DNA of 64,000 bases. Origin: Ruegeria faecimaris (GTDB taxonomy: Bacteria > Pseudomonadota > Alphaproteobacteria > Rhodobacterales > Rhodobacteraceae). The stretch spans positions 124,001 to 188,000 of the forward strand of contig NZ_FXTE01000004.1 in assembly GCF_900182615.1 (NCBI RefSeq). Direction: 5' to 3'. The notes beneath the pieces are model-generated. The model searched no databases. It was not told the DNA's origin and saw only the letters and a list, made by a program, of their open reading frames with translations. Made by a program: the position numbers and the translations under genes. Below are positions 1 to 64,000 of the stretch, piece by piece. Within the stretch, counting starts at the first letter, position 1. Each line of letters begins with the position of its first letter.

Positions 1-673
1 CGATTCCACCCCAATCCGCCAGCGGCGGTTGGACGCCCAAACCCAGGAACGAGAGGGTCGAGATAAACAGAACCATAAAGATGAACCGCAATCCGAACTC
101 GGCCACCAGAGGCGACAGAGCATTGGGCAGGATTTCCCGGAAGATGATCCAGATACGACCCTCACCGCGCAGCTTGGCAGCCTCAACATAGTCCATCACA
201 TTGATATCCACAGCGACAGATCGCGACAGGCGATAGGGGCGTGTGGCATCCAGCAGGCCCATCACCAGGATCAGGATCGGGACAGTCACCGGGACAATCG
301 CCAGAATGACCAGCGCCAGGATCAGTGTCGGGATCGACATGACCAGGTCAACCGCTCGGCTGAGGACCTGATCGGCCCAGCCACCAAGAACAGCGGCCAG
401 CAAGCCCAGCGTGGTGCCGGTGGCAAAGCTGAGGATTGTGGCAGCAGCAGCGATAAAGATGGTCGTGCGCCCGCCATAGATCATGCGAGTTAGCAGATCG
501 CGCCCGATATTGTCCGTACCCAACAGGTGTTTGGCACTGGACGGTTCCCAGACATCACCGACCACCTCAGCCATGCCGTAAGGAGCGATCAGGGGTGCCG
601 CGAGTGCTACGAAAAAGTACAGCCCGGTGAAAAACAGACCGATCATGGCCGAAATAGGAAGATTCTTCATCAT
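1..673 (-). CDS. ABC transporter permease, DppC/OppC type (3' end outside window)
   Basis: Inner-membrane permease subunit of a peptide/nickel-type ABC importer. About 224 N-terminal residues are visible and the C-terminus runs off the left edge. The start ATG overlaps the stop of the upstream permease (ATGA), as in dppBC operons. Visible features are an N-terminal membrane helix followed by a periplasmic stretch with the DppC-typical HLLGTDNIGRDLLTRMIYGG segment, and a cytoplasmic EAA loop (EAAKLRGEGRIWIIF, then LPNALSPL). The window ends in LGLGVQPPLADWGG, the conserved C-terminal region of this family. With the next two genes it should form a complete importer apart from the ATPases, which probably lie further left. 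The substrate cannot be read from sequence; oligopeptides are the family default. Confidence 0.9.
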   Translation of the reverse strand, partial: MMKNLPISAMIGLFFTGLYFFVALAAPLIAPYGMAEVVGDVWEPSSAKHLLGTDNIGRDLLTRMIYGGRTTIFIAAAATILSFATGTTLGLLAAVLGGWADQVLSRAVDLVMSIPTLILALVILAIVPVTVPILILVMGLLDATRPYRLSRSVAVDINVMDYVEAAKLRGEGRIWIIFREILPNALSPLVAEFGLRFIFMVLFISTLSFLGLGVQPPLADWGGI

Positions 674-1626
674 TTCGGGTGCCTCAGTCTTGGATTGGCA
701 AGGATGGACACGATATCGGCAACCATGTTCAGCCCGATATAGACCGCAGCGAAGACAACGCCGCAGGCCAGAACCACAGGCACGTCACGCTTGGTCACCG
801 AGTCCACAAGATATTGCCCCATGCCAGGGTAAACGAACACCACTTCGACCACGACGACGCCCACGACCAGATAGGCCAGGTTCAGCATAACGACGTTGAC
901 AATGGGCGAAATCGCGTTGGGGAAGGCATGTCGCGCGATGACCTGAAAACTGGACAAACCTTTCAGCTCAGCCGTTTCGATATAGGCCGACTGCATCAGG
1001 TTTAGGATTGCGGCGCGGGTCATCCGCATCATCTGTGCCAATACCACCAGCGTCAGCACAAAGGCCGGCAAGGCGATTGCATAGAGCTTTTCGCCGAAGG
1101 ACATCGAATCGTTGATCATCGCAAGCGAGGAAAACCAGCCCAGTTTTACGGAAACGAAATAGATAATCACGTAGCCGATCAGGAATTCGGGGATCGAAAC
1201 CGTGGTCAAGGTCACAGCCGAGATCAATTTGTCCGGCATACGGTTGCGATAGCGGACGGCCAACAAGCCAAGGAAGATAGCGAGTGGTACGGAGACGACG
1301 GCGGCGGCACAAGCCAGGAACAGCGTGTTGCCCAGGCGCTTGCCGATGCTTTCAGCGATATCCAGTTTGTTGGTCATCGATTGGCCCAGATCGCCTTGAA
1401 CGATCCCGCCCAGCCATTCGGCGTATCGGGTCAGGGCAGGGCGGTTCAGCCCCATTTCCTCACGTAAGTTAGCAAGAGCCTCAGGAGTTGCGGACTGTCC
1501 CAGGACGGCTTGCGCGGCGTCTCCGGGCAGGGCTTCGGTCAGGCCAAAAATCAGGGCCGAAGCGCCAAACAGCAATAGGAGTCCCAGCGCAAGGCGCTGG
1601 GAAACCAATTTGATGATAGGATGCAT
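670..1626 (-). CDS. ABC transporter permease, DppB/OppB type
   Basis: Partner permease of the DppC-like gene, 318 residues, the usual size for DppB. It has an N-terminal helix, a periplasmic domain of about 70 residues beginning FGLTEALPGDAAQAVLG (the LPGD..... motif typical of DppB), then about five more membrane segments. The EAA loop ETAELKGLSSFQVIARHAFP lies in the second half and contacts the ATPase. It sits 15 bp downstream of the binding-protein gene and overlaps the next permease by 4 bp, so all three are presumably one transcript. The specific substrate is unknown. Confidence 0.93.
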   Translation of the reverse strand: MHPIIKLVSQRLALGLLLLFGASALIFGLTEALPGDAAQAVLGQSATPEALANLREEMGLNRPALTRYAEWLGGIVQGDLGQSMTNKLDIAESIGKRLGNTLFLACAAAVVSVPLAIFLGLLAVRYRNRMPDKLISAVTLTTVSIPEFLIGYVIIYFVSVKLGWFSSLAMINDSMSFGEKLYAIALPAFVLTLVVLAQMMRMTRAAILNLMQSAYIETAELKGLSSFQVIARHAFPNAISPIVNVVMLNLAYLVVGVVVVEVVFVYPGMGQYLVDSVTKRDVPVVLACGVVFAAVYIGLNMVADIVSILANPRLRHPK

Positions 1627-1641
1627 GATCCGTGGTCCTTA

Positions 1642-3225
1642 TCAGGAGAACCACATCTTGCGGGACATGTTGCCGTTCATCATCTCTTGGGTTGGGTCGC
1701 TTTCCCAACCTTCCAGCTGATTGCTGACACCTTCGACGAAATCATTGAACATCGGGCAGATTACGCCGCCTTCGTCGCGGACCATCATGCCCATCTGTTT
1801 GTAGATGTCCTTGCGCTTGTCATTGTCCAGCTCGGCGCGGGCTGCAAACAGCATCTCGTCAAAGGCCGGAACCTTGAACCGCGTGTCGTTCCAGTCTGCG
1901 GTCGACAGATACGCGGTCGAATACATCTGGTCCTGCACCGGACGGCCACCCCAGTACGAGGCGCAGAACGGCTGTACGTTCCAAACCTCGGACCAGTAAC
2001 CATCGTTGGGTTCACGCTTGATTTCCAGCGGGATACCAGCCTGAGCCGCGGTCTGCTGGAACAGGGCGGCCGCGTCCACTGCACCAGGGAAGGCGCCATC
2101 AGCGACCTGCAGAATGATTGGTGAGCCGTCATGACCCGACTTCTTGTAATGCTCAGCTGCTTTTTCGATGCTGAATTCACGCTGCGGGATCGAACCGTCA
2201 AACAGCGGGTAGGCCGCGTTGATCGGCATGTCATTCCCAATCGAGCCATAGCCACGCAGAACCTTGTCGACCAGATCCTGACGGTTAATCGCGTGTTTCA
2301 GGGCCAAACGCAGTTCATTGTTATCAAACGGTGCCGTGTCGCAATGCATGATAAACACATAGTGGCCACGGCCTGCGGTTGAATGCACAGTCAGGTTCGG
2401 TGCGCGACCCAGCAGATCAGCAATCTTGGGCTCAACCCGGTTGATCGCGTGGACCTGACCGGATTGCAGCGCGGCGGTCCGGGCGGTTGCGTCATTGATA
2501 ACAACCACTTCGACGCTGTCGAAATTGCCGTAATCGCTCCAGTGGTTGGCGAATTTCTTGAACACGTGGCGCACGCCGGGTTCGTTGACTTCCACTTGGT
2601 AAGGGCCGGTGCCAACCCCTGCGCCCGGATCTTCCATGCCGCCATCCGGCTGGATGATCAGGTGATAGTCCGCCATCAGATAGGGCAGGTCGGCATTTGG
2701 TTCATTCAGCGTAACCTGGAAATTGTCGCCATCAGCCTTCATCGATTCGATGCCGCGCATGATGCCCAGAGCACCGGACTGGGAATCCTCGTTCGAGTGA
2801 CGCTCCATGGTTTTCAGCACGTCTTCGCTGGTCATGGTCTTGCCGTTGTGGAATTCCACGCCCTGACGCAGTTTGAAGGTCCAGACCCTGGCATCCGCGC
2901 TGCCTTCGACGCTTTCTGCAAGGCGCGGTTCGATCGATCCATCGGGCGCAACCTCGACCAGTTGGTCGCCGAACTGCTTGCCGTTCTGGAACGGAACCGA
3001 GCTGGCATAGGTGGCCGGGTCAAGCGAGTTGGTGGATTCCCCGCCCTGCAGGCCAAATTTCAGATCACCGCCCTTTTTCGGGCCAGCCGCGCGTGCAGCA
3101 TCGGCAAACATTGTGCTGGCCATCGCAGCAGACACACCAAGTGCTGCAGCTTTCCCCATAAATTCGCGGCGGGTCAGCTTGCCAGCTGTAACCTGCTTGG
3201 CCATGTGAGTGATTTGTTCGTTCAT
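1642..3225 (-). CDS. Extracellular solute-binding protein, family 5, Tat-exported
   Basis: Periplasmic substrate-binding protein (SBP_bac_5) of the adjacent DppBC-like importer, 527 residues, normal for DppA/OppA proteins. The N-terminus has a twin-arginine signal: TRREFMGKAAALG at residues 18-30, then a hydrophobic stretch ending near ADAARAAG. Family landmarks follow: SLDPATYAS around residue 67, WTFKLRQGVEFHNG around 114, and the GTGPYQVEV block near 205. Tat export of family-5 binding proteins is common in alphaproteobacteria. The start ATG is preceded by GGGAG about 8 bases upstream. It is the first gene of the transporter operon, and a hairpin and an inverted repeat lie in its leader. 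Confidence 0.93.
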   Translation of the reverse strand: MNEQITHMAKQVTAGKLTRREFMGKAAALGVSAAMASTMFADAARAAGPKKGGDLKFGLQGGESTNSLDPATYASSVPFQNGKQFGDQLVEVAPDGSIEPRLAESVEGSADARVWTFKLRQGVEFHNGKTMTSEDVLKTMERHSNEDSQSGALGIMRGIESMKADGDNFQVTLNEPNADLPYLMADYHLIIQPDGGMEDPGAGVGTGPYQVEVNEPGVRHVFKKFANHWSDYGNFDSVEVVVINDATARTAALQSGQVHAINRVEPKIADLLGRAPNLTVHSTAGRGHYVFIMHCDTAPFDNNELRLALKHAINRQDLVDKVLRGYGSIGNDMPINAAYPLFDGSIPQREFSIEKAAEHYKKSGHDGSPIILQVADGAFPGAVDAAALFQQTAAQAGIPLEIKREPNDGYWSEVWNVQPFCASYWGGRPVQDQMYSTAYLSTADWNDTRFKVPAFDEMLFAARAELDNDKRKDIYKQMGMMVRDEGGVICPMFNDFVEGVSNQLEGWESDPTQEMMNGNMSRKMWFS

Positions 3226-3250
3226 TCAGATATCTCCCAGTGATTTATCT

Positions 3251-3291
3251 CGTCAGCCCCTGACGGGTTTTTTTATTGACGCGCCAGTCAA
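3251..3291 (-). promoter_or_regulatory. Leader hairpin and TTGAC-N6-GTCAA inverted repeat upstream of the ABC operon
   Basis: Two symmetric elements lie between the CocE-type hydrolase gene and the binding-protein start. At 3251-3265 CGTCAG-CCC-CTGACG forms a 6-bp hairpin, with a run of seven T on its plus-strand side (3268-3274). At 3276-3291 TTGAC-GCGCCA-GTCAA is an inverted repeat that could bind a dimeric regulator. Read on the minus strand the second element also supplies TTGACT, a possible -35 box. The regulator is unknown. Confidence 0.3.
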
Positions 3292-3350
3292 GTTAGGCGC
3301 AATTCGGTTGGTCGAGCAAGAAAAAAGTCCGGCTCAGACCTGCTTGAATT

Positions 3351-5342
3351 TCACATATGATTACGCGGTACGGTATCCTCCTTAGTCTTTGAAAATACCA
3401 AACTGCCGTTTTCAAATGCCTTGAGTTCAGCACAGAGGTAGAAGTTTCCGGCGTCTGACCACATTTCGCAAGATGTTTCTGTACGCAGCTCTGTGCCGTC
3501 ACGGATTATCTCTTGTGTCCAATGGCAATATCCGCGCGCAGATAAGGGGTCATCAGGGCGAATCGACCAACGTTCAAAGGCTGTTCCGCCATGTGTCAGG
3601 CCGTGGTGGTTGTCCGTAACAAGGCCAAAGTCATCTTCGATAATCAGATGAGTTTCCCCCGAGTTCATGTCAGTTTCGACCTGTCGAGAGTTCCGGCTGT
3701 CTCGGACAGTCGTGATGTCGTGTGCGGCCTCGGCATCCGGGGGGGGGAATACATATGCCTCGCTAGCCGCGTGACGGATGGGCAGCTTGATTTGGCCCTC
3801 GGTCAGATGCAGTTCTGCAGACTCGGGCGAAGGCCAGATCAGCGGCCAATAGGCGCTGGATACCGCAATCCGCAAGCGGTGTCCCCTTGGCACCCGATAA
3901 GCGATATGGTCCAGATTCAGCGTGACCTCGTATACCTTGCCTGGGACCAATTCGGTCGGTTGCGAATGGGTATCGCGATGGCACAGGTTAAGGACACCGT
4001 ATGTTATGCGTGTTGTTGCCCCATCGGGATGGACGTGATTCAAGCGCACTGCCATCTGGGCATGGGGACGGTCGGCACTGATGTGCAGGCATATTTGCGG
4101 CGCGCCCACGATGTTCAGATCATTGGCCAGTGGGGCGCTGTCGAAACAGGCCGAAAATGCATCATCCACACGCTGATCGCCCGGCATATCCGGCCCCAAC
4201 CAGATGGCGCAGTATTCTCCGCCTTCCATCCCGCAGGTCTGGGGGGATCGGATGCACGTGTCCAGCGGTCCGGGTTGGTCCAGCCCAACATTAGAAATAT
4301 TCAGAGTTTGAATAGGAAGATGCGAGGTCGCGCCTTTATCCTCGGTTATCCAGCAACCGGGCCGTTCCTTGTACCAGCGCTGGGGGCGTACCCCATCCAT
4401 AAGATAGGCGCGATAGTCGGGTTCCTGGTCGACGCCAGTATCCTGGCCTTTCAACCAATGGTCCCACCAACGCAGGGCCTCTTGCAGAAATCCGATTCGG
4501 GGCTCCGGAACAGCAAAATGCGGATACTTGTGAACCCATGGTCCGACGATCCCCTTGACCGGAGAATCAAGCTGTTCAACCAATAAAGGCACCGTATTCT
4601 TATAGGCATCACCCCAGCCGCCAACAGCCAAAGTCGCCGCCCGGATAGCGCTGAAATCCTCGCAGACTGACCCGTGACGCCAATAGGCATCCCGAGTCTG
4701 ATGGCGCAACCAGACAGAGGGCAGAAAGGGCTCGTTCTCAAGGCGGTCCAGCCACAGCTCGCGCCAGTTCGGACGCAGGGCCGGATCGGGAGCGCGCGAT
4801 GAATAAGACCACATGGTCGCGCCCCAGCCGAGATTTTCGTTCAGCAGGCAGCCACCCTTGTAGTGGATGTCGTCCGCATACCGGTCGGCGGTCGAGCACA
4901 GCGTGATAATCGCCTTCAGCGCCTCTGGCTGTAGTGCCGCCACCTGCAAAGCATTGAATCCGCCCCAACTGATCCCCATCATTCCTACAGAACCAGAGCA
5001 CCACGGTTGCTGCGCCAGCCACTCGATAGTTGCAACTGCATCGTCCTGTTCCTGCTGGGTATACTCATCCTCCATCAGCCCTTCGCTGTCACCATTGCCG
5101 CGCATGTCCACGCGGATGCAGGCGTAGCCGCGCTTGGCAAACCAAGGATGGGTCAGGGCGTCTCGTGTCGCAGTGCCGTCGCGCTTGCGATAGGGCAGGA
5201 ACTCCAGAATGGCAGGTACAGGGTGGCTTTCTGCATGCGACGGCTTCCATATCCGGGCTGAAAGCCGGCACCCATCCGGCATGTGAATGCCGACATCTGG
5301 CAGGTCTTCGATGTCGAGTAGCGAATTGTCGGCTGGATTCAT
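3351..5342 (-). CDS. CocE/NonD family hydrolase (X-Pro dipeptidyl-peptidase S15-like)
   Basis: An alpha/beta hydrolase of 663 residues with a C-terminal jelly-roll domain, the CocE/NonD and X-Pro dipeptidyl-peptidase layout. The nucleophile elbow GISWGGFN puts the likely catalytic Ser at 125. FLPYRKRDGTATRD and RVDMRGNGDSEG (about 49-61 and 78-88) are typical of the family. The C-terminal region contains RLRIAVSSAYWPLIWPSP, characteristic of the PepX_C domain. No signal peptide is evident, so it is probably cytoplasmic. It is in line with the peptide-type ABC genes (125 bp upstream of the binding protein), which would fit hydrolysis of an imported peptide or amide. This is inference: the family also includes cocaine esterase and acylase-like enzymes. 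Confidence 0.85.
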   Translation of the reverse strand: MNPADNSLLDIEDLPDVGIHMPDGCRLSARIWKPSHAESHPVPAILEFLPYRKRDGTATRDALTHPWFAKRGYACIRVDMRGNGDSEGLMEDEYTQQEQDDAVATIEWLAQQPWCSGSVGMMGISWGGFNALQVAALQPEALKAIITLCSTADRYADDIHYKGGCLLNENLGWGATMWSYSSRAPDPALRPNWRELWLDRLENEPFLPSVWLRHQTRDAYWRHGSVCEDFSAIRAATLAVGGWGDAYKNTVPLLVEQLDSPVKGIVGPWVHKYPHFAVPEPRIGFLQEALRWWDHWLKGQDTGVDQEPDYRAYLMDGVRPQRWYKERPGCWITEDKGATSHLPIQTLNISNVGLDQPGPLDTCIRSPQTCGMEGGEYCAIWLGPDMPGDQRVDDAFSACFDSAPLANDLNIVGAPQICLHISADRPHAQMAVRLNHVHPDGATTRITYGVLNLCHRDTHSQPTELVPGKVYEVTLNLDHIAYRVPRGHRLRIAVSSAYWPLIWPSPESAELHLTEGQIKLPIRHAASEAYVFPPPDAEAAHDITTVRDSRNSRQVETDMNSGETHLIIEDDFGLVTDNHHGLTHGGTAFERWSIRPDDPLSARGYCHWTQEIIRDGTELRTETSCEMWSDAGNFYLCAELKAFENGSLVFSKTKEDTVPRNHM

Positions 5343-5393
5343 TCAGTCAGTCTCGGGGCCAAAAGGGTTTTGGTGCAGGTGAAAATCGTCAAA

Positions 5394-6497
5394 TCAGCTT
5401 CGGATTGCGACAATAAGGTCCATTACGTTGGTTCCGGTCGGCCCGGTGACGAAAAGAGCATTTGCGCGTTCCAGATAGCTGCCGCTGTCAGCATCCCGCA
5501 GCGCCTTTTCCGCACCATCGCCCCAAATGGTCCCGTCAACAATCGCCCCCGCGGCCTGGGTCGGCCCGTCGGTGCCGTCGGTGCCCCCGACAAGCAGCGT
5601 CAGCCCAGCAATACCCGCGATTTCTCTGGCCAACGCTAAAGCGAGGGCCTGATTGCGCCCACCCTTGCCTGGATTTCTGGGCAGCACGACAGTTGGCTCT
5701 CCACCGAAAACCATGACGCCTTCGGGCATATTGCGCAGCCGTGGCCCCAAACGGGCTGCTATGCTTTTCAGGTCATCGTGCAGGCATTCCTCATTCGCTA
5801 AAACGGGTGCGCCCTCGGCCATGGCCAGTCGGGCGGCGGCAGCACGGGCATGCTTGTTCGATGCAACGATGCGCGCAACTCCCTGAAAATCGCGCGGCTC
5901 AGGAAGTGCGCCAATGCCCGATCCGATAACGTTCAGGTCATCGCCGGGCACATCGGAAATCGCCAGTACAGTCGCCTTCGCTCCTTTGAACTGGGCCAAC
6001 AGGCCAGACCCTTTGATTTGGGACAGTTTGCGCCGTTCGGCGTTCATTTCAGAGATATTCAACCCTTCCGACAGCAGTTTTCGGTTCAACTGCTCCAGAT
6101 TCGCCAACGTTTTGCCGGGTACAAGGTCCTCAGCCAAAGACGAGGCCCCGCCCGAAGCCAGCAGCAGCAAATGCGAAGATGATCCCATCGACTGGACCAT
6201 CTCACGCAGTGCGCGGCCCGCTTGCAGACTGCGGATATCAGGAACGGGATGAGAGGCCTCGATCACCCTGACATGGTCAGGCAGGGCGTCCCCGTGGCCA
6301 TCCTTGGTGACAACCAAAGCGGGGAGGGGGCCGAAATGGTCCAGCGCTGCGCGGGTCATCGCCGCCGCAGCTTTGCCGACAGCTAAAATTTGGTCGGGCG
6401 CCTCGATATCATTCAGCGCCGTTAACGTCGCCGCATATCCACTAACCGCGTCAACTCCGGCCTGCCATATTCGGGTTGCCTTTTGCCTTTGCTCCAT
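5394..6497 (-). CDS. Glycerate 2-kinase (DUF4147/MOFRL family)
   Basis: Predicted class II glycerate kinase of 367 residues, phosphorylating D-glycerate to 2-phosphoglycerate with ATP in the glyoxylate/serine routes. Older annotations call it hydroxypyruvate reductase (TtuD). Landmarks are AVGKAAAAM near residue 40, the SGGASSL glycine-rich loop near 115, NAERRKLSQIKGSG near 154, and the C-terminal MOFRL segment GGRNQALALALA and GGTDGTDGPTQAAGA. It is somewhat shorter at the N-terminus than the roughly 420-residue members. The start ATG shares one base with the dtd stop, so translation is probably coupled. The CocE-type hydrolase gene begins 51 bp further on. Confidence 0.88.
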   Translation of the reverse strand: MEQRQKATRIWQAGVDAVSGYAATLTALNDIEAPDQILAVGKAAAAMTRAALDHFGPLPALVVTKDGHGDALPDHVRVIEASHPVPDIRSLQAGRALREMVQSMGSSSHLLLLASGGASSLAEDLVPGKTLANLEQLNRKLLSEGLNISEMNAERRKLSQIKGSGLLAQFKGAKATVLAISDVPGDDLNVIGSGIGALPEPRDFQGVARIVASNKHARAAAARLAMAEGAPVLANEECLHDDLKSIAARLGPRLRNMPEGVMVFGGEPTVVLPRNPGKGGRNQALALALAREIAGIAGLTLLVGGTDGTDGPTQAAGAIVDGTIWGDGAEKALRDADSGSYLERANALFVTGPTGTNVMDLIVAIRS

Positions 6498-6934
6498 CAG
6501 CTTTCGACCCAGATCGTGACCGGGCCGTCATTGACCAGTTCGACGGCCATATCCGCCCCGAATTGACCGGTTTCGACAGGGACGCCAAGAACACTTAGCC
6601 GATGCGCGAAAACCTCATACAAGCGTTTTCCAACCTCTGGCGGTGCCGCTTCAGAAAACCCCGGGCGGTTCCCGCGCGAGGTATCAGCGGCAAGTGTGAA
6701 CTGGCTGATTACTAGGGCCGAGCCGCCCATATCCAGAACCGACCTGTTCATCTTGCCGGCCTCATCCTTGAATATCCGCAGCTTTGAGACCTTGGCAGCA
6801 AGCTGTTCGGCCTTTTGGTCGTCATCCCCCTGCATCGCGCAAACCAGTATCAGCAGGCCCGGACCGGTTTGTCCGATCATTGCACCTCCTACCGAGACTT
6901 TTGCCAGCGAGACCCTCTGCAACAGCGCACGCAT
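6497..6934 (-). CDS. dtd: D-aminoacyl-tRNA deacylase
   Basis: Removes D-amino acids mis-attached to tRNA; a cytosolic quality-control dimer. It has 145 residues, normal for DTD. The conserved blocks are visible: [17 protein letters not shown] at the N-terminus, [20 protein letters not shown] in the middle (the SQFTL active-site strand), and [11 protein letters not shown] at the C-terminus, the NxGPVT motif that enforces chirality. I chose the ATG at 6934 over an upstream in-frame one because GGAGG lies 7 bases before it and homologues begin MRALLQRV. It is 20 bp downstream of the nitroreductase gene and touches the glycerate kinase gene. Confidence 0.95.
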
Positions 6935-6954
6935 TTGGTTCCTCCATTTGATGG

Positions 6955-7623
6955 TCAGTCGACCCACTCGACAAACGCGTCGGGCGCGGCGCGACTGGTT
7001 CTAAACCCGTTGGCCGGGTGGTCTTTGTCTGCAAAGCCGAAAGAGATCGCACATAGGATCAGACGGTCATCCGGGATGTTGAAATATCGATGCAGAAAAG
7101 GGCCATAGCTGGCCACTGCGGCCTGCGGAATTGTCGCTATGCCCAGAGCCTGCGCCGCCAGGGTGAAGGCCGTAACAAAGCCACCACAATCCATGGCGCC
7201 ATAAGCGCCGAGTTCCGTTGGGCTGGATATGATTGCACAATGGGGCGCTCCGAAAAGGGCGAAATTCTCCATCATCTGCCGGGTGGACCCGGCGCGATCT
7301 CCGCGTTCAACGCCAACGGCTTCGTAAAGGGCCCAGCCGCATTCACGGCGTCGTTCCTGGTAGATGCCCGAATAGGAGGCAGGAAAGGGCAGGTCCGGGG
7401 ATGGCGTGTCCGCGATTACCTCATCCTGCAGTGCCTTCCGAAGCTTATCGGTCTCTGGCCCGCTGGTGATGGTCACGTTCCAGGGCTGCGCATTGCACCA
7501 GCTTGGAACGCGGGCTGCGCTGGTCAGGATCTGATTAATCTGATCCTTTGGCACCGGGTCAGAAAGGAAGGCGCGGCAGGAATGCCGTTGATCCAGTAGA
7601 TTGTTCAGAGCGGATAGTGTCAC
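6955..7623 (-). CDS. Nitroreductase family protein
   Basis: FMN-dependent NAD(P)H oxidoreductase of the nitroreductase superfamily, about 222 residues. The [13 protein letters not shown] segment near the N-terminus and [14 protein letters not shown] about 30 residues later form the usual FMN-phosphate and Rossmann-like signature. [14 protein letters not shown] and [11 protein letters not shown] are the expected C-terminal blocks. I place the start at the GTG at 7623, since GGGGAGG stands 5 bases upstream. A TTG at 7683 opens the same frame but has no ribosome site. The physiological substrate is not predictable (nitroaromatics, quinones or flavin). It lies between the zinc-ribbon gene and dtd in a tightly packed minus-strand block. 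Confidence 0.88.
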
Positions 7624-7704
7624 ACAGGCCTCCCCATCGGCGTTGACAGGGCGCAGGATGATGTCAGACTGGCGGATGTTCAAGGGCTGATGCGGTCGGC
7701 AGGG

Positions 7705-8814
7705 TCACTGTTGACCGGTTGCCACCAGATAGCCAACACCGGCTGCCACCAGCAGGCCAAGGCACACGGCGACCGAGATTTTGAGCGCTGACCAGGGACG
7801 TTCACCCTGAACGCGCCCGGTGCGGCCGTTGACCACAAACCTGTAGGTCTGCCCCCGATATTTGTAGGCGGCCATCCAGATCGGTAATAGGACATGCTTG
7901 AAGGTCACATCCCGCACATCGGTCTCAACCGCATGAACGCGCTGCCGATCGCCACCAATATCAAAGCGTACATCCCGTTCGATCACGCGGGACATATGCG
8001 CGCGCGCTTCGGTGTAGCCGTCATTCAGTTCGACCGTATAGGCCTCGGCCCGAAAACCGGCGAGGTACTCAGGCTGATACGGTTCCAACGCGGGTAAATC
8101 CCAGGGTTCCAGCGCGTCGGTGTACTTCTTGGGCAAAGACTGGGATGCCAAAACCAGAACGTCATCAAAGAACCGTGCGACCCGGCCCGATTTCGGGGAC
8201 CATCTCACCTTGGCGACCCTTTGCTGTACACGCTTGCCATCGCGCATGACACTGCGTGTTTCATAGTAAACTATGCCGCGCTCGCCCCGATATGTGGATT
8301 TCGTATCCGCATCGAAGGTCCAGTATGGAACATAGATACCCTGCATCTTGCGCCCTTTGCGGGCATAATCCTTCAACCCGTTTGGGGCGAACCATAACCG
8401 TCCCAGCCAGTCTCCCATCGCTTTATGCGCCGTGCGCTCATCCAGCGCAAAGGGCAGCACACCGCGAGGTTTGATATGACGGCTGATGCCGGTATCGGTG
8501 ACGACCGGGGTTGCGCAAAAGGGGCATTCGGCTGCATGCGTGGCCGGGTCGAATTCAACCTGAGCCGCACAGTTGGGGCAGGTCAGAACACGCGTTTCCT
8601 CGATCTCATCGTCAGGCAGCTGATCCGAAAGCGCACTGTTGAAATCCAGCTCTTTCAGGCTGGCACCGCCCCACGGTCCGGCGCCAATCGCCTCGGAGTG
8701 ACCGCAATGGTCACAGGTGAGCGTACCATCATCGGGATTGAACCGATAATCCGCCCCGCATTGATCGCAGGGAAAGCGGTATTCGTCTACAATGTTAGGG
8801 TCGGTAGGGGCCAT
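7705..8814 (-). CDS. Zinc-ribbon membrane-anchored protein, possibly YdjG-like
   Basis: A 369-residue protein with two CxxC zinc ribbons at the N-terminus: CDQCGADYRF...CDHCG (residues 16-38) and CPNCAAQVEF...CPFC (about 79-100). A soluble beta-rich middle contains YVPYWTFDADTKSTYRGERG and VLLPIWMAAYKYRGQTYRFV. A single membrane helix, VAVCLGLLVAAGVGYLVA, ends the protein. This is a tail-anchored layout with the ribbons in the cytoplasm. Such proteins are often mislabelled as PriA-like helicases because of the zinc ribbon; no helicase motif is present. Bacillus YdjG, which is co-transcribed with pspA and an SPFH protein, has a comparable make-up, and an SPFH gene lies two genes upstream here. 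GAGG precedes the ATG. Function unknown; a role in membrane-stress sensing is inference from context. Confidence 0.8.
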   Translation of the reverse strand: MAPTDPNIVDEYRFPCDQCGADYRFNPDDGTLTCDHCGHSEAIGAGPWGGASLKELDFNSALSDQLPDDEIEETRVLTCPNCAAQVEFDPATHAAECPFCATPVVTDTGISRHIKPRGVLPFALDERTAHKAMGDWLGRLWFAPNGLKDYARKGRKMQGIYVPYWTFDADTKSTYRGERGIVYYETRSVMRDGKRVQQRVAKVRWSPKSGRVARFFDDVLVLASQSLPKKYTDALEPWDLPALEPYQPEYLAGFRAEAYTVELNDGYTEARAHMSRVIERDVRFDIGGDRQRVHAVETDVRDVTFKHVLLPIWMAAYKYRGQTYRFVVNGRTGRVQGERPWSALKISVAVCLGLLVAAGVGYLVATGQQ

Positions 8815-8832
8815 TGAAGCCTCGAATTTGCG

Positions 8833-9324
8833 TTATCGGCCAGAGGACAGGCGCATCCGGTTCAGCACCCCGTCCCGTTTGATGAAATGATGCCAGATGG
8901 CAAAGGCAGCGTGACCTAATGCGACGAACAACAGGGCATTGCCCACGGTTTCGTGGACCTCACCAGCAACGTGGATACCCCCGAACCAGGCCAACATGCC
9001 GAAGATTGGCACCGCGACCATCAGCGCATAAAGCAAGAGATGTCCCAACTTTGCTGCAGTCGCCATCAGGTCCGAGCTCTCCTCAACCGGGGTAGGCGCG
9101 CCCTGTCGCCACCGAAGAAGAATGCGGACCAGGATCAGCGCAAAGACGATGCAGCCAAGCCAGACATGAGGGGTGGCCCCTTCTGTCCAGACCGTGTTGC
9201 CCTCAAGCCGGGCATGCAGGGCCCGTCCCATGCCATCGCTGCTGATCCATTCGCCGATGATGATCACAGCGATCAGCCAGTGCAACACGATTTGGGGCAT
9301 TGAGTAGCGGTCCAAAGTAGACAT
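8833..9324 (-). CDS. Cytochrome b561 family protein
   Basis: Four-helix inner-membrane di-heme cytochrome b of 163 residues, the bacterial CybB type, expected to pass electrons between quinol and a periplasmic or membrane acceptor. Candidate heme-ligand histidines are QIVLHWLIAV (H15), TPHVWLG (helix 2), LGHLLLYALM (helix 3), and VHETVGNALLFVALGHAAFAIWHH (end of helix 3 to helix 4). The tail RDGVLNRM is typical of the family. It sits between the SPFH/GYF_2 gene (65 bp away) and the zinc-ribbon gene (18 bp away). In this context it might serve envelope redox balance, but that is not shown by the sequence. Confidence 0.9.
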   Translation of the reverse strand: MSTLDRYSMPQIVLHWLIAVIIIGEWISSDGMGRALHARLEGNTVWTEGATPHVWLGCIVFALILVRILLRWRQGAPTPVEESSDLMATAAKLGHLLLYALMVAVPIFGMLAWFGGIHVAGEVHETVGNALLFVALGHAAFAIWHHFIKRDGVLNRMRLSSGR

Positions 9325-9389
9325 TCGTTTGCTCTTTCAGAGAAGTTGCGGATACGCGTTAAACGTTGCTGCCTAAGCTTTCCGTCACT

Positions 9390-10538
9390 TCAGGCTCCGG
9401 GCGGGGGCGGCGGCAAGATCGTGAACAACTGCGCCAGTTCCTGTACCTCACCCGCCTTTTTCCAGCCGTCCTGACCGGCGGTCCAGACATGGGTGTCTCG
9501 TGTGATCTCTCCGTCTGTCGCCATGCGGCCCATCTTGGCCTTGGAAAATGGCCCGCTGGTTTGCCCGTCAACGGCGATATGCCAGACATGTTCCACTGGC
9601 GGTGGCGGCGGAGGCGCCGTATGCGCCGCAGGTTGCTGGGCAGCGGGGGCGGAACCGCCCCACGGACCGCTCGGCTGACCCGCTGCCATGTTCGACATCT
9701 GCTGTGCCATGGCCATGCCCATTCCCATGCCAAGGCCAGCGCCCATGCCACCGCCCTGACCGGGATTGTTGGCCGCGGCTGTCATCGCCTCAGCGGCTGA
9801 ATACTGGGTGAATTTACCCAGATCACCAGCCAGCCCCATCGATGTCCGCTTGTCCAGCGCCGCTTCAACTGCGGGTGGCAGTGAGATGTTCTCGATATAA
9901 AATTCAGGCATCTCCAGCCCGTACCCGTCCAAGACCGGGGTCACTTCTGCCGCGATCAACTTGCCCAGATCGGCGGTATTGGCGGCCATGTCCAGAACCG
10001 GAATGCCTGATCCTGCGATGACCCGGCTGAATTCCTGAACGATGATATTGCGCACCTGAAAGCTGATCTCGTCCATCGTGAACTCACCATCGGTGCCGAC
10101 GATTTCGATCATGAATTTTGCTGGGTCTTTGACCCGGGTTGTATAAGTACCGAAAGCGCGAATGCGGGTCGGTCCGAATTCCGGATCGCGCAGCATGATC
10201 GGATTCTTGGTGCCCCATTTCAGGTCATTGAAGCGAGTCGTGTTGACGAAATAAATCTCGGATTTGAACGGAGACTGAAAGCCATGGTCCCAATGCTGCA
10301 GTGTCGTCAGGATCGGCATATTGTTGGTCTCGAGCATATAGAGACCGGGAGTGAAGACATCCGCCAGCTGCCCCTCATGCACGAAAACGGCCGCCTGGCC
10401 TTCGCGCACGGTCAGTTTGGCGCCGTATTTGATCGCATGGCCCTCGCGTTCGAACCGCCAGACCATCGTATCGCGGGTGTCGTCGACCCAGTGGATGACG
10501 TCGATGAACTCGCCGGACAGAAAATCGAAAATACCCAT
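9390..10538 (-). CDS. SPFH-domain protein with C-terminal GYF_2 domain (YdjI/virion-core type)
   Basis: A 382-residue protein. Residues 1-240 form an SPFH/band-7-like domain of the YdjI or 'virion core protein' branch: WVDDTRDTMVWRF, AVFVHEGQLADVFTPGLY, FGTYTTRVKDPAKFM and LPPAVEAALDKRTSM. Residues about 245-280 are a Gly/Met/Ala-rich linker. A Pro-rich stretch follows, and the last 70 residues are a GYF_2 domain (HVWHIAVDGQTSGPFSKAKM...WTAGQDGWKKAGEV), a putative proline-rich-peptide binder. There is no membrane helix, so it probably assembles on membranes from the cytoplasm. AAGGAG stands 8 bases before the ATG. The neighbours TelA, XpaC-like, DUF2927 and zinc-ribbon proteins suggest an envelope-stress scaffold (inference). 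Confidence 0.88.
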   Translation of the reverse strand: MGIFDFLSGEFIDVIHWVDDTRDTMVWRFEREGHAIKYGAKLTVREGQAAVFVHEGQLADVFTPGLYMLETNNMPILTTLQHWDHGFQSPFKSEIYFVNTTRFNDLKWGTKNPIMLRDPEFGPTRIRAFGTYTTRVKDPAKFMIEIVGTDGEFTMDEISFQVRNIIVQEFSRVIAGSGIPVLDMAANTADLGKLIAAEVTPVLDGYGLEMPEFYIENISLPPAVEAALDKRTSMGLAGDLGKFTQYSAAEAMTAAANNPGQGGGMGAGLGMGMGMAMAQQMSNMAAGQPSGPWGGSAPAAQQPAAHTAPPPPPPVEHVWHIAVDGQTSGPFSKAKMGRMATDGEITRDTHVWTAGQDGWKKAGEVQELAQLFTILPPPPPGA

Positions 10539-10560
10539 TTGGGGTCTCCTTATCTTGGGC

Positions 10561-11520
10561 TCACAGCTGCTGGCCCATCAGTTCGCGCGCAATGATCCGC
10601 ACCACGGGACGCGCGTCTTCGACAGCCACGCCAGGCTCAAGACGCGGGTCATAGAGCATTGTCAGTAATTTCTCGTCATGGCTGGTCAGCAGCGCAAATT
10701 CATCGTCATCATTAAAGATGGATGGTCGCGCAGCGTTGCTGTCATTGGAGAGTCCCAGCCCCTGCGCCATTTCTTCATGGATGCAACTGCGCCGCAGCAT
10801 ATCAGGCAATTCAGCACGGATCAGCACCACCGCCCGAACAAACCGGTGCAGGGACCGGTTGGTCGGAGACGCGATGACAAAACAGTCAATATTTGAACGC
10901 GGGTTTGCAACCAGGTCAAGCAATGGCTGATCGATGCCAGGTACAAGCTGTTTCAGGCGGGAGACCACGTATGCACCGTCATCCTTTCCCGCGAAAAAGA
11001 CATGGAAATTTGCCTTGCGGGTAACGACAGACATCGGATGACCGGTCACTTTGGACAGCCGCGCGGTAAAGGTCTCGACCTGTTCGGCATCCTTTGCCCG
11101 CATTTCGGGGGACACAGACGGGGCGAATTCTGTCTGAACACGGATGGGGGCGGACCATCGGCTAAGCTGGCCCTCGGTCGAGTATGTGGTCGCGGTGACG
11201 GCGTGATCTGGATACTCGTTGAAAAAGGCAATCGTCTCGAAATTGCGCTCCAGATCGCTGGCATCATAAGGAGTGTCCGGCCCGCCGCCATCGCTGCGCA
11301 GCATACCACGCGTCAGCAGGTCACGTTCTACCCGCTGATAGAACCGCGCCAGATCCTGACTGGCCGCAGATGGAGGTACATAGGCATTGAGGGCAGGCGC
11401 TGGGGGGGCTACGGGGCGCGGTTGAGGGGCAACCGAAGACGTCAGGGCCTCGTCGCAGTTGGCCAGCGCCAGCAATGCGACCAGACCCAATACGGGCTTC
11501 AGATATCCCTGTGACCGCAC
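10561..11520 (-). CDS. DUF2927 family lipoprotein
   Basis: An exported lipoprotein of about 319 residues. The N-terminus reads YLKPVLGLVALLALANCDEA, a signal peptide with a lipobox ending in the Cys to be lipidated. A Pro/Ala-rich linker follows, then the conserved domain. Near the C-terminus (10741-10782) is SCIHEEMAQGLGLSND, which resembles the HExxHxxG zinc site of metzincin proteases, but the second His is replaced; activity is therefore doubtful. I chose the GTG at 11520 (GGTGGA 6 bases upstream). The same frame stays open further upstream inside telA, but that part lacks a signal peptide logic. It is 22 bp before the SPFH gene, so the two are likely co-transcribed. Function unknown. Confidence 0.78.
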   Translation of the reverse strand: MRSQGYLKPVLGLVALLALANCDEALTSSVAPQPRPVAPPAPALNAYVPPSAASQDLARFYQRVERDLLTRGMLRSDGGGPDTPYDASDLERNFETIAFFNEYPDHAVTATTYSTEGQLSRWSAPIRVQTEFAPSVSPEMRAKDAEQVETFTARLSKVTGHPMSVVTRKANFHVFFAGKDDGAYVVSRLKQLVPGIDQPLLDLVANPRSNIDCFVIASPTNRSLHRFVRAVVLIRAELPDMLRRSCIHEEMAQGLGLSNDSNAARPSIFNDDDEFALLTSHDEKLLTMLYDPRLEPGVAVEDARPVVRIIARELMGQQL

Positions 11521-11533
11521 CTTCAATCCACCA

Positions 11534-12724
11534 TCAGCCCGGAACAGCTGTTCCGGCGTTGTCACCGATACCGTCCTTGCGCGCTTTGGCTGCGGCCAAA
11601 GTGTCGCGCAGTTCGGTTTCCATCTTCTGCAGCTCTTGCTCGGCAGCGGCGCGTTTGGCCTTGCCTTCATCCGCAATCTCCAGGCTTTCATTGATGGTTC
11701 CGATCAGATCGGCATTGGCCTGTTTTACGGCCTCGATATCAAAGACACCGCGCTCCATTTCCTGACGGATCACCTTGTTCGACTCGCGCAGGTTGGCGGC
11801 ATTCGCGGTCAGAAGGTCGTTGGTTAGGTCATTCGCATCGCGCACGGCGGCGGCGGCCTCGGCGCTGCGCTGAATGGTGACGGCTTGTGCCAGCTGGGTT
11901 TCCCAGAGAGGCACGGTGTTCACCAGGGTCGAGTTGATCTTGGTCACCAGAGATTTGTCATTTTCCTGAACCAGACGGATCGAGGGCAGCGACTGCATGG
12001 TGACCTGTCGCGTCAGCTTCAGATCATGCACCCGGCGTTCCAGATCATCGCGCGCAGCACGCAAATCGCGCAGCTCCTGCGCTTTCATCACCTGATCCTC
12101 TTCGGGCGCGGCCTGAACCTCGGCCTCTTTCTGAGGAATGTCCTGACTGTCCAGTTCGTTCAGCTTCTCTTCGCCGGCCGCGATGTAAAGCGCCAGCTCA
12201 TCATAAAAGCCCAGCGTCTTTTCATACAGGATGTCCAGGGACTTGATGTCCTTCAACAGCGTATGTTCATGCGAAAGCAAGTCATCCGTGATCCGGTCGA
12301 TCTGGCCTTGAACCTGTTCGTATTGGGCGGTGAACTTGGCGAACGGGGCGGCCTTGCCCAACAGTTTTTCCCACCAGCTACGCTCGCGCCGCACGTCGAG
12401 TTCGCTGACCGAGAATCCACGGATCGTGGTCACGATATGACGCAGGCTGTCACCTGCCGGACCGACATCCTTGTTGCGTACATCCGCCAGCATCGCCTGG
12501 CTGATTTCCTGCAACTCGGCCTGCGCACCCGAGCCGAAGGACACGATGGAATTCGTGTTCCCCATGTCGATCTCGCCCATGCGTTTACGAATTTCAGCAC
12601 CTACAGGCTCGTCGGCCTCTTTAAGAAGGACAATTTCCGCCGTGGGGTCAGGCAGGGCGACGGCGGTCACTTCCTGTACCAGCGTTTCGGCTTCGACTGC
12701 CTTGTTCTTTACTTCCTCGGACAT
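11534..12724 (-). CDS. Toxic anion resistance protein TelA family
   Basis: A 396-residue, largely alpha-helical cytoplasmic protein of the TelA/YaaN family, linked to tellurite resistance and to cell-envelope stress in other bacteria. Family blocks are the GEIDMGNTNSIVSFGSG start, WWEKLLGK followed by FAKFTAQYEQVQGQIDRI (about 130-155), SHEHTLLKDIKSLDILY, and LWETQLAQAVTIQRSAEAA with TNDLLTANAANL near 305-335. Long coiled-coil regions occupy the middle and end. The ATG at 12724 has AGAGAGG upstream and begins MSEEVKNKAVE; the longer frame upstream has no such signal. The XpaC-like gene lies 31 bp upstream, the same pairing as xpaC-yaaN in Bacillus. Confidence 0.92.
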   Translation of the reverse strand: MSEEVKNKAVEAETLVQEVTAVALPDPTAEIVLLKEADEPVGAEIRKRMGEIDMGNTNSIVSFGSGAQAELQEISQAMLADVRNKDVGPAGDSLRHIVTTIRGFSVSELDVRRERSWWEKLLGKAAPFAKFTAQYEQVQGQIDRITDDLLSHEHTLLKDIKSLDILYEKTLGFYDELALYIAAGEEKLNELDSQDIPQKEAEVQAAPEEDQVMKAQELRDLRAARDDLERRVHDLKLTRQVTMQSLPSIRLVQENDKSLVTKINSTLVNTVPLWETQLAQAVTIQRSAEAAAAVRDANDLTNDLLTANAANLRESNKVIRQEMERGVFDIEAVKQANADLIGTINESLEIADEGKAKRAAAEQELQKMETELRDTLAAAKARKDGIGDNAGTAVPG

Positions 12725-12755
12725 GGGGTAATCCTCTCTGTATACTTCGGGCCGG

Positions 12756-13670
12756 TCAGTCCAACCGAACGCCTTCGCGCTGCAACCGTTCGCGCAGCAC
12801 GTCAATTTCAACCGTCAGATCGCTGCGGTCATCCAATAGCATCTTACGGGTCCTGGCAGAGAAATTCTGTTCCAGGTCATCCAGAAGAGACGAGTAATTC
12901 TGCAGCGACTGTGCATCACGTGTTCTGGCATAAACATCCGAGAACTTTACCGTCGCGTCACGGGCACCCTGCAGATAGACGGTCAGGTATTTTCTTGCTC
13001 CGGCCAGATCGCGCGGGTCTTCTTCGACGGTGCGAAACAAATCGCGGGCAGTTTCCTGAAATCGCTCGACCCGCGCTTCGATCCGGCGGTCCCCAGCACG
13101 TTTGATGGCGTCGGTCATTTCGGTCAGATGCACCTCAGCGTCTTCGACTACCCGTGCGACACGGTCCTGCTGAAAGGTATCGATGCCTTCCATGCCTTTG
13201 TCTGACACAGGGTCCAGGCCGAAGGAAACGGAATGCAACACAGCAGCGGCGGTGCCGAATAAAACTGGGGCGATGAGGCTGGCGTCAGACACGGTTGCCG
13301 CATCGAGAAACTCGGATCGGTATGAGGCCAACCCGGCGCCAAGGCCGGTCAGAACGCTGGAAAATATCTTGCGGGGAATTGCCGGGCGCCGTGCGGTGCG
13401 CCGCGCGTTATAGGCCGCTTCGGCCCGCAACCCTTCGCGCAGCAGAAAGGCCGCCCCGGTCAGCAAACCAGCGGCAACAAGTCCAATGGTCATCCCGATT
13501 GCACCGTCGTTCAGCGACAGAAACACCAATGGAACAGCCGGGATAAACAGGATATTGGCCCGCGCGCCAGCCGGTTCGACGCGCGCGCCATCAAACTGAC
13601 CGCGCGCCGGTTGATCTGTCGACGAATCTGAGTCGTGTGGGCTGTATTTGCCGCCAAAGCGTTTGGCCAT
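12756..13670 (-). CDS. XpaC-like protein (5-bromo-4-chloroindolyl phosphate hydrolysis family)
   Basis: A 304-residue protein of the family named after Bacillus XpaC. Residues 40-75 hold two adjacent membrane segments (ILFIPAVPLVFLSL and GMTIGLVAAGLLTGAAFLL). A third hydrophobic stretch lies near 107-145, and the rest is a helical cytoplasmic domain rich in charged residues (RVARVVEDAEVHLTEM, ARKYLTVYLQGARDATVKF). The C-terminal helical part is the conserved region. The phosphatase name comes from one old phenotype; no phosphatase motif is visible. It is always of interest next to telA, as here (31 bp). The 29-residue peptide gene ends 4 bp before its start. Confidence 0.82.
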   Translation of the reverse strand: MAKRFGGKYSPHDSDSSTDQPARGQFDGARVEPAGARANILFIPAVPLVFLSLNDGAIGMTIGLVAAGLLTGAAFLLREGLRAEAAYNARRTARRPAIPRKIFSSVLTGLGAGLASYRSEFLDAATVSDASLIAPVLFGTAAAVLHSVSFGLDPVSDKGMEGIDTFQQDRVARVVEDAEVHLTEMTDAIKRAGDRRIEARVERFQETARDLFRTVEEDPRDLAGARKYLTVYLQGARDATVKFSDVYARTRDAQSLQNYSSLLDDLEQNFSARTRKMLLDDRSDLTVEIDVLRERLQREGVRLD

Positions 13671-13674
13671 GTGC

Positions 13675-13764
13675 TTACAGCCCTCCCAGTAACCCGGTGC
13701 AGACGCCGAACAACAGAACCAATAAGGCCACGTAGGCCAGTTTTTGTACTCCGGACCCGGACAT
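13675..13764 (-). CDS. Small membrane peptide, 29 residues, first gene of the telA cluster
   Basis: Short reading frame coding MSGSGVQKLAYVALLVLLFG followed by VCTGLLGGL. It is a single hydrophobic helix with almost no soluble part, so a one-pass membrane peptide. Support for translation: an AGGGAG ribosome site 6 bases before the ATG, a stop only 4 bp before the XpaC-like start, and the same strand as the whole block. It is below the usual length cut-off of gene callers. I do not recognise a family. It may be a subunit or regulator of the XpaC/TelA membrane complex, which is inference from position alone. Confidence 0.6.
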   Translation of the reverse strand: MSGSGVQKLAYVALLVLLFGVCTGLLGGL

Positions 13765-13844
13765 GATGCTCCCTGAGTTTCTCTTTGCGGAAAACTTAGG
13801 GGATGCGCGGCCCCGGCGCTAGGGGGAAGGTTACCTAACCCTTA

Positions 13845-14654
13845 TCATTTGCGAGATTTCTTGCCGATCGGAGGCCGTTTGCGCTGTGGTCGTGCAGGGC
13901 GTTTGGCCGGAGCCTCTGGCTCAGCCTCAAGACCAAGCTGATCACGCATGACCCGGCGGCGAATTTCCTCGACCTCTCCGGGTTTCAGTTTGCCCAACTG
14001 AAATGGGCCGTACGAGACGCGCAGCAACCGGTTCACGGCAAAGCCGATATCCTCGACCGCGCGGCGGATTTCGCGGTTTTTACCTTCGCGCAGGCCAATG
14101 GTCAGCCAGGCGTTTGCGCCCTGTTGCCGATCGAGTGTTACATCCATCGGTTGGAACCGTTCACCCTCGATCACCAGCCCCTTTCGGAGCGGCGCGAAAT
14201 CCTCGTCTTTTGGACGCCCGTTTACACGGACGCGGTATCTGCGCAGCCATCCGGTGGCAGGAAGTTCCAGCTTGCGCTTGATGCCGCCATCATTTGTCAG
14301 CAACAGCAACCCTTCCGAGTTCAGGTCAAGCCGCCCGACGCTCATGACGCGGGGCATGTCCTCGGGCAACTTGTCGAAGATCGTCGCGCGGCCTTTTTCG
14401 TCCTTCGTCGTCGTAACCAGACCGGGTGGCTTGTGGTACAGCCAAAGACGTGACGGTTCCGGCTCGGACACAGGCTTGCCGTCGACGGTGATCTTGTCTT
14501 TGGCGGTAACGTTCAGCGCGGGGCTGTCGATGGTCTTGCCGTTCACAACCACACGACCTGCTTCGATCATGCGTTCCGCTTCCCGGCGCGAGGCGACGCC
14601 AGCGCGGGCAAGGACTTTGGCGATCCGGTCGCCTGGAGGAGGGGTATTAGTCAT
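13845..14654 (-). CDS. rRNA pseudouridine synthase, RluB/RsuA family
   Basis: Isomerises a uridine of 23S (RluB/E/F-like) or 16S (RsuA) rRNA, 269 residues. An N-terminal S4 RNA-binding domain (RIAKVLARAGVASRREAERM) is followed by the catalytic domain, with the active-site Asp in VGRLDLNSEGLLLLTNDG and the conserved GLREGKNREIRR near 200. The C-terminus is a basic tail (RPARPQRKRPPIGKKSRK). I start at the ATG at 14654 (MTNTPPPGDRIAK). The longer upstream frame overlaps the divergent tadA gene and has no family similarity. The basic tail and length favour RluB over RsuA, but this is not settled by sequence alone. Confidence 0.9.
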   Translation of the reverse strand: MTNTPPPGDRIAKVLARAGVASRREAERMIEAGRVVVNGKTIDSPALNVTAKDKITVDGKPVSEPEPSRLWLYHKPPGLVTTTKDEKGRATIFDKLPEDMPRVMSVGRLDLNSEGLLLLTNDGGIKRKLELPATGWLRRYRVRVNGRPKDEDFAPLRKGLVIEGERFQPMDVTLDRQQGANAWLTIGLREGKNREIRRAVEDIGFAVNRLLRVSYGPFQLGKLKPGEVEEIRRRVMRDQLGLEAEPEAPAKRPARPQRKRPPIGKKSRK

Positions 14655-14715
14655 TTGCAGCCCATAGCGCATCCCGCCGCCTTGCGAAAGGCAGGTTTCT
14701 GATGCAGTCAGAGGC

Positions 14716-15171
14716 ATGGAGTTCAAATCGTACATGGATATCGCGCTTGAGCAGGCGCGCGAAGCCGGTGAACGCGGCGAAGTTCCGGTAGGGGCTGCTA
14801 TCGTGCTGGGCGACCGGGTTGTCGCCGTGGCAGGCAATCAGACACGCGAGTTGAACGACCCAACCGCACATGCCGAGATACTGGCCCTGCGCGCCGCCTG
14901 TGTTGCGACCGGATCGGAACGCCTGATTGACCACGACATCTATGTCACACTGGAACCCTGCGCGATGTGCGCCGCGGCTTTGGCCGCCGCTCGTGTTCGG
15001 CGGATCTATTACGGGGCCTCTGATCCCAAATCGGGTGGGGTAGCTCACGGGGCGCGGGTGTTTTCCCATCCACAGTCGCACCATAAACCCGAAGTGTTTG
15101 ACGGTATTGCCGCCAAGGATTGCGAAGCCCTGCTGCGCGAATTCTTCACCAAAAAGAGGGACAGTAAATAA
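14716..15171 (+). CDS. tadA: tRNA(adenine34) deaminase TadA
   Basis: Deaminates A34 to inosine in the anticodon of tRNA-Arg(ACG). It has 151 residues. The cytidine/deoxycytidylate deaminase zinc site is complete: HAEIL (His52, catalytic Glu54) and PCAMC (Cys82, Cys85). GEVPVGAAIV upstream is the usual substrate-pocket strand, and GGVAHGARVF with HHKPEVFDG near the C-terminus is typical of TadA rather than of cytosine deaminases. It is divergent from the pseudouridine synthase gene with 61 bp between them. Confidence 0.95.
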   Translation: MEFKSYMDIALEQAREAGERGEVPVGAAIVLGDRVVAVAGNQTRELNDPTAHAEILALRAACVATGSERLIDHDIYVTLEPCAMCAAALAAARVRRIYYGASDPKSGGVAHGARVFSHPQSHHKPEVFDGIAAKDCEALLREFFTKKRDSK

Positions 15172-15196
15172 TCTGGGTTGGGACCGGCCTGCGGTG

Positions 15197-16177
15197 CTAG
15201 GGTTTGGCCCAGTCCACGCGATAGACCGTCTGTGGCCCACCGAACCCCTTTAGTTGAGCGGAAATCGGAGCGCTGAACTGTAGCCCGGCGGTCGCGCCCA
15301 GCAGCAATCGGGTAACGTCGGTGACAAGAATTTCATTCGCGCCACAAAGGCCAGTCACCCGTGCGGCCTTATTGACCACCGATCCAAAGAAATCCTCGTC
15401 CCGCTGAATGACATCGCCGGTATGAATGCCAACCCGAAGACCCAAGGGTATATCCGACTGTAGGGCCGCATTTTCCCTTTGGAATTCGGTCGCCGCTTGG
15501 ATCGCGTCGTGGACAGAGGAGAAGATCGACATCGTGCCATCCCCAAGTGATTTGACCAGTCGGCCGCCATGGGTGTGAATCAGATTTTCAGCCAGATCGA
15601 AATGGCTGGATATGAGCGCGGTCCATTTGTGATCTCCGACCTTACGCGTAATTTCAGAAGAACCCGCGATATCAGTAAACATGACCGATGCCGCGCCCTC
15701 TTGTTGATCCTGAATGAATTCCTGCCGAGCTGCCGCGATCAATGCGTTCAGCGCTTCATGCTCGATCCCGATTTTCTCCATGTTCGAAGTCGGGTTGGAG
15801 ACATGCATCTGGATCATCTTCCAGACACCGTTTTCCAGATGCAATACAAAGGTGAACCTATGGAGTGTGGCTTTGCCGTTTGATGTGAATGCAAGTGTTG
15901 CTTCGCAATGGGCCCATCCTATGTCTCCGCATTCAAACGCCTCGAGCGAATGTTCGTCCCAGCTGAAATCCGGAATTTCGCGGGTGTGGTCGGCAAAGCC
16001 CTGGCGGAACACCTGTCCGGACCAGCTTTCGCCATCTGCCGACCCCTGATACCGCAGATGTTCAGATGACGAGAGCAGGTTCATCAGCGCGGCGCGATCC
16101 TTGAGGCGAACCGCATCATTCCAGCGCCGTATGACAGCGACCAGTTCTGGAGAGGGTGTTACCGCGTTACTCATCAA
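15197..16177 (-). CDS. SnoaL-like domain fused to class III adenylate/guanylate cyclase
   Basis: A 326-residue soluble protein. Residues 1-130 look like an NTF2/SnoaL-like fold (VIRRWNDAVRLKDRAALMNL, WKMIQMHVSNP), a pocket that often binds a small ligand. A short helical linker leads to a cyclase homology domain from about residue 160: FTDIAGSS supplies the first metal Asp (169), VKSLGDGTM the second (213), GIHTGDV follows, and NKAARV carries the transition-state Asn and Arg. All catalytic residues appear present, so an active cAMP-forming homodimer is likely. The ligand of the N-terminal domain is unknown. The UPF0173 hydrolase gene lies 4 bp upstream (16182), so the two are probably co-transcribed. 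Confidence 0.85.
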   Translation of the reverse strand: MMSNAVTPSPELVAVIRRWNDAVRLKDRAALMNLLSSSEHLRYQGSADGESWSGQVFRQGFADHTREIPDFSWDEHSLEAFECGDIGWAHCEATLAFTSNGKATLHRFTFVLHLENGVWKMIQMHVSNPTSNMEKIGIEHEALNALIAAARQEFIQDQQEGAASVMFTDIAGSSEITRKVGDHKWTALISSHFDLAENLIHTHGGRLVKSLGDGTMSIFSSVHDAIQAATEFQRENAALQSDIPLGLRVGIHTGDVIQRDEDFFGSVVNKAARVTGLCGANEILVTDVTRLLLGATAGLQFSAPISAQLKGFGGPQTVYRVDWAKP

Positions 16178-16181
16178 GCGG

Positions 16182-16874
16182 CTACAGCTTGATGGCTTGC
16201 ATCAGCTGCGGTTCGATCACCTCGACACCCGGCAAACCGTCCGCCAGCACCTGCGCGGATTGCTCCAGAATCGGGAAGGTCTTGTAATGGCAGGGAATCA
16301 CGGTTTTGAAATTGAAATAGCGCTTTGCAGCATAGGCGGCGCCTTTCATGTCCATGGTAAAGTGGCCCCCTGCGGACAGGATACCTATATCGGGTTTATA
16401 GTAATCCCCCATCCAGTCCATATCGGCCATGATATCGGTGTCGCCCGAAACATAGAGCATGTGCCCCTCGGATGAGATCATGAAACCGACCTCGCTGCCG
16501 CCGGTGCGCAGCCCGTCTGGGGTCGAAAATGTCGAGCTGTGCGAGGCGGGTACCATCGAGACCATAACACCGTTCAGGTTGACCGTGCCGCCTTTGTTGA
16601 AGCCGACTGTTTCCAGACCCTCGGCTTCGCTCCAGTACCCCATTAGGTCATACTGACCGACCACGGGGACGTTCAGATGTTTGGCCAATGAGACAACGTC
16701 AACAACATGATCGAAATGCGTGTGTGTCAGCAGGATATGTGTCGCGCCTTCCAAAGCAGCGTCATGCTGATCTTCAGGCAAAACGGGGTTGCCGGTCAGC
16801 CAAGGGTCGATCAGCAGAACCTGTCCTGCTGTTTCAATGCGAAAGCTGCCATGCCCAAGCCAGATGATATTCAT
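16182..16874 (-). CDS. UPF0173 metal-dependent hydrolase (metallo-beta-lactamase fold)
   Basis: A 230-residue MBL-fold hydrolase of the UPF0173/YtkL-like group. The metal site HTHFDH (His51, His53, Asp55, His56) is intact. YVSGDTDI gives the bridging Asp and IPCHYKTFPILEQS the last His. The N-terminus NIIWLGHGSFRIE is the family signature. The ATG at 16874 is preceded by GGGAG; the longer frame upstream is not family-like. The substrate is unknown: members have been linked to ribonuclease, phosphodiesterase or lactonase activities without general assignment. It shares a likely transcript with the cyclase gene 4 bp downstream. Confidence 0.9.
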   Translation of the reverse strand: MNIIWLGHGSFRIETAGQVLLIDPWLTGNPVLPEDQHDAALEGATHILLTHTHFDHVVDVVSLAKHLNVPVVGQYDLMGYWSEAEGLETVGFNKGGTVNLNGVMVSMVPASHSSTFSTPDGLRTGGSEVGFMISSEGHMLYVSGDTDIMADMDWMGDYYKPDIGILSAGGHFTMDMKGAAYAAKRYFNFKTVIPCHYKTFPILEQSAQVLADGLPGVEVIEPQLMQAIKL

Positions 16875-16932
16875 GAAAAGCACTCCCAAATGAACTGTTG
16901 GCAGCAGACTAGCATCGGGTATGTAAAATTTC

Positions 16933-17589
16933 ATGGATTGGTTTCGGGAAATTGACAGTTATTGCGAGCGCTTATCGCCTGCCTATTGGGCAGAGCCGAT
17001 AAATGCGGTTACGAATGCCGCCTTTTTGATTGCGGCTTTCATTATGTGGCGGCGGGTGCGCGGGCCGGGGATGCCATTGGCAAAAATGCTTGTGGTTATC
17101 CTGGTCGGCATCGGAATTGGCAGTTATTTGTTTCACACCCATGCACAGGTCTGGTCCGCGTTGGCGGATACAGCACCCATCCTGCTTTTTATCCTGACCT
17201 ATATTTTTGCAATGAATCGCGACGTCTGGCAGTTGCGGCCGCTTTACGCGTGGATCGGCGCGGCCCTGTTTGTGCCATATGCCGCTTTGACGATTCCGGT
17301 GTTCCAACTGATTCCGGGTCTGGGCGGATCGGCCGCCTATGCTCCGGTGCCGCTATTGATCCTGATTTACGCAATCCTGTTGTCGAAACGCCGGCCTGAT
17401 ACCGCCCGCGGGCTGGCGACCGGCGCAGTGATCCTGATCGTGTCGATTACCTTTCGCGCTTTGGACGCACCGATTTGCATGCAGTTCCCGACTGGCACGC
17501 ATTTTCTGTGGCACATCCTGAACGCCACGATGTTGGGCTGGATGATCGAGGTCTACCGCAGGCACCTAAGCCGTGCGTCTCAGGCCTGA
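16933..17589 (+). CDS. Ceramidase-like (CREST superfamily) membrane protein
   Basis: A 218-residue protein with about seven membrane helices, of the alkaline ceramidase family (PF05875-type) in the CREST hydrolase superfamily. The N-terminus YCERLSPAYWAEPINAVTNA has the conserved E-P-x-N-x-x-(S/T)N. SYLFHTHAQVWSALADTAPI supplies the conserved His, Ser and Asp, and GTHFLWHILNA gives the HxxxH zinc pair. Bacterial members are of uncertain substrate; an amide or ester lipid is likely from the superfamily. It is divergent from the UPF0173 gene, and its last 10 bases overlap the 3' end of the convergent DUF4202 gene. Confidence 0.85.
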   Translation: MDWFREIDSYCERLSPAYWAEPINAVTNAAFLIAAFIMWRRVRGPGMPLAKMLVVILVGIGIGSYLFHTHAQVWSALADTAPILLFILTYIFAMNRDVWQLRPLYAWIGAALFVPYAALTIPVFQLIPGLGGSAAYAPVPLLILIYAILLSKRRPDTARGLATGAVILIVSITFRALDAPICMQFPTGTHFLWHILNATMLGWMIEVYRRHLSRASQA

Positions 17590-18143
17590 AACGCAGCAGC
17601 CAGTTCTGCCGGCAGGTCAAATTCGGCCAGAACCCTGGTGCGTGCATCGGATGACATCTTACGCGCGGTTTTCTCGACAATGCTGAGGATTTTTTCCTGC
17701 GAGTGCTTTGCGGCGAAGGGAGCGAAATACCATTTGAGGAACACAAAACAGGCCACATCTTCCAGCGCCTGTACCTCGTTGTCACGTTTGATACCCTGCT
17801 TGCGCACCATGCGTCCGGCGTCTTGGATTTCGTTCTCTTCAAATCCGCACTGCTTCATCAAGGTCATGACGGTTTGCGCATGGTGTTCGCCCTGCGCCTT
17901 GCGCCAAGCCAGATACCCGGCGCGCCCTTCGGGATATTCACTTCGGGCCAGCTTCCAGCGTTCAACATGTTGCCCGCGTGCGGCGATCTCAAGCGAGTTC
18001 GATGCATCGGGAAAAAGCCTGGCCAGTTCAGCGCTCATGCGTTGTCCGTAAAGCAACGCTGCGGGTTGGCCGTTCTCTAAGGTTGGATCTTGGATGTTGG
18101 CTGCGTCGATTGCGTCCAGGACTGCCTGTTTTCGCGCGCTCAT
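17580..18143 (-). CDS. DUF4202 family protein
   Basis: A soluble 187-residue protein, matching the usual size of DUF4202. Landmarks are RLFPDASNSLEIAARGQHVE, RWKLARSEYPEGRAGYLAWR, and EDVACFVFLKWYFAPFAAKH. Conserved His and Asp/Glu residues in the first two blocks recall an HD-like metal site, but I cannot assign an activity. In other proteobacteria members are found near sulfur-assimilation genes; here there is none nearby. Its 3' end overlaps the ceramidase-like gene by 10 bp. Confidence 0.8.
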   Translation of the reverse strand: MSARKQAVLDAIDAANIQDPTLENGQPAALLYGQRMSAELARLFPDASNSLEIAARGQHVERWKLARSEYPEGRAGYLAWRKAQGEHHAQTVMTLMKQCGFEENEIQDAGRMVRKQGIKRDNEVQALEDVACFVFLKWYFAPFAAKHSQEKILSIVEKTARKMSSDARTRVLAEFDLPAELAAAFQA

Positions 18144-18278
18144 TCTATGCTCCGTGGGCTTGCCGGAAATCCGGCGGTGTGTTCGGACGCATCGTAGCGA
18201 GTCGGCAAATCAAACGCAGCAGTCAAATGCGAAATTCCGGGTCGGAGAGGGGGATCCGACCCGGACGAAGTCGTGGCG

Positions 18279-18440
18279 TCAGTTACCCAGCTTCGTTTTG
18301 TCCTGTGTAACTGGTTCGGAAACCTGATCGGGGAAAGACAGGTCGCGGGTTAGCGAACCCATGGTGGGTCCGAATGCCTGAGCTTGCGTAGCAAGAACAG
18401 TAGTGGCCAACACAAATGCGGTCATGAGCGTTTTCATCAT
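18279..18440 (-). CDS. Small exported protein, 53 residues
   Basis: Codes MMKTLMTAFVLATTVLATQA, a clear Sec signal peptide ending at QAQA-F, then a mature peptide of about 30 residues (FGPTMGSLTRDLSFPDQV, EPVTQDKTKLGN). TGGAG precedes the double ATG at 18440/18437; an upstream in-frame ATG (18494) would destroy the signal peptide. I do not recognise a family. It is expressed alone, with 135 bp before DUF4202. Confidence 0.6.
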   Translation of the reverse strand: MMKTLMTAFVLATTVLATQAQAFGPTMGSLTRDLSFPDQVSEPVTQDKTKLGN

Positions 18441-18474
18441 CTTACTCCAGTTAGTGGCTGTGCCATGCTGTAAG

Positions 18475-18555
18475 AAGTGAACGGCGCAGTTCACTTTTTC
18501 AAGGCGGATTCTGAACTAATTGGTTTACTTTTGTGCATAGGCGCTATGCATTTTT
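18475..18555 (+). terminator. Two tandem T-tailed hairpins, plus-strand orientation
   Basis: AAGTGAAC-GGCGCA-GTTCACTT at 18475-18496 (8-bp stem) is followed by TTT. GCATAG-GCG-CTATGC at 18535-18549 (6-bp stem) is followed by ATTTTTG. Both have their T runs on the plus strand, but the nearest plus-strand gene upstream is the ceramidase-like gene ending at 17589. If real, they would stop a read-through transcript before gatCA. Alternatively they are operators of the small exported gene on the minus strand. Confidence 0.35.
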
Positions 18556-18664
18556 GTATGGCTAAGCCGCCTCCTTGCATAGAAGGGGCAGAACAACCGC
18601 CTGCTACCCTTGCGACCGAGGCATCAGACAGGTAAATGCCCCCTGACGCATATGAGGTTTTCCG

Positions 18665-18952
18665 ATGTCGATTGACCAAAGCACCGCCGCAAAGGTGGCC
18701 AAACTGGCCCGGATCAAGGTCGAGGATGACGCGCTGCCTGCGCTGGCATCCGAGTTCAACACCATTCTTGGGTTCATCGAACAGTTGAATGAAGTGGATG
18801 TCGACGGTGTCGAGCCGATGGTTTCGGTCGAACCGATGCGCCTGAAGCGCCGCCAGGATGTGGTCACCGACGGCAACCAGCAGGACAAGGTTCTGGCCAA
18901 TGCCCCCGACGCACGCGAAGGTTTTTTCGCAGTCCCCAAAGTGGTGGAGTAA
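18665..18952 (+). CDS. gatC: Asp-tRNA(Asn)/Glu-tRNA(Gln) amidotransferase subunit C
   Basis: Small stabilising subunit (95 residues) of the GatCAB complex, which converts Glu-tRNA(Gln) and Asp-tRNA(Asn) to their amide forms. Conserved blocks are KVAKLARIKVEDD, LGFIEQLNEVDVDGVEPMV and LRQDVVTDG-like LKRRQDVVTDG. The C-terminus reads EGFFAVPKVVE, the usual GatC ending. It is 3 bp before gatA, as in most alphaproteobacteria. gatB is not in the window. Confidence 0.95.
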   Translation: MSIDQSTAAKVAKLARIKVEDDALPALASEFNTILGFIEQLNEVDVDGVEPMVSVEPMRLKRRQDVVTDGNQQDKVLANAPDAREGFFAVPKVVE

Positions 18953-18955
18953 GAC

Positions 18956-20443
18956 ATGAGCGATCTGAACAAACTGGGCCTGGCCGAAGCCCGCGACGCG
19001 CTGCGTGCCGGTGATGTCACCTCGGTCGAGCTGACCGAAGCCTGCTTGACCGCCATTGATGCAGCAGATGCGCTGAACGCTTTTGTTCATAAAACCCCCG
19101 AGATCGCGATAGAACGTGCCAAGGCAGCGGACGCGCGCATCAAAGCGGGTGATGCGCCGTCGATGTGTGGTCTGCCGATCGGCATCAAGGACCTATTCTG
19201 CACCAAGGGCGTGCCCTCGCAGGCAGCCTCAAAGATTCTTGAAGGCTTCAAACCTGAATACGAATCTACCGTTTCGCAGCAACTGGCCGACGCGGGTGCC
19301 GTGATGCTGGGCAAGCTGAACATGGACGAGTTTGCCATGGGCAGCAGCAACGAAACTTCGGTCTATGGCAATGCGGTCAGCCCGTGGCGCCGTGGCAATG
19401 ACGACGCACAGCTGACACCGGGCGGGTCCTCCGGCGGATCGGCTTCGGCGGTGTCAGCTGATCTGTGTCTGGCCGCCACTGGCACCGATACTGGCGGCTC
19501 GATCCGTCAACCAGCGGCTTTTGTCGGGATTACTGGCATCAAGCCGACCTATGGCCGGTGTTCGCGCTGGGGCATCGTGGCCTTTGCATCCTCACTGGAT
19601 CAGGCCGGACCGATGACCAAGAATGTCCGCGACGCGGCGATCATGCTGGAAACCATGTGCGGTCATGACACCAAGGATTCCACCAGCGCCGAGTTGGCCG
19701 TCCCGAATTTCGAGGCCATGCTGACCGGCGACATCAAGGGTAAGAAGATCGGTATCCCCAAGGAATACCGGATGGACGGCATGCCCGCCGAGATCGAAAA
19801 ACTCTGGGCAGATGGCGCGGCGATGCTGAAGGACGCAGGGGCCGAGATCGTCGACATCTCTCTGCCGCATACCAAATACGCGCTGCCCGCCTATTACGTG
19901 ATTGCGCCTGCCGAGGCGTCCTCGAACCTGGCGCGCTATGATGGTGTCCGCTATGGCCGCCGCGCGCAGATAGGGCAGGGCGACGGCATCACCGAGATGT
20001 ACGAAAAGACCCGCGCCGAAGGCTTCGGGCACGAGGTGCAGCGCCGGGTGATGGTCGGGACATATGTTCTGTCGGCGGGTTTCTATGACGCCTATTATAA
20101 CCGCGCCCGCAAGGTCCGTACCCTGATCAAGAAAGATTTCGAGGACGTCTTCGCCGCCGGTGTCGACGCCATCCTGACCCCGGCCACGCCGTCGGCGTCG
20201 TTCGGACTGGGCGAAATGACCGAGGCGGATCCGGTTCAGATGTATCTGAACGACGTCTTTACCGTGACGGTCAACCTTGCTGGTTTGCCGGGCATTTCGG
20301 TTCCTGCAGGTCTTGATTCTCAGGGTTTGCCGCTTGGTCTGCAGCTGATTGGCCGTCCATGGGACGAAGGCGATTTGCTGAACACGGCCTATGCGCTGGA
20401 AAGCGCTGCGGGCTTTGTGGCCAAGCCGGGGAAATGGTGGTAA
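18956..20443 (+). CDS. gatA: Asp-tRNA(Asn)/Glu-tRNA(Gln) amidotransferase subunit A
   Basis: Glutaminase/amidase subunit of GatCAB, 495 residues, standard length. It releases ammonia from glutamine for the amidation carried out on GatB. The amidase-signature triad is visible: Lys78 in [10 protein letters not shown], the cis-Ser in [10 protein letters not shown] (Ser158), and the nucleophile Ser182 in [10 protein letters not shown]. The C-terminal part contains [18 protein letters not shown] and [14 protein letters not shown], both typical of GatA. It is coupled to gatC by position. A short gap separates it from the downstream lipoprotein gene. Confidence 0.97.
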
Positions 20444-20482
20444 TCCTCTGATCAACAAGACAACGTAGAACGGAGCAGCTGG

Positions 20483-21175
20483 ATGCGCTTTTCGATTCTG
20501 ATCCCCGCAATCGGGTTGATGGCCGCCTGTAACACGGTGGCCCCGGTTCAGGGTACAGGGTTCAACACCCCGACTTATCAGGCGCAAAGAGAAGCTGAGC
20601 TGGCAGGGCAGGGCGGCACCGGAAGCCCTCTGCCGGAACCCTATGAGGTCTCGCAACAACCTCTGGGGTCGCCCACATCGGGCGCGGATGGTGCTGACCT
20701 GGCCACGGCCACTGCTGCAGCGCTTGCAAGCACCTCGACGCAGGCGACCGCCGCTTCAGCATCGGTGCGGACTGCGAGCAACAGCGGCATCTCTGACGAA
20801 CAGGATTTTGCTGCGGTTTCTGAACGTCGCAGTATCGAAACCGATGCTGCTCGAATCGAACAGAACAGCCAAACCTATGAGGTTGTCGCCCCAACCGCGG
20901 TTCCGCAACGCGGAGCGGATGGTCAGCCAAACATCGTCCAATACGCGCTGAGCACATCCAATCCGGTCGGTGCCCAGCTCTACAGCCGTGCGGGGTTCAA
21001 CCTGCAGGCCAAGGCACAGCGGAATTGCGCGAAATTCCCATCGGCGGACCAGGCGCAGATCGAGTTCCTGTCAAATGGCGGTCCCCAGAAGGACCGCAAG
21101 GGGCTTGACCCTGATGGCGACGGATATGCTTGCGGCTGGGATCCCAGCCCGTTCCGCAGTGCCGTCAACAACTGA
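20483..21175 (+). CDS. Lipoprotein with C-terminal excalibur-like calcium-binding motif
   Basis: A 230-residue exported lipoprotein. Signal peptide FSILIPAIGLMAAC with the lipid Cys at 16. A long low-complexity Ala/Thr/Ser-rich middle (about 60-100) acts as a spacer. The last 45 residues (NCAKFPSADQAQIEFLSNGG, then DPDGDGYACGWDPSPFR) match the excalibur domain, with its DxDxDGxxC calcium-loop-like core. The domain is often found in surface proteins with nucleases or peptidoglycan enzymes, and the next gene is a peptidoglycan amidase overlapping by about 17 bp. Function unknown. Confidence 0.82.
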   Translation: MRFSILIPAIGLMAACNTVAPVQGTGFNTPTYQAQREAELAGQGGTGSPLPEPYEVSQQPLGSPTSGADGADLATATAAALASTSTQATAASASVRTASNSGISDEQDFAAVSERRSIETDAARIEQNSQTYEVVAPTAVPQRGADGQPNIVQYALSTSNPVGAQLYSRAGFNLQAKAQRNCAKFPSADQAQIEFLSNGGPQKDRKGLDPDGDGYACGWDPSPFRSAVNN

Positions 21176-21842
21176 TCCTCAGCCCATCTGGCACCCATCC
21201 CCCAATTTCGGAGATCGCCGGGATGGGCTGACGCCGTCTTTGGTGGTTCTCCACTACACAGCAATGGACAGCGCGCAGGCTGCGCTGGATCGCTTGTGTG
21301 ACCCGGCCTTCGAAGTGTCTGCGCATTACCTGATCGGTTCCGATGGCACGCTTTGGCAAATGGTGCGCGAAGAGGACCGGGCCTGGCACGCCGGAGCAGG
21401 GGAGTGGCGCGGTCGAACCGATATCAATTCGCGTTCCATCGGGATCGAACTGGACAACCTTGGCACCTATCCTTTTCCCGAACCTCAGATGACCACGCTT
21501 GAGTGGCTTCTGGCCCGTATCATGGCCCGATGGGCGATTGCACCGGACGGGGTTATCGGCCATTCCGACATGGCTCCGGGGCGCAAGGTCGACCCCGGCC
21601 CGCGCTTTCCCTGGCAACGGCTCGAACATCTCAATCTTGCTGGCCAACGTGGCCAGGATGACGGCCCGCAAGAGCCCTCGATGCCGCTGTTCCGTGCGTT
21701 GGCGCAACAGATGGGCTTTCCGCCCGAAACGGACGACGACACGCTGCTTGCCACCGTGCGTCTCAGATACCGCCCTTGGGCCGAAGGCCCGTTGGAACCT
21801 GCGGATTTCACCCCGCTCGGCCATGCGGCGCTCTGGACCTGA
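21159..21842 (+). CDS. N-acetylmuramoyl-L-alanine amidase (amidase_2, AmpD-like)
   Basis: Cleaves the MurNAc-L-Ala bond of cell-wall fragments; about 227 residues. Zinc-ligand blocks are VVLHYTAMDSA (first His), VIGHSDMAPGRKVDPGPRFP (second His and the Asp/Lys region), with the catalytic SIGIELDNLG between them. It lacks a signal peptide, which fits a cytosolic AmpD/AmiD-type recycling enzyme. The C-terminal 60 residues resemble the peptidoglycan-binding-like tail of AmiD. The start is uncertain: the GTG at 21159, inside the end of the lipoprotein gene, gives VPSTTDPQPIWHPSPNFG, and the same frame has ATGs further upstream. Confidence 0.85.
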   Translation: MPSTTDPQPIWHPSPNFGDRRDGLTPSLVVLHYTAMDSAQAALDRLCDPAFEVSAHYLIGSDGTLWQMVREEDRAWHAGAGEWRGRTDINSRSIGIELDNLGTYPFPEPQMTTLEWLLARIMARWAIAPDGVIGHSDMAPGRKVDPGPRFPWQRLEHLNLAGQRGQDDGPQEPSMPLFRALAQQMGFPPETDDDTLLATVRLRYRPWAEGPLEPADFTPLGHAALWT

Positions 21843-21928
21843 TCCGCTTTTCATCTGGCCAAAAAATATCTCGGGGCTGAATTGACCTCAGGCCAAGAAC
21901 GGGTTGCCCCTTAACGCCCTATCGGCCC

Positions 21929-21957
21929 TTGACGCGGCCTGACACTGCGCATACCCA
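21929..21957 (+). promoter_or_regulatory. Sigma-70-type promoter of rnpB
   Basis: TTGACG at 21929 is followed after 17 bases by TACCCA at 21952. Transcription would begin near 21964, which coincides with the 5' stem of the RNase P RNA. The -35 box is good, the -10 box poor; agreement with the predicted RNA end is the main support. Confidence 0.5.
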
Positions 21958-21963
21958 CGTCTC

Positions 21964-22357
21964 CGCGCGGAGGGCCGGATGGCTGCTGGGGCGTAAGCCC
22001 GAGAGGAAAGTCCGGACTCCACAAGACAACGGTGCCGGGTAACGCCCGGGCGGGGCAACCCGACGGAAAGCGCCACAGAAATCAGACCGCCATGCGCGCA
22101 TGGTAAGGGTGAAACGGTGGGGTAAGAGCCCACCGCGCCCCTGGCAACAGGGGTGGCACGGCAAGCCCCACCGGGAGCAATGCCAAATAGGGTCCCCACG
22201 CGGGCAGGTCGGCGTCCGCCGATACCGCCGCTAAGTGCGTCTTGGCCGAGAGGGACCGGGTTGGCAGCTTGAGCCGTGCAGCAATGCACGGCCTAGAGGA
22301 ATGGTCATCGAAGGGGGCAACCCTGGAACAAGATCCGGCTTACAGGCCCTCCGCGCG
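21964..22357 (+). ncRNA. rnpB: RNase P RNA, bacterial type A
   Basis: Catalytic RNA of ribonuclease P, about 394 nt. The 5' stem (CGCGGAGGGCC near 21965) pairs with GGCCCTCCGCGC at 22346-22357, the P1 helix. The universally conserved GAGGAAAGTCCGGACTCC lies at 22003-22020. CACAGAAAT (about 22074) and AGATCCGGCTTACAGGCCC near the 3' end are the other conserved regions. The exact ends are estimated from the P1 pairing. Open frames across this region are shadows of the RNA gene. Confidence 0.95.
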
Positions 22358-22552
22358 TTAATATTGCTAAGACGAATCGCGTTGTTCCACAGGTGGGTCA
22401 CGGCTGGAGTCATCCTTTGATACAGGTCTTGCTGTGGCTGCTGAGCTGGCATCCCTTGTGGCCGAAATGGCCGCGTTAAGGTCTGCGATAAGCTGGGTGC
22501 AGGGACGATCTTGTGTTTTGATGAAATCTGCGCCGATCTACCCGAATTCAGG

Positions 22553-22580
22553 TTGACTCGGCTGCATGACCGGGTAAAAG
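22553..22580 (+). promoter_or_regulatory. Candidate promoter of rpmG
   Basis: TTGACT at 22553 and TAAAAG at 22575, 16 bases apart, about 60 bp before the rpmG start. A short hairpin (CGAAAGGC-CCCT-GCCTTTTCG) lies between the expected start of transcription and the ribosome site. The rest of the 282-bp gap after rnpB holds nothing I can assign. Confidence 0.4.
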
Positions 22581-22639
22581 CGCACGCTCATAGGAATTCA
22601 ACCGAAAGGCCCCTGCCTTTTCGGACGCAGGAGATAACC

Positions 22640-22807
22640 ATGGCGAAGCCGACGACAATCAAGATCCGTCTGAACTCGACCGCGGGCACGGGCCACTTCT
22701 ATGTGACCAAAAAGAACGCGCGCACCATGACCGAGAAAATGACCGTTCGTAAATACGACCCGGTCGTTCGGAAGCATGTCGAGTACAAGGAAGGCAAGAT
22801 CAAGTAA
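22640..22807 (+). CDS. rpmG: 50S ribosomal protein L33
   Basis: A 55-residue ribosomal protein. The sequence [20 protein letters not shown] and [20 protein letters not shown] is the standard alphaproteobacterial L33 without the CxxC zinc pairs (C- form), suggesting zinc-independent folding. The ATG at 22640 has AGGAG 7 bases upstream. A longer frame upstream has no ribosomal-protein similarity. It is followed by its own terminator. Confidence 0.97.
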
Positions 22808-22835
22808 TCTGCCGTCCTGCTTGGACAGAATGACA

Positions 22836-22864
22836 AGGGTCCTGTTTCGACAGGGCCTTTTTCG
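22836..22864 (+). terminator. Rho-independent terminator after rpmG
   Basis: GGTCCTGT-TTCG-ACAGGGCC forms an 8-bp stem with one G-T pair and a stable TTCG loop, followed by TTTTTC. It begins about 30 bp after the rpmG stop. Confidence 0.8.
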
Positions 22865-23035
22865 TTTGCGCGACGATGTTTCATACCTGAATCTATCGGC
22901 TCAAGGCAGCCGGAGCGCGCTTGGAGGCCGTTGCAGCTAAGCATCAGCAGCCGAGGCATTCGTTTGCCCGCTGGGTTGCTTTTTGGAATGTATTGCAACT
23001 ACGCTTGAGCTAACCGTTCCAAAATGTTGGCCGTC

Positions 23036-23542
23036 ATGAAAAAAATCTTGTTATCCACAGCAACTATTCTGGCTCTCGCAGCCTGTGAAGACCCCTATAA
23101 CCGCGAGGGTGTTGGCTTTACGGGCATTGATGGTGAGCCGCGGAGCATCAGCGAAGTGCCGGGTGCGGCGGCGTTTGTTCCAGAGTCCACCAATGTTCCG
23201 GCAGAGTTGGCAGAGCTGCCCCCGGTCCGAGTTTCAACGGACGAGACCGATCCGGGTAAAATTGCACGTGTTGCAATAGAAAATGGCGCGCGCAGCGATA
23301 CCAGCGCAGTAGTCGTTTCTGGCTCAGATACAAACCTGTTCCTGAGCACTGTTGAAGTGAACGGAACGCTTTTCGGCGTCGTGCGTACCGAAAATAGCCG
23401 CACCAGGGTTCCGAATACGATTGGTGCAAACTTTGGTACTGGCGCCGAACAATTCACTGGCTGCTTGCCTGTCGGCGACGTTTATCGCAAAGGTTCAGAA
23501 AAGCGCAGTTCCGGATTTGCTGTTCAGTTGAACTGCAGCTAA
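23036..23542 (+). CDS. Lipoprotein of unknown function
   Basis: An exported lipoprotein of 168 residues. MKKILLSTATILALAACEDP gives a signal peptide with the lipid Cys in LAAC. The mature part contains DETDPGKIARVAIENGARSD and ends with GTGAEQFTGCLPVGDVYRKG, with two Cys that may pair with the C-terminal NCS. Neither the ATG at 23036 nor one 12 bases earlier has a strong ribosome site; I take the one giving a normal signal peptide. I do not recognise a family. It stands alone, followed by a terminator. Confidence 0.75.
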   Translation: MKKILLSTATILALAACEDPYNREGVGFTGIDGEPRSISEVPGAAAFVPESTNVPAELAELPPVRVSTDETDPGKIARVAIENGARSDTSAVVVSGSDTNLFLSTVEVNGTLFGVVRTENSRTRVPNTIGANFGTGAEQFTGCLPVGDVYRKGSEKRSSGFAVQLNCS

Positions 23543-23566
23543 AGTTCCGTTCGCTTTCAATTCCAA

Positions 23567-23597
23567 GGCCTCGTCATCAGGACGGGGCCTTTCTTTT
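23567..23597 (+). terminator. Rho-independent terminator of the lipoprotein gene
   Basis: GGCCTCGTC-ATCAG-GACGGGGCC, a 9-bp stem with one T-G pair, is followed by TTTCTTTTT. Confidence 0.8.
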
Positions 23598-23649
23598 TGG
23601 GAGCACGTGGCGAGGAGCTGACCGCAGGGCGACCTGCTGCAGGCCGCAA

Positions 23650-23682
23650 AAGAAAAGGGCGGGTCGTTTCGGACCCGCCCTG
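23650..23682 (-). terminator. Rho-independent terminator of the Bax-inhibitor-1 gene
   Basis: On the minus strand GGGCGGGTC-CGAAAC-GACCCGCCC (9-bp GC stem) is followed by TTTTCTTTT. It lies about 27 bp beyond the stop of the convergent membrane-protein gene. Confidence 0.85.
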
Positions 23683-23708
23683 TTTATTTGCTGCTGTAAT
23701 GCGGTGTG

Positions 23709-24488
23709 CTACTCTTGTTGCCCCATGAACATCAGCAAGAACTGGAACATGTTCAGGAACGAGATATAGAGGCTCAGCGCGCCGTCTATAGCCGCTTTGT
23801 TCAGCCATTCCTGGTCACCATGTGTTGCATGCGCAACGTAGGTGTTTTTGATGTCCTGTGTGTAGAACGCCGTCAGGCCAGCAAAGATAATCACTCCGAT
23901 TGCCGAGATCGCGAACATCATCGCAGGCGATTGCAGGAACATATTTATGACCATCGCCACCAGCAGGCCGATCACACCCATAATCAGGAATGTGCCCATG
24001 CCGCTTAGATTGCGCTTGGTGGTGTAGCCAAACAGGCTCAGACCAGCAAAGGCAATCGAGGTCACAATGAACGTCTGCGCGATCGAGTAAGGAGTGTAGA
24101 TCATGAACACCGAGCTCATCGAAACGCCCATAACGGCCGCGAATACGAAGAAACCCAGTTGCACCGCCGCAGCCGACCCGCGCCGCATCAGCGCGCCCCA
24201 GCCAAAGATCAGGAATGCCAGCGGTGAGAACATCACTATCCATTTCAGCGGCGACAGGAACAGGGTGCCGCCCAGGCTGGTCAGATAACGATCAGCGCCG
24301 ATCTGAGCAACTGCGTTGCTTGGATCTGAGGTCACGGCAAGACCAGCAATAGCCCAGGCCGCGAGTGCCGTAATCAGCATGCCCACGGACATTGTGCCGT
24401 AGACTTTGTTCATATGGGCGCGCAGGCCCTCGTCAATCTGGGCAGCGCGCGTACCGGTCGCCGTCCGGATCGTGTCAAATTGTGCCAT
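23709..24488 (-). CDS. Bax inhibitor-1/YccA family membrane protein
   Basis: A 259-residue inner-membrane protein with seven predicted helices. Members are pH-dependent calcium channels or interact with the FtsH protease. Landmarks are LRAHMNKVYGTMSVGMLITA at the N-terminus, SMSSVFMIYTPYSIAQTF in the middle, and the C-terminal DGALSLYISFLNMFQFLLMF, in which the acidic D is a hallmark of the family. The ATG at 24488 follows GGAGGGAGA; the longer upstream frame is not family-like. Confidence 0.93.
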   Translation of the reverse strand: MAQFDTIRTATGTRAAQIDEGLRAHMNKVYGTMSVGMLITALAAWAIAGLAVTSDPSNAVAQIGADRYLTSLGGTLFLSPLKWIVMFSPLAFLIFGWGALMRRGSAAAVQLGFFVFAAVMGVSMSSVFMIYTPYSIAQTFIVTSIAFAGLSLFGYTTKRNLSGMGTFLIMGVIGLLVAMVINMFLQSPAMMFAISAIGVIIFAGLTAFYTQDIKNTYVAHATHGDQEWLNKAAIDGALSLYISFLNMFQFLLMFMGQQE

Positions 24489-24669
24489 TAAAAGGTCTCC
24501 CTCCACATATTCTTTTTGCGTCCCGATGTCAGGCCGCGCTCCTCGCAAATATCGTCAAGTGCGGGCTGTGTTTCAAGGGTTTAACGTGGGAAACAGGCTA
24601 AAACACGCAACAAAAATGGCGGCTTCGAGGTGTCAGCCGCCATTCAGTGGTAAAAGTAGTGGATTAGGT

Positions 24670-24879
24670 TCATTTTTGCCAGAATTCCGGAGCATCCCAT
24701 ATGCGGCGTTTTGCTTCGGCTTCGGCTTCTTCACGGGTAATGCCGATATCGAGAAGGGCGCGGTCGTCCAATCTGGCGAGCTGACAGCGTTGGCGCCGTA
24801 GCGATAGCGCATCCAGAACAGAAGTGAGCTTAAAGCGCTGCCGTGGCTTGCAATATGTTGAAGCTGTGATTTGCGTCAT
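24670..24879 (-). CDS. DUF1127 domain small protein
   Basis: A basic 69-residue protein with the DUF1127 core LARLDDRALLDIGITREEAEAE. In Rhodobacter and Agrobacterium small DUF1127 proteins (for example CcaF1) bind RNA and affect sRNA turnover and phosphate or stress responses. Members with the 47-residue core plus an N-terminal extension, as here, are less studied. It is divergent from the LysR gene. Confidence 0.88.
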   Translation of the reverse strand: MTQITASTYCKPRQRFKLTSVLDALSLRRQRCQLARLDDRALLDIGITREEAEAEAKRRIWDAPEFWQK

Positions 24880-25004
24880 AGCCTTGTCCTTTCGGTTTTG
24901 CTGATGTGTTGTGCCTATTGCATCAACTTCCTTGATTTATATGGAGGGCTGTGACACATTTTGAAAATGAATATTATTGAACACATCCATAAGGAATCGT
25001 GAAG

Positions 25005-25886
25005 ATGCGAAATCTGGACATCACCACTCTCCGCTCCTTTGTGGCAGTTGCCGATCAGGGTGGCGTGACGCGGGCAGCCGGTTTCCTGCACCTGACACAA
25101 TCTGCCGTATCGATGCAGCTAAAGCGGTTGGAGGAGCTTTTAGGTCTGGAGCTGCTGGACCGAAGTGGCAGAACCATCGCGCTGACAGCGTCGGGAGAAC
25201 AGCTTTTGGCCTATGCCAGACGCATGATCTCGTTGAATGACGAGGTGATGTCCAAGCTGACGGATCAGGCCTATGAGGGCGAGGTCGTTCTTGGTGTGCC
25301 GCATGATATCGTCTATCCGGCGATTCCCCGGGTGCTGCAGCGATTCAACGCGGATTTCCCACGCGTCCGTGTGCAGCTTATCTCCTCCTATTCGCTGCAA
25401 CTGAAGGATATGTTTAAGCGCGGAGACTGCGATTTGATCCTAACGACCGAGGCGACAGTGGGGCAGGGGGCCGAGACGATTGCCGAGCTTCCTTTGCGCT
25501 GGATTGGTGCGCCGGGCGGGTCTGCCTGGCGAAAACGCCCCATTCCGCTAGCGCTTGGGCGTCGGTGTCTGTTCAGGCCGCAGGTCATTGCTGCGCTGGA
25601 TGCGGCTGGAATTCCCTGGGAGCTTTCGGTGGAAACCGAAAACGACCGTACTATCGAGGCAACGGTCAGCGCCGATTTGGCGGTTCATGCCATGCTCGAA
25701 GGGACAGAGGCCGCACATCTTGCCCAGATCGATTCGGGTGGCGTCCTGCCCGAGCTTCCTGCGCATATGATAAATCTGTATGGCGGCGAAACTGGCCGCG
25801 GGGCCGTGGTTGAGGCGTTGGCGACGCTGGTGCGCCAGAACTTTCGTTTGCTTGGGGGGGTGCCGCTCAAAGCCGTTGTCGGTTGA
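25005..25886 (+). CDS. LysR family transcriptional regulator
   Basis: A 293-residue regulator. The N-terminal winged helix-turn-helix is clear: LDITTLRSFVAVADQGGVTR, AAGFLHLTQSAVSMQLKRLE, GLELLDRSGRTIALTASGEQ. The periplasmic-binding-like effector domain follows. AAGGA stands 9 bases before the ATG at 25005; a GTG at 24999 is an alternative. It is divergent from DUF1127 and convergent with the quinone oxidoreductase gene (7 bp apart). The target is unknown; the divergent DUF1127 gene is the usual first guess. Confidence 0.88.
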   Translation: MRNLDITTLRSFVAVADQGGVTRAAGFLHLTQSAVSMQLKRLEELLGLELLDRSGRTIALTASGEQLLAYARRMISLNDEVMSKLTDQAYEGEVVLGVPHDIVYPAIPRVLQRFNADFPRVRVQLISSYSLQLKDMFKRGDCDLILTTEATVGQGAETIAELPLRWIGAPGGSAWRKRPIPLALGRRCLFRPQVIAALDAAGIPWELSVETENDRTIEATVSADLAVHAMLEGTEAAHLAQIDSGGVLPELPAHMINLYGGETGRGAVVEALATLVRQNFRLLGGVPLKAVVG

Positions 25887-25893
25887 TCATCCC

Positions 25894-26850
25894 TTAAGGG
25901 GTTATGACAACTTTCCCGGTGGCGGTCCTGTCGCGCAGCATGGCCAGTCCGCGTTCGGCTTCGGACAGGGGCAGGACATGGCTGATATGCGGTTTGATGC
26001 GGCCCTCGCTATGCCAGCGAAACAGCGTTTCAAAGCTGTCCGTCACAATCTGAGGTCGAAACTTCAAGTAGCCGCCGATGTAGAGCCCGATGACTGTCAG
26101 GTTCTTGACCAGTAGGTGGTTGGCCGGAATTTGCGGCACCTCACCGCCCGCAAAGCCAATGGGCAGGATGCGACCTTCGGGGTTGGTCGCGCGAAAGGCG
26201 GCTTTAAACACATCGCCACCGATCGCGTCATATACGACATCCGCGCCTCCCAATGCCTGGACACGGGCGCGGAGATCTTCGGATGCGTCGATCAGATGAT
26301 CGGCCCCGGCCTTCTGTGCCACCTTGAGTTTCTCACTGCCGCGCGCCTGCGCAATAACCGTGGCGCCCATAAGCTTGCCGATCTCTACCGCCGTCAGGCC
26401 GACGCCACCTGCCGCACCGGTCACCAAAAGGGTTTCGCCGGGCCTGAGCCGCGCACGATGATCCAAGGCAATATGACTGGTGCCATATGTGATCTGAATT
26501 GCGGCGGCGTCTTCAAAGCTCATAGAGTCAGGGATTGCGATTGCACGATCGGCGTCGAACACTCCGAATTCAGCGAGGCCACCCTGGCCGGAATAGACAG
26601 CGACACGGTCACCCGGGTTCAGGTGGCGTACATTGTTTCCAATTTCGCGAACAATCCCTGCGACTTCCATGCCCAAGGAAAAGGGCGCCACCGGGGTGTC
26701 CTGATACGTCCCCTTCTGCATAAGGAGATCCGCAAAATTCAAACCGCAGGCTTTGATTTGAATGCAGACCTGGCTGTCGCCGGGTTCTGGCAGGTCAATA
26801 TTGCAAAGCTGGGCCTTGGCCCCGTTGGTCTGGATATGAAACGCCAGCAT
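25894..26850 (-). CDS. NADPH:quinone oxidoreductase-like medium-chain reductase
   Basis: A zinc-free medium-chain dehydrogenase/reductase of 318 residues. The N-terminal GroES-like part includes ACGLNFADLLMQKGTYQ and LGMEVAGIVREIG, typical of quinone oxidoreductases (QOR). The nucleotide-binding fold has VTGAAGGVGLTAVEIGKLMG. GRILPIGFAGGEVPQIPANH is the QOR-type C-terminal strand. The zinc ligands of alcohol dehydrogenases are absent. Probable one-electron reduction of quinones or an enoyl substrate; the true substrate is unknown. Confidence 0.88.
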   Translation of the reverse strand: MLAFHIQTNGAKAQLCNIDLPEPGDSQVCIQIKACGLNFADLLMQKGTYQDTPVAPFSLGMEVAGIVREIGNNVRHLNPGDRVAVYSGQGGLAEFGVFDADRAIAIPDSMSFEDAAAIQITYGTSHIALDHRARLRPGETLLVTGAAGGVGLTAVEIGKLMGATVIAQARGSEKLKVAQKAGADHLIDASEDLRARVQALGGADVVYDAIGGDVFKAAFRATNPEGRILPIGFAGGEVPQIPANHLLVKNLTVIGLYIGGYLKFRPQIVTDSFETLFRWHSEGRIKPHISHVLPLSEAERGLAMLRDRTATGKVVITP

Positions 26851-27189
26851 GATTTGGCTCCGTCTTTTCGGGCATAGGTCAGTGCTGTCGTGGTCTTGTC
26901 AATCTGTTACCCTGCTGAAGACCCCGTTAATCCGGTGTTGATCAGGTGATTGTTTTCAGATCGGAATCAACGTGTGCGCGGTATTCACAACACAACTATA
27001 AACCATTGTTTGTGGAATCAGATTCAACCTTCTTGAAAAAAGCGCCAAAAAACGTAATAGTGCGCTATGGTGCTGATTTGGGGGGCATGTTCCAAATTAG
27101 GGAGTGGTTAAGTCGGGCTCGCTAATGTTGCGGTAACAAAGCATGTTGCGAACCCGTTTCAGTTGTGTGTGTAAGGGAGGATAGTACCA
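26851..27189 (+). promoter_or_regulatory. 339-bp intergenic region; candidate promoter at 27033-27060
   Basis: AT-rich stretch between two genes pointing away from each other. TTGAAA (27033) and TAATAG (27055), 16 bases apart, would start transcription near 27067, leaving a leader of about 120 nt before the XRE gene. The leader is rich in G runs but I see no riboswitch or hairpin with a T run. Nothing else is assigned here. Confidence 0.35.
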
Positions 27190-27561
27190 ATGACCCATCA
27201 CGTCGATGTCCATGTGGGCAAACGCGTCAGGCATCGCCGCTGGCTGATTGGCATGACCCAACAGCAGTTGGCACAGCAAGTTGGTATCAAGTTTCAGCAA
27301 ATCCAGAAATATGAAACCGGTGCCAATCGAATCAGCGCGTCTCGTCTTTGGGACATTGCCGAGGCATTGGATGTTCCGGTCAGTTTCTTCTTTGAAGGCC
27401 TGGAAGAGGTCGAGAAAGGAAGCTCGGATAAGAAATCGGTTCCTGCAGACCTTATGGGCGACAAAGAAGCCCTGGATCTCGTCCGCTCTTACTATGCCAT
27501 ACCGGAAAACCAGCGTCGCCGCCTGTTCGAGCTTGCGCGCGTTCTGAGTGATGTTGCCTGA
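27190..27561 (+). CDS. XRE family transcriptional regulator
   Basis: A 123-residue DNA-binding protein. Residues 9-62 form a Cro/C1 helix-turn-helix: GKRVRHRRWLIGMTQQQLAQ, VGIKFQQIQKYETGANRISA, RLWDIAEALDVPVSFFFEG. The C-terminal half (DLVRSYYAIPENQRRRLFEL) is a short helical module. Highly similar small regulators occur across Rhodobacterales. A GGGAGGATAG site precedes the ATG. The HisN-like gene begins 44 bp downstream, so the two are probably co-expressed. Target unknown. Confidence 0.9.
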   Translation: MTHHVDVHVGKRVRHRRWLIGMTQQQLAQQVGIKFQQIQKYETGANRISASRLWDIAEALDVPVSFFFEGLEEVEKGSSDKKSVPADLMGDKEALDLVRSYYAIPENQRRRLFELARVLSDVA

Positions 27562-27605
27562 TTTCACGGGTTGACTCTGATCCTGACGAAACGCACGGGT
27601 AGCGT

Positions 27606-28397
27606 ATGGATAAGATGTCGCTGAGTGATCTTGAAGTAGCTGAAGAAATGGCCGACGCGGCGCGTGCGGCCATTCTTCCTTTTTTCAGGCAGTCTAATCT
27701 TGAGACTTCGAATAAGCTGGATCAGGGATTTGATCCGGTCACTGTCGCCGACCGCGCAGCCGAAAAAGCCATGCGCGCGGTTTTAGCCCGACATCGGCCC
27801 CAAGATGGAATATTTGGCGAGGAATATGGGCAGCACGAGGGGCAAAGTGGCCGCACCTGGGTTCTGGATCCGATCGACGGCACCCGAGGGTTTATCAGCG
27901 GGACACCGACATGGGGGGTTCTGATTGCGCTTAGCACGCAGGACGGGCCAACCATGGGGATCATCGACCAGCCGTATATCGGGGAACGCTTCATCGGCTC
28001 GGCGGATATCGCGCGAAGCCATGGTCCTACGGGCGATATGTCCCTGAAGACCCGTTCAACACCTTCTCTGGACCAGGCGATTCTGTTCACGACCTTCCCC
28101 GAGGTCGGCGCGTCGGAAGATCGTGCCGGGTTTGAGGCTGTGTCACAGCACGTACGCCTGACCCGCTATGGAATGGATTGCTATGCTTATGCTCTGCTTG
28201 CAGCGGGTCAGGTGGATTTGGTGATCGAAGCAGGTCTGAACGCCTATGACATTCAGGCGCCAATCGCCGTGATTCATGCGGCTGGCGGTATCGTCACAGA
28301 CTGGCAAGGCGGCCCCGCCCATAATGGCGGTCGGGCTCTGGCGGCGGCAAACCCGCAGATCCACGCGGCGGCGCTGGAAATCCTGCGCAACTTCTAA
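27606..28397 (+). CDS. Inositol-monophosphatase family phosphatase, HisN-like
   Basis: A Mg-dependent phosphomonoesterase of 263 residues. Metal motifs are GEEYG (Glu72), and LDPIDGTRGFISG (Asp88, Asp91). AYALLAAGQVDLVIEAGLNAYDIQAP near the C-terminus is the second conserved site, with DIQAP rather than DWLAP or the DVAA of inositol phosphatases; this is typical of the histidinol-phosphatase (HisN) branch. In alphaproteobacteria this branch supplies the last phosphatase of histidine synthesis. No other his gene is nearby, so the assignment to histidinol phosphate is a family inference. Confidence 0.8.
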   Translation: MDKMSLSDLEVAEEMADAARAAILPFFRQSNLETSNKLDQGFDPVTVADRAAEKAMRAVLARHRPQDGIFGEEYGQHEGQSGRTWVLDPIDGTRGFISGTPTWGVLIALSTQDGPTMGIIDQPYIGERFIGSADIARSHGPTGDMSLKTRSTPSLDQAILFTTFPEVGASEDRAGFEAVSQHVRLTRYGMDCYAYALLAAGQVDLVIEAGLNAYDIQAPIAVIHAAGGIVTDWQGGPAHNGGRALAAANPQIHAAALEILRNF

Positions 28398-28511
28398 AAA
28401 CTGTTGCGGCGGACTGGCGGGCCGATTAGCCTTAATCCGGCTGGTTCTTGTGCCCGTTTTCCGCCAGCTTTTGCACTCCATGCATGAAACGGGCGATGCA
28501 AGGAGAGCAAG

Positions 28512-29846
28512 ATGACTGATATCCTCATCAAAAATGTAGACACGATCCTGACCATGGATGACCAGCGCCGAGAACTTTCTGGCGCGGATATTCTGATCCG
28601 AGATGGACAGATTGAACAGATCGGCCATGGGTTGCAGGCGAGCGCTGAGATCCATGATGCAAGCGGATGTGTGGTTACGCCCGGCCTCGTGAACACGCAC
28701 CACCATCTGTACCAGACCCTGACCCGCGCCGTTCCTGGCGGACAGGATGCGCTTTTGTTCGGATGGCTGAAAACGCTCTATCCGATCTGGTCGCGATTTG
28801 GCCCCGAAGAGATGTTCGTATCCGCCCAGATCGGTTTAGCCGAGCTGGCGTTGACGGGATGCACGCTCAGTTCCGACCACTTGTATCTATATCCGAACGG
28901 TGCGCGTCTGGATGACACCATTGCTGCGGCTGCCGAGGTTGGCCTGCGGTTCCACCCAACACGTGGCGCTATGAGTATTGGTGAAAGCGATGGTGGCTTG
29001 CCGCCGGATTCACTGGTCGAGGCCGAAGCAGCTATTCTCGAAGACATGATGCGTGTGGTCGACGCCTTTCATGACCCGTCAGAGGGTGCAATGTGTCGGG
29101 TCGGGCTGGCCCCGTGTTCGCCGTTCTCGGTCAGTCGCGATTTGATGCGGGACACGGCCATTCTGGCCCGCGACAAGGGCGTCATGCTGCATACCCATCT
29201 GGCCGAGAATGACGAGGATATCGCCTATTCGCAGGAACAATTCGGCTGCCGCCCCGGTCAATATGCCGAGGATTTGGGCTGGACCGGCTCAGATGTCTGG
29301 CACGCCCATTGCGTGAAACTGGACGGGGCAGAGATTGATCTGTTTGCACGGTCCCGCACAGGCGTGGCGCACTGTCCCTGTTCGAACTGCCGGTTGGGCT
29401 CGGGGATTGCCCCTGTACGGTCGATGCGAGATCGCGGCGTGCCTGTGGGTCTGGGCGTCGATGGGTCGGCCAGTAATGACAGCGGCAATCTGATCCTCGA
29501 GGCGCGGCAGGCTATGTTGTTGCAGCGCGTCGCAAGCGGTGCCGATGCCATGTCCTCTCGCGAGGCGCTTGAAATTGCCACGCGGGGTGGGGCGGATGTC
29601 TTGAACCGACCTGATTGCGGCCGTCTGGCTATCGGTAAGCGTGCCGATATAGCCATTTGGGATACGCGCGGCATCGAAAGCGCGGGCAGTTGGGATCCGG
29701 CAGCCCTGTTGCTTGCCGGTCCGACTAGGGTAAAGCACCTGTTTGTCGAAGGCCGTCAGATCGTGCGGGACGGGCAGATCGCAACGCTGGATCTGCCCCG
29801 GGTGATTGAACGGCAGAACCGATTGGCCCTTGCCTTGCAATCCTAG
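28512..29846 (+). CDS. 8-oxoguanine deaminase-like amidohydrolase (AtzB/TrzN-related)
   Basis: Zinc amidohydrolase of 444 residues in the ATZ/TRZ group. The metal residues are in NTHHHLYQTL (His63, His65), LHTHLAENDED, and GLGVDGSASND (metal Asp). WLKTLYPIWSRFGPEE and HCPCSNCRLGSGIAPVR are typical of the subgroup annotated as 8-oxoguanine deaminase or hydroxyatrazine hydrolase. A second, different amidohydrolase (guanine deaminase) is convergent and overlaps by 4 bp, which supports a purine substrate. An AGGAG site lies 6 bases before the ATG. Exact substrate to be shown. Confidence 0.82.
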   Translation: MTDILIKNVDTILTMDDQRRELSGADILIRDGQIEQIGHGLQASAEIHDASGCVVTPGLVNTHHHLYQTLTRAVPGGQDALLFGWLKTLYPIWSRFGPEEMFVSAQIGLAELALTGCTLSSDHLYLYPNGARLDDTIAAAAEVGLRFHPTRGAMSIGESDGGLPPDSLVEAEAAILEDMMRVVDAFHDPSEGAMCRVGLAPCSPFSVSRDLMRDTAILARDKGVMLHTHLAENDEDIAYSQEQFGCRPGQYAEDLGWTGSDVWHAHCVKLDGAEIDLFARSRTGVAHCPCSNCRLGSGIAPVRSMRDRGVPVGLGVDGSASNDSGNLILEARQAMLLQRVASGADAMSSREALEIATRGGADVLNRPDCGRLAIGKRADIAIWDTRGIESAGSWDPAALLLAGPTRVKHLFVEGRQIVRDGQIATLDLPRVIERQNRLALALQS

Positions 29847-31138
29847 GTCCTGACAGGTTGACCTGCGATCCAAACCTCGGCAATCGCCCTGTCATCGCCC
29901 ATCATGATGGTGGGAAAGATGGCCTCCCACAAATCATCGGCGCAGGCCTCGCGTTGCGCGATGGCCGGGGTTGAGGCGAGATCGAGCACGATCAGGTCGG
30001 CCTCCATTCCCGGGGCGATATTGCCGATGCTGTCATCCAGCCTCAGCGTTCGGGCCGACCCTACGGTGCCCAGCCACAGCAGTTGCGCGGCGTGCAGCGG
30101 CGTTCCGCGCAGTTGTCCGATCTCATAGGCCGATGCCATCGTGCGCAGCATCGAGAAACTTGAACCGCCACCAGTATCCGTTGCCAGACCAACCCGGTGT
30201 CCGTCGCGCATCAACCCTGCCATGTCGAACAGGCCTGACCCGATAAAGGTGTTTGAGGTCGGACAATGGATCAACGCAGCGTCGACCTGACGCAGTCGGT
30301 CGCGTTCACGTGCCTCAAGGTGGATGACGTGGCCATACAGGCCGTTGGGACCAAGCAGGCCGAACTTTTCATAGGTGTCCAGATAATCGCGGGCGTCGGG
30401 GAACAGGTCGCGTACCCAGGCAATTTCATCAGTCTGTTCGCTGAGATGGGTTTGCATCAGGCAATGGGGATGCTCTGCCCATAATGCGCCCATGGCCTCT
30501 AGCTGTTCGGGTGTGGAGGTGGGTGAGAAACGCGGCGTAATCGCATAGGACAGGCGGTCGATCCCGTGCCATTTCTCAAGCAAAGTCTGGGATTGGTCAT
30601 AGGCAGTTTGCACGGTATCTCTCAGGCCATCGGGTGCGTTGCGATCCATGCAGGTTTTGCCCGCAACCACACGTTGACCGCGTTGTTTGGCCGCAAGGAA
30701 AAAGGCATCAACACTCTCGGGATGGATGGTGCAATAGCTGCACATCGTGGTGGTGCCGTGTGCCGCTGTCAGGTCCAGATACCGGTTGGCAATCTCAGAG
30801 GCATAGGCTGCATCCCCGAATTTCATCTCTTCGGGGAAGGTATAGGTGTTCAGCCAGTCGATCAGGCGTTTGCCCCAACTGGCGATCATGGCGGTCTGCG
30901 GATAATGCACATGCGCATCAACAAATCCTGCAAGGATCACGTGCTGACCATGATCCACGACTTTTGCCTCGGGGTGGGCATTGTGCAGACTGTCGGCATC
31001 CGATACGCTGGAAATCCGACCGTTTTCGATCAGAACCGCTTCGCTGATTTTGACAGCCTCGGTCGGTTCGCCCTCGAACGGGGTGCCAGTGAAACTCAGG
31101 ACACGCCCTTTCAGCAGCGTTTTTTGCGCCATACTCAT
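29843..31138 (-). CDS. guaD: Guanine deaminase
   Basis: Converts guanine to xanthine and ammonia. It has 431 residues, the GuaD length. Motifs: GFVDAHVHYPQTAMIASWGK (HxH of the zinc site plus the family-specific YPQ), MQTHLSEQTDEIAWV (His), GHVIHLEARERD (His) and GLATDTGGGSSFSM (Asp). The start could be either of two Met codons six bases apart (31138 or 31132). Its 3' end overlaps the 8-oxoguanine-deaminase-like gene on the other strand. Xanthine dehydrogenase genes, common neighbours, are not here. Confidence 0.93.
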   Translation of the reverse strand: MSMAQKTLLKGRVLSFTGTPFEGEPTEAVKISEAVLIENGRISSVSDADSLHNAHPEAKVVDHGQHVILAGFVDAHVHYPQTAMIASWGKRLIDWLNTYTFPEEMKFGDAAYASEIANRYLDLTAAHGTTTMCSYCTIHPESVDAFFLAAKQRGQRVVAGKTCMDRNAPDGLRDTVQTAYDQSQTLLEKWHGIDRLSYAITPRFSPTSTPEQLEAMGALWAEHPHCLMQTHLSEQTDEIAWVRDLFPDARDYLDTYEKFGLLGPNGLYGHVIHLEARERDRLRQVDAALIHCPTSNTFIGSGLFDMAGLMRDGHRVGLATDTGGGSSFSMLRTMASAYEIGQLRGTPLHAAQLLWLGTVGSARTLRLDDSIGNIAPGMEADLIVLDLASTPAIAQREACADDLWEAIFPTIMMGDDRAIAEVWIAGQPVRT

Positions 31139-31272
31139 TCATCTCCGCCTGTCTGGGACTGCGAAACAGCATAGGGGCAGGAAAGTTGTCGGTAAATCGG
31201 CGCATTGTCATTGTTTTCCGGTAGCTGCTTCTTCTATTTAGGGGCCAATGGGCGAACAGAGCGGGGGCAGAT

Positions 31273-32667
31273 ATGACAACAGGTATTAACGAACCCGTAA
31301 GTGAGCCGACTTCTGATGATGACGCTTATGCACTGGATCGTCGAACGGTAGCATCCATTCTGTATGCAGTTGATGTTGATGACCGCGACAAGCTGGTCGA
31401 ATTGATGGACCCGCTGCACGCTGCCGACATCGCCGACCTTCTGGAACAGATCAACCCCTATGACCGCGCCCGGTTGATCCGTCTGTATGACAAAGAGTTC
31501 GACGGCGATATTCTGTCTGAACTGGACGAAGGTGTCAGGGAAGAAGTTATTGAAGTCCTGCGTCCCGATGTTCTGGCGGATGCCGTACGCGACATGGAAA
31601 GCGACGATGTCGTCGATCTGCTGGAAGACCTTGAAGAGCCGCAGCAAGAAGCCATCCTGGGTGCGCTGGAGGATTCCGAACGGATCGCGGCCGAACAGGC
31701 GTTATCCTACCCGGAAAACTCGGCCGGACGGCTTATGCAACGCGAAGTCGTCATGGCGCCCGAGCATTGGACAGTTGGGCAGGCCATTGACTTTATGCGT
31801 GCCAATGACGGACTGCCAGAACAATTCTACCATTTGGTTCTTGTTGATCCGCGGTTGAAGCCAACAGCACAGGTAACACTGGGCAAACTCATGGCCACCC
31901 GGCGCGAGGTGCCTCTGCACGAAATTGCCGAAGAAGAGTTCTATACCATTCCCGTCGATCAGGATGAAGAGGACGTGGCCTATGCGTTCAATCAGTACCA
32001 CCTGATCTCGGCCCCAGTGGTGGATGGTGACGGACGGCTTGTTGGTGTGATCACCATTGATGACGCGATGGTGGTGCTGGATGAGGAATACGAAGAGGAT
32101 ATGTTGCGCCTAGCCGGTGTCAGCAACGAAAGCTCGCTGTCCGACAGTGTGGCCGCGACCAGCAGGCGACGCCTGCCATGGTTGGCGGTAAACCTGTGTA
32201 CTTCGATCTGCGCCTCGCTGGTGATTTCCCAGTTCGAGGCGGCGATTGATCAGTTGGTGGCGTTGGCCATTCTGATGCCGATTGTGGCCTCGATGGGGGG
32301 CAATGCGGGGACACAATCGCTGACCGTCGCAGTGCGAGCCCTGGCAACGCGCGACCTGACAGGTGCGAACGTAATGCGGGTGATCCGACGGGAACTGCTG
32401 GTGGGCATGTTGAACGGGCTGTGTTTTGCCACCGTTCTGGGCGTGGTGGGAATGTATTGGTTCGGCTCGCCGTTGCTGGGTGTCGTGATTGGCTCCGCTC
32501 TGGTCGTGAACATGGTGATCGCAGGCTTTGCAGGTACGGTAGTACCGGTCGTGCTAGACCGGATGGGTATTGACCCGGCGCTGGCGTCAGGAACCTTTGT
32601 GACGACAACGACGGATGTCATGGGATTCTTTATCTTTCTTGGGCTTGCCAGCGTGGTGCTATTGTGA
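31273..32667 (+). CDS. mgtE: Magnesium transporter MgtE
   Basis: Mg2+-gated channel of 464 residues. The N-terminal superhelical domain holds repeats such as DLLEQINPYDRARLIRLYD, followed by tandem CBS domains (DLPE-type NDGLPEQFYHLVLVD, and YHLISAPVVDGDGRLVGVIT), then five membrane helices. PIVASMGGNAGTQSLTV is the conserved pore segment. The last helix is VMGFFIFLGLASVVLL. Its stop overlaps the next gene by 4 bp (GTGA), so the two are coupled. I see no Mg-sensing leader in the 134 bp upstream. Confidence 0.95.
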   Translation: MTTGINEPVSEPTSDDDAYALDRRTVASILYAVDVDDRDKLVELMDPLHAADIADLLEQINPYDRARLIRLYDKEFDGDILSELDEGVREEVIEVLRPDVLADAVRDMESDDVVDLLEDLEEPQQEAILGALEDSERIAAEQALSYPENSAGRLMQREVVMAPEHWTVGQAIDFMRANDGLPEQFYHLVLVDPRLKPTAQVTLGKLMATRREVPLHEIAEEEFYTIPVDQDEEDVAYAFNQYHLISAPVVDGDGRLVGVITIDDAMVVLDEEYEEDMLRLAGVSNESSLSDSVAATSRRRLPWLAVNLCTSICASLVISQFEAAIDQLVALAILMPIVASMGGNAGTQSLTVAVRALATRDLTGANVMRVIRRELLVGMLNGLCFATVLGVVGMYWFGSPLLGVVIGSALVVNMVIAGFAGTVVPVVLDRMGIDPALASGTFVTTTTDVMGFFIFLGLASVVLL

Positions 32668-33221
32668 CCGATCTGACCGAAATCAAAGCTGCCGCGCGCA
32701 AGGCGGCCTTTGCCCGGCGCAAATCTGCGTTTGATGCAAATCCGCCCGGTGCCGCCGGGCGACTGTCTGAAATTCTGGCCGGGCACCGCGGAGTACCCCT
32801 GTCGGGTTATATGCCCATCCGGACCGAGAGTGACCCGCTGCCCGCCATGGCCGAGGCGTCCGCTTATGGCCCGGTTGGTGTGCCGGTTATTCAGGCGGCC
32901 GGGCAGCCGTTGAAATTCTCTCGCTGGACGCCCGAAGGCAGGCTGAAGGATGGTCCGTTTGGCGCCAAAGTGCCCGAGGTCGATGACTATTTCGATCCCG
33001 AAATTCTAATCGTTCCGCTGGTGGCATTCGATGCAAATGGGGGGCGTCTGGGTTATGGGGGCGGGTTCTATGACCGGACATTGGAAGGGCTGCGCGCGAA
33101 ACGCCCGACTCTGGCCATCGGTTTTGCCTTCGATGCGCAAGAAGCAGACGGGCTGCCGCTGGAATCGACGGATCAGCCGCTTGATATGGTAGTAACTGAA
33201 AGCCGTGTGTTGACCTTTTAA
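32664..33221 (+). CDS. 5-formyltetrahydrofolate cyclo-ligase
   Basis: ATP-dependent enzyme that converts 5-formyl-THF to 5,10-methenyl-THF, 185 residues. The signature GYGGGFYDR is at residues 130-138, preceded by DILIVP-type EILIVPLVAFDANGGRLG; GYMPIRTESDP lies in the N-terminal half. The start is a GTG overlapping the mgtE stop. E. coli ygfA (fau) is the comparable gene. Confidence 0.93.
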   Translation: MTDLTEIKAAARKAAFARRKSAFDANPPGAAGRLSEILAGHRGVPLSGYMPIRTESDPLPAMAEASAYGPVGVPVIQAAGQPLKFSRWTPEGRLKDGPFGAKVPEVDDYFDPEILIVPLVAFDANGGRLGYGGGFYDRTLEGLRAKRPTLAIGFAFDAQEADGLPLESTDQPLDMVVTESRVLTF

Positions 33222-33229
33222 CGAAGGTA

Positions 33230-33463
33230 TCAGCCCTGGTTTTTAGCGCGAAAATATTCCCAGGCATTTTTTTCGGTGCCATCAGGCAATATGCACACGC
33301 CGGTCTGGCCATTCTCTCCGTCCCGAATTTCATACCGCCCACCGCTGTCGATGCAATAGATGGCCGAGGGGTTTGGCAGCTGTGGGTTTGAGTTGACCGC
33401 TTGCTCTTCCGAGCAGGCAGCAAGCGTGGCACAGACACCAAAGGTCAGACCGATCCGAAACAT
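33230..33463 (-). CDS. DUF333 lipoprotein
   Basis: Exported lipoprotein of 77 residues. Signal MFRIGLTFGVCATLAAC with the lipid Cys at 17. The mature region contains PNPSAIYCIDSGGRYEIRDG and CILPDGTEKNAWEYFR, the DUF333 pattern (NPAsxyC...GG....G...C.....CeeW). Some members are called hemolysin-like or inhibitors of secreted factors; function unknown. It is convergent with the cyclo-ligase gene. Confidence 0.85.
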   Translation of the reverse strand: MFRIGLTFGVCATLAACSEEQAVNSNPQLPNPSAIYCIDSGGRYEIRDGENGQTGVCILPDGTEKNAWEYFRAKNQG

Positions 33464-33550
33464 AAAGAATCTCCTAAATAAAGAGTTTTGCCGTTCATTG
33501 GGTCAGCTTAACGGCTTGTACTTGCGAATTGCCACACTTAGACGGTTTCT

Positions 33551-34366
33551 ATGAGGATACTTTTTCTGGGTGACGTTATGGGCCGCGCTGGACGCGCGGC
33601 TGTTCAGCAACATCTGCCACGTCTGCGCGACGAATGGCGGCTGGATTTCGTGGTGATCAATGGTGAGAATGCCTCGAACGGAATGGGTTTGACCGGGGAT
33701 CATGCCAAGCTGCTGTTAGATGCAGGGGCGGATTGTCTGACGCTGGGCGACCACGCTTTCGACCAGAAGGACATGTTGCAATTCATTGAGAGCGAACCGC
33801 GCATTGTGCGCCCCGTTAACTTTGCTAAGGGTGCTCCGGGGCGCGGGCATCGTCTCTATACCGCCCCTGGCGGGCGCAAGGTTCTGGTTGTACAGGTGCT
33901 TGGGCAGGTCTTTATGAAGCGGCCCTTCGATGATCCGTTCTCGGCCATCGAGCCAATTCTGAAGTCACACCCGCGCGGCGGTCAGGCGCAGGCGATCATC
34001 GTTGATATGCATTGCGAGGCCACATCCGAAAAGATGGCGATGGGGCATTATTGCGACAAGCGCGCCAGCCTCGTGGTTGGAACCCATACGCATGTTCCAA
34101 CCGCGGATGCGCAGATCCTTCCGGGGGGAACAGCCTATCTGACCGATGCCGGGATGTGCGGGGATTACGATTCTGTCATTGGTATGGAAAAGCTAGAACC
34201 GATGCGCCGGTTCATCACCGGGATGCCCAAGGCGCGGTTTACGCCTGCAAATGGCGAAGCAACGCTAAGCGGTGTGTTCGTGGAAACCGATGATCGCAAT
34301 GGTCAGGCAAAATCCGTGCAAATGGTGCGCGTTGGGGGTCGCTTGCAACAAGCCGGGCCGCAATAG
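33551..34366 (+). CDS. TIGR00282 family metallophosphoesterase (YmdB-like)
   Basis: A 271-residue binuclear-metal phosphodiesterase. Metal motifs are FLGDVMGRAGR (Asp8), INGENASNG (Glu39, Asn40), GDHAFD (Asp, His), VDMHCEATSEK and GTHTHVPTADAQIL. YmdB of Bacillus is a 2',3'- or 3',5'-cyclic nucleotide phosphodiesterase acting on cAMP or RNA turnover. It could therefore degrade the product of the cyclase encoded at 15,197, but there is no operon link. It stands alone between two unrelated genes. Confidence 0.92.
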   Translation: MRILFLGDVMGRAGRAAVQQHLPRLRDEWRLDFVVINGENASNGMGLTGDHAKLLLDAGADCLTLGDHAFDQKDMLQFIESEPRIVRPVNFAKGAPGRGHRLYTAPGGRKVLVVQVLGQVFMKRPFDDPFSAIEPILKSHPRGGQAQAIIVDMHCEATSEKMAMGHYCDKRASLVVGTHTHVPTADAQILPGGTAYLTDAGMCGDYDSVIGMEKLEPMRRFITGMPKARFTPANGEATLSGVFVETDDRNGQAKSVQMVRVGGRLQQAGPQ

Positions 34367-34456
34367 CGCGACGTTGGGCTTGCCCTGCTGCCCGCAATAC
34401 GGGAAACTGCCCGACGGGCGCGCAAGCTGGGCCAGGGTTCGGACTGAATACCACGA

Positions 34457-36235
34457 ATGCAATTTCTTCAACTGACAGAAACGGGCAGCGCGATCGTGGC
34501 GCTATTGGTTGTCGCAGGCATGTTTGTCATGTTCCTGCGCGAGGCTTACCCGACCGAGGTTGTCGCCATCGCGGGTGTTGCCCTGATGCTGGTGACCGGT
34601 ATCCTGCCCTATCAAAGCGCGTTGGCAGTTCTGTCCAATCCTGCGCCATGGACGATTGCGGCGATGTTCATCGTCATGGGGGCTCTGGTCAGAACCGGGG
34701 CATTGGATTCCTTTACCGCAACTGCGCAGAAACAGGCACAGGTTAACCCGCGTATCGCGATTGCCATGCTAATGGGGTTTGTGGTTCTGGCCTCGGCGGT
34801 GGTGTCAAACACACCCGTGGTCGTCGTGATGATCCCGGTTTTTGTACAGATTGCCCGCACGTTGAACGTGCCGGCCTCGAAATTGCTGATCCCGCTCAGC
34901 TATGCTGCCATCATGGGGGGGACGCTGACACTAATCGGCACCTCGACCAACCTGCTTGTGGATGGTGTCGCGCGATCTCAGGGTCTGGCTGCATTCACGA
35001 TTTTCGAAGTCACGCCCTTGGGCATCGCAGTGGTGATCTACGGCATGATCTATCTGCGCTTTGTTGCGCCGCGTCTGCTGCCGGAACGCGACAGCATGGC
35101 CTCGCTTCTCAGTGATCGCTCTAAGATGAAGTTCTTCACCGAGGCCGTCATCCCGCCCGACAGCAACCTGGTCGGGCGCGAGGTGACAGGGGTGCAACTG
35201 TTCAAACGCCCCGGCGTCCGTCTGATCGACGTGGTCAGAGGGGACGAGTCGCTGCGGCGCAACCTCAAGGGTGTGACGCTCGAGGTTGGGGACCGCGTGG
35301 TTCTGCGAACCGAGATGACCGAGTTGCTGAGCCTGCAAAGCAACAAAGAGTTAAAGCGTGTTGATCAGGTTTCTGCGGTCGAGACCAAAACGGTCGAAGT
35401 GCTGATCACACCGGGGTGCCGTATGGTTGGGCGAACGCTGGGCGTGATGCGCCTGCGCCGCCGCTATGGTGTCTACGTTCTGGCGGTACATCGGCGGAAC
35501 CAGAATATCGGTCGTCAACTAGACGACCTCGTGGTGCGGGTCGGGGATACTCTGCTGTTGGAGGGATCACCTGCCGATATCCAGAAGCTTGCCGCTGATA
35601 TGGATATGGTCGACGTGACACAGCCCTCGGCGCGTGCGTTCCGCCGCAATCACGCTCCGGTGGCGATTGGCGCGCTTATCGGGATCGTCGTATTGGCTGC
35701 TTTAGGTGTGGCGCCAATTCTGCTGCTGTCCATTCTTGCGGTCGCTCTGGTTCTGGTCACCCGCTGCATAGACGCGGATGAGGCGTTTTCCTTTATCGAA
35801 GGGCGACTTCTGGCATTGATATTCTCGATGCTGGCCATCGGGGCCGCGCTTGATAAGTCCGGGGCGGTTTCCCTGATCGTCGATGCAATTGCGCCCGGGC
35901 TCAGCACGCTGCCTCCGTTCCTGATCGTTTGGGCCATCTATGTTTTGACCTCGGTGCTTACCGAACTCGTCTCCAACAACGCCGTTGCGGTAGTGGTCAC
36001 GCCGATCGCAATCGGGTTGGCGCAGGCCGTCGGCGTAGACCCAAGGCCGCTGGTAGTTGCGGTGATGTTGGCGGCATCTGCATCCTTTGCGACACCAATC
36101 GGATATCAGACCAACATGATGGTCTATGGTCCGGGGGGATATCGGTTTGTCGATTTCATGAAGGTTGGCATCCCCTTGAACCTGACAGTAGGGCTGCTTG
36201 CTTCGTTGCTTATTCCGATCATCTGGCCGTTGTAA
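34457..36235 (+). CDS. SLC13/DASS-type transporter with two RCK_C (TrkA-C) domains
   Basis: A 592-residue membrane protein: two hydrophobic halves (about 12 helices) flank a soluble insert with two RCK_C domains (VTGVQLFKRPGVRLIDVVRG and MVGRTLGVMRLRRRYGVYVL). The transport signatures are SNTPVVVVMIPVFVQIA and LTLIGTSTNLLVDG in the first half and SNNAVAVVVTPIAIGLAQ and FATPIGYQTNMMVYGPGGY in the second, as in SLC13 anion carriers such as sulfate or dicarboxylate transporters. The RCK_C insert suggests nucleotide or ion gating. Sulfate is a family possibility. A second member lies at 40,434. Confidence 0.9.
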   Translation: MQFLQLTETGSAIVALLVVAGMFVMFLREAYPTEVVAIAGVALMLVTGILPYQSALAVLSNPAPWTIAAMFIVMGALVRTGALDSFTATAQKQAQVNPRIAIAMLMGFVVLASAVVSNTPVVVVMIPVFVQIARTLNVPASKLLIPLSYAAIMGGTLTLIGTSTNLLVDGVARSQGLAAFTIFEVTPLGIAVVIYGMIYLRFVAPRLLPERDSMASLLSDRSKMKFFTEAVIPPDSNLVGREVTGVQLFKRPGVRLIDVVRGDESLRRNLKGVTLEVGDRVVLRTEMTELLSLQSNKELKRVDQVSAVETKTVEVLITPGCRMVGRTLGVMRLRRRYGVYVLAVHRRNQNIGRQLDDLVVRVGDTLLLEGSPADIQKLAADMDMVDVTQPSARAFRRNHAPVAIGALIGIVVLAALGVAPILLLSILAVALVLVTRCIDADEAFSFIEGRLLALIFSMLAIGAALDKSGAVSLIVDAIAPGLSTLPPFLIVWAIYVLTSVLTELVSNNAVAVVVTPIAIGLAQAVGVDPRPLVVAVMLAASASFATPIGYQTNMMVYGPGGYRFVDFMKVGIPLNLTVGLLASLLIPIIWPL

Positions 36236-36236
36236 C

Positions 36237-36260
36237 ACCGGCGCGAACCCGCCGGTTTTG
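36237..36260 (+). terminator. Candidate terminator after the first SLC13 gene
   Basis: ACCGGCG-CGAACC-CGCCGGT, a 7-bp stem, followed by TTT. The T run is short, so strength is uncertain. Confidence 0.5.
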
Positions 36261-36331
36261 CGCTGACGGTCTTGTAAAGGCTGATCCAGACACAATCTTT
36301 TCCTCTAGAACTTGGACGAAAGGACGGGATT

Positions 36332-37078
36332 ATGCCTTTTCCAAAATTTGGTCAGTTGATCGTAATGGGTGCGATTATGGTGGCGCTGATTGGCAGCGAT
36401 GTATCGGCTGGTTCGGTGACCGGTACCGCCTCCTACCGCGAACGGATTGCCGTGCCTGAAGACGCGACGCTTTATATCGAGCTGCAGGATATATCGCTTG
36501 CGGATGCGCCAGCGGTAACGCTGGCTGCGCAGCGCTACGTGCTGAGCGGGGTGCCTGCCGAGTTTGAATTGACCTATGATGATGCTCTGATCCGTGACGG
36601 GATGACCTATGCGGTGCGGGGGGCAATATATCGTGGGTCACAACTGCTGTTTACGACCGACACTGTGTATCCGGTCCTGACCAATGGTGCGCCGGATACG
36701 GCCGACCTTTTGTTGGTCAAGACGGGCGGCCCCACGTCGGCGGGGCTGGAAAACACAAGCTGGACGGCGATTGGTGTGGATGGGGCCGTGCTGAACAGCG
36801 AACGCGCACCGCAACTTGATTTTGCGCAAGGCGGTGCCTTTAGCGGCTCAGGCGGTTGCAACCGTTTCACAGGGCAGGCCGAAATTTCCGGAAATTCGCT
36901 TACGTTTCCAGACAATATTGCGGCCACTTTGATGGCCTGCCCGCCCGAGATGGAGCAGGTCGAGGATCAGTTCTTTGCCGCCCTGCAAAACGTGGTGTCC
37001 TATGCGGTGGCGGGCGATAGCCTTGCGCTGCTGGACAGCGCAGGCGACCCAGTTCTGAAATTCATACGCACGCAGTAA
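36332..37078 (+). CDS. YbaY-type and META (HslJ-like) domain fusion protein, exported
   Basis: A 248-residue protein with an N-terminal signal (LIVMGAIMVALIGSDVSAGS). Residues 30-125 match the YbaY/type III secretion-pilotin-like lipoprotein domain (ASYRERIAVPEDATLYIELQ, YAVRGAIYRGSQLLFTTDT). Residues 135-248 are a META domain (ENTSWTAIGVDGAVL, GCNRFTGQAEISGNSLTF, TLMACPPEMEQVEDQFFAAL), as in HslJ. Both domains occur separately in enteric outer-envelope lipoproteins; this fusion is typical of some alphaproteobacteria. No lipobox Cys is present, so it would be periplasmic. Function unknown, perhaps stress-related. Confidence 0.82.
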   Translation: MPFPKFGQLIVMGAIMVALIGSDVSAGSVTGTASYRERIAVPEDATLYIELQDISLADAPAVTLAAQRYVLSGVPAEFELTYDDALIRDGMTYAVRGAIYRGSQLLFTTDTVYPVLTNGAPDTADLLLVKTGGPTSAGLENTSWTAIGVDGAVLNSERAPQLDFAQGGAFSGSGGCNRFTGQAEISGNSLTFPDNIAATLMACPPEMEQVEDQFFAALQNVVSYAVAGDSLALLDSAGDPVLKFIRTQ

Positions 37079-38740
37079 TCAGGCCACAGCGCGCGACCGT
37101 CCTGCGTTGCGCCCGGAAAAGATGCAGCCGCCCAGAAATGTGCCTTCCAGCGCGTTGTATCCGTGATAGCCGCCGCCGCCGAAACCGGCGACCTCTCCTG
37201 CGGCGAACAGCCCGGGAACGACCTGACCGTTTGGACCGATCATCTGACTGTCGAGGTTGGTCTGCAAACCGCCCAGCGTTTTGCGCGTCAGCATGTGAAG
37301 TTTGACCGCGATTAGCGGCCCATTGGCAGGATCAAGGAACTTGTGTGGTTTGGCGGTGCGGATCAACCTGTCACCCCGATAGTTGCGGGCCGTCAGAATA
37401 GCCGCCATCTGCGCGTCCTTGGTAAACGGGTTGTCGACCTGTGAGTCCCGCGCTTCGATCTGGGCGCGCAAATGCGCTTCATTGATCAGATCGCCACCCA
37501 GTTGGTTCATGCCGCTGACCAGTTCGGTCAGAGTGTTGGCAACGATGAAATCTTCCCCGTGTTGTTTGAAGGCCTCGACCGGCGCGGTGGCTTGCGATCC
37601 TGACAAAATGCGCTGACGGATAACCTCTTTCCAGCTGCCCGAGGTGAAATCCGGGTTCTGTTCCGACCCGGAGAGCGCAAATTCTTTTTTGATGACTTTC
37701 TGCGTCAGTACAAACCAGCTGTATTCATAACCGGTCTTCAGGATCTCTTTCAGCGTGCCCAACGTGTCGAACCCCGGCAAACAAGGGGGCAACAGACGAT
37801 TGCCGCGCGCGTCAAACCACATAGAGCTTGGGCCGGGCAGGATACGAATTCCGTGCGATGGCCAGATCGGGTTCCAGTTTTTGACGCCCTCGGTGTAATG
37901 CCACATCCGGTCGCCGTTGATCACATGCCCACCGGCCTTTTCGCTGATAGGGATCATCCGACCGTCAACGTGGAACGGCACGCCCGCGATCATGTCTTTG
38001 GGTGGTTCGCCCAGGCGGTCGCGCGGCCAGTTCTTGCGCACCATTTCGAAATTGCCACCAATACCGCCCGAACTGACGATGACCGAAGGAGCATAGACCT
38101 CGAATTCCCCGACCTCTTCCCGGTTGGTCTTGGCGCCATGCGCGGCTGCGTCCTCAGCCAAGACCTCTCCCGAGACGCCTTTGGCACAGCCGTTTTGCAT
38201 AATGATATGGCTGACTTGGTGGCGGAACTTCAGCTGGATCAGGCCTGTGCTGACATGTTCGCGCACGCGACGGATGAAATGTTCCAGAACACCAGGGCCG
38301 GTGCCCCATGTGATGTGGAACCGAGGTACCGAATTGCCATGTCCATCGGCATAAGAACCGCCACGTTCGGCCCATCCAACCACAGGAAACCATCGCAGCC
38401 CCATATCGTGCAGCCAGGGCCGCATTTCACCGGCGGCGAATTCGACATAAGCCTCGGCCCATTTGCGGGGCCAAGCGTCTTCTTCGCGGTCAAACTGCGC
38501 GCTGCCCTGCCAGTCACGCAAGGCCAGTTCGTGGCTGTCCCTGATGCCCATCCGGCGCTGTTCCGGCGTGTCGACCATGAACAATCCACCGAGGCTCCAG
38601 AACGCCTGACCGCCGAGGAAATGACCGGGTTCCTGATCCAGTATGATCACCTTTTTTCCGCGGTCGCCTAGCTCGGCCGCGGCCGCAAGCCCAGCCAGCC
38701 CAGCCCCAACGACAATGGCATCTGCGGTGTTATTGGACAT
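37079..38740 (-). CDS. FAD-binding dehydrogenase, 3-ketosteroid-dehydrogenase/fumarate-reductase-like
   Basis: Flavoprotein of 553 residues in the succinate dehydrogenase/KstD superfamily. The N-terminal dinucleotide motif DAIVVGAGLAGLAAAAELGD and the C-terminal GLFAAGEVAGFGGGGYHGYN (second FAD-binding block) are clear. GGIGGNFEMVRKNWPRDR and VINGDRMWHYTEGVKN are typical of the subgroup annotated FAD-binding dehydrogenase, related to KstD. I start at the ATG at 38740 (GAGAGGAAAAAAC upstream); the longer frame runs antisense-like through the symporter gene in another frame. It begins 11 bp after the SBF symporter, so they form an operon. Substrate unknown; a steroid-like compound is suggested by both families. 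Confidence 0.87.
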   Translation of the reverse strand: MSNNTADAIVVGAGLAGLAAAAELGDRGKKVIILDQEPGHFLGGQAFWSLGGLFMVDTPEQRRMGIRDSHELALRDWQGSAQFDREEDAWPRKWAEAYVEFAAGEMRPWLHDMGLRWFPVVGWAERGGSYADGHGNSVPRFHITWGTGPGVLEHFIRRVREHVSTGLIQLKFRHQVSHIIMQNGCAKGVSGEVLAEDAAAHGAKTNREEVGEFEVYAPSVIVSSGGIGGNFEMVRKNWPRDRLGEPPKDMIAGVPFHVDGRMIPISEKAGGHVINGDRMWHYTEGVKNWNPIWPSHGIRILPGPSSMWFDARGNRLLPPCLPGFDTLGTLKEILKTGYEYSWFVLTQKVIKKEFALSGSEQNPDFTSGSWKEVIRQRILSGSQATAPVEAFKQHGEDFIVANTLTELVSGMNQLGGDLINEAHLRAQIEARDSQVDNPFTKDAQMAAILTARNYRGDRLIRTAKPHKFLDPANGPLIAVKLHMLTRKTLGGLQTNLDSQMIGPNGQVVPGLFAAGEVAGFGGGGYHGYNALEGTFLGGCIFSGRNAGRSRAVA

Positions 38741-38751
38741 GTTTTTTCCTC

Positions 38752-39609
38752 TCAGCTGCGGCGCAGCCAGGCGATAAATGGCAGGGCGACGACATACATC
38801 AAGATACCATAGACGGCCGATGGCAGAGCAAGAGGGCTTAGCCCGTTTTCCGTGCTGGTAATCAGCGCTGCCAATGTGATGCCAAGAGTCGAGTTTTGGA
38901 TGCCAGTTTCGATCGAGATCGTCTTGCTCTCGTTCCATGACAGGTTCACGGCGCGGGCCAGTCCCAGCCCGATCAGCAGCAGCGCAATGTTCAGGGTGAT
39001 CAACGCCGACCCCATCAGCCCCAAATTTTCGACGAACATTTCCCAGTTCCCGGCCAGCGCGGCGAGAACGATCAGGACGAAAAGAATCGAAGCCAGTTTG
39101 GACAGATGGGCATCGACCCGTTCTGCGAATCCTTTTGCGAAATGCCGTATACTGACGCCGATGGCAACGGGCAGGGTGGTGATCAGGAACATCGCTATGG
39201 CCAGCCCGGTGATCGAAACCTCGGGTGCGTCCTCGCCCATGAAGTGATTGATCGACCATGCGGCCAATACGGGTACCGTCACCATCGACAGCAAGCTGAT
39301 GATGGCTGTCAGGCTGACGGAAAGAGCGACATCACCCTTGGCCAGTTTAGTCAGGATATTGCTGGTAACACCGCCGGGGCAAAAGCTGAGGAGCATAACA
39401 CCGACTGCTATTTCCGGTGGCAGTGCAAAGAGTTTGACCGTCGTAAATGCCGCAATGGGAAGCAAGATCACCTGGCAGAACGCCCCTATCGCAAAAGGGT
39501 ATCGTCTGCTGACAACCCGGCGGAAATCGGCGATCTCAAGCCCGACACCCAAGGACAGCATGATTATGGCCAACGATAGTGGCAGGCCGACATTAATAAG
39601 CAGATCCAA
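38752..39609 (-). CDS. Bile acid:sodium symporter family (SBF) protein
   Basis: A 285-residue membrane protein of nine to ten helices in the BART/ASBT family. The signatures are LLSFCPGGVTSNILTKLAKG (crossover helix with the sodium site) and SIETGIQNSTLGITLAALIT in the second half, with the NQ-type ETGIQN that ligates sodium. Family members import bile acids, steroid sulfates, pantoate or keto acids with Na+. It is the first gene of a two-gene unit with the KstD-like flavoprotein. Confidence 0.9.
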   Translation of the reverse strand: MDLLINVGLPLSLAIIMLSLGVGLEIADFRRVVSRRYPFAIGAFCQVILLPIAAFTTVKLFALPPEIAVGVMLLSFCPGGVTSNILTKLAKGDVALSVSLTAIISLLSMVTVPVLAAWSINHFMGEDAPEVSITGLAIAMFLITTLPVAIGVSIRHFAKGFAERVDAHLSKLASILFVLIVLAALAGNWEMFVENLGLMGSALITLNIALLLIGLGLARAVNLSWNESKTISIETGIQNSTLGITLAALITSTENGLSPLALPSAVYGILMYVVALPFIAWLRRS

Positions 39610-39681
39610 CTACAACTCCTCCCAAAGCCGTTCGGACCAGCGTAAGCGAGGGTCAAAGCCGCAGGCAACCGCGCCGTAGGG

Positions 39682-40416
39682 TCAGCCGTAGCGTTGGGCG
39701 AACCTGCGCAGGATTTCACCGGGCAGAGTGACATTGGCGGCGTGGCAAATGTCGATCAGACGCTGCGCATCTTCGGGCGGGAAATAGCCGTGGTGTTTGT
39801 AGATGGTGATACGTTCTTCAAAGTCGCGGGCATCAGCCTCGGGGTGGAACTGTGTGGCATAGACATTCTGGCCCCAGCGGATCATCTGGAACGGGCAAGG
39901 GTCCGAGGCAAGCAGATGCACGCACCCTTCTGGCAGGGATTGCACAGCCTCTTTATGGCCCACAAAAGCATCAAAACTCTGACCCAGCCCCGAGATCAGT
40001 GGATCGGTCGCACCGTCCTCTGTCACGTGGCAGGTTGAGGGGCCGACGGGCTCTCCGAACTGGTCTTTACTGACATCGCCACCCAGATGCGCGGTAAGAA
40101 TACCCAGCCCATAGCAGCACCCCATGAACGGATGATCGCGCGCGGTGATCTGCGGCATCAGGCCCATGATGGCGGCTTCGGTGCGGGCATCCGTCGGCGA
40201 TTTTGTCGCCGGATCGTCGCTGACACAGCCGGGGCCGCCGCCGACGATCACTCCAGCATAGTCGGTCACGTCCAAGCCGTCGGGCATGTCTTCACAATCC
40301 AACCGGATGCGATGGGTCTGTTCAGAACTCAGGCCGGTCTTGTCCAAAATCGAGGCAAATTCGGCATCGGACGCATCGGTTTCCGGGCGTAACTGCAGGA
40401 TCAGAAATTGTTTCAT
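39682..40416 (-). CDS. Class I glutamine-amidotransferase-like protein
   Basis: A 244-residue protein of the GATase1-like group, related to GMP-synthase-like glutaminases. The nucleophile elbow is GCCYG (Cys101). QFHPEAD gives the His and Glu of the triad. MKQFLILQLRPETDASDAEF is a typical N-terminus. I take the ATG at 40416; a GTG at 40437 would overlap the transporter stop (GTGA) and is an alternative. A synthetase domain is absent, so it might hydrolyse gamma-glutamyl compounds (as in PuuD) or act as a regulator. Partner unknown. It is downstream of an SLC13 gene on the same strand. Confidence 0.85.
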   Translation of the reverse strand: MKQFLILQLRPETDASDAEFASILDKTGLSSEQTHRIRLDCEDMPDGLDVTDYAGVIVGGGPGCVSDDPATKSPTDARTEAAIMGLMPQITARDHPFMGCCYGLGILTAHLGGDVSKDQFGEPVGPSTCHVTEDGATDPLISGLGQSFDAFVGHKEAVQSLPEGCVHLLASDPCPFQMIRWGQNVYATQFHPEADARDFEERITIYKHHGYFPPEDAQRLIDICHAANVTLPGEILRRFAQRYG

Positions 40417-40433
40417 GGAACGGCTCTTACCCG

Positions 40434-42206
40434 TCACAGCGGCCAGAACACAAGGATGGCGGGTATCGAAACCGCAATGATCAGGATTTCCAGCGGCAGG
40501 CCCATGCGCCAGTAGTCTCCGAACCGATAGCCACCCGGACCCAGAACTAGCGTGTTGTTCTTATGCCCGATAGGCGTCAGGAACGCAGCCGAGGCTGCAA
40601 CGGCGACCGTCATCAGAAACGGGTCGGGGGAAACCTCAAGCGTGCGGGCCATCTGAATGCCGACCGGGGCCGCCACAATCGCCGTGGCGGTGTTGTTCAA
40701 CACGTCCGACAGGGTCATGGTGACCACCATCAGAACGGTCAGAATAGCCCATGCAGGCAGGCCGTTAGTTAACTGGATCAGCGCATTGGCGATCAGTTCG
40801 GTGCCGCCCGAGGTTTCCAGTGCGCTGCCCAGGGGGATCATCGAGCCCAGCAAAACGACCACCGGCCATTCGATGTGAGTATAGAGATCTGCGATTGGCA
40901 TGATCTTGGTCAGCACATAGGCAACCACAACCAGCCCCAATGCGACCGGCAGGTAGATCAGCCCAACACTGGCTGCCAGTACCGCGGTGGCAAACAGGCC
41001 AATCGCAAGCCAGGCCTTTTCATTGGCGGTGACGTTCAGACCGCGTTGGGCCAGCGGTAGGCATCCCAGCCATTCGGTCACATCGGCGCTGCGATCACGC
41101 GGGCACAGCAACAACAGGATGTCGCCAGCCTCAACCTCGGTTTTGCGAACCTGTTCGGTGATGCTGCGGCCCTGGCGCGAAATGCCCATCAAAACGGTGC
41201 TCTGCCGCCATGCCAATCCCAACCCCTGCGCAGTACGCCCGGTGATGCGGGCGTTTTCGGTCACGACAACCTCGACGACTTCCAGCCCGTCGCCTTCAGC
41301 GGTCAGAAGCTCCTGTCGACGTGTGTCCGAAAAATCCAGCTTCAGCGCCGCGCGGAATTCATCCAGCGCCTCGGGGCGGGCCTCAAGCACCAGCGCGTCA
41401 CCCTGATTCAGTGTTGCATGGGCCGACCGGCCATAGCGGCGCTTGCCGTCGCGGATCAGGCCGATGATGGCGACGTCAGATTTCTCGGCATCTTCATAAA
41501 GCTCGCTGACCCGTTTGCCGATCAACGGCGATTCCGGTGGGACGGTTAGTTCTGCGATATATTCGGCCAGCGCCTCAGAGGTTTCGGTTTGCGGTCCCCG
41601 GTTCGGGATCAATCGCCAGCCCACCAGTGAGACAAAAGCAAGCCCGGCAATCGCAGCAATGCCACCCACAGGGGCGAAATCGAACATACGAAAGGGCTCG
41701 CCCAGAGTTTCTGCGCGGATTGAGGCGATGATGATGTTCGGTGGCGTGCCAATCAGGGTCGCCATCCCACCCAGAATTGTTGCAAAGCTGAGCGGCATTA
41801 GGGTCAGGCCGACGGCTCGTCCGGCTTTTCGTGCGGTCTGAATGTCGACCGGCATCAACAGGGCCAAGGCAGCGACGTTATTCATGAAGGCGGACAGAAC
41901 CGCCCCGATACCGCCCATCAAGGCGATATGGGCCCCAAGGCCGCGTGACGCGTCAACCAGTGATCGCGTGATCAAGAATACCGCACCGGACCGGACCAGC
42001 CCGGCCGAAACGACCAGAACCAGCGCGACGATGATGGTTGCCGAGTGACCAAAACCGGCAAAAGCGTCATCGACGGGTACTACCCCCAACACCACTCCGA
42101 TCAGAAGCGCGGAAAACGCAACAAGATCATAGCGAAACCGCCCCCAAAGCAGCATTCCGAATACAGTGGCAAAGAGAGCGAAAAGTATGATCTGATCTGT
42201 CGTCAT
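40434..42206 (-). CDS. SLC13/DASS-type transporter with RCK_C domains (second copy)
   Basis: A 590-residue protein of the same layout as the one at 34,457: twelve helices with two RCK_C domains between the halves (PLIGKRVSELYEDAEKSDVA and ITGRTAQGLGLAWRQSTVLM). Transport motifs are MNNVAALALLMPVDIQTA and ATLIGTPPNIIIASIRAE in the first half and NNTATAIVAAPVGIQMAR and FLTPIGHKNNTLVLGPGGY in the second. The TPPNI/HKNNT pairs differ from the STNLL/YQTNM pairs of the other copy, so the two probably have different specificities. The amidotransferase-like gene is directly downstream. Confidence 0.9.
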   Translation of the reverse strand: MTTDQIILFALFATVFGMLLWGRFRYDLVAFSALLIGVVLGVVPVDDAFAGFGHSATIIVALVLVVSAGLVRSGAVFLITRSLVDASRGLGAHIALMGGIGAVLSAFMNNVAALALLMPVDIQTARKAGRAVGLTLMPLSFATILGGMATLIGTPPNIIIASIRAETLGEPFRMFDFAPVGGIAAIAGLAFVSLVGWRLIPNRGPQTETSEALAEYIAELTVPPESPLIGKRVSELYEDAEKSDVAIIGLIRDGKRRYGRSAHATLNQGDALVLEARPEALDEFRAALKLDFSDTRRQELLTAEGDGLEVVEVVVTENARITGRTAQGLGLAWRQSTVLMGISRQGRSITEQVRKTEVEAGDILLLLCPRDRSADVTEWLGCLPLAQRGLNVTANEKAWLAIGLFATAVLAASVGLIYLPVALGLVVVAYVLTKIMPIADLYTHIEWPVVVLLGSMIPLGSALETSGGTELIANALIQLTNGLPAWAILTVLMVVTMTLSDVLNNTATAIVAAPVGIQMARTLEVSPDPFLMTVAVAASAAFLTPIGHKNNTLVLGPGGYRFGDYWRMGLPLEILIIAVSIPAILVFWPL

Positions 42207-42316
42207 ACCGCCAACATACTCGCAGAAGAAGCCGTCGCAAGCCGGTCTCTTGATCCCATGGCCCGCAAAAGTCTATATGGGCGCCAAATACGCAAACACT
42301 ATCACGAGGACGCACC

Positions 42317-43057
42317 ATGGCAGGCCACTCCAAATGGGCCAATATCCAGCACCGCAAGGGACGTCAGGACGCCGCGCGGTCCAAACTGTTTTCCAAGCTG
42401 TCAAAAGAGATCACCGTTGCCGCTAAGATGGGCGACCCCGATCCCGACAAGAACCCGCGTCTGCGTCTGGCGGTGAAAGAGGCCAAGTCAAACTCGGTCC
42501 CCAAAGACGTGATCGACCGGGCGATCAAGAAATCGCAGGCGGGCGATGGCGACGAATACGAAGAAATCCGGTATGAGGGCTATGGCCCCAACGGCGTGGC
42601 CGTCATCGTCGAGACGATGACCGACAACCGGAACCGGACCGCATCGACCGTGCGCTCGACCTTTTCCAAGAATGGCGGCAATCTTGGCGAGACCGGCTCC
42701 GTCGGCTTTATGTTCGAACGCAAGGGTGAAGTGGTCTATCCAGATACGGTTGGTGATGCCGACACCGTGTTCGAAGCGGCCATTGAGGCAGGCGCGGAAG
42801 ATGTTGAAAGCTCGGACGAAGGTCATATCATCTGGTGCGCCGACACCGATCTGAACGACGTCTCGAACGCGCTCGAGGCCGCGCTGGGTGAAACGGAATC
42901 CACCAAACTGGTTTGGAAGCCAAGTACCACGACCGAGCTGGGGCTTGAGGATATGCAAAAGCTGATGAAGTTGGTGGATGCGCTGGAAGATGATGATGAC
43001 GTTCAGCGTGTCACAACCAATTTCGAAGCCTCGGATGAGGTGATGGCGCAGCTTTGA
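42317..43057 (+). CDS. YebC/PmpR family protein
   Basis: A 246-residue member of the YebC family, described both as DNA-binding regulator and as a translation factor that helps ribosomes at proline stretches. [20 protein letters not shown] is the universal N-terminus; [20 protein letters not shown] and [11 protein letters not shown] follow. The C-terminus ([16 protein letters not shown]) is standard. In many bacteria it stands near ruvC; here it is alone, divergent from the SLC13 gene, and ends at a strong terminator. Confidence 0.96.
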
Positions 43058-43083
43058 TCTGCCCCGCATCTTGAGATTTGGAA

Positions 43084-43108
43084 ACCCGGCCGTCAGGCCG
43101 GGTTTTTT
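43084..43108 (+). terminator. Rho-independent terminator after yebC
   Basis: ACCCGGCC-GTCA-GGCCGGGT, an 8-bp GC-rich stem, followed by TTTTT. Confidence 0.9.
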
Positions 43109-43193
43109 GTTGGTTGGAGGATAGGGCTATTGGCCGATCAGGTTCGAACCCATAGGCTGGGTCGAATAGCTGAAGCAGCGAGTCAAAGAGCAG

Positions 43194-44465
43194 ATGACCG
43201 AACCTCAATTTGATTTGGCCAAACGCAATGTGCCTGTTTTGACCGGGCAGAGTATTCTGTCGCAGGTCGCCTGGACCCTTGGCAGCCCGTCCATTGTCTT
43301 GCCGTTTCTTGCCGTTTCGCTGGAACTTCCGATGTTCATCGCCGGCGCGCTGGTTTCAATCCGCATGGTCGGCAGCATGATCGCCGACGTGTTTCTGGCC
43401 CAGGTCATTGCGCTGCGCGAACAGAAGAAACGCAGCATCGCGATGACCGAAGTATTGATCGGGGCCTGCCTTGTCATGGCTCTGGCGGCGGCCGCGACAG
43501 GCAGTCTCGTGTTCACGGCCACAGCCTTTATCATCGCATTTTTTTTGATCGGTCTTGTGGGTGAGATCCAGACATTGCTGCTTACTGACCTGCTGGGCGC
43601 GCACGTTCAGTCCAGGTCACGGATGATCATGCGATATCTGCAGTTAGGCGCCGGCGGATTGGGCGCAATCGGTCTTGTTCTGTTGGTCCATCAAATCACG
43701 CTGGGCAACCCTCCGTTTGCGCGCCATTCGGTTGTGATCGGAGTTGCAGTGGTGTTTTTTCTGTTGTCTGGCCTATCAATCCTGGCGATGTCCGAAGTTC
43801 CGCATCAGAAAATTTCCACAGCGCCTGAGGACGAAAGCAAAAGACATTGGTCCGAGTATTTCACCGATATTCTGGCGATGTTCAACCAGACCTGGTTCCG
43901 GCGCTATATGGTCATGCGCCTTCCGATTGTGGTTGTCAGTCTATCGGTTCCGTTCTTTGCCCTGATGGCGGCCGAGGCACATCACAGTTCGGCCAAAGGT
44001 CTTACCGCAATGATCATTTCGTCGGCCTCTGGATATCTGGTCTCTGCGCCTTTGTGGCAGTTTGTTAACCTGAAATCCCACCGGGCGGTCATGGTATCCG
44101 GAACTCTGATGGTGGCCTTGACCGGAGCAGGGCTGCTGACGGTCCATTACCTCCATATCGGTCATCAGGTGCACACTCATGCGGTTGCCCTGTTTGTGGT
44201 GACCGTGGCGGTAACAGGCATCAGCAGTGCCCGAAAGTTGTATTTTCTGGATATCGCCCCGTTTGATCAGCGGGTCAAAGGGGCGGCAGCGGTGAAAAGC
44301 ATCTCGCGGATTGTTGCGGTCATCGTGTCGGCGGCGCTGGCTGGTCTGGCGCATATGCACCAGGTCTCTGCGGCGGTTTTGATCGTTGTCTTGGTCAGCC
44401 TGATCGCAGCTTTTGCCTGTTACCGGGTGGTGACGCCAATTCCTAAAGCGCCCGAGCCATCCTGA
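43194..44465 (+). CDS. Major facilitator superfamily transporter
   Basis: A 423-residue membrane protein with about twelve helices. The first half contains PSIVLPFLAVSLELPMFIAG and MVGSMIADVFLAQVIALREQ; a cytoplasmic loop lies near residues 205-225 (PHQKISTAPEDESKRHWSEY). The characteristic GxxxDRxGRR-type loop is degenerate, so I cannot place it in a subfamily. Conserved in roseobacters as a lone MFS gene. Substrate unknown. Confidence 0.82.
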   Translation: MTEPQFDLAKRNVPVLTGQSILSQVAWTLGSPSIVLPFLAVSLELPMFIAGALVSIRMVGSMIADVFLAQVIALREQKKRSIAMTEVLIGACLVMALAAAATGSLVFTATAFIIAFFLIGLVGEIQTLLLTDLLGAHVQSRSRMIMRYLQLGAGGLGAIGLVLLVHQITLGNPPFARHSVVIGVAVVFFLLSGLSILAMSEVPHQKISTAPEDESKRHWSEYFTDILAMFNQTWFRRYMVMRLPIVVVSLSVPFFALMAAEAHHSSAKGLTAMIISSASGYLVSAPLWQFVNLKSHRAVMVSGTLMVALTGAGLLTVHYLHIGHQVHTHAVALFVVTVAVTGISSARKLYFLDIAPFDQRVKGAAAVKSISRIVAVIVSAALAGLAHMHQVSAAVLIVVLVSLIAAFACYRVVTPIPKAPEPS

Positions 44466-44479
44466 TCGGCCAATCCTGT

Positions 44480-45364
44480 CTATCGTTGAATAAGCGCGTC
44501 GACAGCCGCGCGCTTTACAGCGGCGGTCAGCGGCGAAAGGGCCGAGGATAAGACACGCCCGACCTGCCAGGTCAGCGGAACATCAAGGGGCGTGTCTGGT
44601 ATCAAGGGGCACAACAGGCCATCTGCCAAAGGCTTTTGTACCAGCTCAATCGGGTTCATTCCCCACCCGATGCCGGCGATCGCTGCATCCACAAACCCGT
44701 GTGAGGATGGCAGAAAATGCGATGGCGGGGAAATGTAGTGCCCAAACTCTCTCGCAAACCAGGCTTTCTGAAGACCGTCCTTTTGATTGAAGGTCAGGCA
44801 CGGTGCTATGGCAAGGCTGCTTTTGGTTACACCGTCCCGGAACCATTTATGCATAAAACCTGGGCTGGCCGTTGGAATGTACCTGAAATCCCCAAGTGGA
44901 TGGGCATCGCAGCCAGAGACCGGTTGCCCTCCGGTGGTAACAGCCGCGCTGACCTCACCGCGGCGCAACCAATCGGCCGAATGGTCCTGATCATCAATTA
45001 CCAGATCGAACAGCAATTCATCTGTTTGGGCCATCGCAGCGATGAACCATGTGGCCAAACTGTCTGCAGGAATTGCAATGCGCACCTGGGTCGGGCCAGA
45101 GGTTCCCTCCAACGCAAGTTCACGGGCCAGCTGTGCCTCAAGCAGCCCGATATCCTCGGCGTATCTGGCAATGCGCAAGCCGGCGGGTGTCGCTGTGCAG
45201 GGCGCACCACGAGTGATCAGAGCGGCGCCTATCCGATCCTCTAATGACTTGATCCGCTGCGATATCGCCGAAGGCGTCACCGACAGCTCTGTGGCGGCGG
45301 CGTCAAAGCTTCCGTGGCGTAGAATGGCCGAAAGTGCGGCAAGGTGATTGGGATCCAGCAACAT
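44480..45364 (-). CDS. argP: LysR-type regulator ArgP (IciA) family
   Basis: A 294-residue LysR protein. The HTH is DPNHLAALSAILRHGSFDAA followed by LSVTPSAISQRIKSLEDRIG and RGAPCTATPAGLRI. The ADSLATWF block near residue 98 (LRIAIPADSLATWFIAAMAQ-like) is typical of ArgP. In E. coli ArgP activates argO, an arginine exporter, in response to arginine or lysine. The divergent gene here is an ArgO-type exporter, which supports the assignment. The two are 86 bp apart. Confidence 0.9.
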   Translation of the reverse strand: MLLDPNHLAALSAILRHGSFDAAATELSVTPSAISQRIKSLEDRIGAALITRGAPCTATPAGLRIARYAEDIGLLEAQLARELALEGTSGPTQVRIAIPADSLATWFIAAMAQTDELLFDLVIDDQDHSADWLRRGEVSAAVTTGGQPVSGCDAHPLGDFRYIPTASPGFMHKWFRDGVTKSSLAIAPCLTFNQKDGLQKAWFAREFGHYISPPSHFLPSSHGFVDAAIAGIGWGMNPIELVQKPLADGLLCPLIPDTPLDVPLTWQVGRVLSSALSPLTAAVKRAAVDALIQR

Positions 45365-45396
45365 TAGCAGAGCTTAATCAGGTGTAACTTCTTTAA

Positions 45397-45432
45397 TTTG
45401 ATAAATCGACTGACTGGCTCTAGTCAATCAAA
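45397..45432 (+). promoter_or_regulatory. Candidate ArgP-binding dyad between argP and argO
   Basis: TTTGAT at 45397 and ATCAAA at 45427 form an inverted pair, and GACT (45408) with AGTC (45422) lie inside, slightly off-centre. The region overlaps the likely promoters of both genes. LysR operators often look like this, but the dyad is imperfect. Confidence 0.3.
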
Positions 45433-45450
45433 TCGAACACAGGAGGTTTC

Positions 45451-46050
45451 ATGTCCGCATCTCTGATTTCCGGATTCGCTCTGGGCTTTAGTCTGATTTT
45501 GGCCATTGGTGCGCAGAACGCCTTTGTCCTGCGTCAAGGGCTGCGCCGCGAACATGTTTTTGCCCTATGCCTGACCTGCGCCGTATCGGATGCCATTCTG
45601 ATTGCGGCAGGGGTTGCCGGGTTCGGAACGCTTGCTCAGACCGCTCCTTGGTTCGAGCCGGTCATGCGCTATGGCGGGGCTGTGTTTCTGACCTGGTACG
45701 GGTTGCGCAGCCTGCTATCGGCCTGGCGCGGCGGGTCTTCCATGGATGTCAGTGAAGGGACACGTTCAAGTCTGAGGTCTGTCCTGCTGACCGTGCTGGC
45801 ATTCACCTGGTTGAATCCGCATGTCTATCTGGACACGGTGGTTCTGATCGGGTCGATATCTGCACAATATGATGACCGGTTGGCCTTTGCTATTGGAGCG
45901 ATGCTGTCCAGCTTTGTCTTCTTCTTCTCGTTGGGCTACGGGGCAAGGATTCTGTCGCCGGTCTTTGCCCGCCCAAGGGCATGGCAGGTGCTGGATATTG
46001 TTATCGGTTTTGTCATGCTGGCGATTGCGGCCAAGCTGGTGGCGATCTGA
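45451..46050 (+). CDS. argO: LysE/ArgO family amino acid exporter
   Basis: A 199-residue membrane protein with six helices, of the LysE/ArgO group. The N-terminus GFSLILAIGAQNAFVLRQGL contains the hallmark GAQNAFVLRQG. ALLVFTLLNPHVYLD-type FTWLNPHVYLDTVVLIG is the second hallmark. Expected to export L-arginine or L-lysine. An AGGAGG site precedes the ATG. ArgP is divergent, as in E. coli. Confidence 0.93.
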   Translation: MSASLISGFALGFSLILAIGAQNAFVLRQGLRREHVFALCLTCAVSDAILIAAGVAGFGTLAQTAPWFEPVMRYGGAVFLTWYGLRSLLSAWRGGSSMDVSEGTRSSLRSVLLTVLAFTWLNPHVYLDTVVLIGSISAQYDDRLAFAIGAMLSSFVFFFSLGYGARILSPVFARPRAWQVLDIVIGFVMLAIAAKLVAI

Positions 46051-46090
46051 GGTCTTGTTCCCGCCTGTGTTTCGGTGTTGAACCGTTAAC

Positions 46091-46999
46091 ATGACAACTC
46101 AACCTAACACCTATCGGCCATTGGCGGGAATGTTCTGGATGTTTTCCGCCGGTCTGTCCTTTGTTGTCATGACTGCGCTCGTCAAATCTCTGGGCACCTC
46201 CATGGACCCGATACAGGCCGCATTTCTGCGCTTTGTCTTTGGGTTGGTGTTCCTACTGCCAGCGTTATGGCTGATCGTTACGACACCTCTGACACGTAGG
46301 CATTTGACACTGTTCGGCATCCGCGGGGTGGTTCACGCCATTGCCGTGATGCTGTGGTTCTTTTCCATGACCCGAATTCCGTTGGCCGAAGTCACGGCCA
46401 TGAACTACATGACGCCGGTCTATGTCACATTGGGTGCTGTGCTGTTTCTAGGCGAGAAACTAGCCTTCCGCCGGATTGCCGCCATTGGTGTCGCATTGAT
46501 CGGTGTAGCAATTATTCTCCGACCTGGGTTTCGGGATATCTCGGTTGGTCACGTGACCATGTTGGGCACTTCGTTGACGCTTGGTGCATCCTACCTGCTG
46601 GCCAAAATGCTGGTGCGAGATCTGCCGCCCTCGGTCGTGGTTGCACATATGTCCATATGGGTGACGATGGCGCTGATACCTTTTGCCATTGCCGTGTGGT
46701 CCCCACCAAGTCTCCATGACTTGGGTGTGCTGTTTCTGGTTGCCTGTTTTGCCACACTTGGACACTATCTGATGACCTTGGCCCTGCAGGCCGCCCCCGT
46801 AGCAGTGACGCAGCCCGTCACATTCTTACAGCTGATCTGGGCCACGCTGGTTGGGGCGTTGGTTTTCCACGAAAGCGTAGATTTGTGGGTGGTCGCCGGG
46901 GGCACGCTGATTCTGTTGGCAGTCAGTTTTATTGCCTGGCGCGAGGCCGTGTTGAACCGCAGCAGCCTGACGACCCCCAGTATTGCACCTAAACTTTAG
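46091..46999 (+). CDS. DMT-superfamily transporter (EamA type)
   Basis: A 302-residue membrane protein with ten helices formed by two EamA repeats (FSAGLSFVVMTALVKSLGTS, and TMLGTSLTLGASYLLAKMLV). AEVTAMNYMTPVYVTLGAVL and APVAVTQPVTFLQLIWATLV are the usual helix-4/9 segments. Drug- or metabolite-exporter family; substrate unknown. It follows the ArgO gene by 40 bp and may share its transcript. Confidence 0.9.
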   Translation: MTTQPNTYRPLAGMFWMFSAGLSFVVMTALVKSLGTSMDPIQAAFLRFVFGLVFLLPALWLIVTTPLTRRHLTLFGIRGVVHAIAVMLWFFSMTRIPLAEVTAMNYMTPVYVTLGAVLFLGEKLAFRRIAAIGVALIGVAIILRPGFRDISVGHVTMLGTSLTLGASYLLAKMLVRDLPPSVVVAHMSIWVTMALIPFAIAVWSPPSLHDLGVLFLVACFATLGHYLMTLALQAAPVAVTQPVTFLQLIWATLVGALVFHESVDLWVVAGGTLILLAVSFIAWREAVLNRSSLTTPSIAPKL

Positions 47000-47026
47000 C
47001 CGATTTCTGCCGAAAAAACGTTATTA

Positions 47027-47040
47027 ATTGACGAGTCAAT
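47027..47040 (+). promoter_or_regulatory. Candidate BetI operator upstream of betI
   Basis: ATTGAC-GA-GTCAAT is a perfect 6-2-6 palindrome 47 bp before the betI ATG. BetI is a TetR-type repressor that binds short dyads in its own promoter and is released by choline. The AT content around the site fits a promoter. Confidence 0.55.
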
Positions 47041-47086
47041 AAAAATCTCCTAGCGTTTTTCTATCAAAAGCAGTTGAGGGGTACGG

Positions 47087-47659
47087 ATGCCGAAACTCGG
47101 AATGGAGCCAATCCGCCGTGATGCGATCGTTAAGGCAACGATTGCTGAGCTCGGGTCGAAAAAATCCCTCGATGTAACCGTCAGCCAGATCGCTAAGCGG
47201 GCTGGCATGTCCAGCGCGCTGGCACATCACTATTTCGGCGGTAAAGATCAGATTTTTCTGGCAGCGATGCGCCGCATCCTGTCGGATTTCGGGGCAGAGG
47301 TCCGGTCAGAACTGAAAGCAGCCACGCCAAATGGACGCGCGCAGGCGATCATCCGGGCATGCTTTGCCCCATCCTGTTTCACGCCGGATGTGACGGCAGC
47401 GTGGATGACATTCTACGTTCTTGCGCAGACCAATGACGACGCCCTGCGATTGTGGCAGATTTATCAGGCCCGTATCCGGTCGAACCTAGTTTATGCGCTG
47501 CGCCCGCATTTGGCCGATCCGGTTGAGGCGGCCGGGAACATGATCGCCTTGATCGACGGACTTTATATCCACGCCGCGCTGAGCGCCCCGGAAGAACCGC
47601 AACTGGCTGTAAACCACGCGATGCGCGTGCTCAGCACCTTGCTCGAGGCCGAGAAATGA
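47087..47659 (+). CDS. betI: Transcriptional repressor BetI
   Basis: TetR-family repressor of choline-to-betaine genes, 190 residues, the exact BetI length. HTH region: EPIRRDAIVKATIAELGS, DVTVSQIAKRAGMSSALAHH and YFGGKDQIFLAAMRRILSDF. The C-terminal pocket contains CFTPDVTAAWMTFYVLAQT and RLWQIYQARIRSNLVYAL, the BetI signature. It overlaps betC by 4 bp, so they form one operon. Confidence 0.95.
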   Translation: MPKLGMEPIRRDAIVKATIAELGSKKSLDVTVSQIAKRAGMSSALAHHYFGGKDQIFLAAMRRILSDFGAEVRSELKAATPNGRAQAIIRACFAPSCFTPDVTAAWMTFYVLAQTNDDALRLWQIYQARIRSNLVYALRPHLADPVEAAGNMIALIDGLYIHAALSAPEEPQLAVNHAMRVLSTLLEAEK

Positions 47660-49164
47660 CAAAACCTAATATTCTGATCCTGATGGTGGATCAGTTGAAC
47701 GGGACCCTTTTTCCTGACGGTCCTGTCGACTGGCTGCATGCGCCAAACCTGAAAAAGCTGGCCGAACGATCCACGCGATTTGCGAATGCCTATACGGCGT
47801 CGCCCCTGTGTGCGCCGGGTCGGGCCAGTTTTATGTCCGGTCAGTTGCCGTCGCGCACTGGTGTCTATGACAATGCCGCCGAGTTTGGCAGTGATATTCC
47901 GACATATGCCCACCATCTGCGCCGTGCAGGGTACTATACCTGTCTGTCGGGCAAGATGCATTTCGTCGGGCCTGATCAGTTGCACGGGTTTGAAGATCGC
48001 CTAACCACCGACATCTACCCCGCCGATTTCGGCTGGACCCCGGACTACCGTAAACCAGGCGAGCGGATTGACTGGTGGTATCACAATATGGGTTCGGTCA
48101 CGGGCGCAGGTGTAGCCGAGATTTCCAACCAAATGGAATATGATGACGAGGTGGCTTATAACGCCAAGTCCAAGCTATACGATCTGGCCCGTGGCAAGGA
48201 CGACCGTCCATGGTGCCTGACTGTAAGCTTTACCCACCCGCATGATCCCTATGTTGCACGTCGCAAATACTGGGACCTGTACGAAGATTGCGAGCACCTT
48301 CTGCCCGAGATTGCCGACCTTGGTTATGATAATCAGGACCCGCATTCGAAACGGATTTTTGACGCCAATGACTGGCGCAGCTTTGACATCACTCAAGAAG
48401 ATACCCGCAAATCACGCCGCGCCTATTTCGCCAATATCTCTTATCTGGACGACAAGGTCGGAGAAATCCTCGAGGTGTTAGAGACCACGCGGCAAGAGGC
48501 GATCATCCTGTTCGTTTCGGATCATGGCGATATGCTTGGTGAACGCGGATTGTGGTTCAAGATGACCTTCTATGAAGGGTCATCCCGCGTCCCGCTGATG
48601 ATCTGTGCGCCCGATCTGCCAGCGGGCCGGATCGACGCTCCGGTTTCGACCATAGATGTGACGCCGACCTTGGGTGCTCTTGCCGGTGTCGATATGGCAG
48701 AGATCGCGCCGTGGACAGATGGCGAAAACCTTGTGCCGCTGGCCATGGGGCACGAGCGCAGTGCGCCGGTCGCGATGGAATATGCAGCCGAGGCCTCTTA
48801 TGCGCCACTGGTGTCCTTGCGCTATGGCAAATGGAAATACAACCGATGTGCGCTAGACCCTGATCAACTGTTCGACCTCGAGGCGGACCCTTCCGAGTTG
48901 GAGAACCTTGCAGACAGGCCAGAGCATGCAGGAACGTTACAGACCTTGCGTGCCAAGTCCGATGCTCGCTGGGATCTGGATCGGTTCGACGCCGAAGTTC
49001 GCGCCAGCCAGGCGCGTCGCTGGGTCGTGTACGAGGCGTTGCGCCAGGGCGGGTATTATCCTTGGGACTACCAGCCCCTGCAGAAAGCATCTGAGCGGTA
49101 CATGCGTAACCACATGGATCTGAATATCGTCGAGGAAAGCCAACGCTTTCCACGCGGAGAGTAA
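47656..49164 (+). CDS. betC: Choline-sulfatase
   Basis: Hydrolyses choline-O-sulfate to choline and sulfate in the cytoplasm. It has 502 residues. The sulfatase signature LCAPGRASFMSG contains Cys52, which is converted to formylglycine; SGKMHFVGPDQLHGFEDRLT is the choline-sulfatase-specific continuation. SDHGDMLGERGLWFKMTFYEG supplies metal and substrate residues. The C-terminal tail MDLNIVEESQRFPRGE is also typical. The operon gives choline to betA downstream. The palindromic repeat at 49,201 separates it from betA. Confidence 0.95.
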   Translation: MTKPNILILMVDQLNGTLFPDGPVDWLHAPNLKKLAERSTRFANAYTASPLCAPGRASFMSGQLPSRTGVYDNAAEFGSDIPTYAHHLRRAGYYTCLSGKMHFVGPDQLHGFEDRLTTDIYPADFGWTPDYRKPGERIDWWYHNMGSVTGAGVAEISNQMEYDDEVAYNAKSKLYDLARGKDDRPWCLTVSFTHPHDPYVARRKYWDLYEDCEHLLPEIADLGYDNQDPHSKRIFDANDWRSFDITQEDTRKSRRAYFANISYLDDKVGEILEVLETTRQEAIILFVSDHGDMLGERGLWFKMTFYEGSSRVPLMICAPDLPAGRIDAPVSTIDVTPTLGALAGVDMAEIAPWTDGENLVPLAMGHERSAPVAMEYAAEASYAPLVSLRYGKWKYNRCALDPDQLFDLEADPSELENLADRPEHAGTLQTLRAKSDARWDLDRFDAEVRASQARRWVVYEALRQGGYYPWDYQPLQKASERYMRNHMDLNIVEESQRFPRGE

Positions 49165-49200
49165 CAACCCGAATTAACAAGACCCTCTCCGGTCAGGCAG

Positions 49201-49221
49201 AGATTTTTCGATGAAAAATCT
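49201..49221 (+). repeat. Palindromic repeat, copy 1 (between betC and betA)
   Basis: AGATTTTTC-GAT-GAAAAATCT is a perfect 9-bp inverted repeat. It shares TTTTTCG-NN-GAAAAATCTTG with a second copy at 62,581. It is 37 bp after betC and 30 bp before betA. It can fold but lacks a run of T after the stem, so it is not a standard terminator. Confidence 0.7.
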
Positions 49222-49250
49222 TGGCTCCGGTTGAGAATGGAGACCCGAAA

Positions 49251-50909
49251 ATGGAAGCAGATTTCGTCATCGTCGGCGCAGGTTCCGCAGGCTGCGCGAT
49301 GGCATATCGTTTGAGTGAGGCCGGTGCCTCGGTTCTGGTGATCGAGCATGGCGGTACCGACATGGGCCCGTTTATCCAGATGCCCGCCGCGCTAAGCTAT
49401 CCGATGAACATGTCGCGCTATGACTGGGGCTATCAATCCGAGCCTGAGCCGCATCTGAACAACCGCCGCCTGGCCTGCCCGCGAGGGAAGGTGATCGGCG
49501 GATCCTCTTCGATCAACGGAATGGTTTATGTGCGCGGCCACGCCCGGGACTTCGATACCTGGGCCGAGATGGGCGCGGATGGCTGGTCTTATGCGGATGT
49601 GCTGCCGTATTACAAACGGATGGAGACCTGGCATGACGGCGGTCATGGTGGTGATTCCGCGTGGCGGGGCACTGACGGGCCGCTGCATGTGTCGCGGGGC
49701 CCGCGTGCGAACCCGCTGTTCCAGGCCTTTGTCGATGCGGGCCAGCAAGCCGGGTATGAAGTCACGGGCGACTATAACGGTGAAAAGCAAGAAGGCTTCG
49801 GCCCGATGGAGCAGACCGTCTGGAAAGGGCGGCGCTGGTCGGCGGCAAATGCCTATCTGCGGCCTGCGCTCAAGCGCGAGAACTGTGATATCGTGCGCGG
49901 TCTGGCGACCCGGATTGTTCTGGAAAACGGAAGTGCTGTTGGTGTTGAACTGATCCGTGGCGGCAAGACAGAGGTCATCCGCGCCCGCCGCGAAGTGGTC
50001 ATCGCAGCCTCGTCCATCAATTCGCCGAAACTTTTGATGCTGTCTGGAATCGGCCCGGCTGCGCATTTGGCTGAGCAGGGGATCGGAGTTGTTGCAGACC
50101 GTCCGGGAGTTGGCGCAAATCTACAGGACCATTTGGAGCTGTATATCCAGCAGGCCTCGCTTCAGCCGATCACACTCTACAAACACTGGAACCTGGTCAG
50201 CAAAGGCCTGATCGGGGCGCAATGGCTGTTCACCAAGACCGGCCTTGGTGCCTCGAACCAGTTCGAAAGCGCGGCCTTTATCCGATCAAGGCCGGGTGTC
50301 GAATACCCCGACATCCAGTACCACTTCCTGCCGATGGCGGTGCGCTATGACGGGCAGGCTGCGGCCGAGGGGCACGGGTTCCAAGCACATGTGGGTCCGA
50401 TGCGATCGGAATCACGGGGTGCTGTGACATTGCGCTCGGATCGACCCGAGGACGCACCTGTCATCCGGTTCAATTACATGAGCCAGGAAAAAGATTGGGA
50501 GGAGTTCCGCACCTGTATCCGCCTGACGCGAGAGATTTTCGGGCAAGAGGCGTTCAGACCCTTTGCCGGGAAAGAGATTCAGCCCGGTGCTGCGGTACAA
50601 ACAGATGAAGAGTTGAACGCCTTTATCGCTGAGCATGCCGAAAGTGCCTATCATCCCTGCGGCACCTGCAGGATGGGACGGGCGGATGACCAGAACGCGG
50701 TTGTCGACTCCGAAGGCCGGGTGATCGGCGTGGATCGGCTGCGTGTGGCGGACAGTTCGATCTTTCCGCAAATCACCAACGGCAACCTTAATGCGCCGTC
50801 GATCATGGTGGGCGAGAAAGTCTCGGATCATCTGCTGGGCAAAGATCCGTTGCCCAAAGCCAATGATCAACCTTGGATTCATCCGCAATGGGCCTCGGCG
50901 CAGCGCTGA
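49251..50909 (+). CDS. betA: Choline dehydrogenase
   Basis: Membrane-associated GMC flavoprotein that oxidises choline to betaine aldehyde (and further); 552 residues. FAD motif [20 protein letters not shown] at the N-terminus; GMC signature [20 protein letters not shown] near residue 83; the active-site region HPCGTCRMG and [20 protein letters not shown] at the C-terminus. I chose the ATG at 49251 (GGAG about 9 bases before) and not the upstream in-frame one. betB does not follow; the next gene is a DUF465 peptide. Confidence 0.95.
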
Positions 50910-50987
50910 TTTGATCCGCGTCAAAGCGGGGGGAGTGGGACCAATATAGACCTGAATCGCAACGCATTTTCTAAGGAGCGAACAGGA

Positions 50988-51227
50988 ATGTCCCACACCC
51001 CGCACGAATTGGCCGAAGAGTTTCCCGACAAGGTCGAATTGATCAGTCAGCTTAAACAGTCCGATGCGCATTTTTCTCGTCTGGCCGAAGAGTATCATGA
51101 GGTCAATCGTATCGTGCACCGCGCGGAAACTAACGTCGAGCCGATGGAGGACCTTGCCGAAGGCGAGCTGCGCAAGAAACGCGCCGCATTGAAGGATGAG
51201 ATCTGGGCGATTTTGTCGAACGCTTAA
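50988..51227 (+). CDS. DUF465 (YdcH) family protein
   Basis: A 79-residue, highly charged helical protein. HELAEEFPDKVELISQLKQS and RLAEEYHEVNRIVHRAETNV match YdcH/DUF465, a coiled-coil hairpin of unknown role. AAGGAG precedes the ATG. It is a lone gene after betA, probably with its own promoter. Confidence 0.9.
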   Translation: MSHTPHELAEEFPDKVELISQLKQSDAHFSRLAEEYHEVNRIVHRAETNVEPMEDLAEGELRKKRAALKDEIWAILSNA

Positions 51228-51235
51228 GGGTTGGG

Positions 51236-51255
51236 CGGGGGCATTGCCCCCGTTT
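51236..51255 (+). terminator. Candidate terminator between DUF465 and pccR
   Basis: GGGGGC-ATT-GCCCCC followed by GTTTC. Short loop and short T run; it lies between two convergent genes. Confidence 0.45.
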
Positions 51256-51286
51256 CGGCTGGCCGTGGTTTTAGGCCGGGTAAAGC

Positions 51287-52687
51287 TCAGGTGACTTCAT
51301 AGGGTAAGGTTCCGCGGGTATGAGTGTCGATGGACAGGCGACGTTCCAGCGGAGGAACTGACCGTTGGTGGCAGTTCTGGCGTTCGCAGATCCGGCACGA
51401 GATACCTATGGGCTCGTAGGCACTGGCGTTTGAGATATCCAGATTGTCGGCATAAACCAACGCTTCGGCGTGGCGGACCTCGCATCCCAGCGCAATCGCA
51501 TAGCGCCGTACAGGCGCTCCGTACGAACCGCCCGATTTCGAAACATCCCGCGCCAGCGAGATATAGCGGACCCCGTCCGGGGTTTCGGCAAGCTGCCGCA
51601 GGAAGTGACCCGGAGTTTCAAAGGCGCGATGCACATTCCACAACGGGCAGGCACCGCCAAAGCGCGCAAATTGCAGGCGCGTGGCGGAGTGGCGTTTTGT
51701 GATCGTTCCGGCCTGATCCACCCGAACAAAGAAGAATGGTATCCCCTTTGCACCGGGGCGCTGCAGCGTCGAAAGCCTGTGGGCCACCTGTTCGATGGAT
51801 GCTCCAAAACGATTGCTGAGCAATTCCAAATCATGGCGGTAAAGCTGGGCTGCACTGAGAAATTCGCCATAGGGCATCAGAGAGGCGCCAGCGAAATAAT
51901 TCGCCAAGCCGATCTTCGCAATCGCGCGCGCCTCATCACTGTGAAATTTGGCGAAATCCAGTGTCGCTTCAAGCAGCTTGTCCTGATTGATTAGGGATAC
52001 CTGCAAGAGCAGTTGAAACACTTGTGTTTGCGGTGCAATCCGTGATGACAGCAGCAATGTTTTGCTATCCGCATCGTATTTCCGGGTTTCTTCGATATCC
52101 GGGAACTGAACGCGAATACCATTTTCACCCAAGCTTTCGATTGCGGCGGCGCGAATTCCGCCTTTGTCCTGAGCGCGGCCAGAAAATCGTTCTGCGGCCC
52201 GGTCAACCGCGTCTATGTAGTTGTCGCAATAATGGAAAAAGTCTCGCACTTCTTCCCAGGGGCTGGCCTGAATCTGTGCGTCTTCACGTCCCAGGGCTTC
52301 GTCCAGCGAGGCCAGCCTTTCATGCGTCTGGCGATACGTGCGGTGCAGGGCGATAAACGCTCGGGCCATTGCGGGGGCGTTTGAAGCTGTTAGGCGCAGA
52401 TCAGCGAGCGGTGGCATGGCGTCATCAAACACGGGGTCCGCCAGCGCCTCGCGCAGGTCTGAGACCAGACGTTCGCTGTCGCCAGTGCTAAGTTCGGTCA
52501 CGTCCATGCCGAATTCCTGCGCCAGAGCCAGAACAACCGTGGTCGAGATCGGGCGGTTGTTATTCTCCATCTGGTTCAGATAGGGAAGCGAAACCCCCAG
52601 TTTGGCTGCGAATTCCTTTTGTGTCAGCGTCAGGCGCGTGCGCATTTCACGCAGTTTTGCACCAGCATAGAGCTTTTGGGTCGCCAT
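51287..52687 (-). CDS. pccR: Short-chain fatty acyl-CoA regulator PccR (ScfR family)
   Basis: A 466-residue regulator. N-terminal XRE helix-turn-helix (KLREMRTRLTLTQKEFAAKL, GVSLPYLNQMENNNRPIS). The middle is the DUF955/ImmA-IrrE-like core (ETRKYDADSKTLLLSSRIAP, HSDEARAIAKIGLANYFAGA with the expected metal-His replaced). The C-terminal domain has ISCRICERQNC (Cys431, Cys434, Cys439), a possible redox or iron-sulfur centre of this family. In Rhodobacter sphaeroides PccR activates pccB and is itself bound upstream of pccR and pccB. Here it lies one gene away from pccB, which supports the call. I use the ATG at 52687; a TTG 15 bases upstream opens the frame. Confidence 0.93.
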   Translation of the reverse strand: MATQKLYAGAKLREMRTRLTLTQKEFAAKLGVSLPYLNQMENNNRPISTTVVLALAQEFGMDVTELSTGDSERLVSDLREALADPVFDDAMPPLADLRLTASNAPAMARAFIALHRTYRQTHERLASLDEALGREDAQIQASPWEEVRDFFHYCDNYIDAVDRAAERFSGRAQDKGGIRAAAIESLGENGIRVQFPDIEETRKYDADSKTLLLSSRIAPQTQVFQLLLQVSLINQDKLLEATLDFAKFHSDEARAIAKIGLANYFAGASLMPYGEFLSAAQLYRHDLELLSNRFGASIEQVAHRLSTLQRPGAKGIPFFFVRVDQAGTITKRHSATRLQFARFGGACPLWNVHRAFETPGHFLRQLAETPDGVRYISLARDVSKSGGSYGAPVRRYAIALGCEVRHAEALVYADNLDISNASAYEPIGISCRICERQNCHQRSVPPLERRLSIDTHTRGTLPYEVT

Positions 52688-52695
52688 GGCGTGCC

Positions 52696-52733
52696 TTTGC
52701 AACTTTTCTAATCTTGAACGCTAGCTTTGCAAA
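52696..52733 (-). promoter_or_regulatory. Candidate PccR sites upstream of pccR
   Basis: TTTGCAAC at 52696 and TTTGCAAA at 52726, exactly 30 bp apart, lie in front of the pccR ATG. TTTGCAAA half-sites are the known recognition element of PccR in Rhodobacteraceae. The sites would mediate autoregulation. Confidence 0.55.
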
Positions 52734-52752
52734 CCGTCCTGCGCAAGGCGTG

Positions 52753-53958
52753 TTACAGGCCCAAATACCGTTCGCGCCGGATCACGATGGCAATAGCAAC
52801 GATGGCAAATGTTGCAGAGGCCAACATCAGCCACAGCAGCGGCATCGCGCCTGTTTCATGGGTTAATATTGCGCCCGTGAGCGCGCTCAGGCCAGCTCCG
52901 CCGCCCAGCATGATGGCCCCGCTCAGCCCAGATGCTGTCGCGGCCAGGTGCGGGCGGACGGACAGTGCGCCTGAAGTTGCGTTTGGAATGGTCATACCAT
53001 TGCCCACACCAACAATGGTCATGAACCCAAAGAAGCTGAGAACCGAGCCGAAGCCCGTAAGGAACACGATAGTCGACAGTGCAACGCCGGTTGCGTTCAT
53101 CCAGCACCCCCAAAGAACCATCCGGTTCACACCAAAGCGGACAGAGAACCTGCCGCTGAAGAAGTTGCCGAAGAAATAACCCACCGCGGGGGCGCCGAAG
53201 TAAATGCCAAGTTCTGACGCTGTTAGGCCGAACAGTTCAGTCCCGACGAAAGGCGCGCCGCCCAGATAAGCGAAGAAAGCGCCCGACGACAGGGCTGAGG
53301 CCATGGAATAGCCCCAGAACCGAGGGGATCTGAGCAATTCCGGGTATTCACGAAATTGCTGCAGCAAAGTTAGCCCGCTTTTGCGGGATGTTTCTCCGAA
53401 GTCGGAATAGGTCAGCATTAGCGCCAGTAGACCCAGCCCGAAAGGAAGCCAGAAATTTGCCTTCCAGCCAAAGCTCTCTTCCAGAAAGCCGCCGATGGCA
53501 GGGCCGATCATTGGAACAATGGCCATTCCCATGGTGACATAGCCGATCATCGAAGCGGCTTGATCCGCTTCGTAAAGGTCTCGCACCGCTGCGCGGCTAA
53601 GGACCATTCCAACAGCTACGACCGCTTGAAACATCCTGAAGGCCAGAAATACTTCGGCGTTCGGGGAGTAGATGCAACCCAGTGTCGCAATCAGAAACAG
53701 AACCAATCCCCAGAGAATAACCGGCCTGCGGCCAACCTTATCTGCGATGGGGCCGATCAGAATTTGGATTACTGCGCTGATCATCAGATACAGAGCGATC
53801 GACAGCTGCATGACTTTGTAGTCTGCGTCAAAATACGCGGCCATATTGGGCAGGCTGGGAAGGAAAAGATTCAAGCTCAGCGCTGACAGCCCGGATAGCA
53901 TCACAAGTGTGGCAATGGTTGGGGGCGAACGACGCGCTGGCGAAGAAGTAAACTGCAT
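52753..53958 (-). CDS. Bcr/CflA family multidrug MFS transporter
   Basis: A 401-residue membrane protein with twelve helices. The MFS loop GPIADKVGRRPVILWGL (about 75-92) is intact, and RAAVRDLYEADQAASMIGYV is the helix-4/5 segment of the Bcr/CflA group, with MVPMIGPAIGGFLEESFGWK-like MGMAIVPMIGPAIGGFLEES. Probably a proton-coupled drug or metabolite exporter. It sits between pccR (same strand, 65 bp downstream) and divergent pccB. Whether it serves propionate metabolism is unknown. Confidence 0.9.
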   Translation of the reverse strand: MQFTSSPARRSPPTIATLVMLSGLSALSLNLFLPSLPNMAAYFDADYKVMQLSIALYLMISAVIQILIGPIADKVGRRPVILWGLVLFLIATLGCIYSPNAEVFLAFRMFQAVVAVGMVLSRAAVRDLYEADQAASMIGYVTMGMAIVPMIGPAIGGFLEESFGWKANFWLPFGLGLLALMLTYSDFGETSRKSGLTLLQQFREYPELLRSPRFWGYSMASALSSGAFFAYLGGAPFVGTELFGLTASELGIYFGAPAVGYFFGNFFSGRFSVRFGVNRMVLWGCWMNATGVALSTIVFLTGFGSVLSFFGFMTIVGVGNGMTIPNATSGALSVRPHLAATASGLSGAIMLGGGAGLSALTGAILTHETGAMPLLWLMLASATFAIVAIAIVIRRERYLGL

Positions 53959-54020
53959 GGTTCACATGTATAGTGACGGTTTTTGGGATTGCCATCCGTG
54001 ACCGTGTCTCAGTGCGAAAC

Positions 54021-54074
54021 TTTGCATGTTTACAATTACCCGGAACCGTATTTTCAAAGATTTGCAAATTTGCC
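54021..54074 (+). promoter_or_regulatory. Candidate PccR sites upstream of pccB
   Basis: TTTGCATG begins at 54021. At 54051-54074 TTTTCAAA, TTTGCAAA and a third TTTGCC follow one another at 10-bp or shorter steps, giving overlapping direct repeats. The first and the 54051 element are 30 bp apart, the same distance as upstream of pccR. They lie 70-120 bp before the pccB start. Confidence 0.6.
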
Positions 54075-54141
54075 GAATGAGGCTTTGGTCTGAACGAAAC
54101 TAAGTATAGTGTCGCGCCAAATTTCAAAGGGGATCATCGTT

Positions 54142-55674
54142 ATGAAAGACATCCTTTCCGAGCTTGAAGGCCGCCGCAACGATGCACGGCTGGGGGGTGG
54201 GCAAAAACGTATTGATGCGCAGCATGCGCGGGGCAAGCTGACCGCACGCGAACGCATAGAGCTGTTGGTGGATGAAGGCAGTTTCGAAGAATTCGACATG
54301 TTTGTCAGCCATCGCTGCACGGATTTCGGGATGGAAAATCAAAAGCCTGCGGGCGATGGTGTCGTCACCGGATGGGGCACAATCAATGGTCGTATGGTCT
54401 ATGTCTTCAGCCAGGACTTCACCGTTTTCGGCGGGTCTCTGTCGGAAACCCACGCGCAGAAAATCTGCAAGATCATGGACATGGCAATCCAGAATGGTGC
54501 CCCGGTGATCGGCATCAACGATTCGGGTGGTGCGCGAATCCAGGAAGGTGTGGCCTCGCTTGCGGGTTATGCCGAGGTGTTCCAGCGTAACATCATGGCC
54601 TCGGGCGTGGTTCCGCAGATCAGTGTGATCATGGGGCCCTGCGCCGGTGGCGCCGTCTACAGTCCGGCGATGACCGACTTTATCTTTATGGTCAAAGACA
54701 CCTCGTACATGTTTGTGACAGGCCCCGATGTCGTCAAGACAGTCACCAATGAGGTTGTAACCGCCGAAGAGCTGGGTGGTGCATCGACCCATACCAAGAA
54801 ATCCTCGGTTGCCGACGGTGCATTCGAAAACGATGTCGAAGCACTGGCCGAAGTGCGCCGTCTTGTCGATTTCCTACCGTTGAACAACAAGGAAAAACCG
54901 CCCGTTCGTCCCTTCTTTGACGAACCGGGCCGGATTGAGGCTTCGCTGGATACGTTGATCCCGGACAACCCGAACACACCTTATGACATGAAAGAACTCA
55001 TTGCCAAAGTGGCGGACGAGGGTGATTTTTACGAAATTCAAGAAGATTACGCCAAGAACATCATCACGGGCTTTATCCGTCTGGAAGGTCAGACCGTAGG
55101 TGTTGTAGCCAACCAACCGATGGTACTGGCCGGCTGTCTGGATATCGACAGCAGCCGCAAGGCCGCGCGTTTCGTCCGGTTCTGTGATTGCTTTGAAATT
55201 CCGATTTTGACACTGGTCGACGTGCCGGGCTTTTTGCCGGGAACCTCGCAGGAATATGGCGGCGTGATCAAACATGGCGCAAAACTGCTGTTTGCCTATG
55301 GCGAGGCGACCGTTCCGAAGGTCACAGTGATCACCCGAAAGGCCTATGGCGGTGCCTATGACGTGATGGCATCCAAACATCTGCGTGGCGATTTCAACTA
55401 TGCTTGGCCAACCGCCGAGATCGCGGTGATGGGGGCCAAGGGCGCGACCGAAATCATCCACCGTGCGGATCTGGGCGATGCCGAGAAAATCGCACAGCAC
55501 GCTCAGGACTATGAGGACCGGTTTGCCAACCCGTTTGTGGCTGCGGAACGTGGATTCATTGATGAGGTGATCATGCCGCATTCGACCCGCCGCCGCGTAT
55601 CGCGAGCTTTTGCCAGCTTGCGTAACAAGCAACTGAAAAACCCCTGGAAAAAGCACGATAACATTCCGCTGTAA
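54142..55674 (+). CDS. pccB: Propionyl-CoA carboxylase beta subunit
   Basis: Carboxyltransferase subunit (510 residues) that moves CO2 from carboxybiotin to propionyl-CoA, forming methylmalonyl-CoA. N-terminus [20 protein letters not shown]; acyl-CoA site in [20 protein letters not shown] (about 130-150); [15 protein letters not shown]; and the C-terminal carboxybiotin site [20 protein letters not shown] and [10 protein letters not shown]. The ATG at 54142 has AAAGGGGAT upstream; the longer frame is not conserved. The alpha subunit is 2 kb downstream, separated by three small genes. Confidence 0.97.
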
Positions 55675-55774
55675 GCTGACGGTCGCGGGGCAGGCGCTCT
55701 GGTTTGCCTGCCTCTGGGCACGTTGGTGAAAGACCCCCAAACGGCGAATTTGACTTTGAGAGCAAAGCTGCTAA

Positions 55775-56257
55775 ATGAAATGCCTTATTGGACATAGAAA
55801 AGCGCGGGCCAGTAGGCATGCGCGCGCGATCCCGGAGAGAGGAGCTCGCCTTTGGTGGGTCTGGGATCGCGCCTTATGTCTGGCAATTCTCTGTCTTGGT
55901 TCGCCTACATTCGCTGAAGCATTGGTGCCGGTGCCCTCTGGGCAGCCTGTACGTCTGAACGATGTCCTGCTGGACAACAATCCGGGCGAGTTATGGCTGC
56001 GCTTTCGCTTCATCGCGCCAAAGATAGGCTCGGATATGGGACGCATTGGATATGATGTCGCCACGATCGACATGGAGCACCTGTGTCAGACGCTGGCCGT
56101 GGCCTATGTCGAGCACCACAAGCTGGAACCGGCGCGAGTGGTGATTTCCCTGTCGAACAAGCCGATAGATTTTGGCCATACCGCGCCGGATGCCACGCAG
56201 TTCTTCGAAGCGTATCTTCTGCAGGATTCCCAATGTGTCTGGGACGGAGGGATTTGA
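55775..56257 (+). CDS. Exported protein of unknown function (possibly DUF6497)
   Basis: A 160-residue protein. A long N-terminal region with many Arg (RKARASRHARAIPERGAR) precedes a hydrophobic signal-like helix (ALCLAILCLGSPTFAEA), so the mature protein is periplasmic. The mature part contains LNDVLLDNNPGELWLRFRFI, HLCQTLAVAYVEHHKLEPAR and VVISLSNKPIDFGHTAPDAT, with two Cys that may form a disulfide. Similar small proteins sit between pccB and pccA in other roseobacters and are sometimes mislabelled acetolactate synthase. No catalytic motif is visible. The start is uncertain; the only in-frame ATG has no ribosome site. Confidence 0.65.
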   Translation: MKCLIGHRKARASRHARAIPERGARLWWVWDRALCLAILCLGSPTFAEALVPVPSGQPVRLNDVLLDNNPGELWLRFRFIAPKIGSDMGRIGYDVATIDMEHLCQTLAVAYVEHHKLEPARVVISLSNKPIDFGHTAPDATQFFEAYLLQDSQCVWDGGI

Positions 56258-56259
56258 GA

Positions 56260-56337
56260 ATGGTTGTCAATTACCACAATTTCTGTGCATTCCCCTTCGC
56301 CTCAAAGGACCTTAGCGAAGAGGCGCTGAAATGTTGA
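56260..56337 (+). CDS. Possible 25-residue peptide coupled to the following gene
   Basis: Codes MVVNYHNFCAFPFASKDLSE then EALKC. GGAGGG lies 8 bases before the ATG, and the stop overlaps the start of the next gene by 7 bases. The good ribosome site is, however, part of the coding end of the previous gene. It could be a small protein or a coupling leader. Low confidence. Confidence 0.3.
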   Translation: MVVNYHNFCAFPFASKDLSEEALKC

Positions 56338-56684
56338 AACATCGCGGATTTCCCGGCCGTCTGACCGGGACGGATTATCAATTCACAATCAGACGGGCCA
56401 ACCCAAAGGGTGTTACCCCACTGACAACGCGTGAACGGTTCCGGGATCGTAAACCTGCTGATCGTCGCGCGGATGCAGCCTTTATCGAGGCCCTGTGGGA
56501 GCATTTCGGCGACCAGCCATTCGAACGTGGCAATCTGGATGCCGGTCGCCTGAGCTGGTTTTTCGGGCGTGAGGTCATTCCGGCGGAGGATCCGTTTGAC
56601 CCCGCCAGCTATGATGCCTTGCTGGTCATTGATCCGAGCGTGGCCAGAGCCTCGTTTCCGGACATTTTCGGCGGGGATAGCTGA
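56331..56684 (+). CDS. Conserved hypothetical protein of the pcc region
   Basis: A 117-residue soluble protein: GFPGRLTGTDYQFTIRRANP, RADAAFIEALWEHFGDQPFE, YDALLVIDPSVARASFPDIF. No known domain is recognised. AGAGG stands 7 bases before the ATG. Its position between pccB and pccA is what suggests a link to propionate metabolism; there is no functional evidence. Confidence 0.65.
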   Translation: MLKHRGFPGRLTGTDYQFTIRRANPKGVTPLTTRERFRDRKPADRRADAAFIEALWEHFGDQPFERGNLDAGRLSWFFGREVIPAEDPFDPASYDALLVIDPSVARASFPDIFGGDS

Positions 56685-57390
56685 AGGTGATCGACGTCGT
56701 CGCACATAAACGCCTTGGAAATTCCAACAGGGTTTCTTTGCCCCGGTTGGGCCAAGAAGGATATGTGCGCTGTGCAGATCGGGCGCGTGACAATCGCGCA
56801 AAATACCTGAGGGAAAGGGCGCAAACTACTGATTCTATGGCGTGTATCACCCGTGGCTTGGTGGCGGGAGAACCATCAAGGCTTGGGCAGGAAAAAGGCC
56901 AGTCGGCGGGGGTTGGCCGCGGCGACTTAGGATCGAATTCTTCAGGTCATGTGATCTCAGGTAGTGTTGATAAAACAAAGGTTTGCGTGACTGTCGGGGT
57001 GCGAATTTCGCCCTGCCCAACCAAAGTTCACGCGAGCGGAATCGGCGCGTTTCTGCGCGATATTTCGCTGAATGGGCAGATTCTGGCCGGAAATTTCACC
57101 ACTGGCCAATCCCGGTTTGCAGGTGCAACCGGGCCGTGCATGGTGAGCGGGTCGTGCGGCTCTACTTTGCCTGCGTCGCACGCGCACCTACTATTCCGTA
57201 CCCCTTCCTTCCGCGGGCAGGCTTGTGGTTTTCACAATGTCCTGCCCGCGTTTTTCTTTGTGCAAACTTCAGTCATTGGATGGCATAAAACTGCGCAAAT
57301 GGGCATCTCGGTACGCTCGTTATTGAATAACAGTGGCGATTTCCCGCATCTGGCTCTGAAATTGTTAAAAAACCAAAAAAGGCAGACATC
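56685..57390 (+). ncRNA. 706-bp gap with terminator at 57,213; candidate small RNA
   Basis: No convincing gene is present; open frames here have no ribosome sites and lack normal composition. A strong terminator lies at 57213-57258: GCGGGCAGG, an inner TTGTG-GTTTT-CACAA stem, CCTGCCCGC, then GTTTTTCTTT. Upstream of it are hairpins, for example CCCGGTTTGCA-GG-TGCAACCGGG at 57111-57133, and CCTTCCTTCC just before the terminator stem, a possible ribosome-site pairing sequence. TTGATA at 56965 could be a -35 box. An RNA of roughly 100-280 nt ending near 57258 is plausible. Confidence 0.35.
57213..57258 (+). terminator. Strong two-tier terminator, plus strand
   Basis: Outer 9-bp stem GCGGGCAGG/CCTGCCCGC with an inner TTGTG/CACAA stem, followed by TTTTTCTTT. 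It is more than 500 bp beyond the nearest upstream stop. Confidence 0.75.
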
Positions 57391-57594
57391 ATGCGAATCT
57401 CGAAAGTCATTCTTGCAATGGCGACTTGTGCAGGGCTCGCGGCGTGCGGAGACTCGACCGGCGAGCAGGCGTTGCTTGGCGGCGGAGCCGGCGCCGTTGG
57501 CGCTGCAGTCGTCAGTGCCGACCCGCTGTTGGGTGCCGTGGTCGGCGCGGCAGGCAACGTGCTTTACTGCAAGACCCAGAACAACTGTAGATAA
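57391..57594 (+). CDS. Small lipoprotein with glycine-rich segment
   Basis: A 67-residue lipoprotein: MRISKVILAMATCAGLAACG is a signal with the lipid Cys in LAAC. The mature part is Gly/Ala rich (LLGGGAGAVGAAVVSADPLL, GAVVGAAGNV), like glycine-zipper proteins that insert in membranes, and ends YCKTQNNCR with two Cys. AAAGG precedes the ATG. Similar small lipoproteins occur next to pccA in roseobacters. Function unknown. Confidence 0.8.
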   Translation: MRISKVILAMATCAGLAACGDSTGEQALLGGGAGAVGAAVVSADPLLGAVVGAAGNVLYCKTQNNCR

Positions 57595-57639
57595 CGAAAT
57601 CTTCGGGGCCCCGTCGCCCCGACCGTCATCGCGCGACAC

Positions 57640-57675
57640 GCCGTCGTGGGGCCATTGCCCCGCGGCGGCGTTTTG
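57640..57675 (+). terminator. 14-bp hairpin before pccA (terminator or attenuator)
   Basis: The arms 57640-57653 and 57658-57671 pair at all 14 positions (two as T-G) around the loop CATT, followed by TTTTGCGTTT. It is 46 bp after the lipoprotein stop and only about 35 bp before the pccA ATG. Any transcript from upstream should stop here, so pccA needs read-through or a promoter inside the gap. Confidence 0.75.
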
Positions 57676-57707
57676 CGTTTCCAGAACTTCAAGACAGAGG
57701 ACGTTCC

Positions 57708-59753
57708 ATGTTCAACAAGATCCTGATCGCCAACCGGGGCGAGATCGCCTGCCGGGTTATCAAAACCGCCCGCAAGATGGGTATCGGCACGGTCGCCATC
57801 TATTCGGACGCGGACAAGAACGCCCTGCATGTGTCGATGGCAGATGAGGCCGTGCATATCGGCCCGCCACCTGCGAACCAGTCCTATATCGTGATCGACA
57901 AGGTCATGGATGCGATCCGTCAGAGCGGCGCGCAGGCGGTTCACCCGGGGTATGGTTTTCTGTCGGAAAACTCGAGATTCGCCCAAGCTCTGGATGCCGA
58001 AGGCGTGGCCTTTATCGGCCCTCCGGTCGGTGCGATTGAAAGCATGGGTGACAAGATCACCTCTAAAAAGATCGCGCAAGAGGCCGGCGTCTCTACGGTT
58101 CCGGGCTATATGGGCCTGATCGAAGACGCCGACGAGGCCGTCAAGATTTCGAATGAGATCGGATATCCGGTCATGATCAAGGCCAGTGCTGGCGGCGGTG
58201 GTAAAGGCATGCGGATCGCGTGGAATGACGACGAGGCGCGCGAAGGGTTCCAGTCGTCCAAGAACGAGGCCGCGAATTCCTTTGGCGATGACCGGATTTT
58301 CATCGAGAAATTCGTGACCCAGCCCCGCCACATCGAGATTCAGGTTCTGTGCGACAGCCACGGCAACGGGGTTTATCTGGGCGAACGCGAATGCTCGATC
58401 CAGCGTCGGAACCAGAAGGTTGTGGAAGAGGCACCATCGCCTTTCCTGGATGAGGCGACCCGCAAGGCGATGGGCGAGCAGGCGGTGGCCCTGGCCAAGG
58501 CTGTGGATTATGCCAGCGCTGGCACGGTCGAGTTTATCGTTGATGGTGACAAGAACTTCTACTTTCTAGAAATGAACACACGCCTGCAGGTGGAACACCC
58601 GGTGACCGAACTGATCACCGGTGTCGATCTGGTCGAACAGATGATCCGCGTCGCGGCCGGTGAGAAGCTGTCGATCTCGCAGGACGATGTCACACTGACC
58701 GGCTGGGCGATTGAAAACCGTTTGTATGCCGAAGATCCTTATCGTGGCTTCTTGCCGTCCATTGGTCGTTTGACGCGCTACCGCCCGCCTCAGGAAACTG
58801 CCGCTGGTCCGCTGTTGGTTAATGACAAATGGCAGGGTGAGGCCCCCAGCGGAGAGGCCGCCGTTCGCAACGATACCGGCGTCTATGAAGGCGGCGAGAT
58901 CAGTATGTATTACGATCCGATGATCGCCAAATTGTGCACCTGGGCCCCGACCCGTGATCAAGCGATTGAGGCGATGCGGGTGGCGCTGGACAGTTTCGAG
59001 GTCGAAGGCATCGGGCACAATCTGCCGTTCCTGTCGGCAGTGATGGATCACCCGATCTTCATCAAGGGCGCGATGACTACCGCGTTCATCGAAGAACAGT
59101 ACCCCGATGGGTTCCAGGGCGTAGAGCTGCCCGAGGCTGACCTGCGCCAGATCGCAGCTTCCTGCGCCGCCATGCACCGGGTGGCTGAGATTCGCCGCAC
59201 CCGTGTATCTGGCCGGATGGACAACCATGAACGCAAGGTCGGCAAACGCTGGGTCGTGACCCTGCAGGGCCAGGAATACGCAGTTCAGGTGAATGCCGAT
59301 AAAGAGGGCGCGACGGTCAAATTCGAAGACGGCGCGACATTGCGCGTGGCCTCGGAGTGGACGCCGGGCGATCAGCTGGCGGTGCTGGACATAGACGGTA
59401 GCCCGCTGGTTCTGAAGGCCGACAAAATCTCGGGCGGGTTCCGGATCCGCAACCGGGGCGCGGATATGAAGGTGCATGTGCGCCGTCCGCGACAGGCGGA
59501 ACTGGCCAAGCTGATGCCCGAGAAACTGCCGCCGGATACGTCGAAACTGCTGCTCTGCCCGATGCCTGGCCTGATCGTAAAGGTCGATGTCGAAGTGGGC
59601 CAAGAAGTGCAGGAAGGTCAGGCGCTGTGCACCATCGAGGCGATGAAGATGGAAAACATTCTGCGCGCCGAGAAAAAAGGCACCGTTGCCAAGATCAACG
59701 CAGGCCCCGGCGACAGCCTCGCCGTGGATGATGTGATCATCGAGTTTGAATGA
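57708..59753 (+). CDS. pccA: Propionyl-CoA carboxylase alpha subunit (biotin carboxylase plus biotin carrier)
   Basis: A 681-residue subunit. The biotin carboxylase part runs from residue 1 to about 450: KILIANRGEIACRVIKTARK, HPGYGFLSENSRFAQALDAE, the ATP loop KASAGGGGKGMRIAWND, and EMNTRLQVEHPVTELITGVD. A BT domain follows (about 480-600). The biotin domain at the C-terminus has EAMKMEN with the biotinyl Lys647. AGAGGAC precedes the ATG. It works with PccB as the propionyl-CoA carboxylase. An alternative, methylcrotonyl-CoA carboxylase, is unlikely given PccB and the mutase. Confidence 0.97.
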   Translation: MFNKILIANRGEIACRVIKTARKMGIGTVAIYSDADKNALHVSMADEAVHIGPPPANQSYIVIDKVMDAIRQSGAQAVHPGYGFLSENSRFAQALDAEGVAFIGPPVGAIESMGDKITSKKIAQEAGVSTVPGYMGLIEDADEAVKISNEIGYPVMIKASAGGGGKGMRIAWNDDEAREGFQSSKNEAANSFGDDRIFIEKFVTQPRHIEIQVLCDSHGNGVYLGERECSIQRRNQKVVEEAPSPFLDEATRKAMGEQAVALAKAVDYASAGTVEFIVDGDKNFYFLEMNTRLQVEHPVTELITGVDLVEQMIRVAAGEKLSISQDDVTLTGWAIENRLYAEDPYRGFLPSIGRLTRYRPPQETAAGPLLVNDKWQGEAPSGEAAVRNDTGVYEGGEISMYYDPMIAKLCTWAPTRDQAIEAMRVALDSFEVEGIGHNLPFLSAVMDHPIFIKGAMTTAFIEEQYPDGFQGVELPEADLRQIAASCAAMHRVAEIRRTRVSGRMDNHERKVGKRWVVTLQGQEYAVQVNADKEGATVKFEDGATLRVASEWTPGDQLAVLDIDGSPLVLKADKISGGFRIRNRGADMKVHVRRPRQAELAKLMPEKLPPDTSKLLLCPMPGLIVKVDVEVGQEVQEGQALCTIEAMKMENILRAEKKGTVAKINAGPGDSLAVDDVIIEFE

Positions 59754-59829
59754 TCATGACCGTGCGTTTGACATATCCTGCAAGGGAACCGGCGGTCGCC
59801 GCCGGGGCCGTCGGGTATGGGAAACGCGT

Positions 59830-60276
59830 TCAGCCGCCCTCGCGCCGTTCACGGATTTCGCGTTGGCGCAGGGGGGTCTTGTCGATGGAGCGACCGATTT
59901 CACGCACGCTCCAAGGGGAAGGTTTGCGCAGTTTGACCACGCCGTCCTTGTCGACAAACACCATCTGGAACCCGCGCGGGCGCAGTTTTGACCGGATGGG
60001 CGAGCGGGCGTCAGGGTCAGTGTCGATCAGAACGACCACATCGCGGTCGCGCATGACGTCCTCCCCTTCCAAAAGCATGTCGACCTGCTGCTGGAATCGC
60101 GGGTCAGCAGGTGTATCGGCGAAGACAACAATGGGCCGCTTGATCCACAGATATTCGCTGAGCTCGCTATCCCCCACAGGGCGGACAAATTCATCGTCAG
60201 CCGGGGCTACCCCGTCAGCTGCAAGCGCCGCCAGTGGAAATAGCGCCGAAAAAACAAAGGCTAGCGTTCGTATCAT
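59830..60276 (-). CDS. DUF4174 family exported protein
   Basis: A 148-residue protein. Signal peptide MIRTLAFVFSALFPLAALAA. The mature domain (YLWIKRPIVVFADTPADPRF, DRDVVVLIDTDPDARSPIRS, RGFQMVFVDKDGVVKLRKPS) is DUF4174, a thioredoxin-like fold without a CxxC pair. AGGAGG precedes the ATG at 60276. The same frame continues upstream antisense to the mutase gene, but without a signal peptide; I rejected that start. It lies opposite in orientation between pccA and the mutase. Confidence 0.87.
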   Translation of the reverse strand: MIRTLAFVFSALFPLAALAADGVAPADDEFVRPVGDSELSEYLWIKRPIVVFADTPADPRFQQQVDMLLEGEDVMRDRDVVVLIDTDPDARSPIRSKLRPRGFQMVFVDKDGVVKLRKPSPWSVREIGRSIDKTPLRQREIRERREGG

Positions 60277-60352
60277 TGGGCCTCCTGTTGGATTGAATAT
60301 AGTCCCTGCGCGCACGAATGCGACCAGTGAAATGCACGCAGCCCATAAAATA

Positions 60353-60382
60353 TTGCGTCCCACCCAATTCGAATGGGCGCAA
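60353..60382 (+). promoter_or_regulatory. Inverted repeat in the mutase promoter region
   Basis: TTGCG at 60353 and CGCAA at 60378 flank CCCA-ATTCGAAT-GGG-like symmetry. The element lies between the divergent DUF4174 and mutase genes, about 63 bp before the mutase ATG. It could be an operator; it is not a close match to the TTTGCAAA half-site. Confidence 0.35.
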
Positions 60383-60444
60383 CCACGGATGATAACGCGC
60401 AGGCCACGCCCTTGCGCGACCCGAATTGAGAAAAGGATATCGCA

Positions 60445-62571
60445 ATGACCAATAGGAAAGACTGGCAGGCGCTGGCCGAGAAAGAGCTGCGCGGTCGCCC
60501 GTTGGACGACCTGACTAGAGAGACGCTCGAAGGCATCGCCGTCAAGCCACTCTATACGCAAGAAGATACGGCTGATCTGCCGCATATGGGCTCCATGCCC
60601 GGGTTTGGGCCGTTCACGCGCGGGGTAAAGGCGACAATGTATGCCGGTCGTCCCTGGACGATCCGCCAATATGCGGGGTTTTCCACCGCCGAAGAATCGA
60701 ATGCCTTCTACCGTCGCAATCTGGCGGCGGGTCAGCAGGGGGTCTCGGTGGCTTTCGATCTGGCCACGCACCGCGGATATGACAGCGACCACCCACGCGT
60801 TGTCGGCGATGTGGGCAAGGCCGGTGTGGCCATCGACAGCGTAGAGGACATGAAGATTCTGTTCGACGGCATCCCGTTGGACAAGGTCTCGGTCTCGATG
60901 ACCATGAACGGTGCCGTGGTTCCTATCCTGGCAAGTTTCATTGTAGCGGGTGAGGAACAGGGCCACGACAAATCCGTCCTGTCCGGCACTATTCAGAATG
61001 ACATTCTGAAAGAATTCATGGTGCGTAACACCTATATCTACCCGCCTGAGCCTTCGATGAAGATCATCTCGGACATCATCGAATATACGTCGAATGATAT
61101 GCCCAAATTCAACTCGATCTCAATCTCGGGCTATCACATGCAAGAGGCCGGCGCGAACCTGGTGCAGGAGCTGGCCTATACGCTTGCTGACGGGCGCGAA
61201 TACGTTCGTGCAGCGACGCAGGCCGGAATGGATGTCGACAAATTCGCTGGTCGCTTGTCGTTCTTTTTTGCCATTGGCATGAATTTCTTCATGGAAATTG
61301 CCAAGCTGCGTGCGGCCCGTACCCTTTGGCATCGGGTGATGACCGATTTCGGCGCGAAATCCGAGCGCTCTAAGATGCTGCGGACCCATTGCCAGACCTC
61401 AGGCGTGTCGCTGCAAGAACAAGACCCCTATAACAACGTGATCCGCACCGCCTATGAGGCGATGAGCGCGGTTCTGGGCGGCACCCAATCGCTGCATACT
61501 AACGCCTTGGACGAGGCGATTGCGCTGCCCACCGATTTCTCTGCTCGCATTGCACGGAACACTCAGTTGGTGCTGCAAGAGGAAACCGGGGTGACCGATG
61601 TGGTCGATCCGCTGGCCGGGTCTTACTACGTCGAAAGCCTGACTAATGAGTTGGTCGAAAAAGCCTGGGCTCTTATGGAAGAGGTCGAGGAAATGGGCGG
61701 CATGACCAAGGCCGTTGCATCCGGCATGCCAAAGCTTCGGATAGAAGAAAGCGCCGCCCGACGGCAGGCGATGATCGACCGGGGTGACGAGGTAATCGTC
61801 GGCGTCAACAAGTACCGCAAGGAACGGGAAGACCCGATAGACATTCTGGATGTCGACAACGTGGCTGTCCGCGAGGCGCAGGTGGCACGTCTGGAACGCA
61901 TCCGTACCACGCGCGATGAGGCTGCCTGCCAAAAGGCGCTGGACACCCTGACGACCACCGCCCGCGATGGCGGCAACCTGCTGGCCGCTGCTGTCGAAGC
62001 CGCCCGTGCCCGCGCATCCGTAGGAGAGATCAGCATGGCAATGGAAAAGGAATTTGGTCGCCACCGCGCCGAGGTCAAAACGCTGGCCGGTGTTTATGGG
62101 GCCGCCTATGAGGGCGACGAAGGCTTTGCCGCCATCCAGAAGTCCATTGAGGATTTTGCTGAGGCCGAAGGCCGTCGCCCGCGCCTGCTGGTCGTCAAGA
62201 TGGGGCAGGACGGGCATGACCGGGGAGCCAAGGTGATCGCCACAGCCTTTGCCGATATCGGCTTTGACGTGGACGTTGGCCCGCTGTTCCAAACGCCGGC
62301 CGAGGCAGCACAAGACGCGGTGGACAATGACGTCCATGTCGTCGGCATTTCGTCTCAGGCAGCCGGGCACAAGACGCTGGCCCCGCAGCTGGTCGAAGAA
62401 CTGAAAAAGGCCGGGGCTGAGGATATCATCGTCATCTGCGGAGGTGTCATCCCACAACAGGATTATAAGTTCCTCTATGATCACGGGGTTAAGGCGATCT
62501 TTGGTCCGGGTACGAATATTCCCGAGGCGGCACAAGATATCCTGCGTTTGATCGGCGATTCCAAAGATTGA
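60445..62571 (+). CDS. Methylmalonyl-CoA mutase
   Basis: Coenzyme B12-dependent isomerase of methylmalonyl-CoA to succinyl-CoA, 708 residues, single-chain type. The N-terminal TIM barrel contains [40 protein letters not shown] and the [14 protein letters not shown]-like start of the active site, then [20 protein letters not shown] and [20 protein letters not shown]. The C-terminal cobalamin domain has the lower-ligand motif [10 protein letters not shown] (Asp589, His591, Gly594). It completes the propionyl-CoA route. It was named bhbA/mcmA/scpA in different organisms. Confidence 0.96.
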
Positions 62572-62580
62572 ACCGGCGCC

Positions 62581-62604
62581 AAGTTTTTTCGTCGAAAAAT
62601 CTTG
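62581..62604 (+). repeat. Palindromic repeat, copy 2 (after the mutase gene)
   Basis: GTTTTTTCG-TC-GAAAAATCTTG. It shares TTTTTCG-NN-GAAAAATCTTG with the copy at 49,201 and is 10 bp after the mutase stop. The unpaired ends suggest a mobile-like or repeat palindrome rather than a terminator. Confidence 0.7.
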
Positions 62605-62627
62605 TGATCCAGCGCCTTTGAGGAAAA

Positions 62628-62660
62628 CATACGGCCAGACCCTTGCGGTCTGGCCGTATG
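62628..62660 (+). repeat. Perfect 14-bp inverted repeat after the mutase gene
   Basis: CATACGGCCAGACC-CTTGC-GGTCTGGCCGTATG. The stem is perfect but has no T run on the plus strand; on the minus strand TTTTCC follows. It lies between the mutase gene and the glyoxalase-like gene, 19 bp before the latter's GTG. It may be a terminator (weak), a processing site or an operator. Confidence 0.6.
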
Positions 62661-62679
62661 TCATCTGGGGGGCTCATCC

Positions 62680-63282
62680 GTGTTACTTGATCACTTGGCG
62701 GTTGCTGGCGAAACGCTTGAACAGGCTTCGGCTCATGTCGAACAGGCGCTGGGCGTATCCTTGCAGGACGGCGGCAAGCACGAGAAATTCGGAACTCATA
62801 ACCGGTTGTTGGGCCTGCGGGACGGTTTGTATCTGGAAGCCATCGCGATTGACCCCGATGCACCCAATCCGCAAAGAACCCGCTGGTTCGATCTAGATCG
62901 GTTTCAGGGCGCTCCCCGCCTGACCAACTGGATTTGCCAGGTTCCGGATATCGAGGCCTCGCTGACGGTCTTTCCTGACGGAGTCGGTCAACCGATCGAC
63001 CTAAACCGTGGCGCGCTGCGTTGGCGCATGGCGGTGCCTCCCAATGGGCGCCTGCCGTTTGATAATCTTTTCCCAGCGCTCATCCAGTGGCAGGGTGACC
63101 TTCACCCGGCAAACATGCTGAACGACAGTGGCTGCCAGCTGCGCCGCCTAGTCGTCTATCACCCTGATGCGCTGGATCTCGCCAAAGTGGTTGGGCCGTT
63201 GGGGCAAGTTGAGTTCGACAGCGGTCCGGCGGCGTTGCGCGCGGAAATTGACACGCCGCACGGGGTGCGGGTGCTGGAATGA
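62680..63282 (+). CDS. VOC/glyoxalase-like domain protein
   Basis: A 200-residue cytosolic protein, probably PF13468-type. LLDHLAVAGETLEQASAHVE and LGVSLQDGGKHEKFGTHNRL hold a candidate metal His (H5) and HNRLLGLRDGLYLEAIAIDP the second His and Glu. LPFDNLFPALIQWQGDLHPA is another conserved block. It is about 50% longer than methylmalonyl-CoA epimerase and lacks its pattern, so I do not call it epimerase. The start is a GTG with GGGGG upstream. It overlaps the acetyltransferase gene by 4 bp. Confidence 0.82.
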   Translation: MLLDHLAVAGETLEQASAHVEQALGVSLQDGGKHEKFGTHNRLLGLRDGLYLEAIAIDPDAPNPQRTRWFDLDRFQGAPRLTNWICQVPDIEASLTVFPDGVGQPIDLNRGALRWRMAVPPNGRLPFDNLFPALIQWQGDLHPANMLNDSGCQLRRLVVYHPDALDLAKVVGPLGQVEFDSGPAALRAEIDTPHGVRVLE

Positions 63283-63767
63283 ATATCCGGCAAGCCAGTT
63301 CAGACGACGCGCCCGCCGTTGCGGCGATCTGGAATGCGATCATCCGCGACACGCTGGTGACCTTCACCACCGAATTGCGCAGCGATGACGCCGTTGCATT
63401 GGATATCAAATCCAGAGGGGCGGCGTTTCTGGTGGCCAAGCGTGACGGCGTTGTTCTGGGCTTCGCAACCTATGGTGCGTTTCGGTCAGGGCCGGGCTAT
63501 GCCCATACGCGTGAACATTCGATCCTGTTGGCACCGCAGGCGCGGGGCCAGGGGATAGGCCGCGCATTGTTGCAGGCCTTGGAAGCCCGCGCACAGATGG
63601 ACAATGTTCATGTTTTGATTGCGGGCATTTCCTCGGCCAACCCTGCGGCCATCGCTTTCCATACGGCTGCCGGATTTACACAAGTGGGCCTGATGCCCGA
63701 GGTGGGGTTTAAATGCGGTCAGTGGTTGGATCTTGTGCTGATGCAGAAAATTCTTGCCCCGCAGTGA
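63279..63767 (+). CDS. GNAT acetyltransferase, phosphinothricin/methionine-sulfone type
   Basis: A 162-residue acetyl-CoA-dependent N-acetyltransferase. IRQASSDDAPAVAAIWNAII at the N-terminus; acetyl-CoA site LLAPQARGQGIGRALLQALE (R/QxxGxG/A); VLIAGISSANPAAIAFHTAA and VGLMPEVGFKCGQWLDLVLM at the C-terminus are typical of the Pat/Bar group. Substrates of such enzymes include L-methionine sulfoximine analogues. It is coupled to the preceding gene. Confidence 0.9.
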   Translation: MNIRQASSDDAPAVAAIWNAIIRDTLVTFTTELRSDDAVALDIKSRGAAFLVAKRDGVVLGFATYGAFRSGPGYAHTREHSILLAPQARGQGIGRALLQALEARAQMDNVHVLIAGISSANPAAIAFHTAAGFTQVGLMPEVGFKCGQWLDLVLMQKILAPQ

Positions 63768-63812
63768 TCTGTCGCACCTGACAGTCGCGACGGAGCGGGT
63801 TAGGGTGCGCTC

Positions 63813-64000
63813 ATGTCGATTTGGACCCGTATATCCGATGCGCTAAGCGCGCTTGCACAGGGCGAAAGCCTGACGGCCGTGTTCGAGAAACTGCGCACGC
63901 CGCCGGAACGCTCGGTCGCCTTTGCGATTGCGGTCATCGCCCTGGGGGCCAAGATGGCCAAGGCCGACGGGCAGGTCACGCGAGACGAGGTTACTGCCTT
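63813..64000 (+). CDS. TerB/DjlA-like J-domain protein, 5' part only
   Basis: The first 62 residues are visible: SIWTRISDALSALAQGESLT, AVFEKLRTPPERSVAFAIAV, IALGAKMAKADGQVTRDEVT. The last part is the start of a TerB-like domain (ALGAKMAKADGxVTxxE), as in DjlA co-chaperones, where a C-terminal J domain follows. The rest runs off the window. No signal peptide or membrane helix is seen at the N-terminus, unlike E. coli DjlA. Confidence 0.75.
   Translation, partial: MSIWTRISDALSALAQGESLTAVFEKLRTPPERSVAFAIAVIALGAKMAKADGQVTRDEVTA

Follow-up and report, generated by a model that had tools for sequence, protein, structure and literature searches.

The window, a 64,000-nt stretch of a contig of the marine bacterium Ruegeria faecimaris (NZ_FXTE01000004.1, positions 124,001 to 188,000), contains seven genes on the minus strand across positions 7705-13764, with domains and spacing confirmed by profile searches and open reading frame (ORF) reading of the window. 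The original prediction was titled as an eight-gene cluster, yet its own text names seven. The domains that it stated were borne out by profile matches, and its intergenic gaps of 4 to 65 bp were right, apart from a possible overlap between telA and the DUF2927 gene. The genes, and two conserved blocks in the promoter region, are as follows:

13819..13828, minus strand: promoter-region block TTCCCCCTAG, conserved upstream of the microprotein
13791..13800, minus strand: second conserved block CCTAAGTTTT, 18 nt beyond TTCCCCCTAG; possible -10 element
13675..13764, minus strand: 29-aa microprotein with a single transmembrane (TM) segment, first gene of the operon; hydrophobic ORF, conserved position
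12756..13670, minus strand: XpaC-like membrane protein (PF10112, E 1.1e-27)
11534..12724, minus strand: TelA, 396 aa from ATG (PF05816, E 4e-108)
10561..11571, minus strand: DUF2927 lipoprotein, start codon uncertain (PF11150, E 8.9e-57)
9390..10538, minus strand: SPFH protein (Band_7_1, E 1e-100) with C-terminal GYF_2 (E 4.9e-22)
8833..9324, minus strand: cytochrome b561 (PF01292, E 2.6e-24)
7705..8814, minus strand: double zinc-ribbon, tail-anchored protein (ZnR; Zn_ribbon_RRN7, E 3.3e-9; C-terminal TM segment)

The genes and their upstream region

Synteny was read in a sample of 40 loci from the window's family, one per genus, and in a second set of 80 named loci. A hydrophobic ORF was present at the place of the microprotein in 39/39 family loci and 80/80 named loci, while controls scoring an ORF before other genes gave 1/40, 0/37, 1/39, 1/39, 1/36, and 1/19 (random, 55/2400). 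With a pN/pS of 0.36 across 49 sequences of 29 aa, and no significant Pfam or NCBIfam match, the 29-aa peptide is a conserved, overlooked microprotein. PF10112 covers residues 105-292 of the XpaC-like protein, the N-terminal half of which is hydrophobic, with hydropathy segments within residues 35-76 and 127-145. In ZnR, Zn_ribbon_RRN7 (residues 11-41) is followed by a second zinc-ribbon-like stretch at 78-111 (PF08271, E 3.7e-4, below the family cut-off), and the protein has four CxxC motifs, at 16, 34, 79, and 97, and one TM segment, at the C-terminus (346-364). The start of the DUF2927 gene may overlap telA; a GTG at about 11520, just past telA, would yield a normal lipoprotein signal. Cytochrome b561, encoded in 9/40 family loci and 12/80 named loci, is an optional passenger. 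When in the order, its gene lies between those for SPFH and ZnR. The cytochrome, lipoprotein, and peptide had all been expected to be lineage-specific parts, but the peptide and the lipoprotein (gene in 37/40 family loci) are nearly fixed across the family, and only the cytochrome is optional.

Upstream of the operon, TTCCCCCTAG was located within 200 nt of the microprotein in 47/79 named loci, and elsewhere in 0/79. Its spacing to CCTAAGTTTT was 18 in 21 of these 47 loci and 19 in three, the remaining 23 not matching the pattern used. The exact block was found in 9/32 one-per-genus loci examined and is therefore a feature of a clade, not of the whole family. There were two copies in the 4.1-Mb genome, compared to three of a reversed control pattern, and allowing one mismatch gave two matches in the window, in line with the chance expectation. 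A regulon was considered and set aside: the second copy (C1:1253486) falls within the 3′ end of what, read by eye, we take to be rsmH, and is probably due to chance. We found no sigma-70 consensus site upstream of the operon and no Rfam match in positions 5000-17000, and terminator-like sites were not clearly higher in number than the background (14 versus 9.1, sd 3.5).

Conservation, loss, and the distribution of PspA

TelA was present in 133/149 genomes of the family. The four core genes, XpaC, TelA, SPFH, and ZnR, were ordered on one strand in 37/40 genera, the arrangement being XpaC-TelA-(DUF2927)-SPFH-(cytochrome b561)-ZnR; this order is far beyond chance. It was also kept in 71/80 named loci, and seven of the remaining nine were cut by contig ends. 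XpaC and TelA (PF10112 and PF05816) were adjacent in the window locus and in 39/40 family loci. Among the 16 genomes without TelA, 13 also had no XpaC, SPFH, or ZnR, and the other three had SPFH/ZnR at a contig end (start). The operon was split in two genomes (G018 and G104), at different breakpoints, with both halves retained in each. Thus, XpaC-TelA-SPFH-ZnR behaves as a core, all-or-none module in the family; the genes keep their order across relatives and are lost together, and the scattering among close relatives that the original prediction had named as contrary evidence was looked for in the family and is not the case. Moreover, rluB-like and dtd genes flanked both sides in 25/40 family loci, and we infer vertical inheritance of the module from this fixed genomic place. 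The four-gene core also occurred in four other alphaproteobacterial families. Among the TelA genomes read, those with the core numbered 6/24 in the class's other families and 1/11 in other classes; of seven further alphaproteobacterial TelA loci read from a separate listing, none had it.

The expectation that the module lacks PspA was also correct: PF04012 had no match anywhere in the window's genome, while the same search was positive in 9/14 control genomes. Across the family, PspA was present in 25/149 genomes and 124/149 had no match over the cut-off. Mutual exclusion of PspA and TelA was considered and rejected, in that within the class PspA was commoner, not rarer, in genomes with TelA (13/33) than in those without (54/354). 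Within the family its frequency was about equal in genomes with and without TelA (22/133 and 3/16). The two are not exclusive, and TelA is therefore not simply a PspA substitute. PspA loci were also considered as a home for the SPFH-ZnR pair, and 0/5 regions (L092, L094, L095, L096, and L098) matched either profile.

Related systems and predicted folds

Several parts of this operon resemble systems described elsewhere, which we summarize from the accessible portions of the cited publications. In Bacillus subtilis, xpaC-yaaN(telA) and pspA-ydjGHI are separate operons, both in the sigma-W regulon (PMC3498285), and YdjI, an SPFH protein, is required together with YdjG/H for PspA recruitment to the membrane (PMC8581546). 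Here, the XpaC-TelA pair and the SPFH/zinc-ribbon pair are in one operon, in agreement with the merger originally proposed, which makes sense given that both B. subtilis source operons are sigma-W-controlled. Like the pspA-ydjG-ydjH-ydjI operon, of which we compared the architecture by published description only, the window operon encodes an SPFH protein together with a double zinc-ribbon, TM-anchored protein. Unlike it, the operon has no PspA or TPM (no YdjH/TPM match among the seven proteins at E up to 0.1) and has TelA, XpaC, the microprotein, and DUF2927, while its SPFH protein ends in GYF_2 rather than the zinc ribbon described for the Bacillus protein. XpaC followed by TelA, the same families by name, is found in the xpaC-yaaN operons of Bacillus, Listeria, and Lactococcus; these are described, in the portions available, as a pair, whereas here the pair is joined to SPFH-ZnR, the microprotein, and the lipoprotein. 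In Lactococcus, xpaC and telA were induced 10.3-fold and 3.4-fold by membrane-protein overproduction, under which growth of the double deletion was partly impaired (PMC3139573). Disruption of telA in Listeria raised nisin susceptibility 4-fold and changed that to tellurite only 2-fold (PMC12791056), and a review counts the chromosomal R. sphaeroides telA as one of the tellurite-resistance loci of that species (PMC6955997, citing O'Gara 1997).

TelA relatives also occur on plasmids (563 records, 518 of them conjugative). The KlaB/TelA tellurite determinants of conjugative plasmids likewise comprise a TelA family member adjoining one or two genes, but share 28.5-28.6% identity with the window's TelA, and the two annotated regions read name no SPFH, ZnR, XpaC, or DUF2927. 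The SPFH-ZnR pair was found alone in Vibrio, Comamonas, and Tsukamurella plasmids, and other families of the Alphaproteobacteria have TelA next to XpaC and further partners. Two separately known membrane-stress toolkits are joined in this gene row, a combination for which we found no description in the literature searched, a body that included few subscription papers. TelA and XpaC are stress-induced, and we know of no worked-out mechanism for either.

For DUF2927, which no paper in the literature searched named, the structural model (mean pLDDT 83.1) points to a matrixin-like (metzincin) fold, the shape of a human matrix protease. The best Foldseek match, and the sole one at E <= 0.001, was MMP-11 (E 8.8e-4), and all 50 VIA matches listed were MMPs or karilysin (Z 10.7-11.9). 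With MMP-7 (Z 11.9, 147 residues, rmsd 2.7), the predicted model superposed on nearly the whole catalytic domain of the matrixins (M10). In contrast to these, DUF2927 is a bacterial lipoprotein with a putatively altered metal site, having EExxQxxGxxND in 37/38 module copies where matrixins have HExxHxxGxxH. The exception (L037) carries H in place of both Q and D. The altered motif was also present in 20/24 DUF2927 loci outside the family, and the canonical HExxHxxGxxH/D zinc motif in 0/30 loci scanned. Inner-membrane retention through an acidic +2 residue was rejected: among 116 proteins examined, 111 had a lipobox, of which 69 had D/E at +2, and there is therefore no strict retention rule.

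TelA is a long helical protein with no hydropathy segment and thus no TM segment. Its model, with helices at 126-205 and 208-313, had a mean pLDDT of only 70, and at this low confidence the best VIA match (Z 12.5, mixed helical bundles) was within the tool's chance range for such folds. The matches listed for it, examined with an ESCRT-III/PspA helical hairpin or a BAR fold in mind, were generic helical bundles and included no PspA or ESCRT-III chain, although TelA may still have a hairpin of this type. A few BAR-domain chains also appeared among them, to which we gave no weight.

A candidate membrane-maintenance module

In our estimate the likeliest role of the operon, with even chances, is upkeep of the inner membrane under envelope stress, as a core module of Rhodobacteraceae-type bacteria; this role would follow from relatives in another phylum. 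Mechanistically, the microprotein and multi-TM XpaC might form a membrane anchor, and the tail-anchored ZnR and SPFH an inner-leaflet platform like that of YdjG/H and YdjI in Bacillus. Upon membrane damage, the platform would recruit TelA as a peripheral protein, in the position that PspA holds in Bacillus. The lipoprotein, with its predicted matrixin fold, would be periplasmic, binding a ligand or damaged protein there, and cytochrome b561 would be a passenger. We put forward only tentatively a PspA-independent membrane-repair machine, in which an SPFH/ZnR platform would recruit TelA through XpaC and the TM microprotein and be coupled across the membrane to an E-Q-N, rather than H-H-H, metzincin-fold lipoprotein. 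That TelA would take the place of PspA receives no support from the phyletic pattern, and the TelA model shows no clear relation to PspA/ESCRT-III.

Alternatively, the SPFH platform could serve to assemble inner-membrane proteins or control their quality, akin to HflKC/prohibitin, TelA and XpaC being adaptors while periplasmic DUF2927 handles substrates. The Band_7_1 membership of the SPFH protein, the placement of cytochrome b561, where in the order, between SPFH and ZnR, and the induction of lactococcal xpaC-telA by membrane-protein overproduction (PMC3139573) are consistent with this, but the cluster has no FtsH-like protease or chaperone and the canonical zinc motif occurs in none of the 30 DUF2927 loci, and we regard it as doubtful. 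The name TelA suggests chiefly a tellurite/oxyanion resistance operon, and both the R. sphaeroides locus (PMC6955997) and the frequency of relatives on conjugative plasmids (518 of 563 records) agree with it. Yet SPFH, zinc-ribbon, lipoprotein, and microprotein partners are not redox or efflux families, the Listeria mutant responded 2-fold to tellurite versus 4-fold to nisin (PMC12791056), and tellurite alone would probably not explain retention in 133/149 genomes, making such an operon unlikely.

Two independent housekeeping pairs with only a promoter in common would agree with the separate occurrence of SPFH-ZnR and TelA-XpaC elsewhere, but the family loses the set all-or-none and keeps both halves where the operon is split, which renders this quite improbable. 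Least credible, and highly improbable in our estimate, is a phage-defence or bacteriocin-immunity system. Envelope modules can protect against membrane-active peptides, and telA influences nisin tolerance in Listeria (PMC12791056); however, nothing convincing turned up in PADLOC for the "toxin/phage-responsive" role suggested at the outset (best E 0.019), and a core locus present in 133/149 family genomes, with rluB-like/dtd flanks in 25/40, is unlike mobile defence islands.

Returning to the envelope-stress module, gene order and shared loss tie TelA/XpaC to the kind of SPFH platform that recruits PspA in Bacillus, and since the two are hard-wired in this manner, the partners are directly testable. 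The matrixin-like reading likewise provides a testable idea for the DUF2927 domain. If true, the proposed machine would correspond to the phage-shock response in a family whose sampled genomes mostly have no PspA, and, given the 124/149 genomes without a PspA match, the module may be a main membrane-maintenance system of the family.

Composition and conservation of the operon

Reading of the genes and their domains confirmed the original prediction of a minus-strand cluster that pairs TelA and XpaC with SPFH, zinc-ribbon, and DUF2927 proteins. The operon comprises seven consecutive genes rather than the eight counted in that prediction's title, the accompanying list of which likewise held seven.

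Features of the operon region in the window
13764 to 7705, minus strand: the operon, in the order 29-aa membrane peptide (microprotein), XpaC-like, TelA, DUF2927 lipoprotein, SPFH with GYF_2, cytochrome b561, zinc-ribbon protein (ZnR)
13791-13828, minus strand: conserved TTCCCCCTAG-N18-CCTAAGTTTT, 27-64 nt upstream of the microprotein start codon (ATG)
11885-13105, plus strand: 406-aa open frame opposite telA/xpaC, probably a shadow of codon bias

The ZnR protein has a double zinc ribbon and a C-terminal TM segment, and the nearest named relatives of TelA were from Ruegeria (identity mostly 90-93%). TelA was present in 133/149 Rhodobacteraceae genomes, with one full match each but fragments in two genomes. 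We chose 40 of the 133 loci, on large contigs and one per genus, fetched 18 kb around each, and scored them with profiles built from the window's own genes. Gene order, a check set for the original prediction, was conserved among relatives: the four-gene core XpaC-TelA-SPFH-ZnR was in this order on a single strand at 37 of the 40 loci, the remainder being two split operons and one with an inverted ZnR gene (L065). DUF2927 was at 37/40 loci as well; two had no match (L034, L044), and the genome of the third (L042) encodes it elsewhere. The cytochrome b561 gene was found at only nine. An rluB-like gene lay upstream in 34/40 and dtd downstream in 28/40, and since both flanked the operon at 25/40, its site is a core place in the genome. 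The named loci are mostly close relatives because the best 80 of 123 were taken, and 71 of these retained the complete ordered core; seven of the nine exceptions were cut by contig ends, one had SPFH and ZnR inverted (L185), and in one ZnR was not found (L139). At L066, L145, L149, and L161, the rluB-like gene and the microprotein are separated by an additional, diverged gene of XpaC type (E 1e-35 to 1e-62); two XpaC matches also occurred in other named loci, and genera with a second XpaC include Salipiger.

In two genomes the operon was cut at different points with both halves retained. In one (G018; L042, L209), microprotein-XpaC-TelA lies at C1:258k, apart from DUF2927-SPFH-ZnR at ~C1:217-222k. 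In the other (G104; L059, L210), the break follows XpaC, leaving rluB-microprotein-XpaC at 3.876 Mb and the TelA-DUF2927-SPFH-ZnR part at 0.15 Mb. A Paracoccus megaplasmid likewise carries TelA-DUF2927-SPFH-ZnR, with no XpaC annotated alongside.

The 16 TelA-less family genomes were searched for SPFH, ZnR, and XpaC. SPFH matched in four (a full-length match from base 35 of its contig, two partial ones at the beginning of their contigs, and a 44-residue match to the GYF part only), ZnR in the first three of these, and XpaC in none over the cut-off, with one match below it. Thus, all four genes were absent from 13/16, counted per genome, and in the other three the SPFH and ZnR matches suggest that an assembly break falls within the module. 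The core genes are therefore present or missing as a set.

The microprotein and the control region

Hydrophobic ORFs of 18-60 codons ending -10 to +6 nt from the XpaC match start were present at all 39 family loci with XpaC beside TelA and at 80/80 named loci. The same routine applied before other genes returned 1/40, 0/37, 1/39, 1/39, 1/36, and 1/19, and at random places 55/2400. Close pairs show substitution patterns indicative of strong purifying selection: the window and L049 versions differ at 18 synonymous and six non-synonymous positions. The pN/pS ratio was 0.36 for the 49 sequences with a length of 29 aa. It was 0.67 when all 40 diverse sequences were pooled, a weaker signal affected by saturated sites and imperfect alignment. 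The 29-aa forms have invariant glycines and a C-terminal LGGL. In other genera the microprotein is extended to 56-71 aa and in most cases contains an additional, N-terminal TM segment (L032, L036, L042, L043, L070, L140, L143, L151, L157, L165, L177, L187, L191). Neither form had a significant match in Pfam or NCBIfam. Short hydrophobic ORFs close to outgroup xpaC genes are only suggestive of counterparts there.

TTCCCCCTAG occurs twice in the 4.1-Mb genome (38 contigs), versus three times for a reversed control pattern, and its second copy is inside a coding region. It preceded the operon in 47/79 named loci, with no other copy in those stretches, and in only 9/32 one-per-genus loci. TTCCCCCTAG-N18-CCTAAGTTTT is probably a promoter or operator in a subset of the family that includes Ruegeria and Roseovarius.

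A predicted matrixin-like fold in the DUF2927 lipoprotein

The DUF2927 motif, HEExxQxLGLxND ... LLxMLYDxRL, suggested a metzincin even before modelling. An AlphaFold2 model from 38 sequences (mean pLDDT 83) recovered matrix metalloproteinases as the top PDB rows in Foldseek, only one at E <= 0.001 (MMP-11, 8.8e-4); in VIA-align all 50 rows shown were MMPs or karilysin, with MMP-7 aligned over 147 residues (Z 11.9, rmsd 2.7). In a by-eye alignment, E266, Q270, and N276 match the three matrixin zinc histidines and E267 the catalytic Glu position. Residues E266, E267, G273, N276, C230, and C263 never vary, and Q270 is almost invariant; H265 is invariant among module copies and rare outside. EExxQxxGxxND was present in 37/38 module copies and 20/24 DUF2927 loci outside the family, the four exceptions having G or D for N (L242, L245), R for Q (L243), or an unreadable site (L244). 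The canonical HExxHxxGxxH/D was in none of 30 loci scanned. Given the MMP-like model and the conserved EExxQxxGxxND, we predict that DUF2927 adopts a matrixin-like fold whose active site is altered yet conserved, and which may bind a different metal, perform another chemistry, or belong to a binding pseudoenzyme.

DUF2927 is not restricted to the module, and was present in 64/387 alphaproteobacterial genomes. The window's genome has two copies, and additional ones were seen in relatives G055, G166, G359, G075, and G076.

Second DUF2927 gene of the window's genome
G000:C1:298278-298877, minus strand: DUF2927 match in an open frame of 464 aa

Distribution beyond the family, PspA, and likely function

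TelA exceeded the cut-off in only 33/387 alphaproteobacterial genomes, six of them Rhodobacteraceae. Among the 27 others, 24 were read, and six from four families had the four-gene core (L076, L077, L079, L080, L082, L100); none of these six loci had a DUF2927 match, and the PspA search of class genomes found none in the six. Across Pseudomonadota, TelA was in 82/397 genomes, 13 of other classes; in the 11 of these read, the core was seen once (L194), and in L195 XpaC-TelA precedes a short SPFH/GYF_2 protein. The L194 core sits on a 14.7-kb contig, which may reflect transfer or contamination. Seven further alphaproteobacterial TelA loci from this search lacked the core. Other alphaproteobacterial families have a different TelA module, in which a solute-binding/VWA lipoprotein stands between TelA and XpaC (e.g., L083:6395-9548, L196:8718-11936). 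The SPFH-ZnR pair was alone on Vibrio, Comamonas, and Tsukamurella plasmids, and a strong ZnR match was found in 3/7 plasmid regions examined outside the family. The C-terminal parts of SPFH (Band_7_1) are exchangeable, being GYF_2, HTH_17, a weak SHOCT match, or a double zinc ribbon (L077, L104-L107, L109, L110). On a Novosphingobium plasmid (L106), the SPFH gene adjoins DUF4178, DUF350, and polyamine genes. DUF4178 and DUF350-type genes are linked to PspA operons. A link to PspA operons is also described for polyamine genes (PMC11237479).

A module without PspA, as originally proposed, was borne out for the window's genome, in which PspA had no match. PspA exceeded the cut-off in 25/149 family and 67/387 class genomes. 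Mutual exclusion of TelA and PspA was rejected, as the phyletic counts show none, and replacement of PspA by TelA therefore cannot rest on phyletic pattern.

Bacillus SPFH protein YdjI, with YdjG and YdjH, is reported to bring PspA to the membrane and to affect membrane fluidity (PMC8581546), and sigma-W control is listed for xpaC-yaaN, pspA-ydjGHI, and the yceC-H operon (PMC3498285). A listing of the putative CesSR envelope-stress regulon includes lactococcal xpaC-telA (PMC3139573), Listeria telA is reported to have a greater effect on nisin than on tellurite (PMC12791056), and R. sphaeroides telA is among listed tellurite resistance loci (PMC6955997). The main text of the PSP-partner survey of Ravi et al. 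does not contain the terms TelA or XpaC (PMC11237479).

The original interpretation was partly right, its core being strengthened and its gene count corrected. The operon is a new arrangement of known families, two parts of which are hitherto undescribed as far as could be searched. With the Bacillus, lactococcal, Listeria, and R. sphaeroides reports combined, the best reading is a membrane-maintenance module, in which TelA may act as an effector recruited to the membrane.
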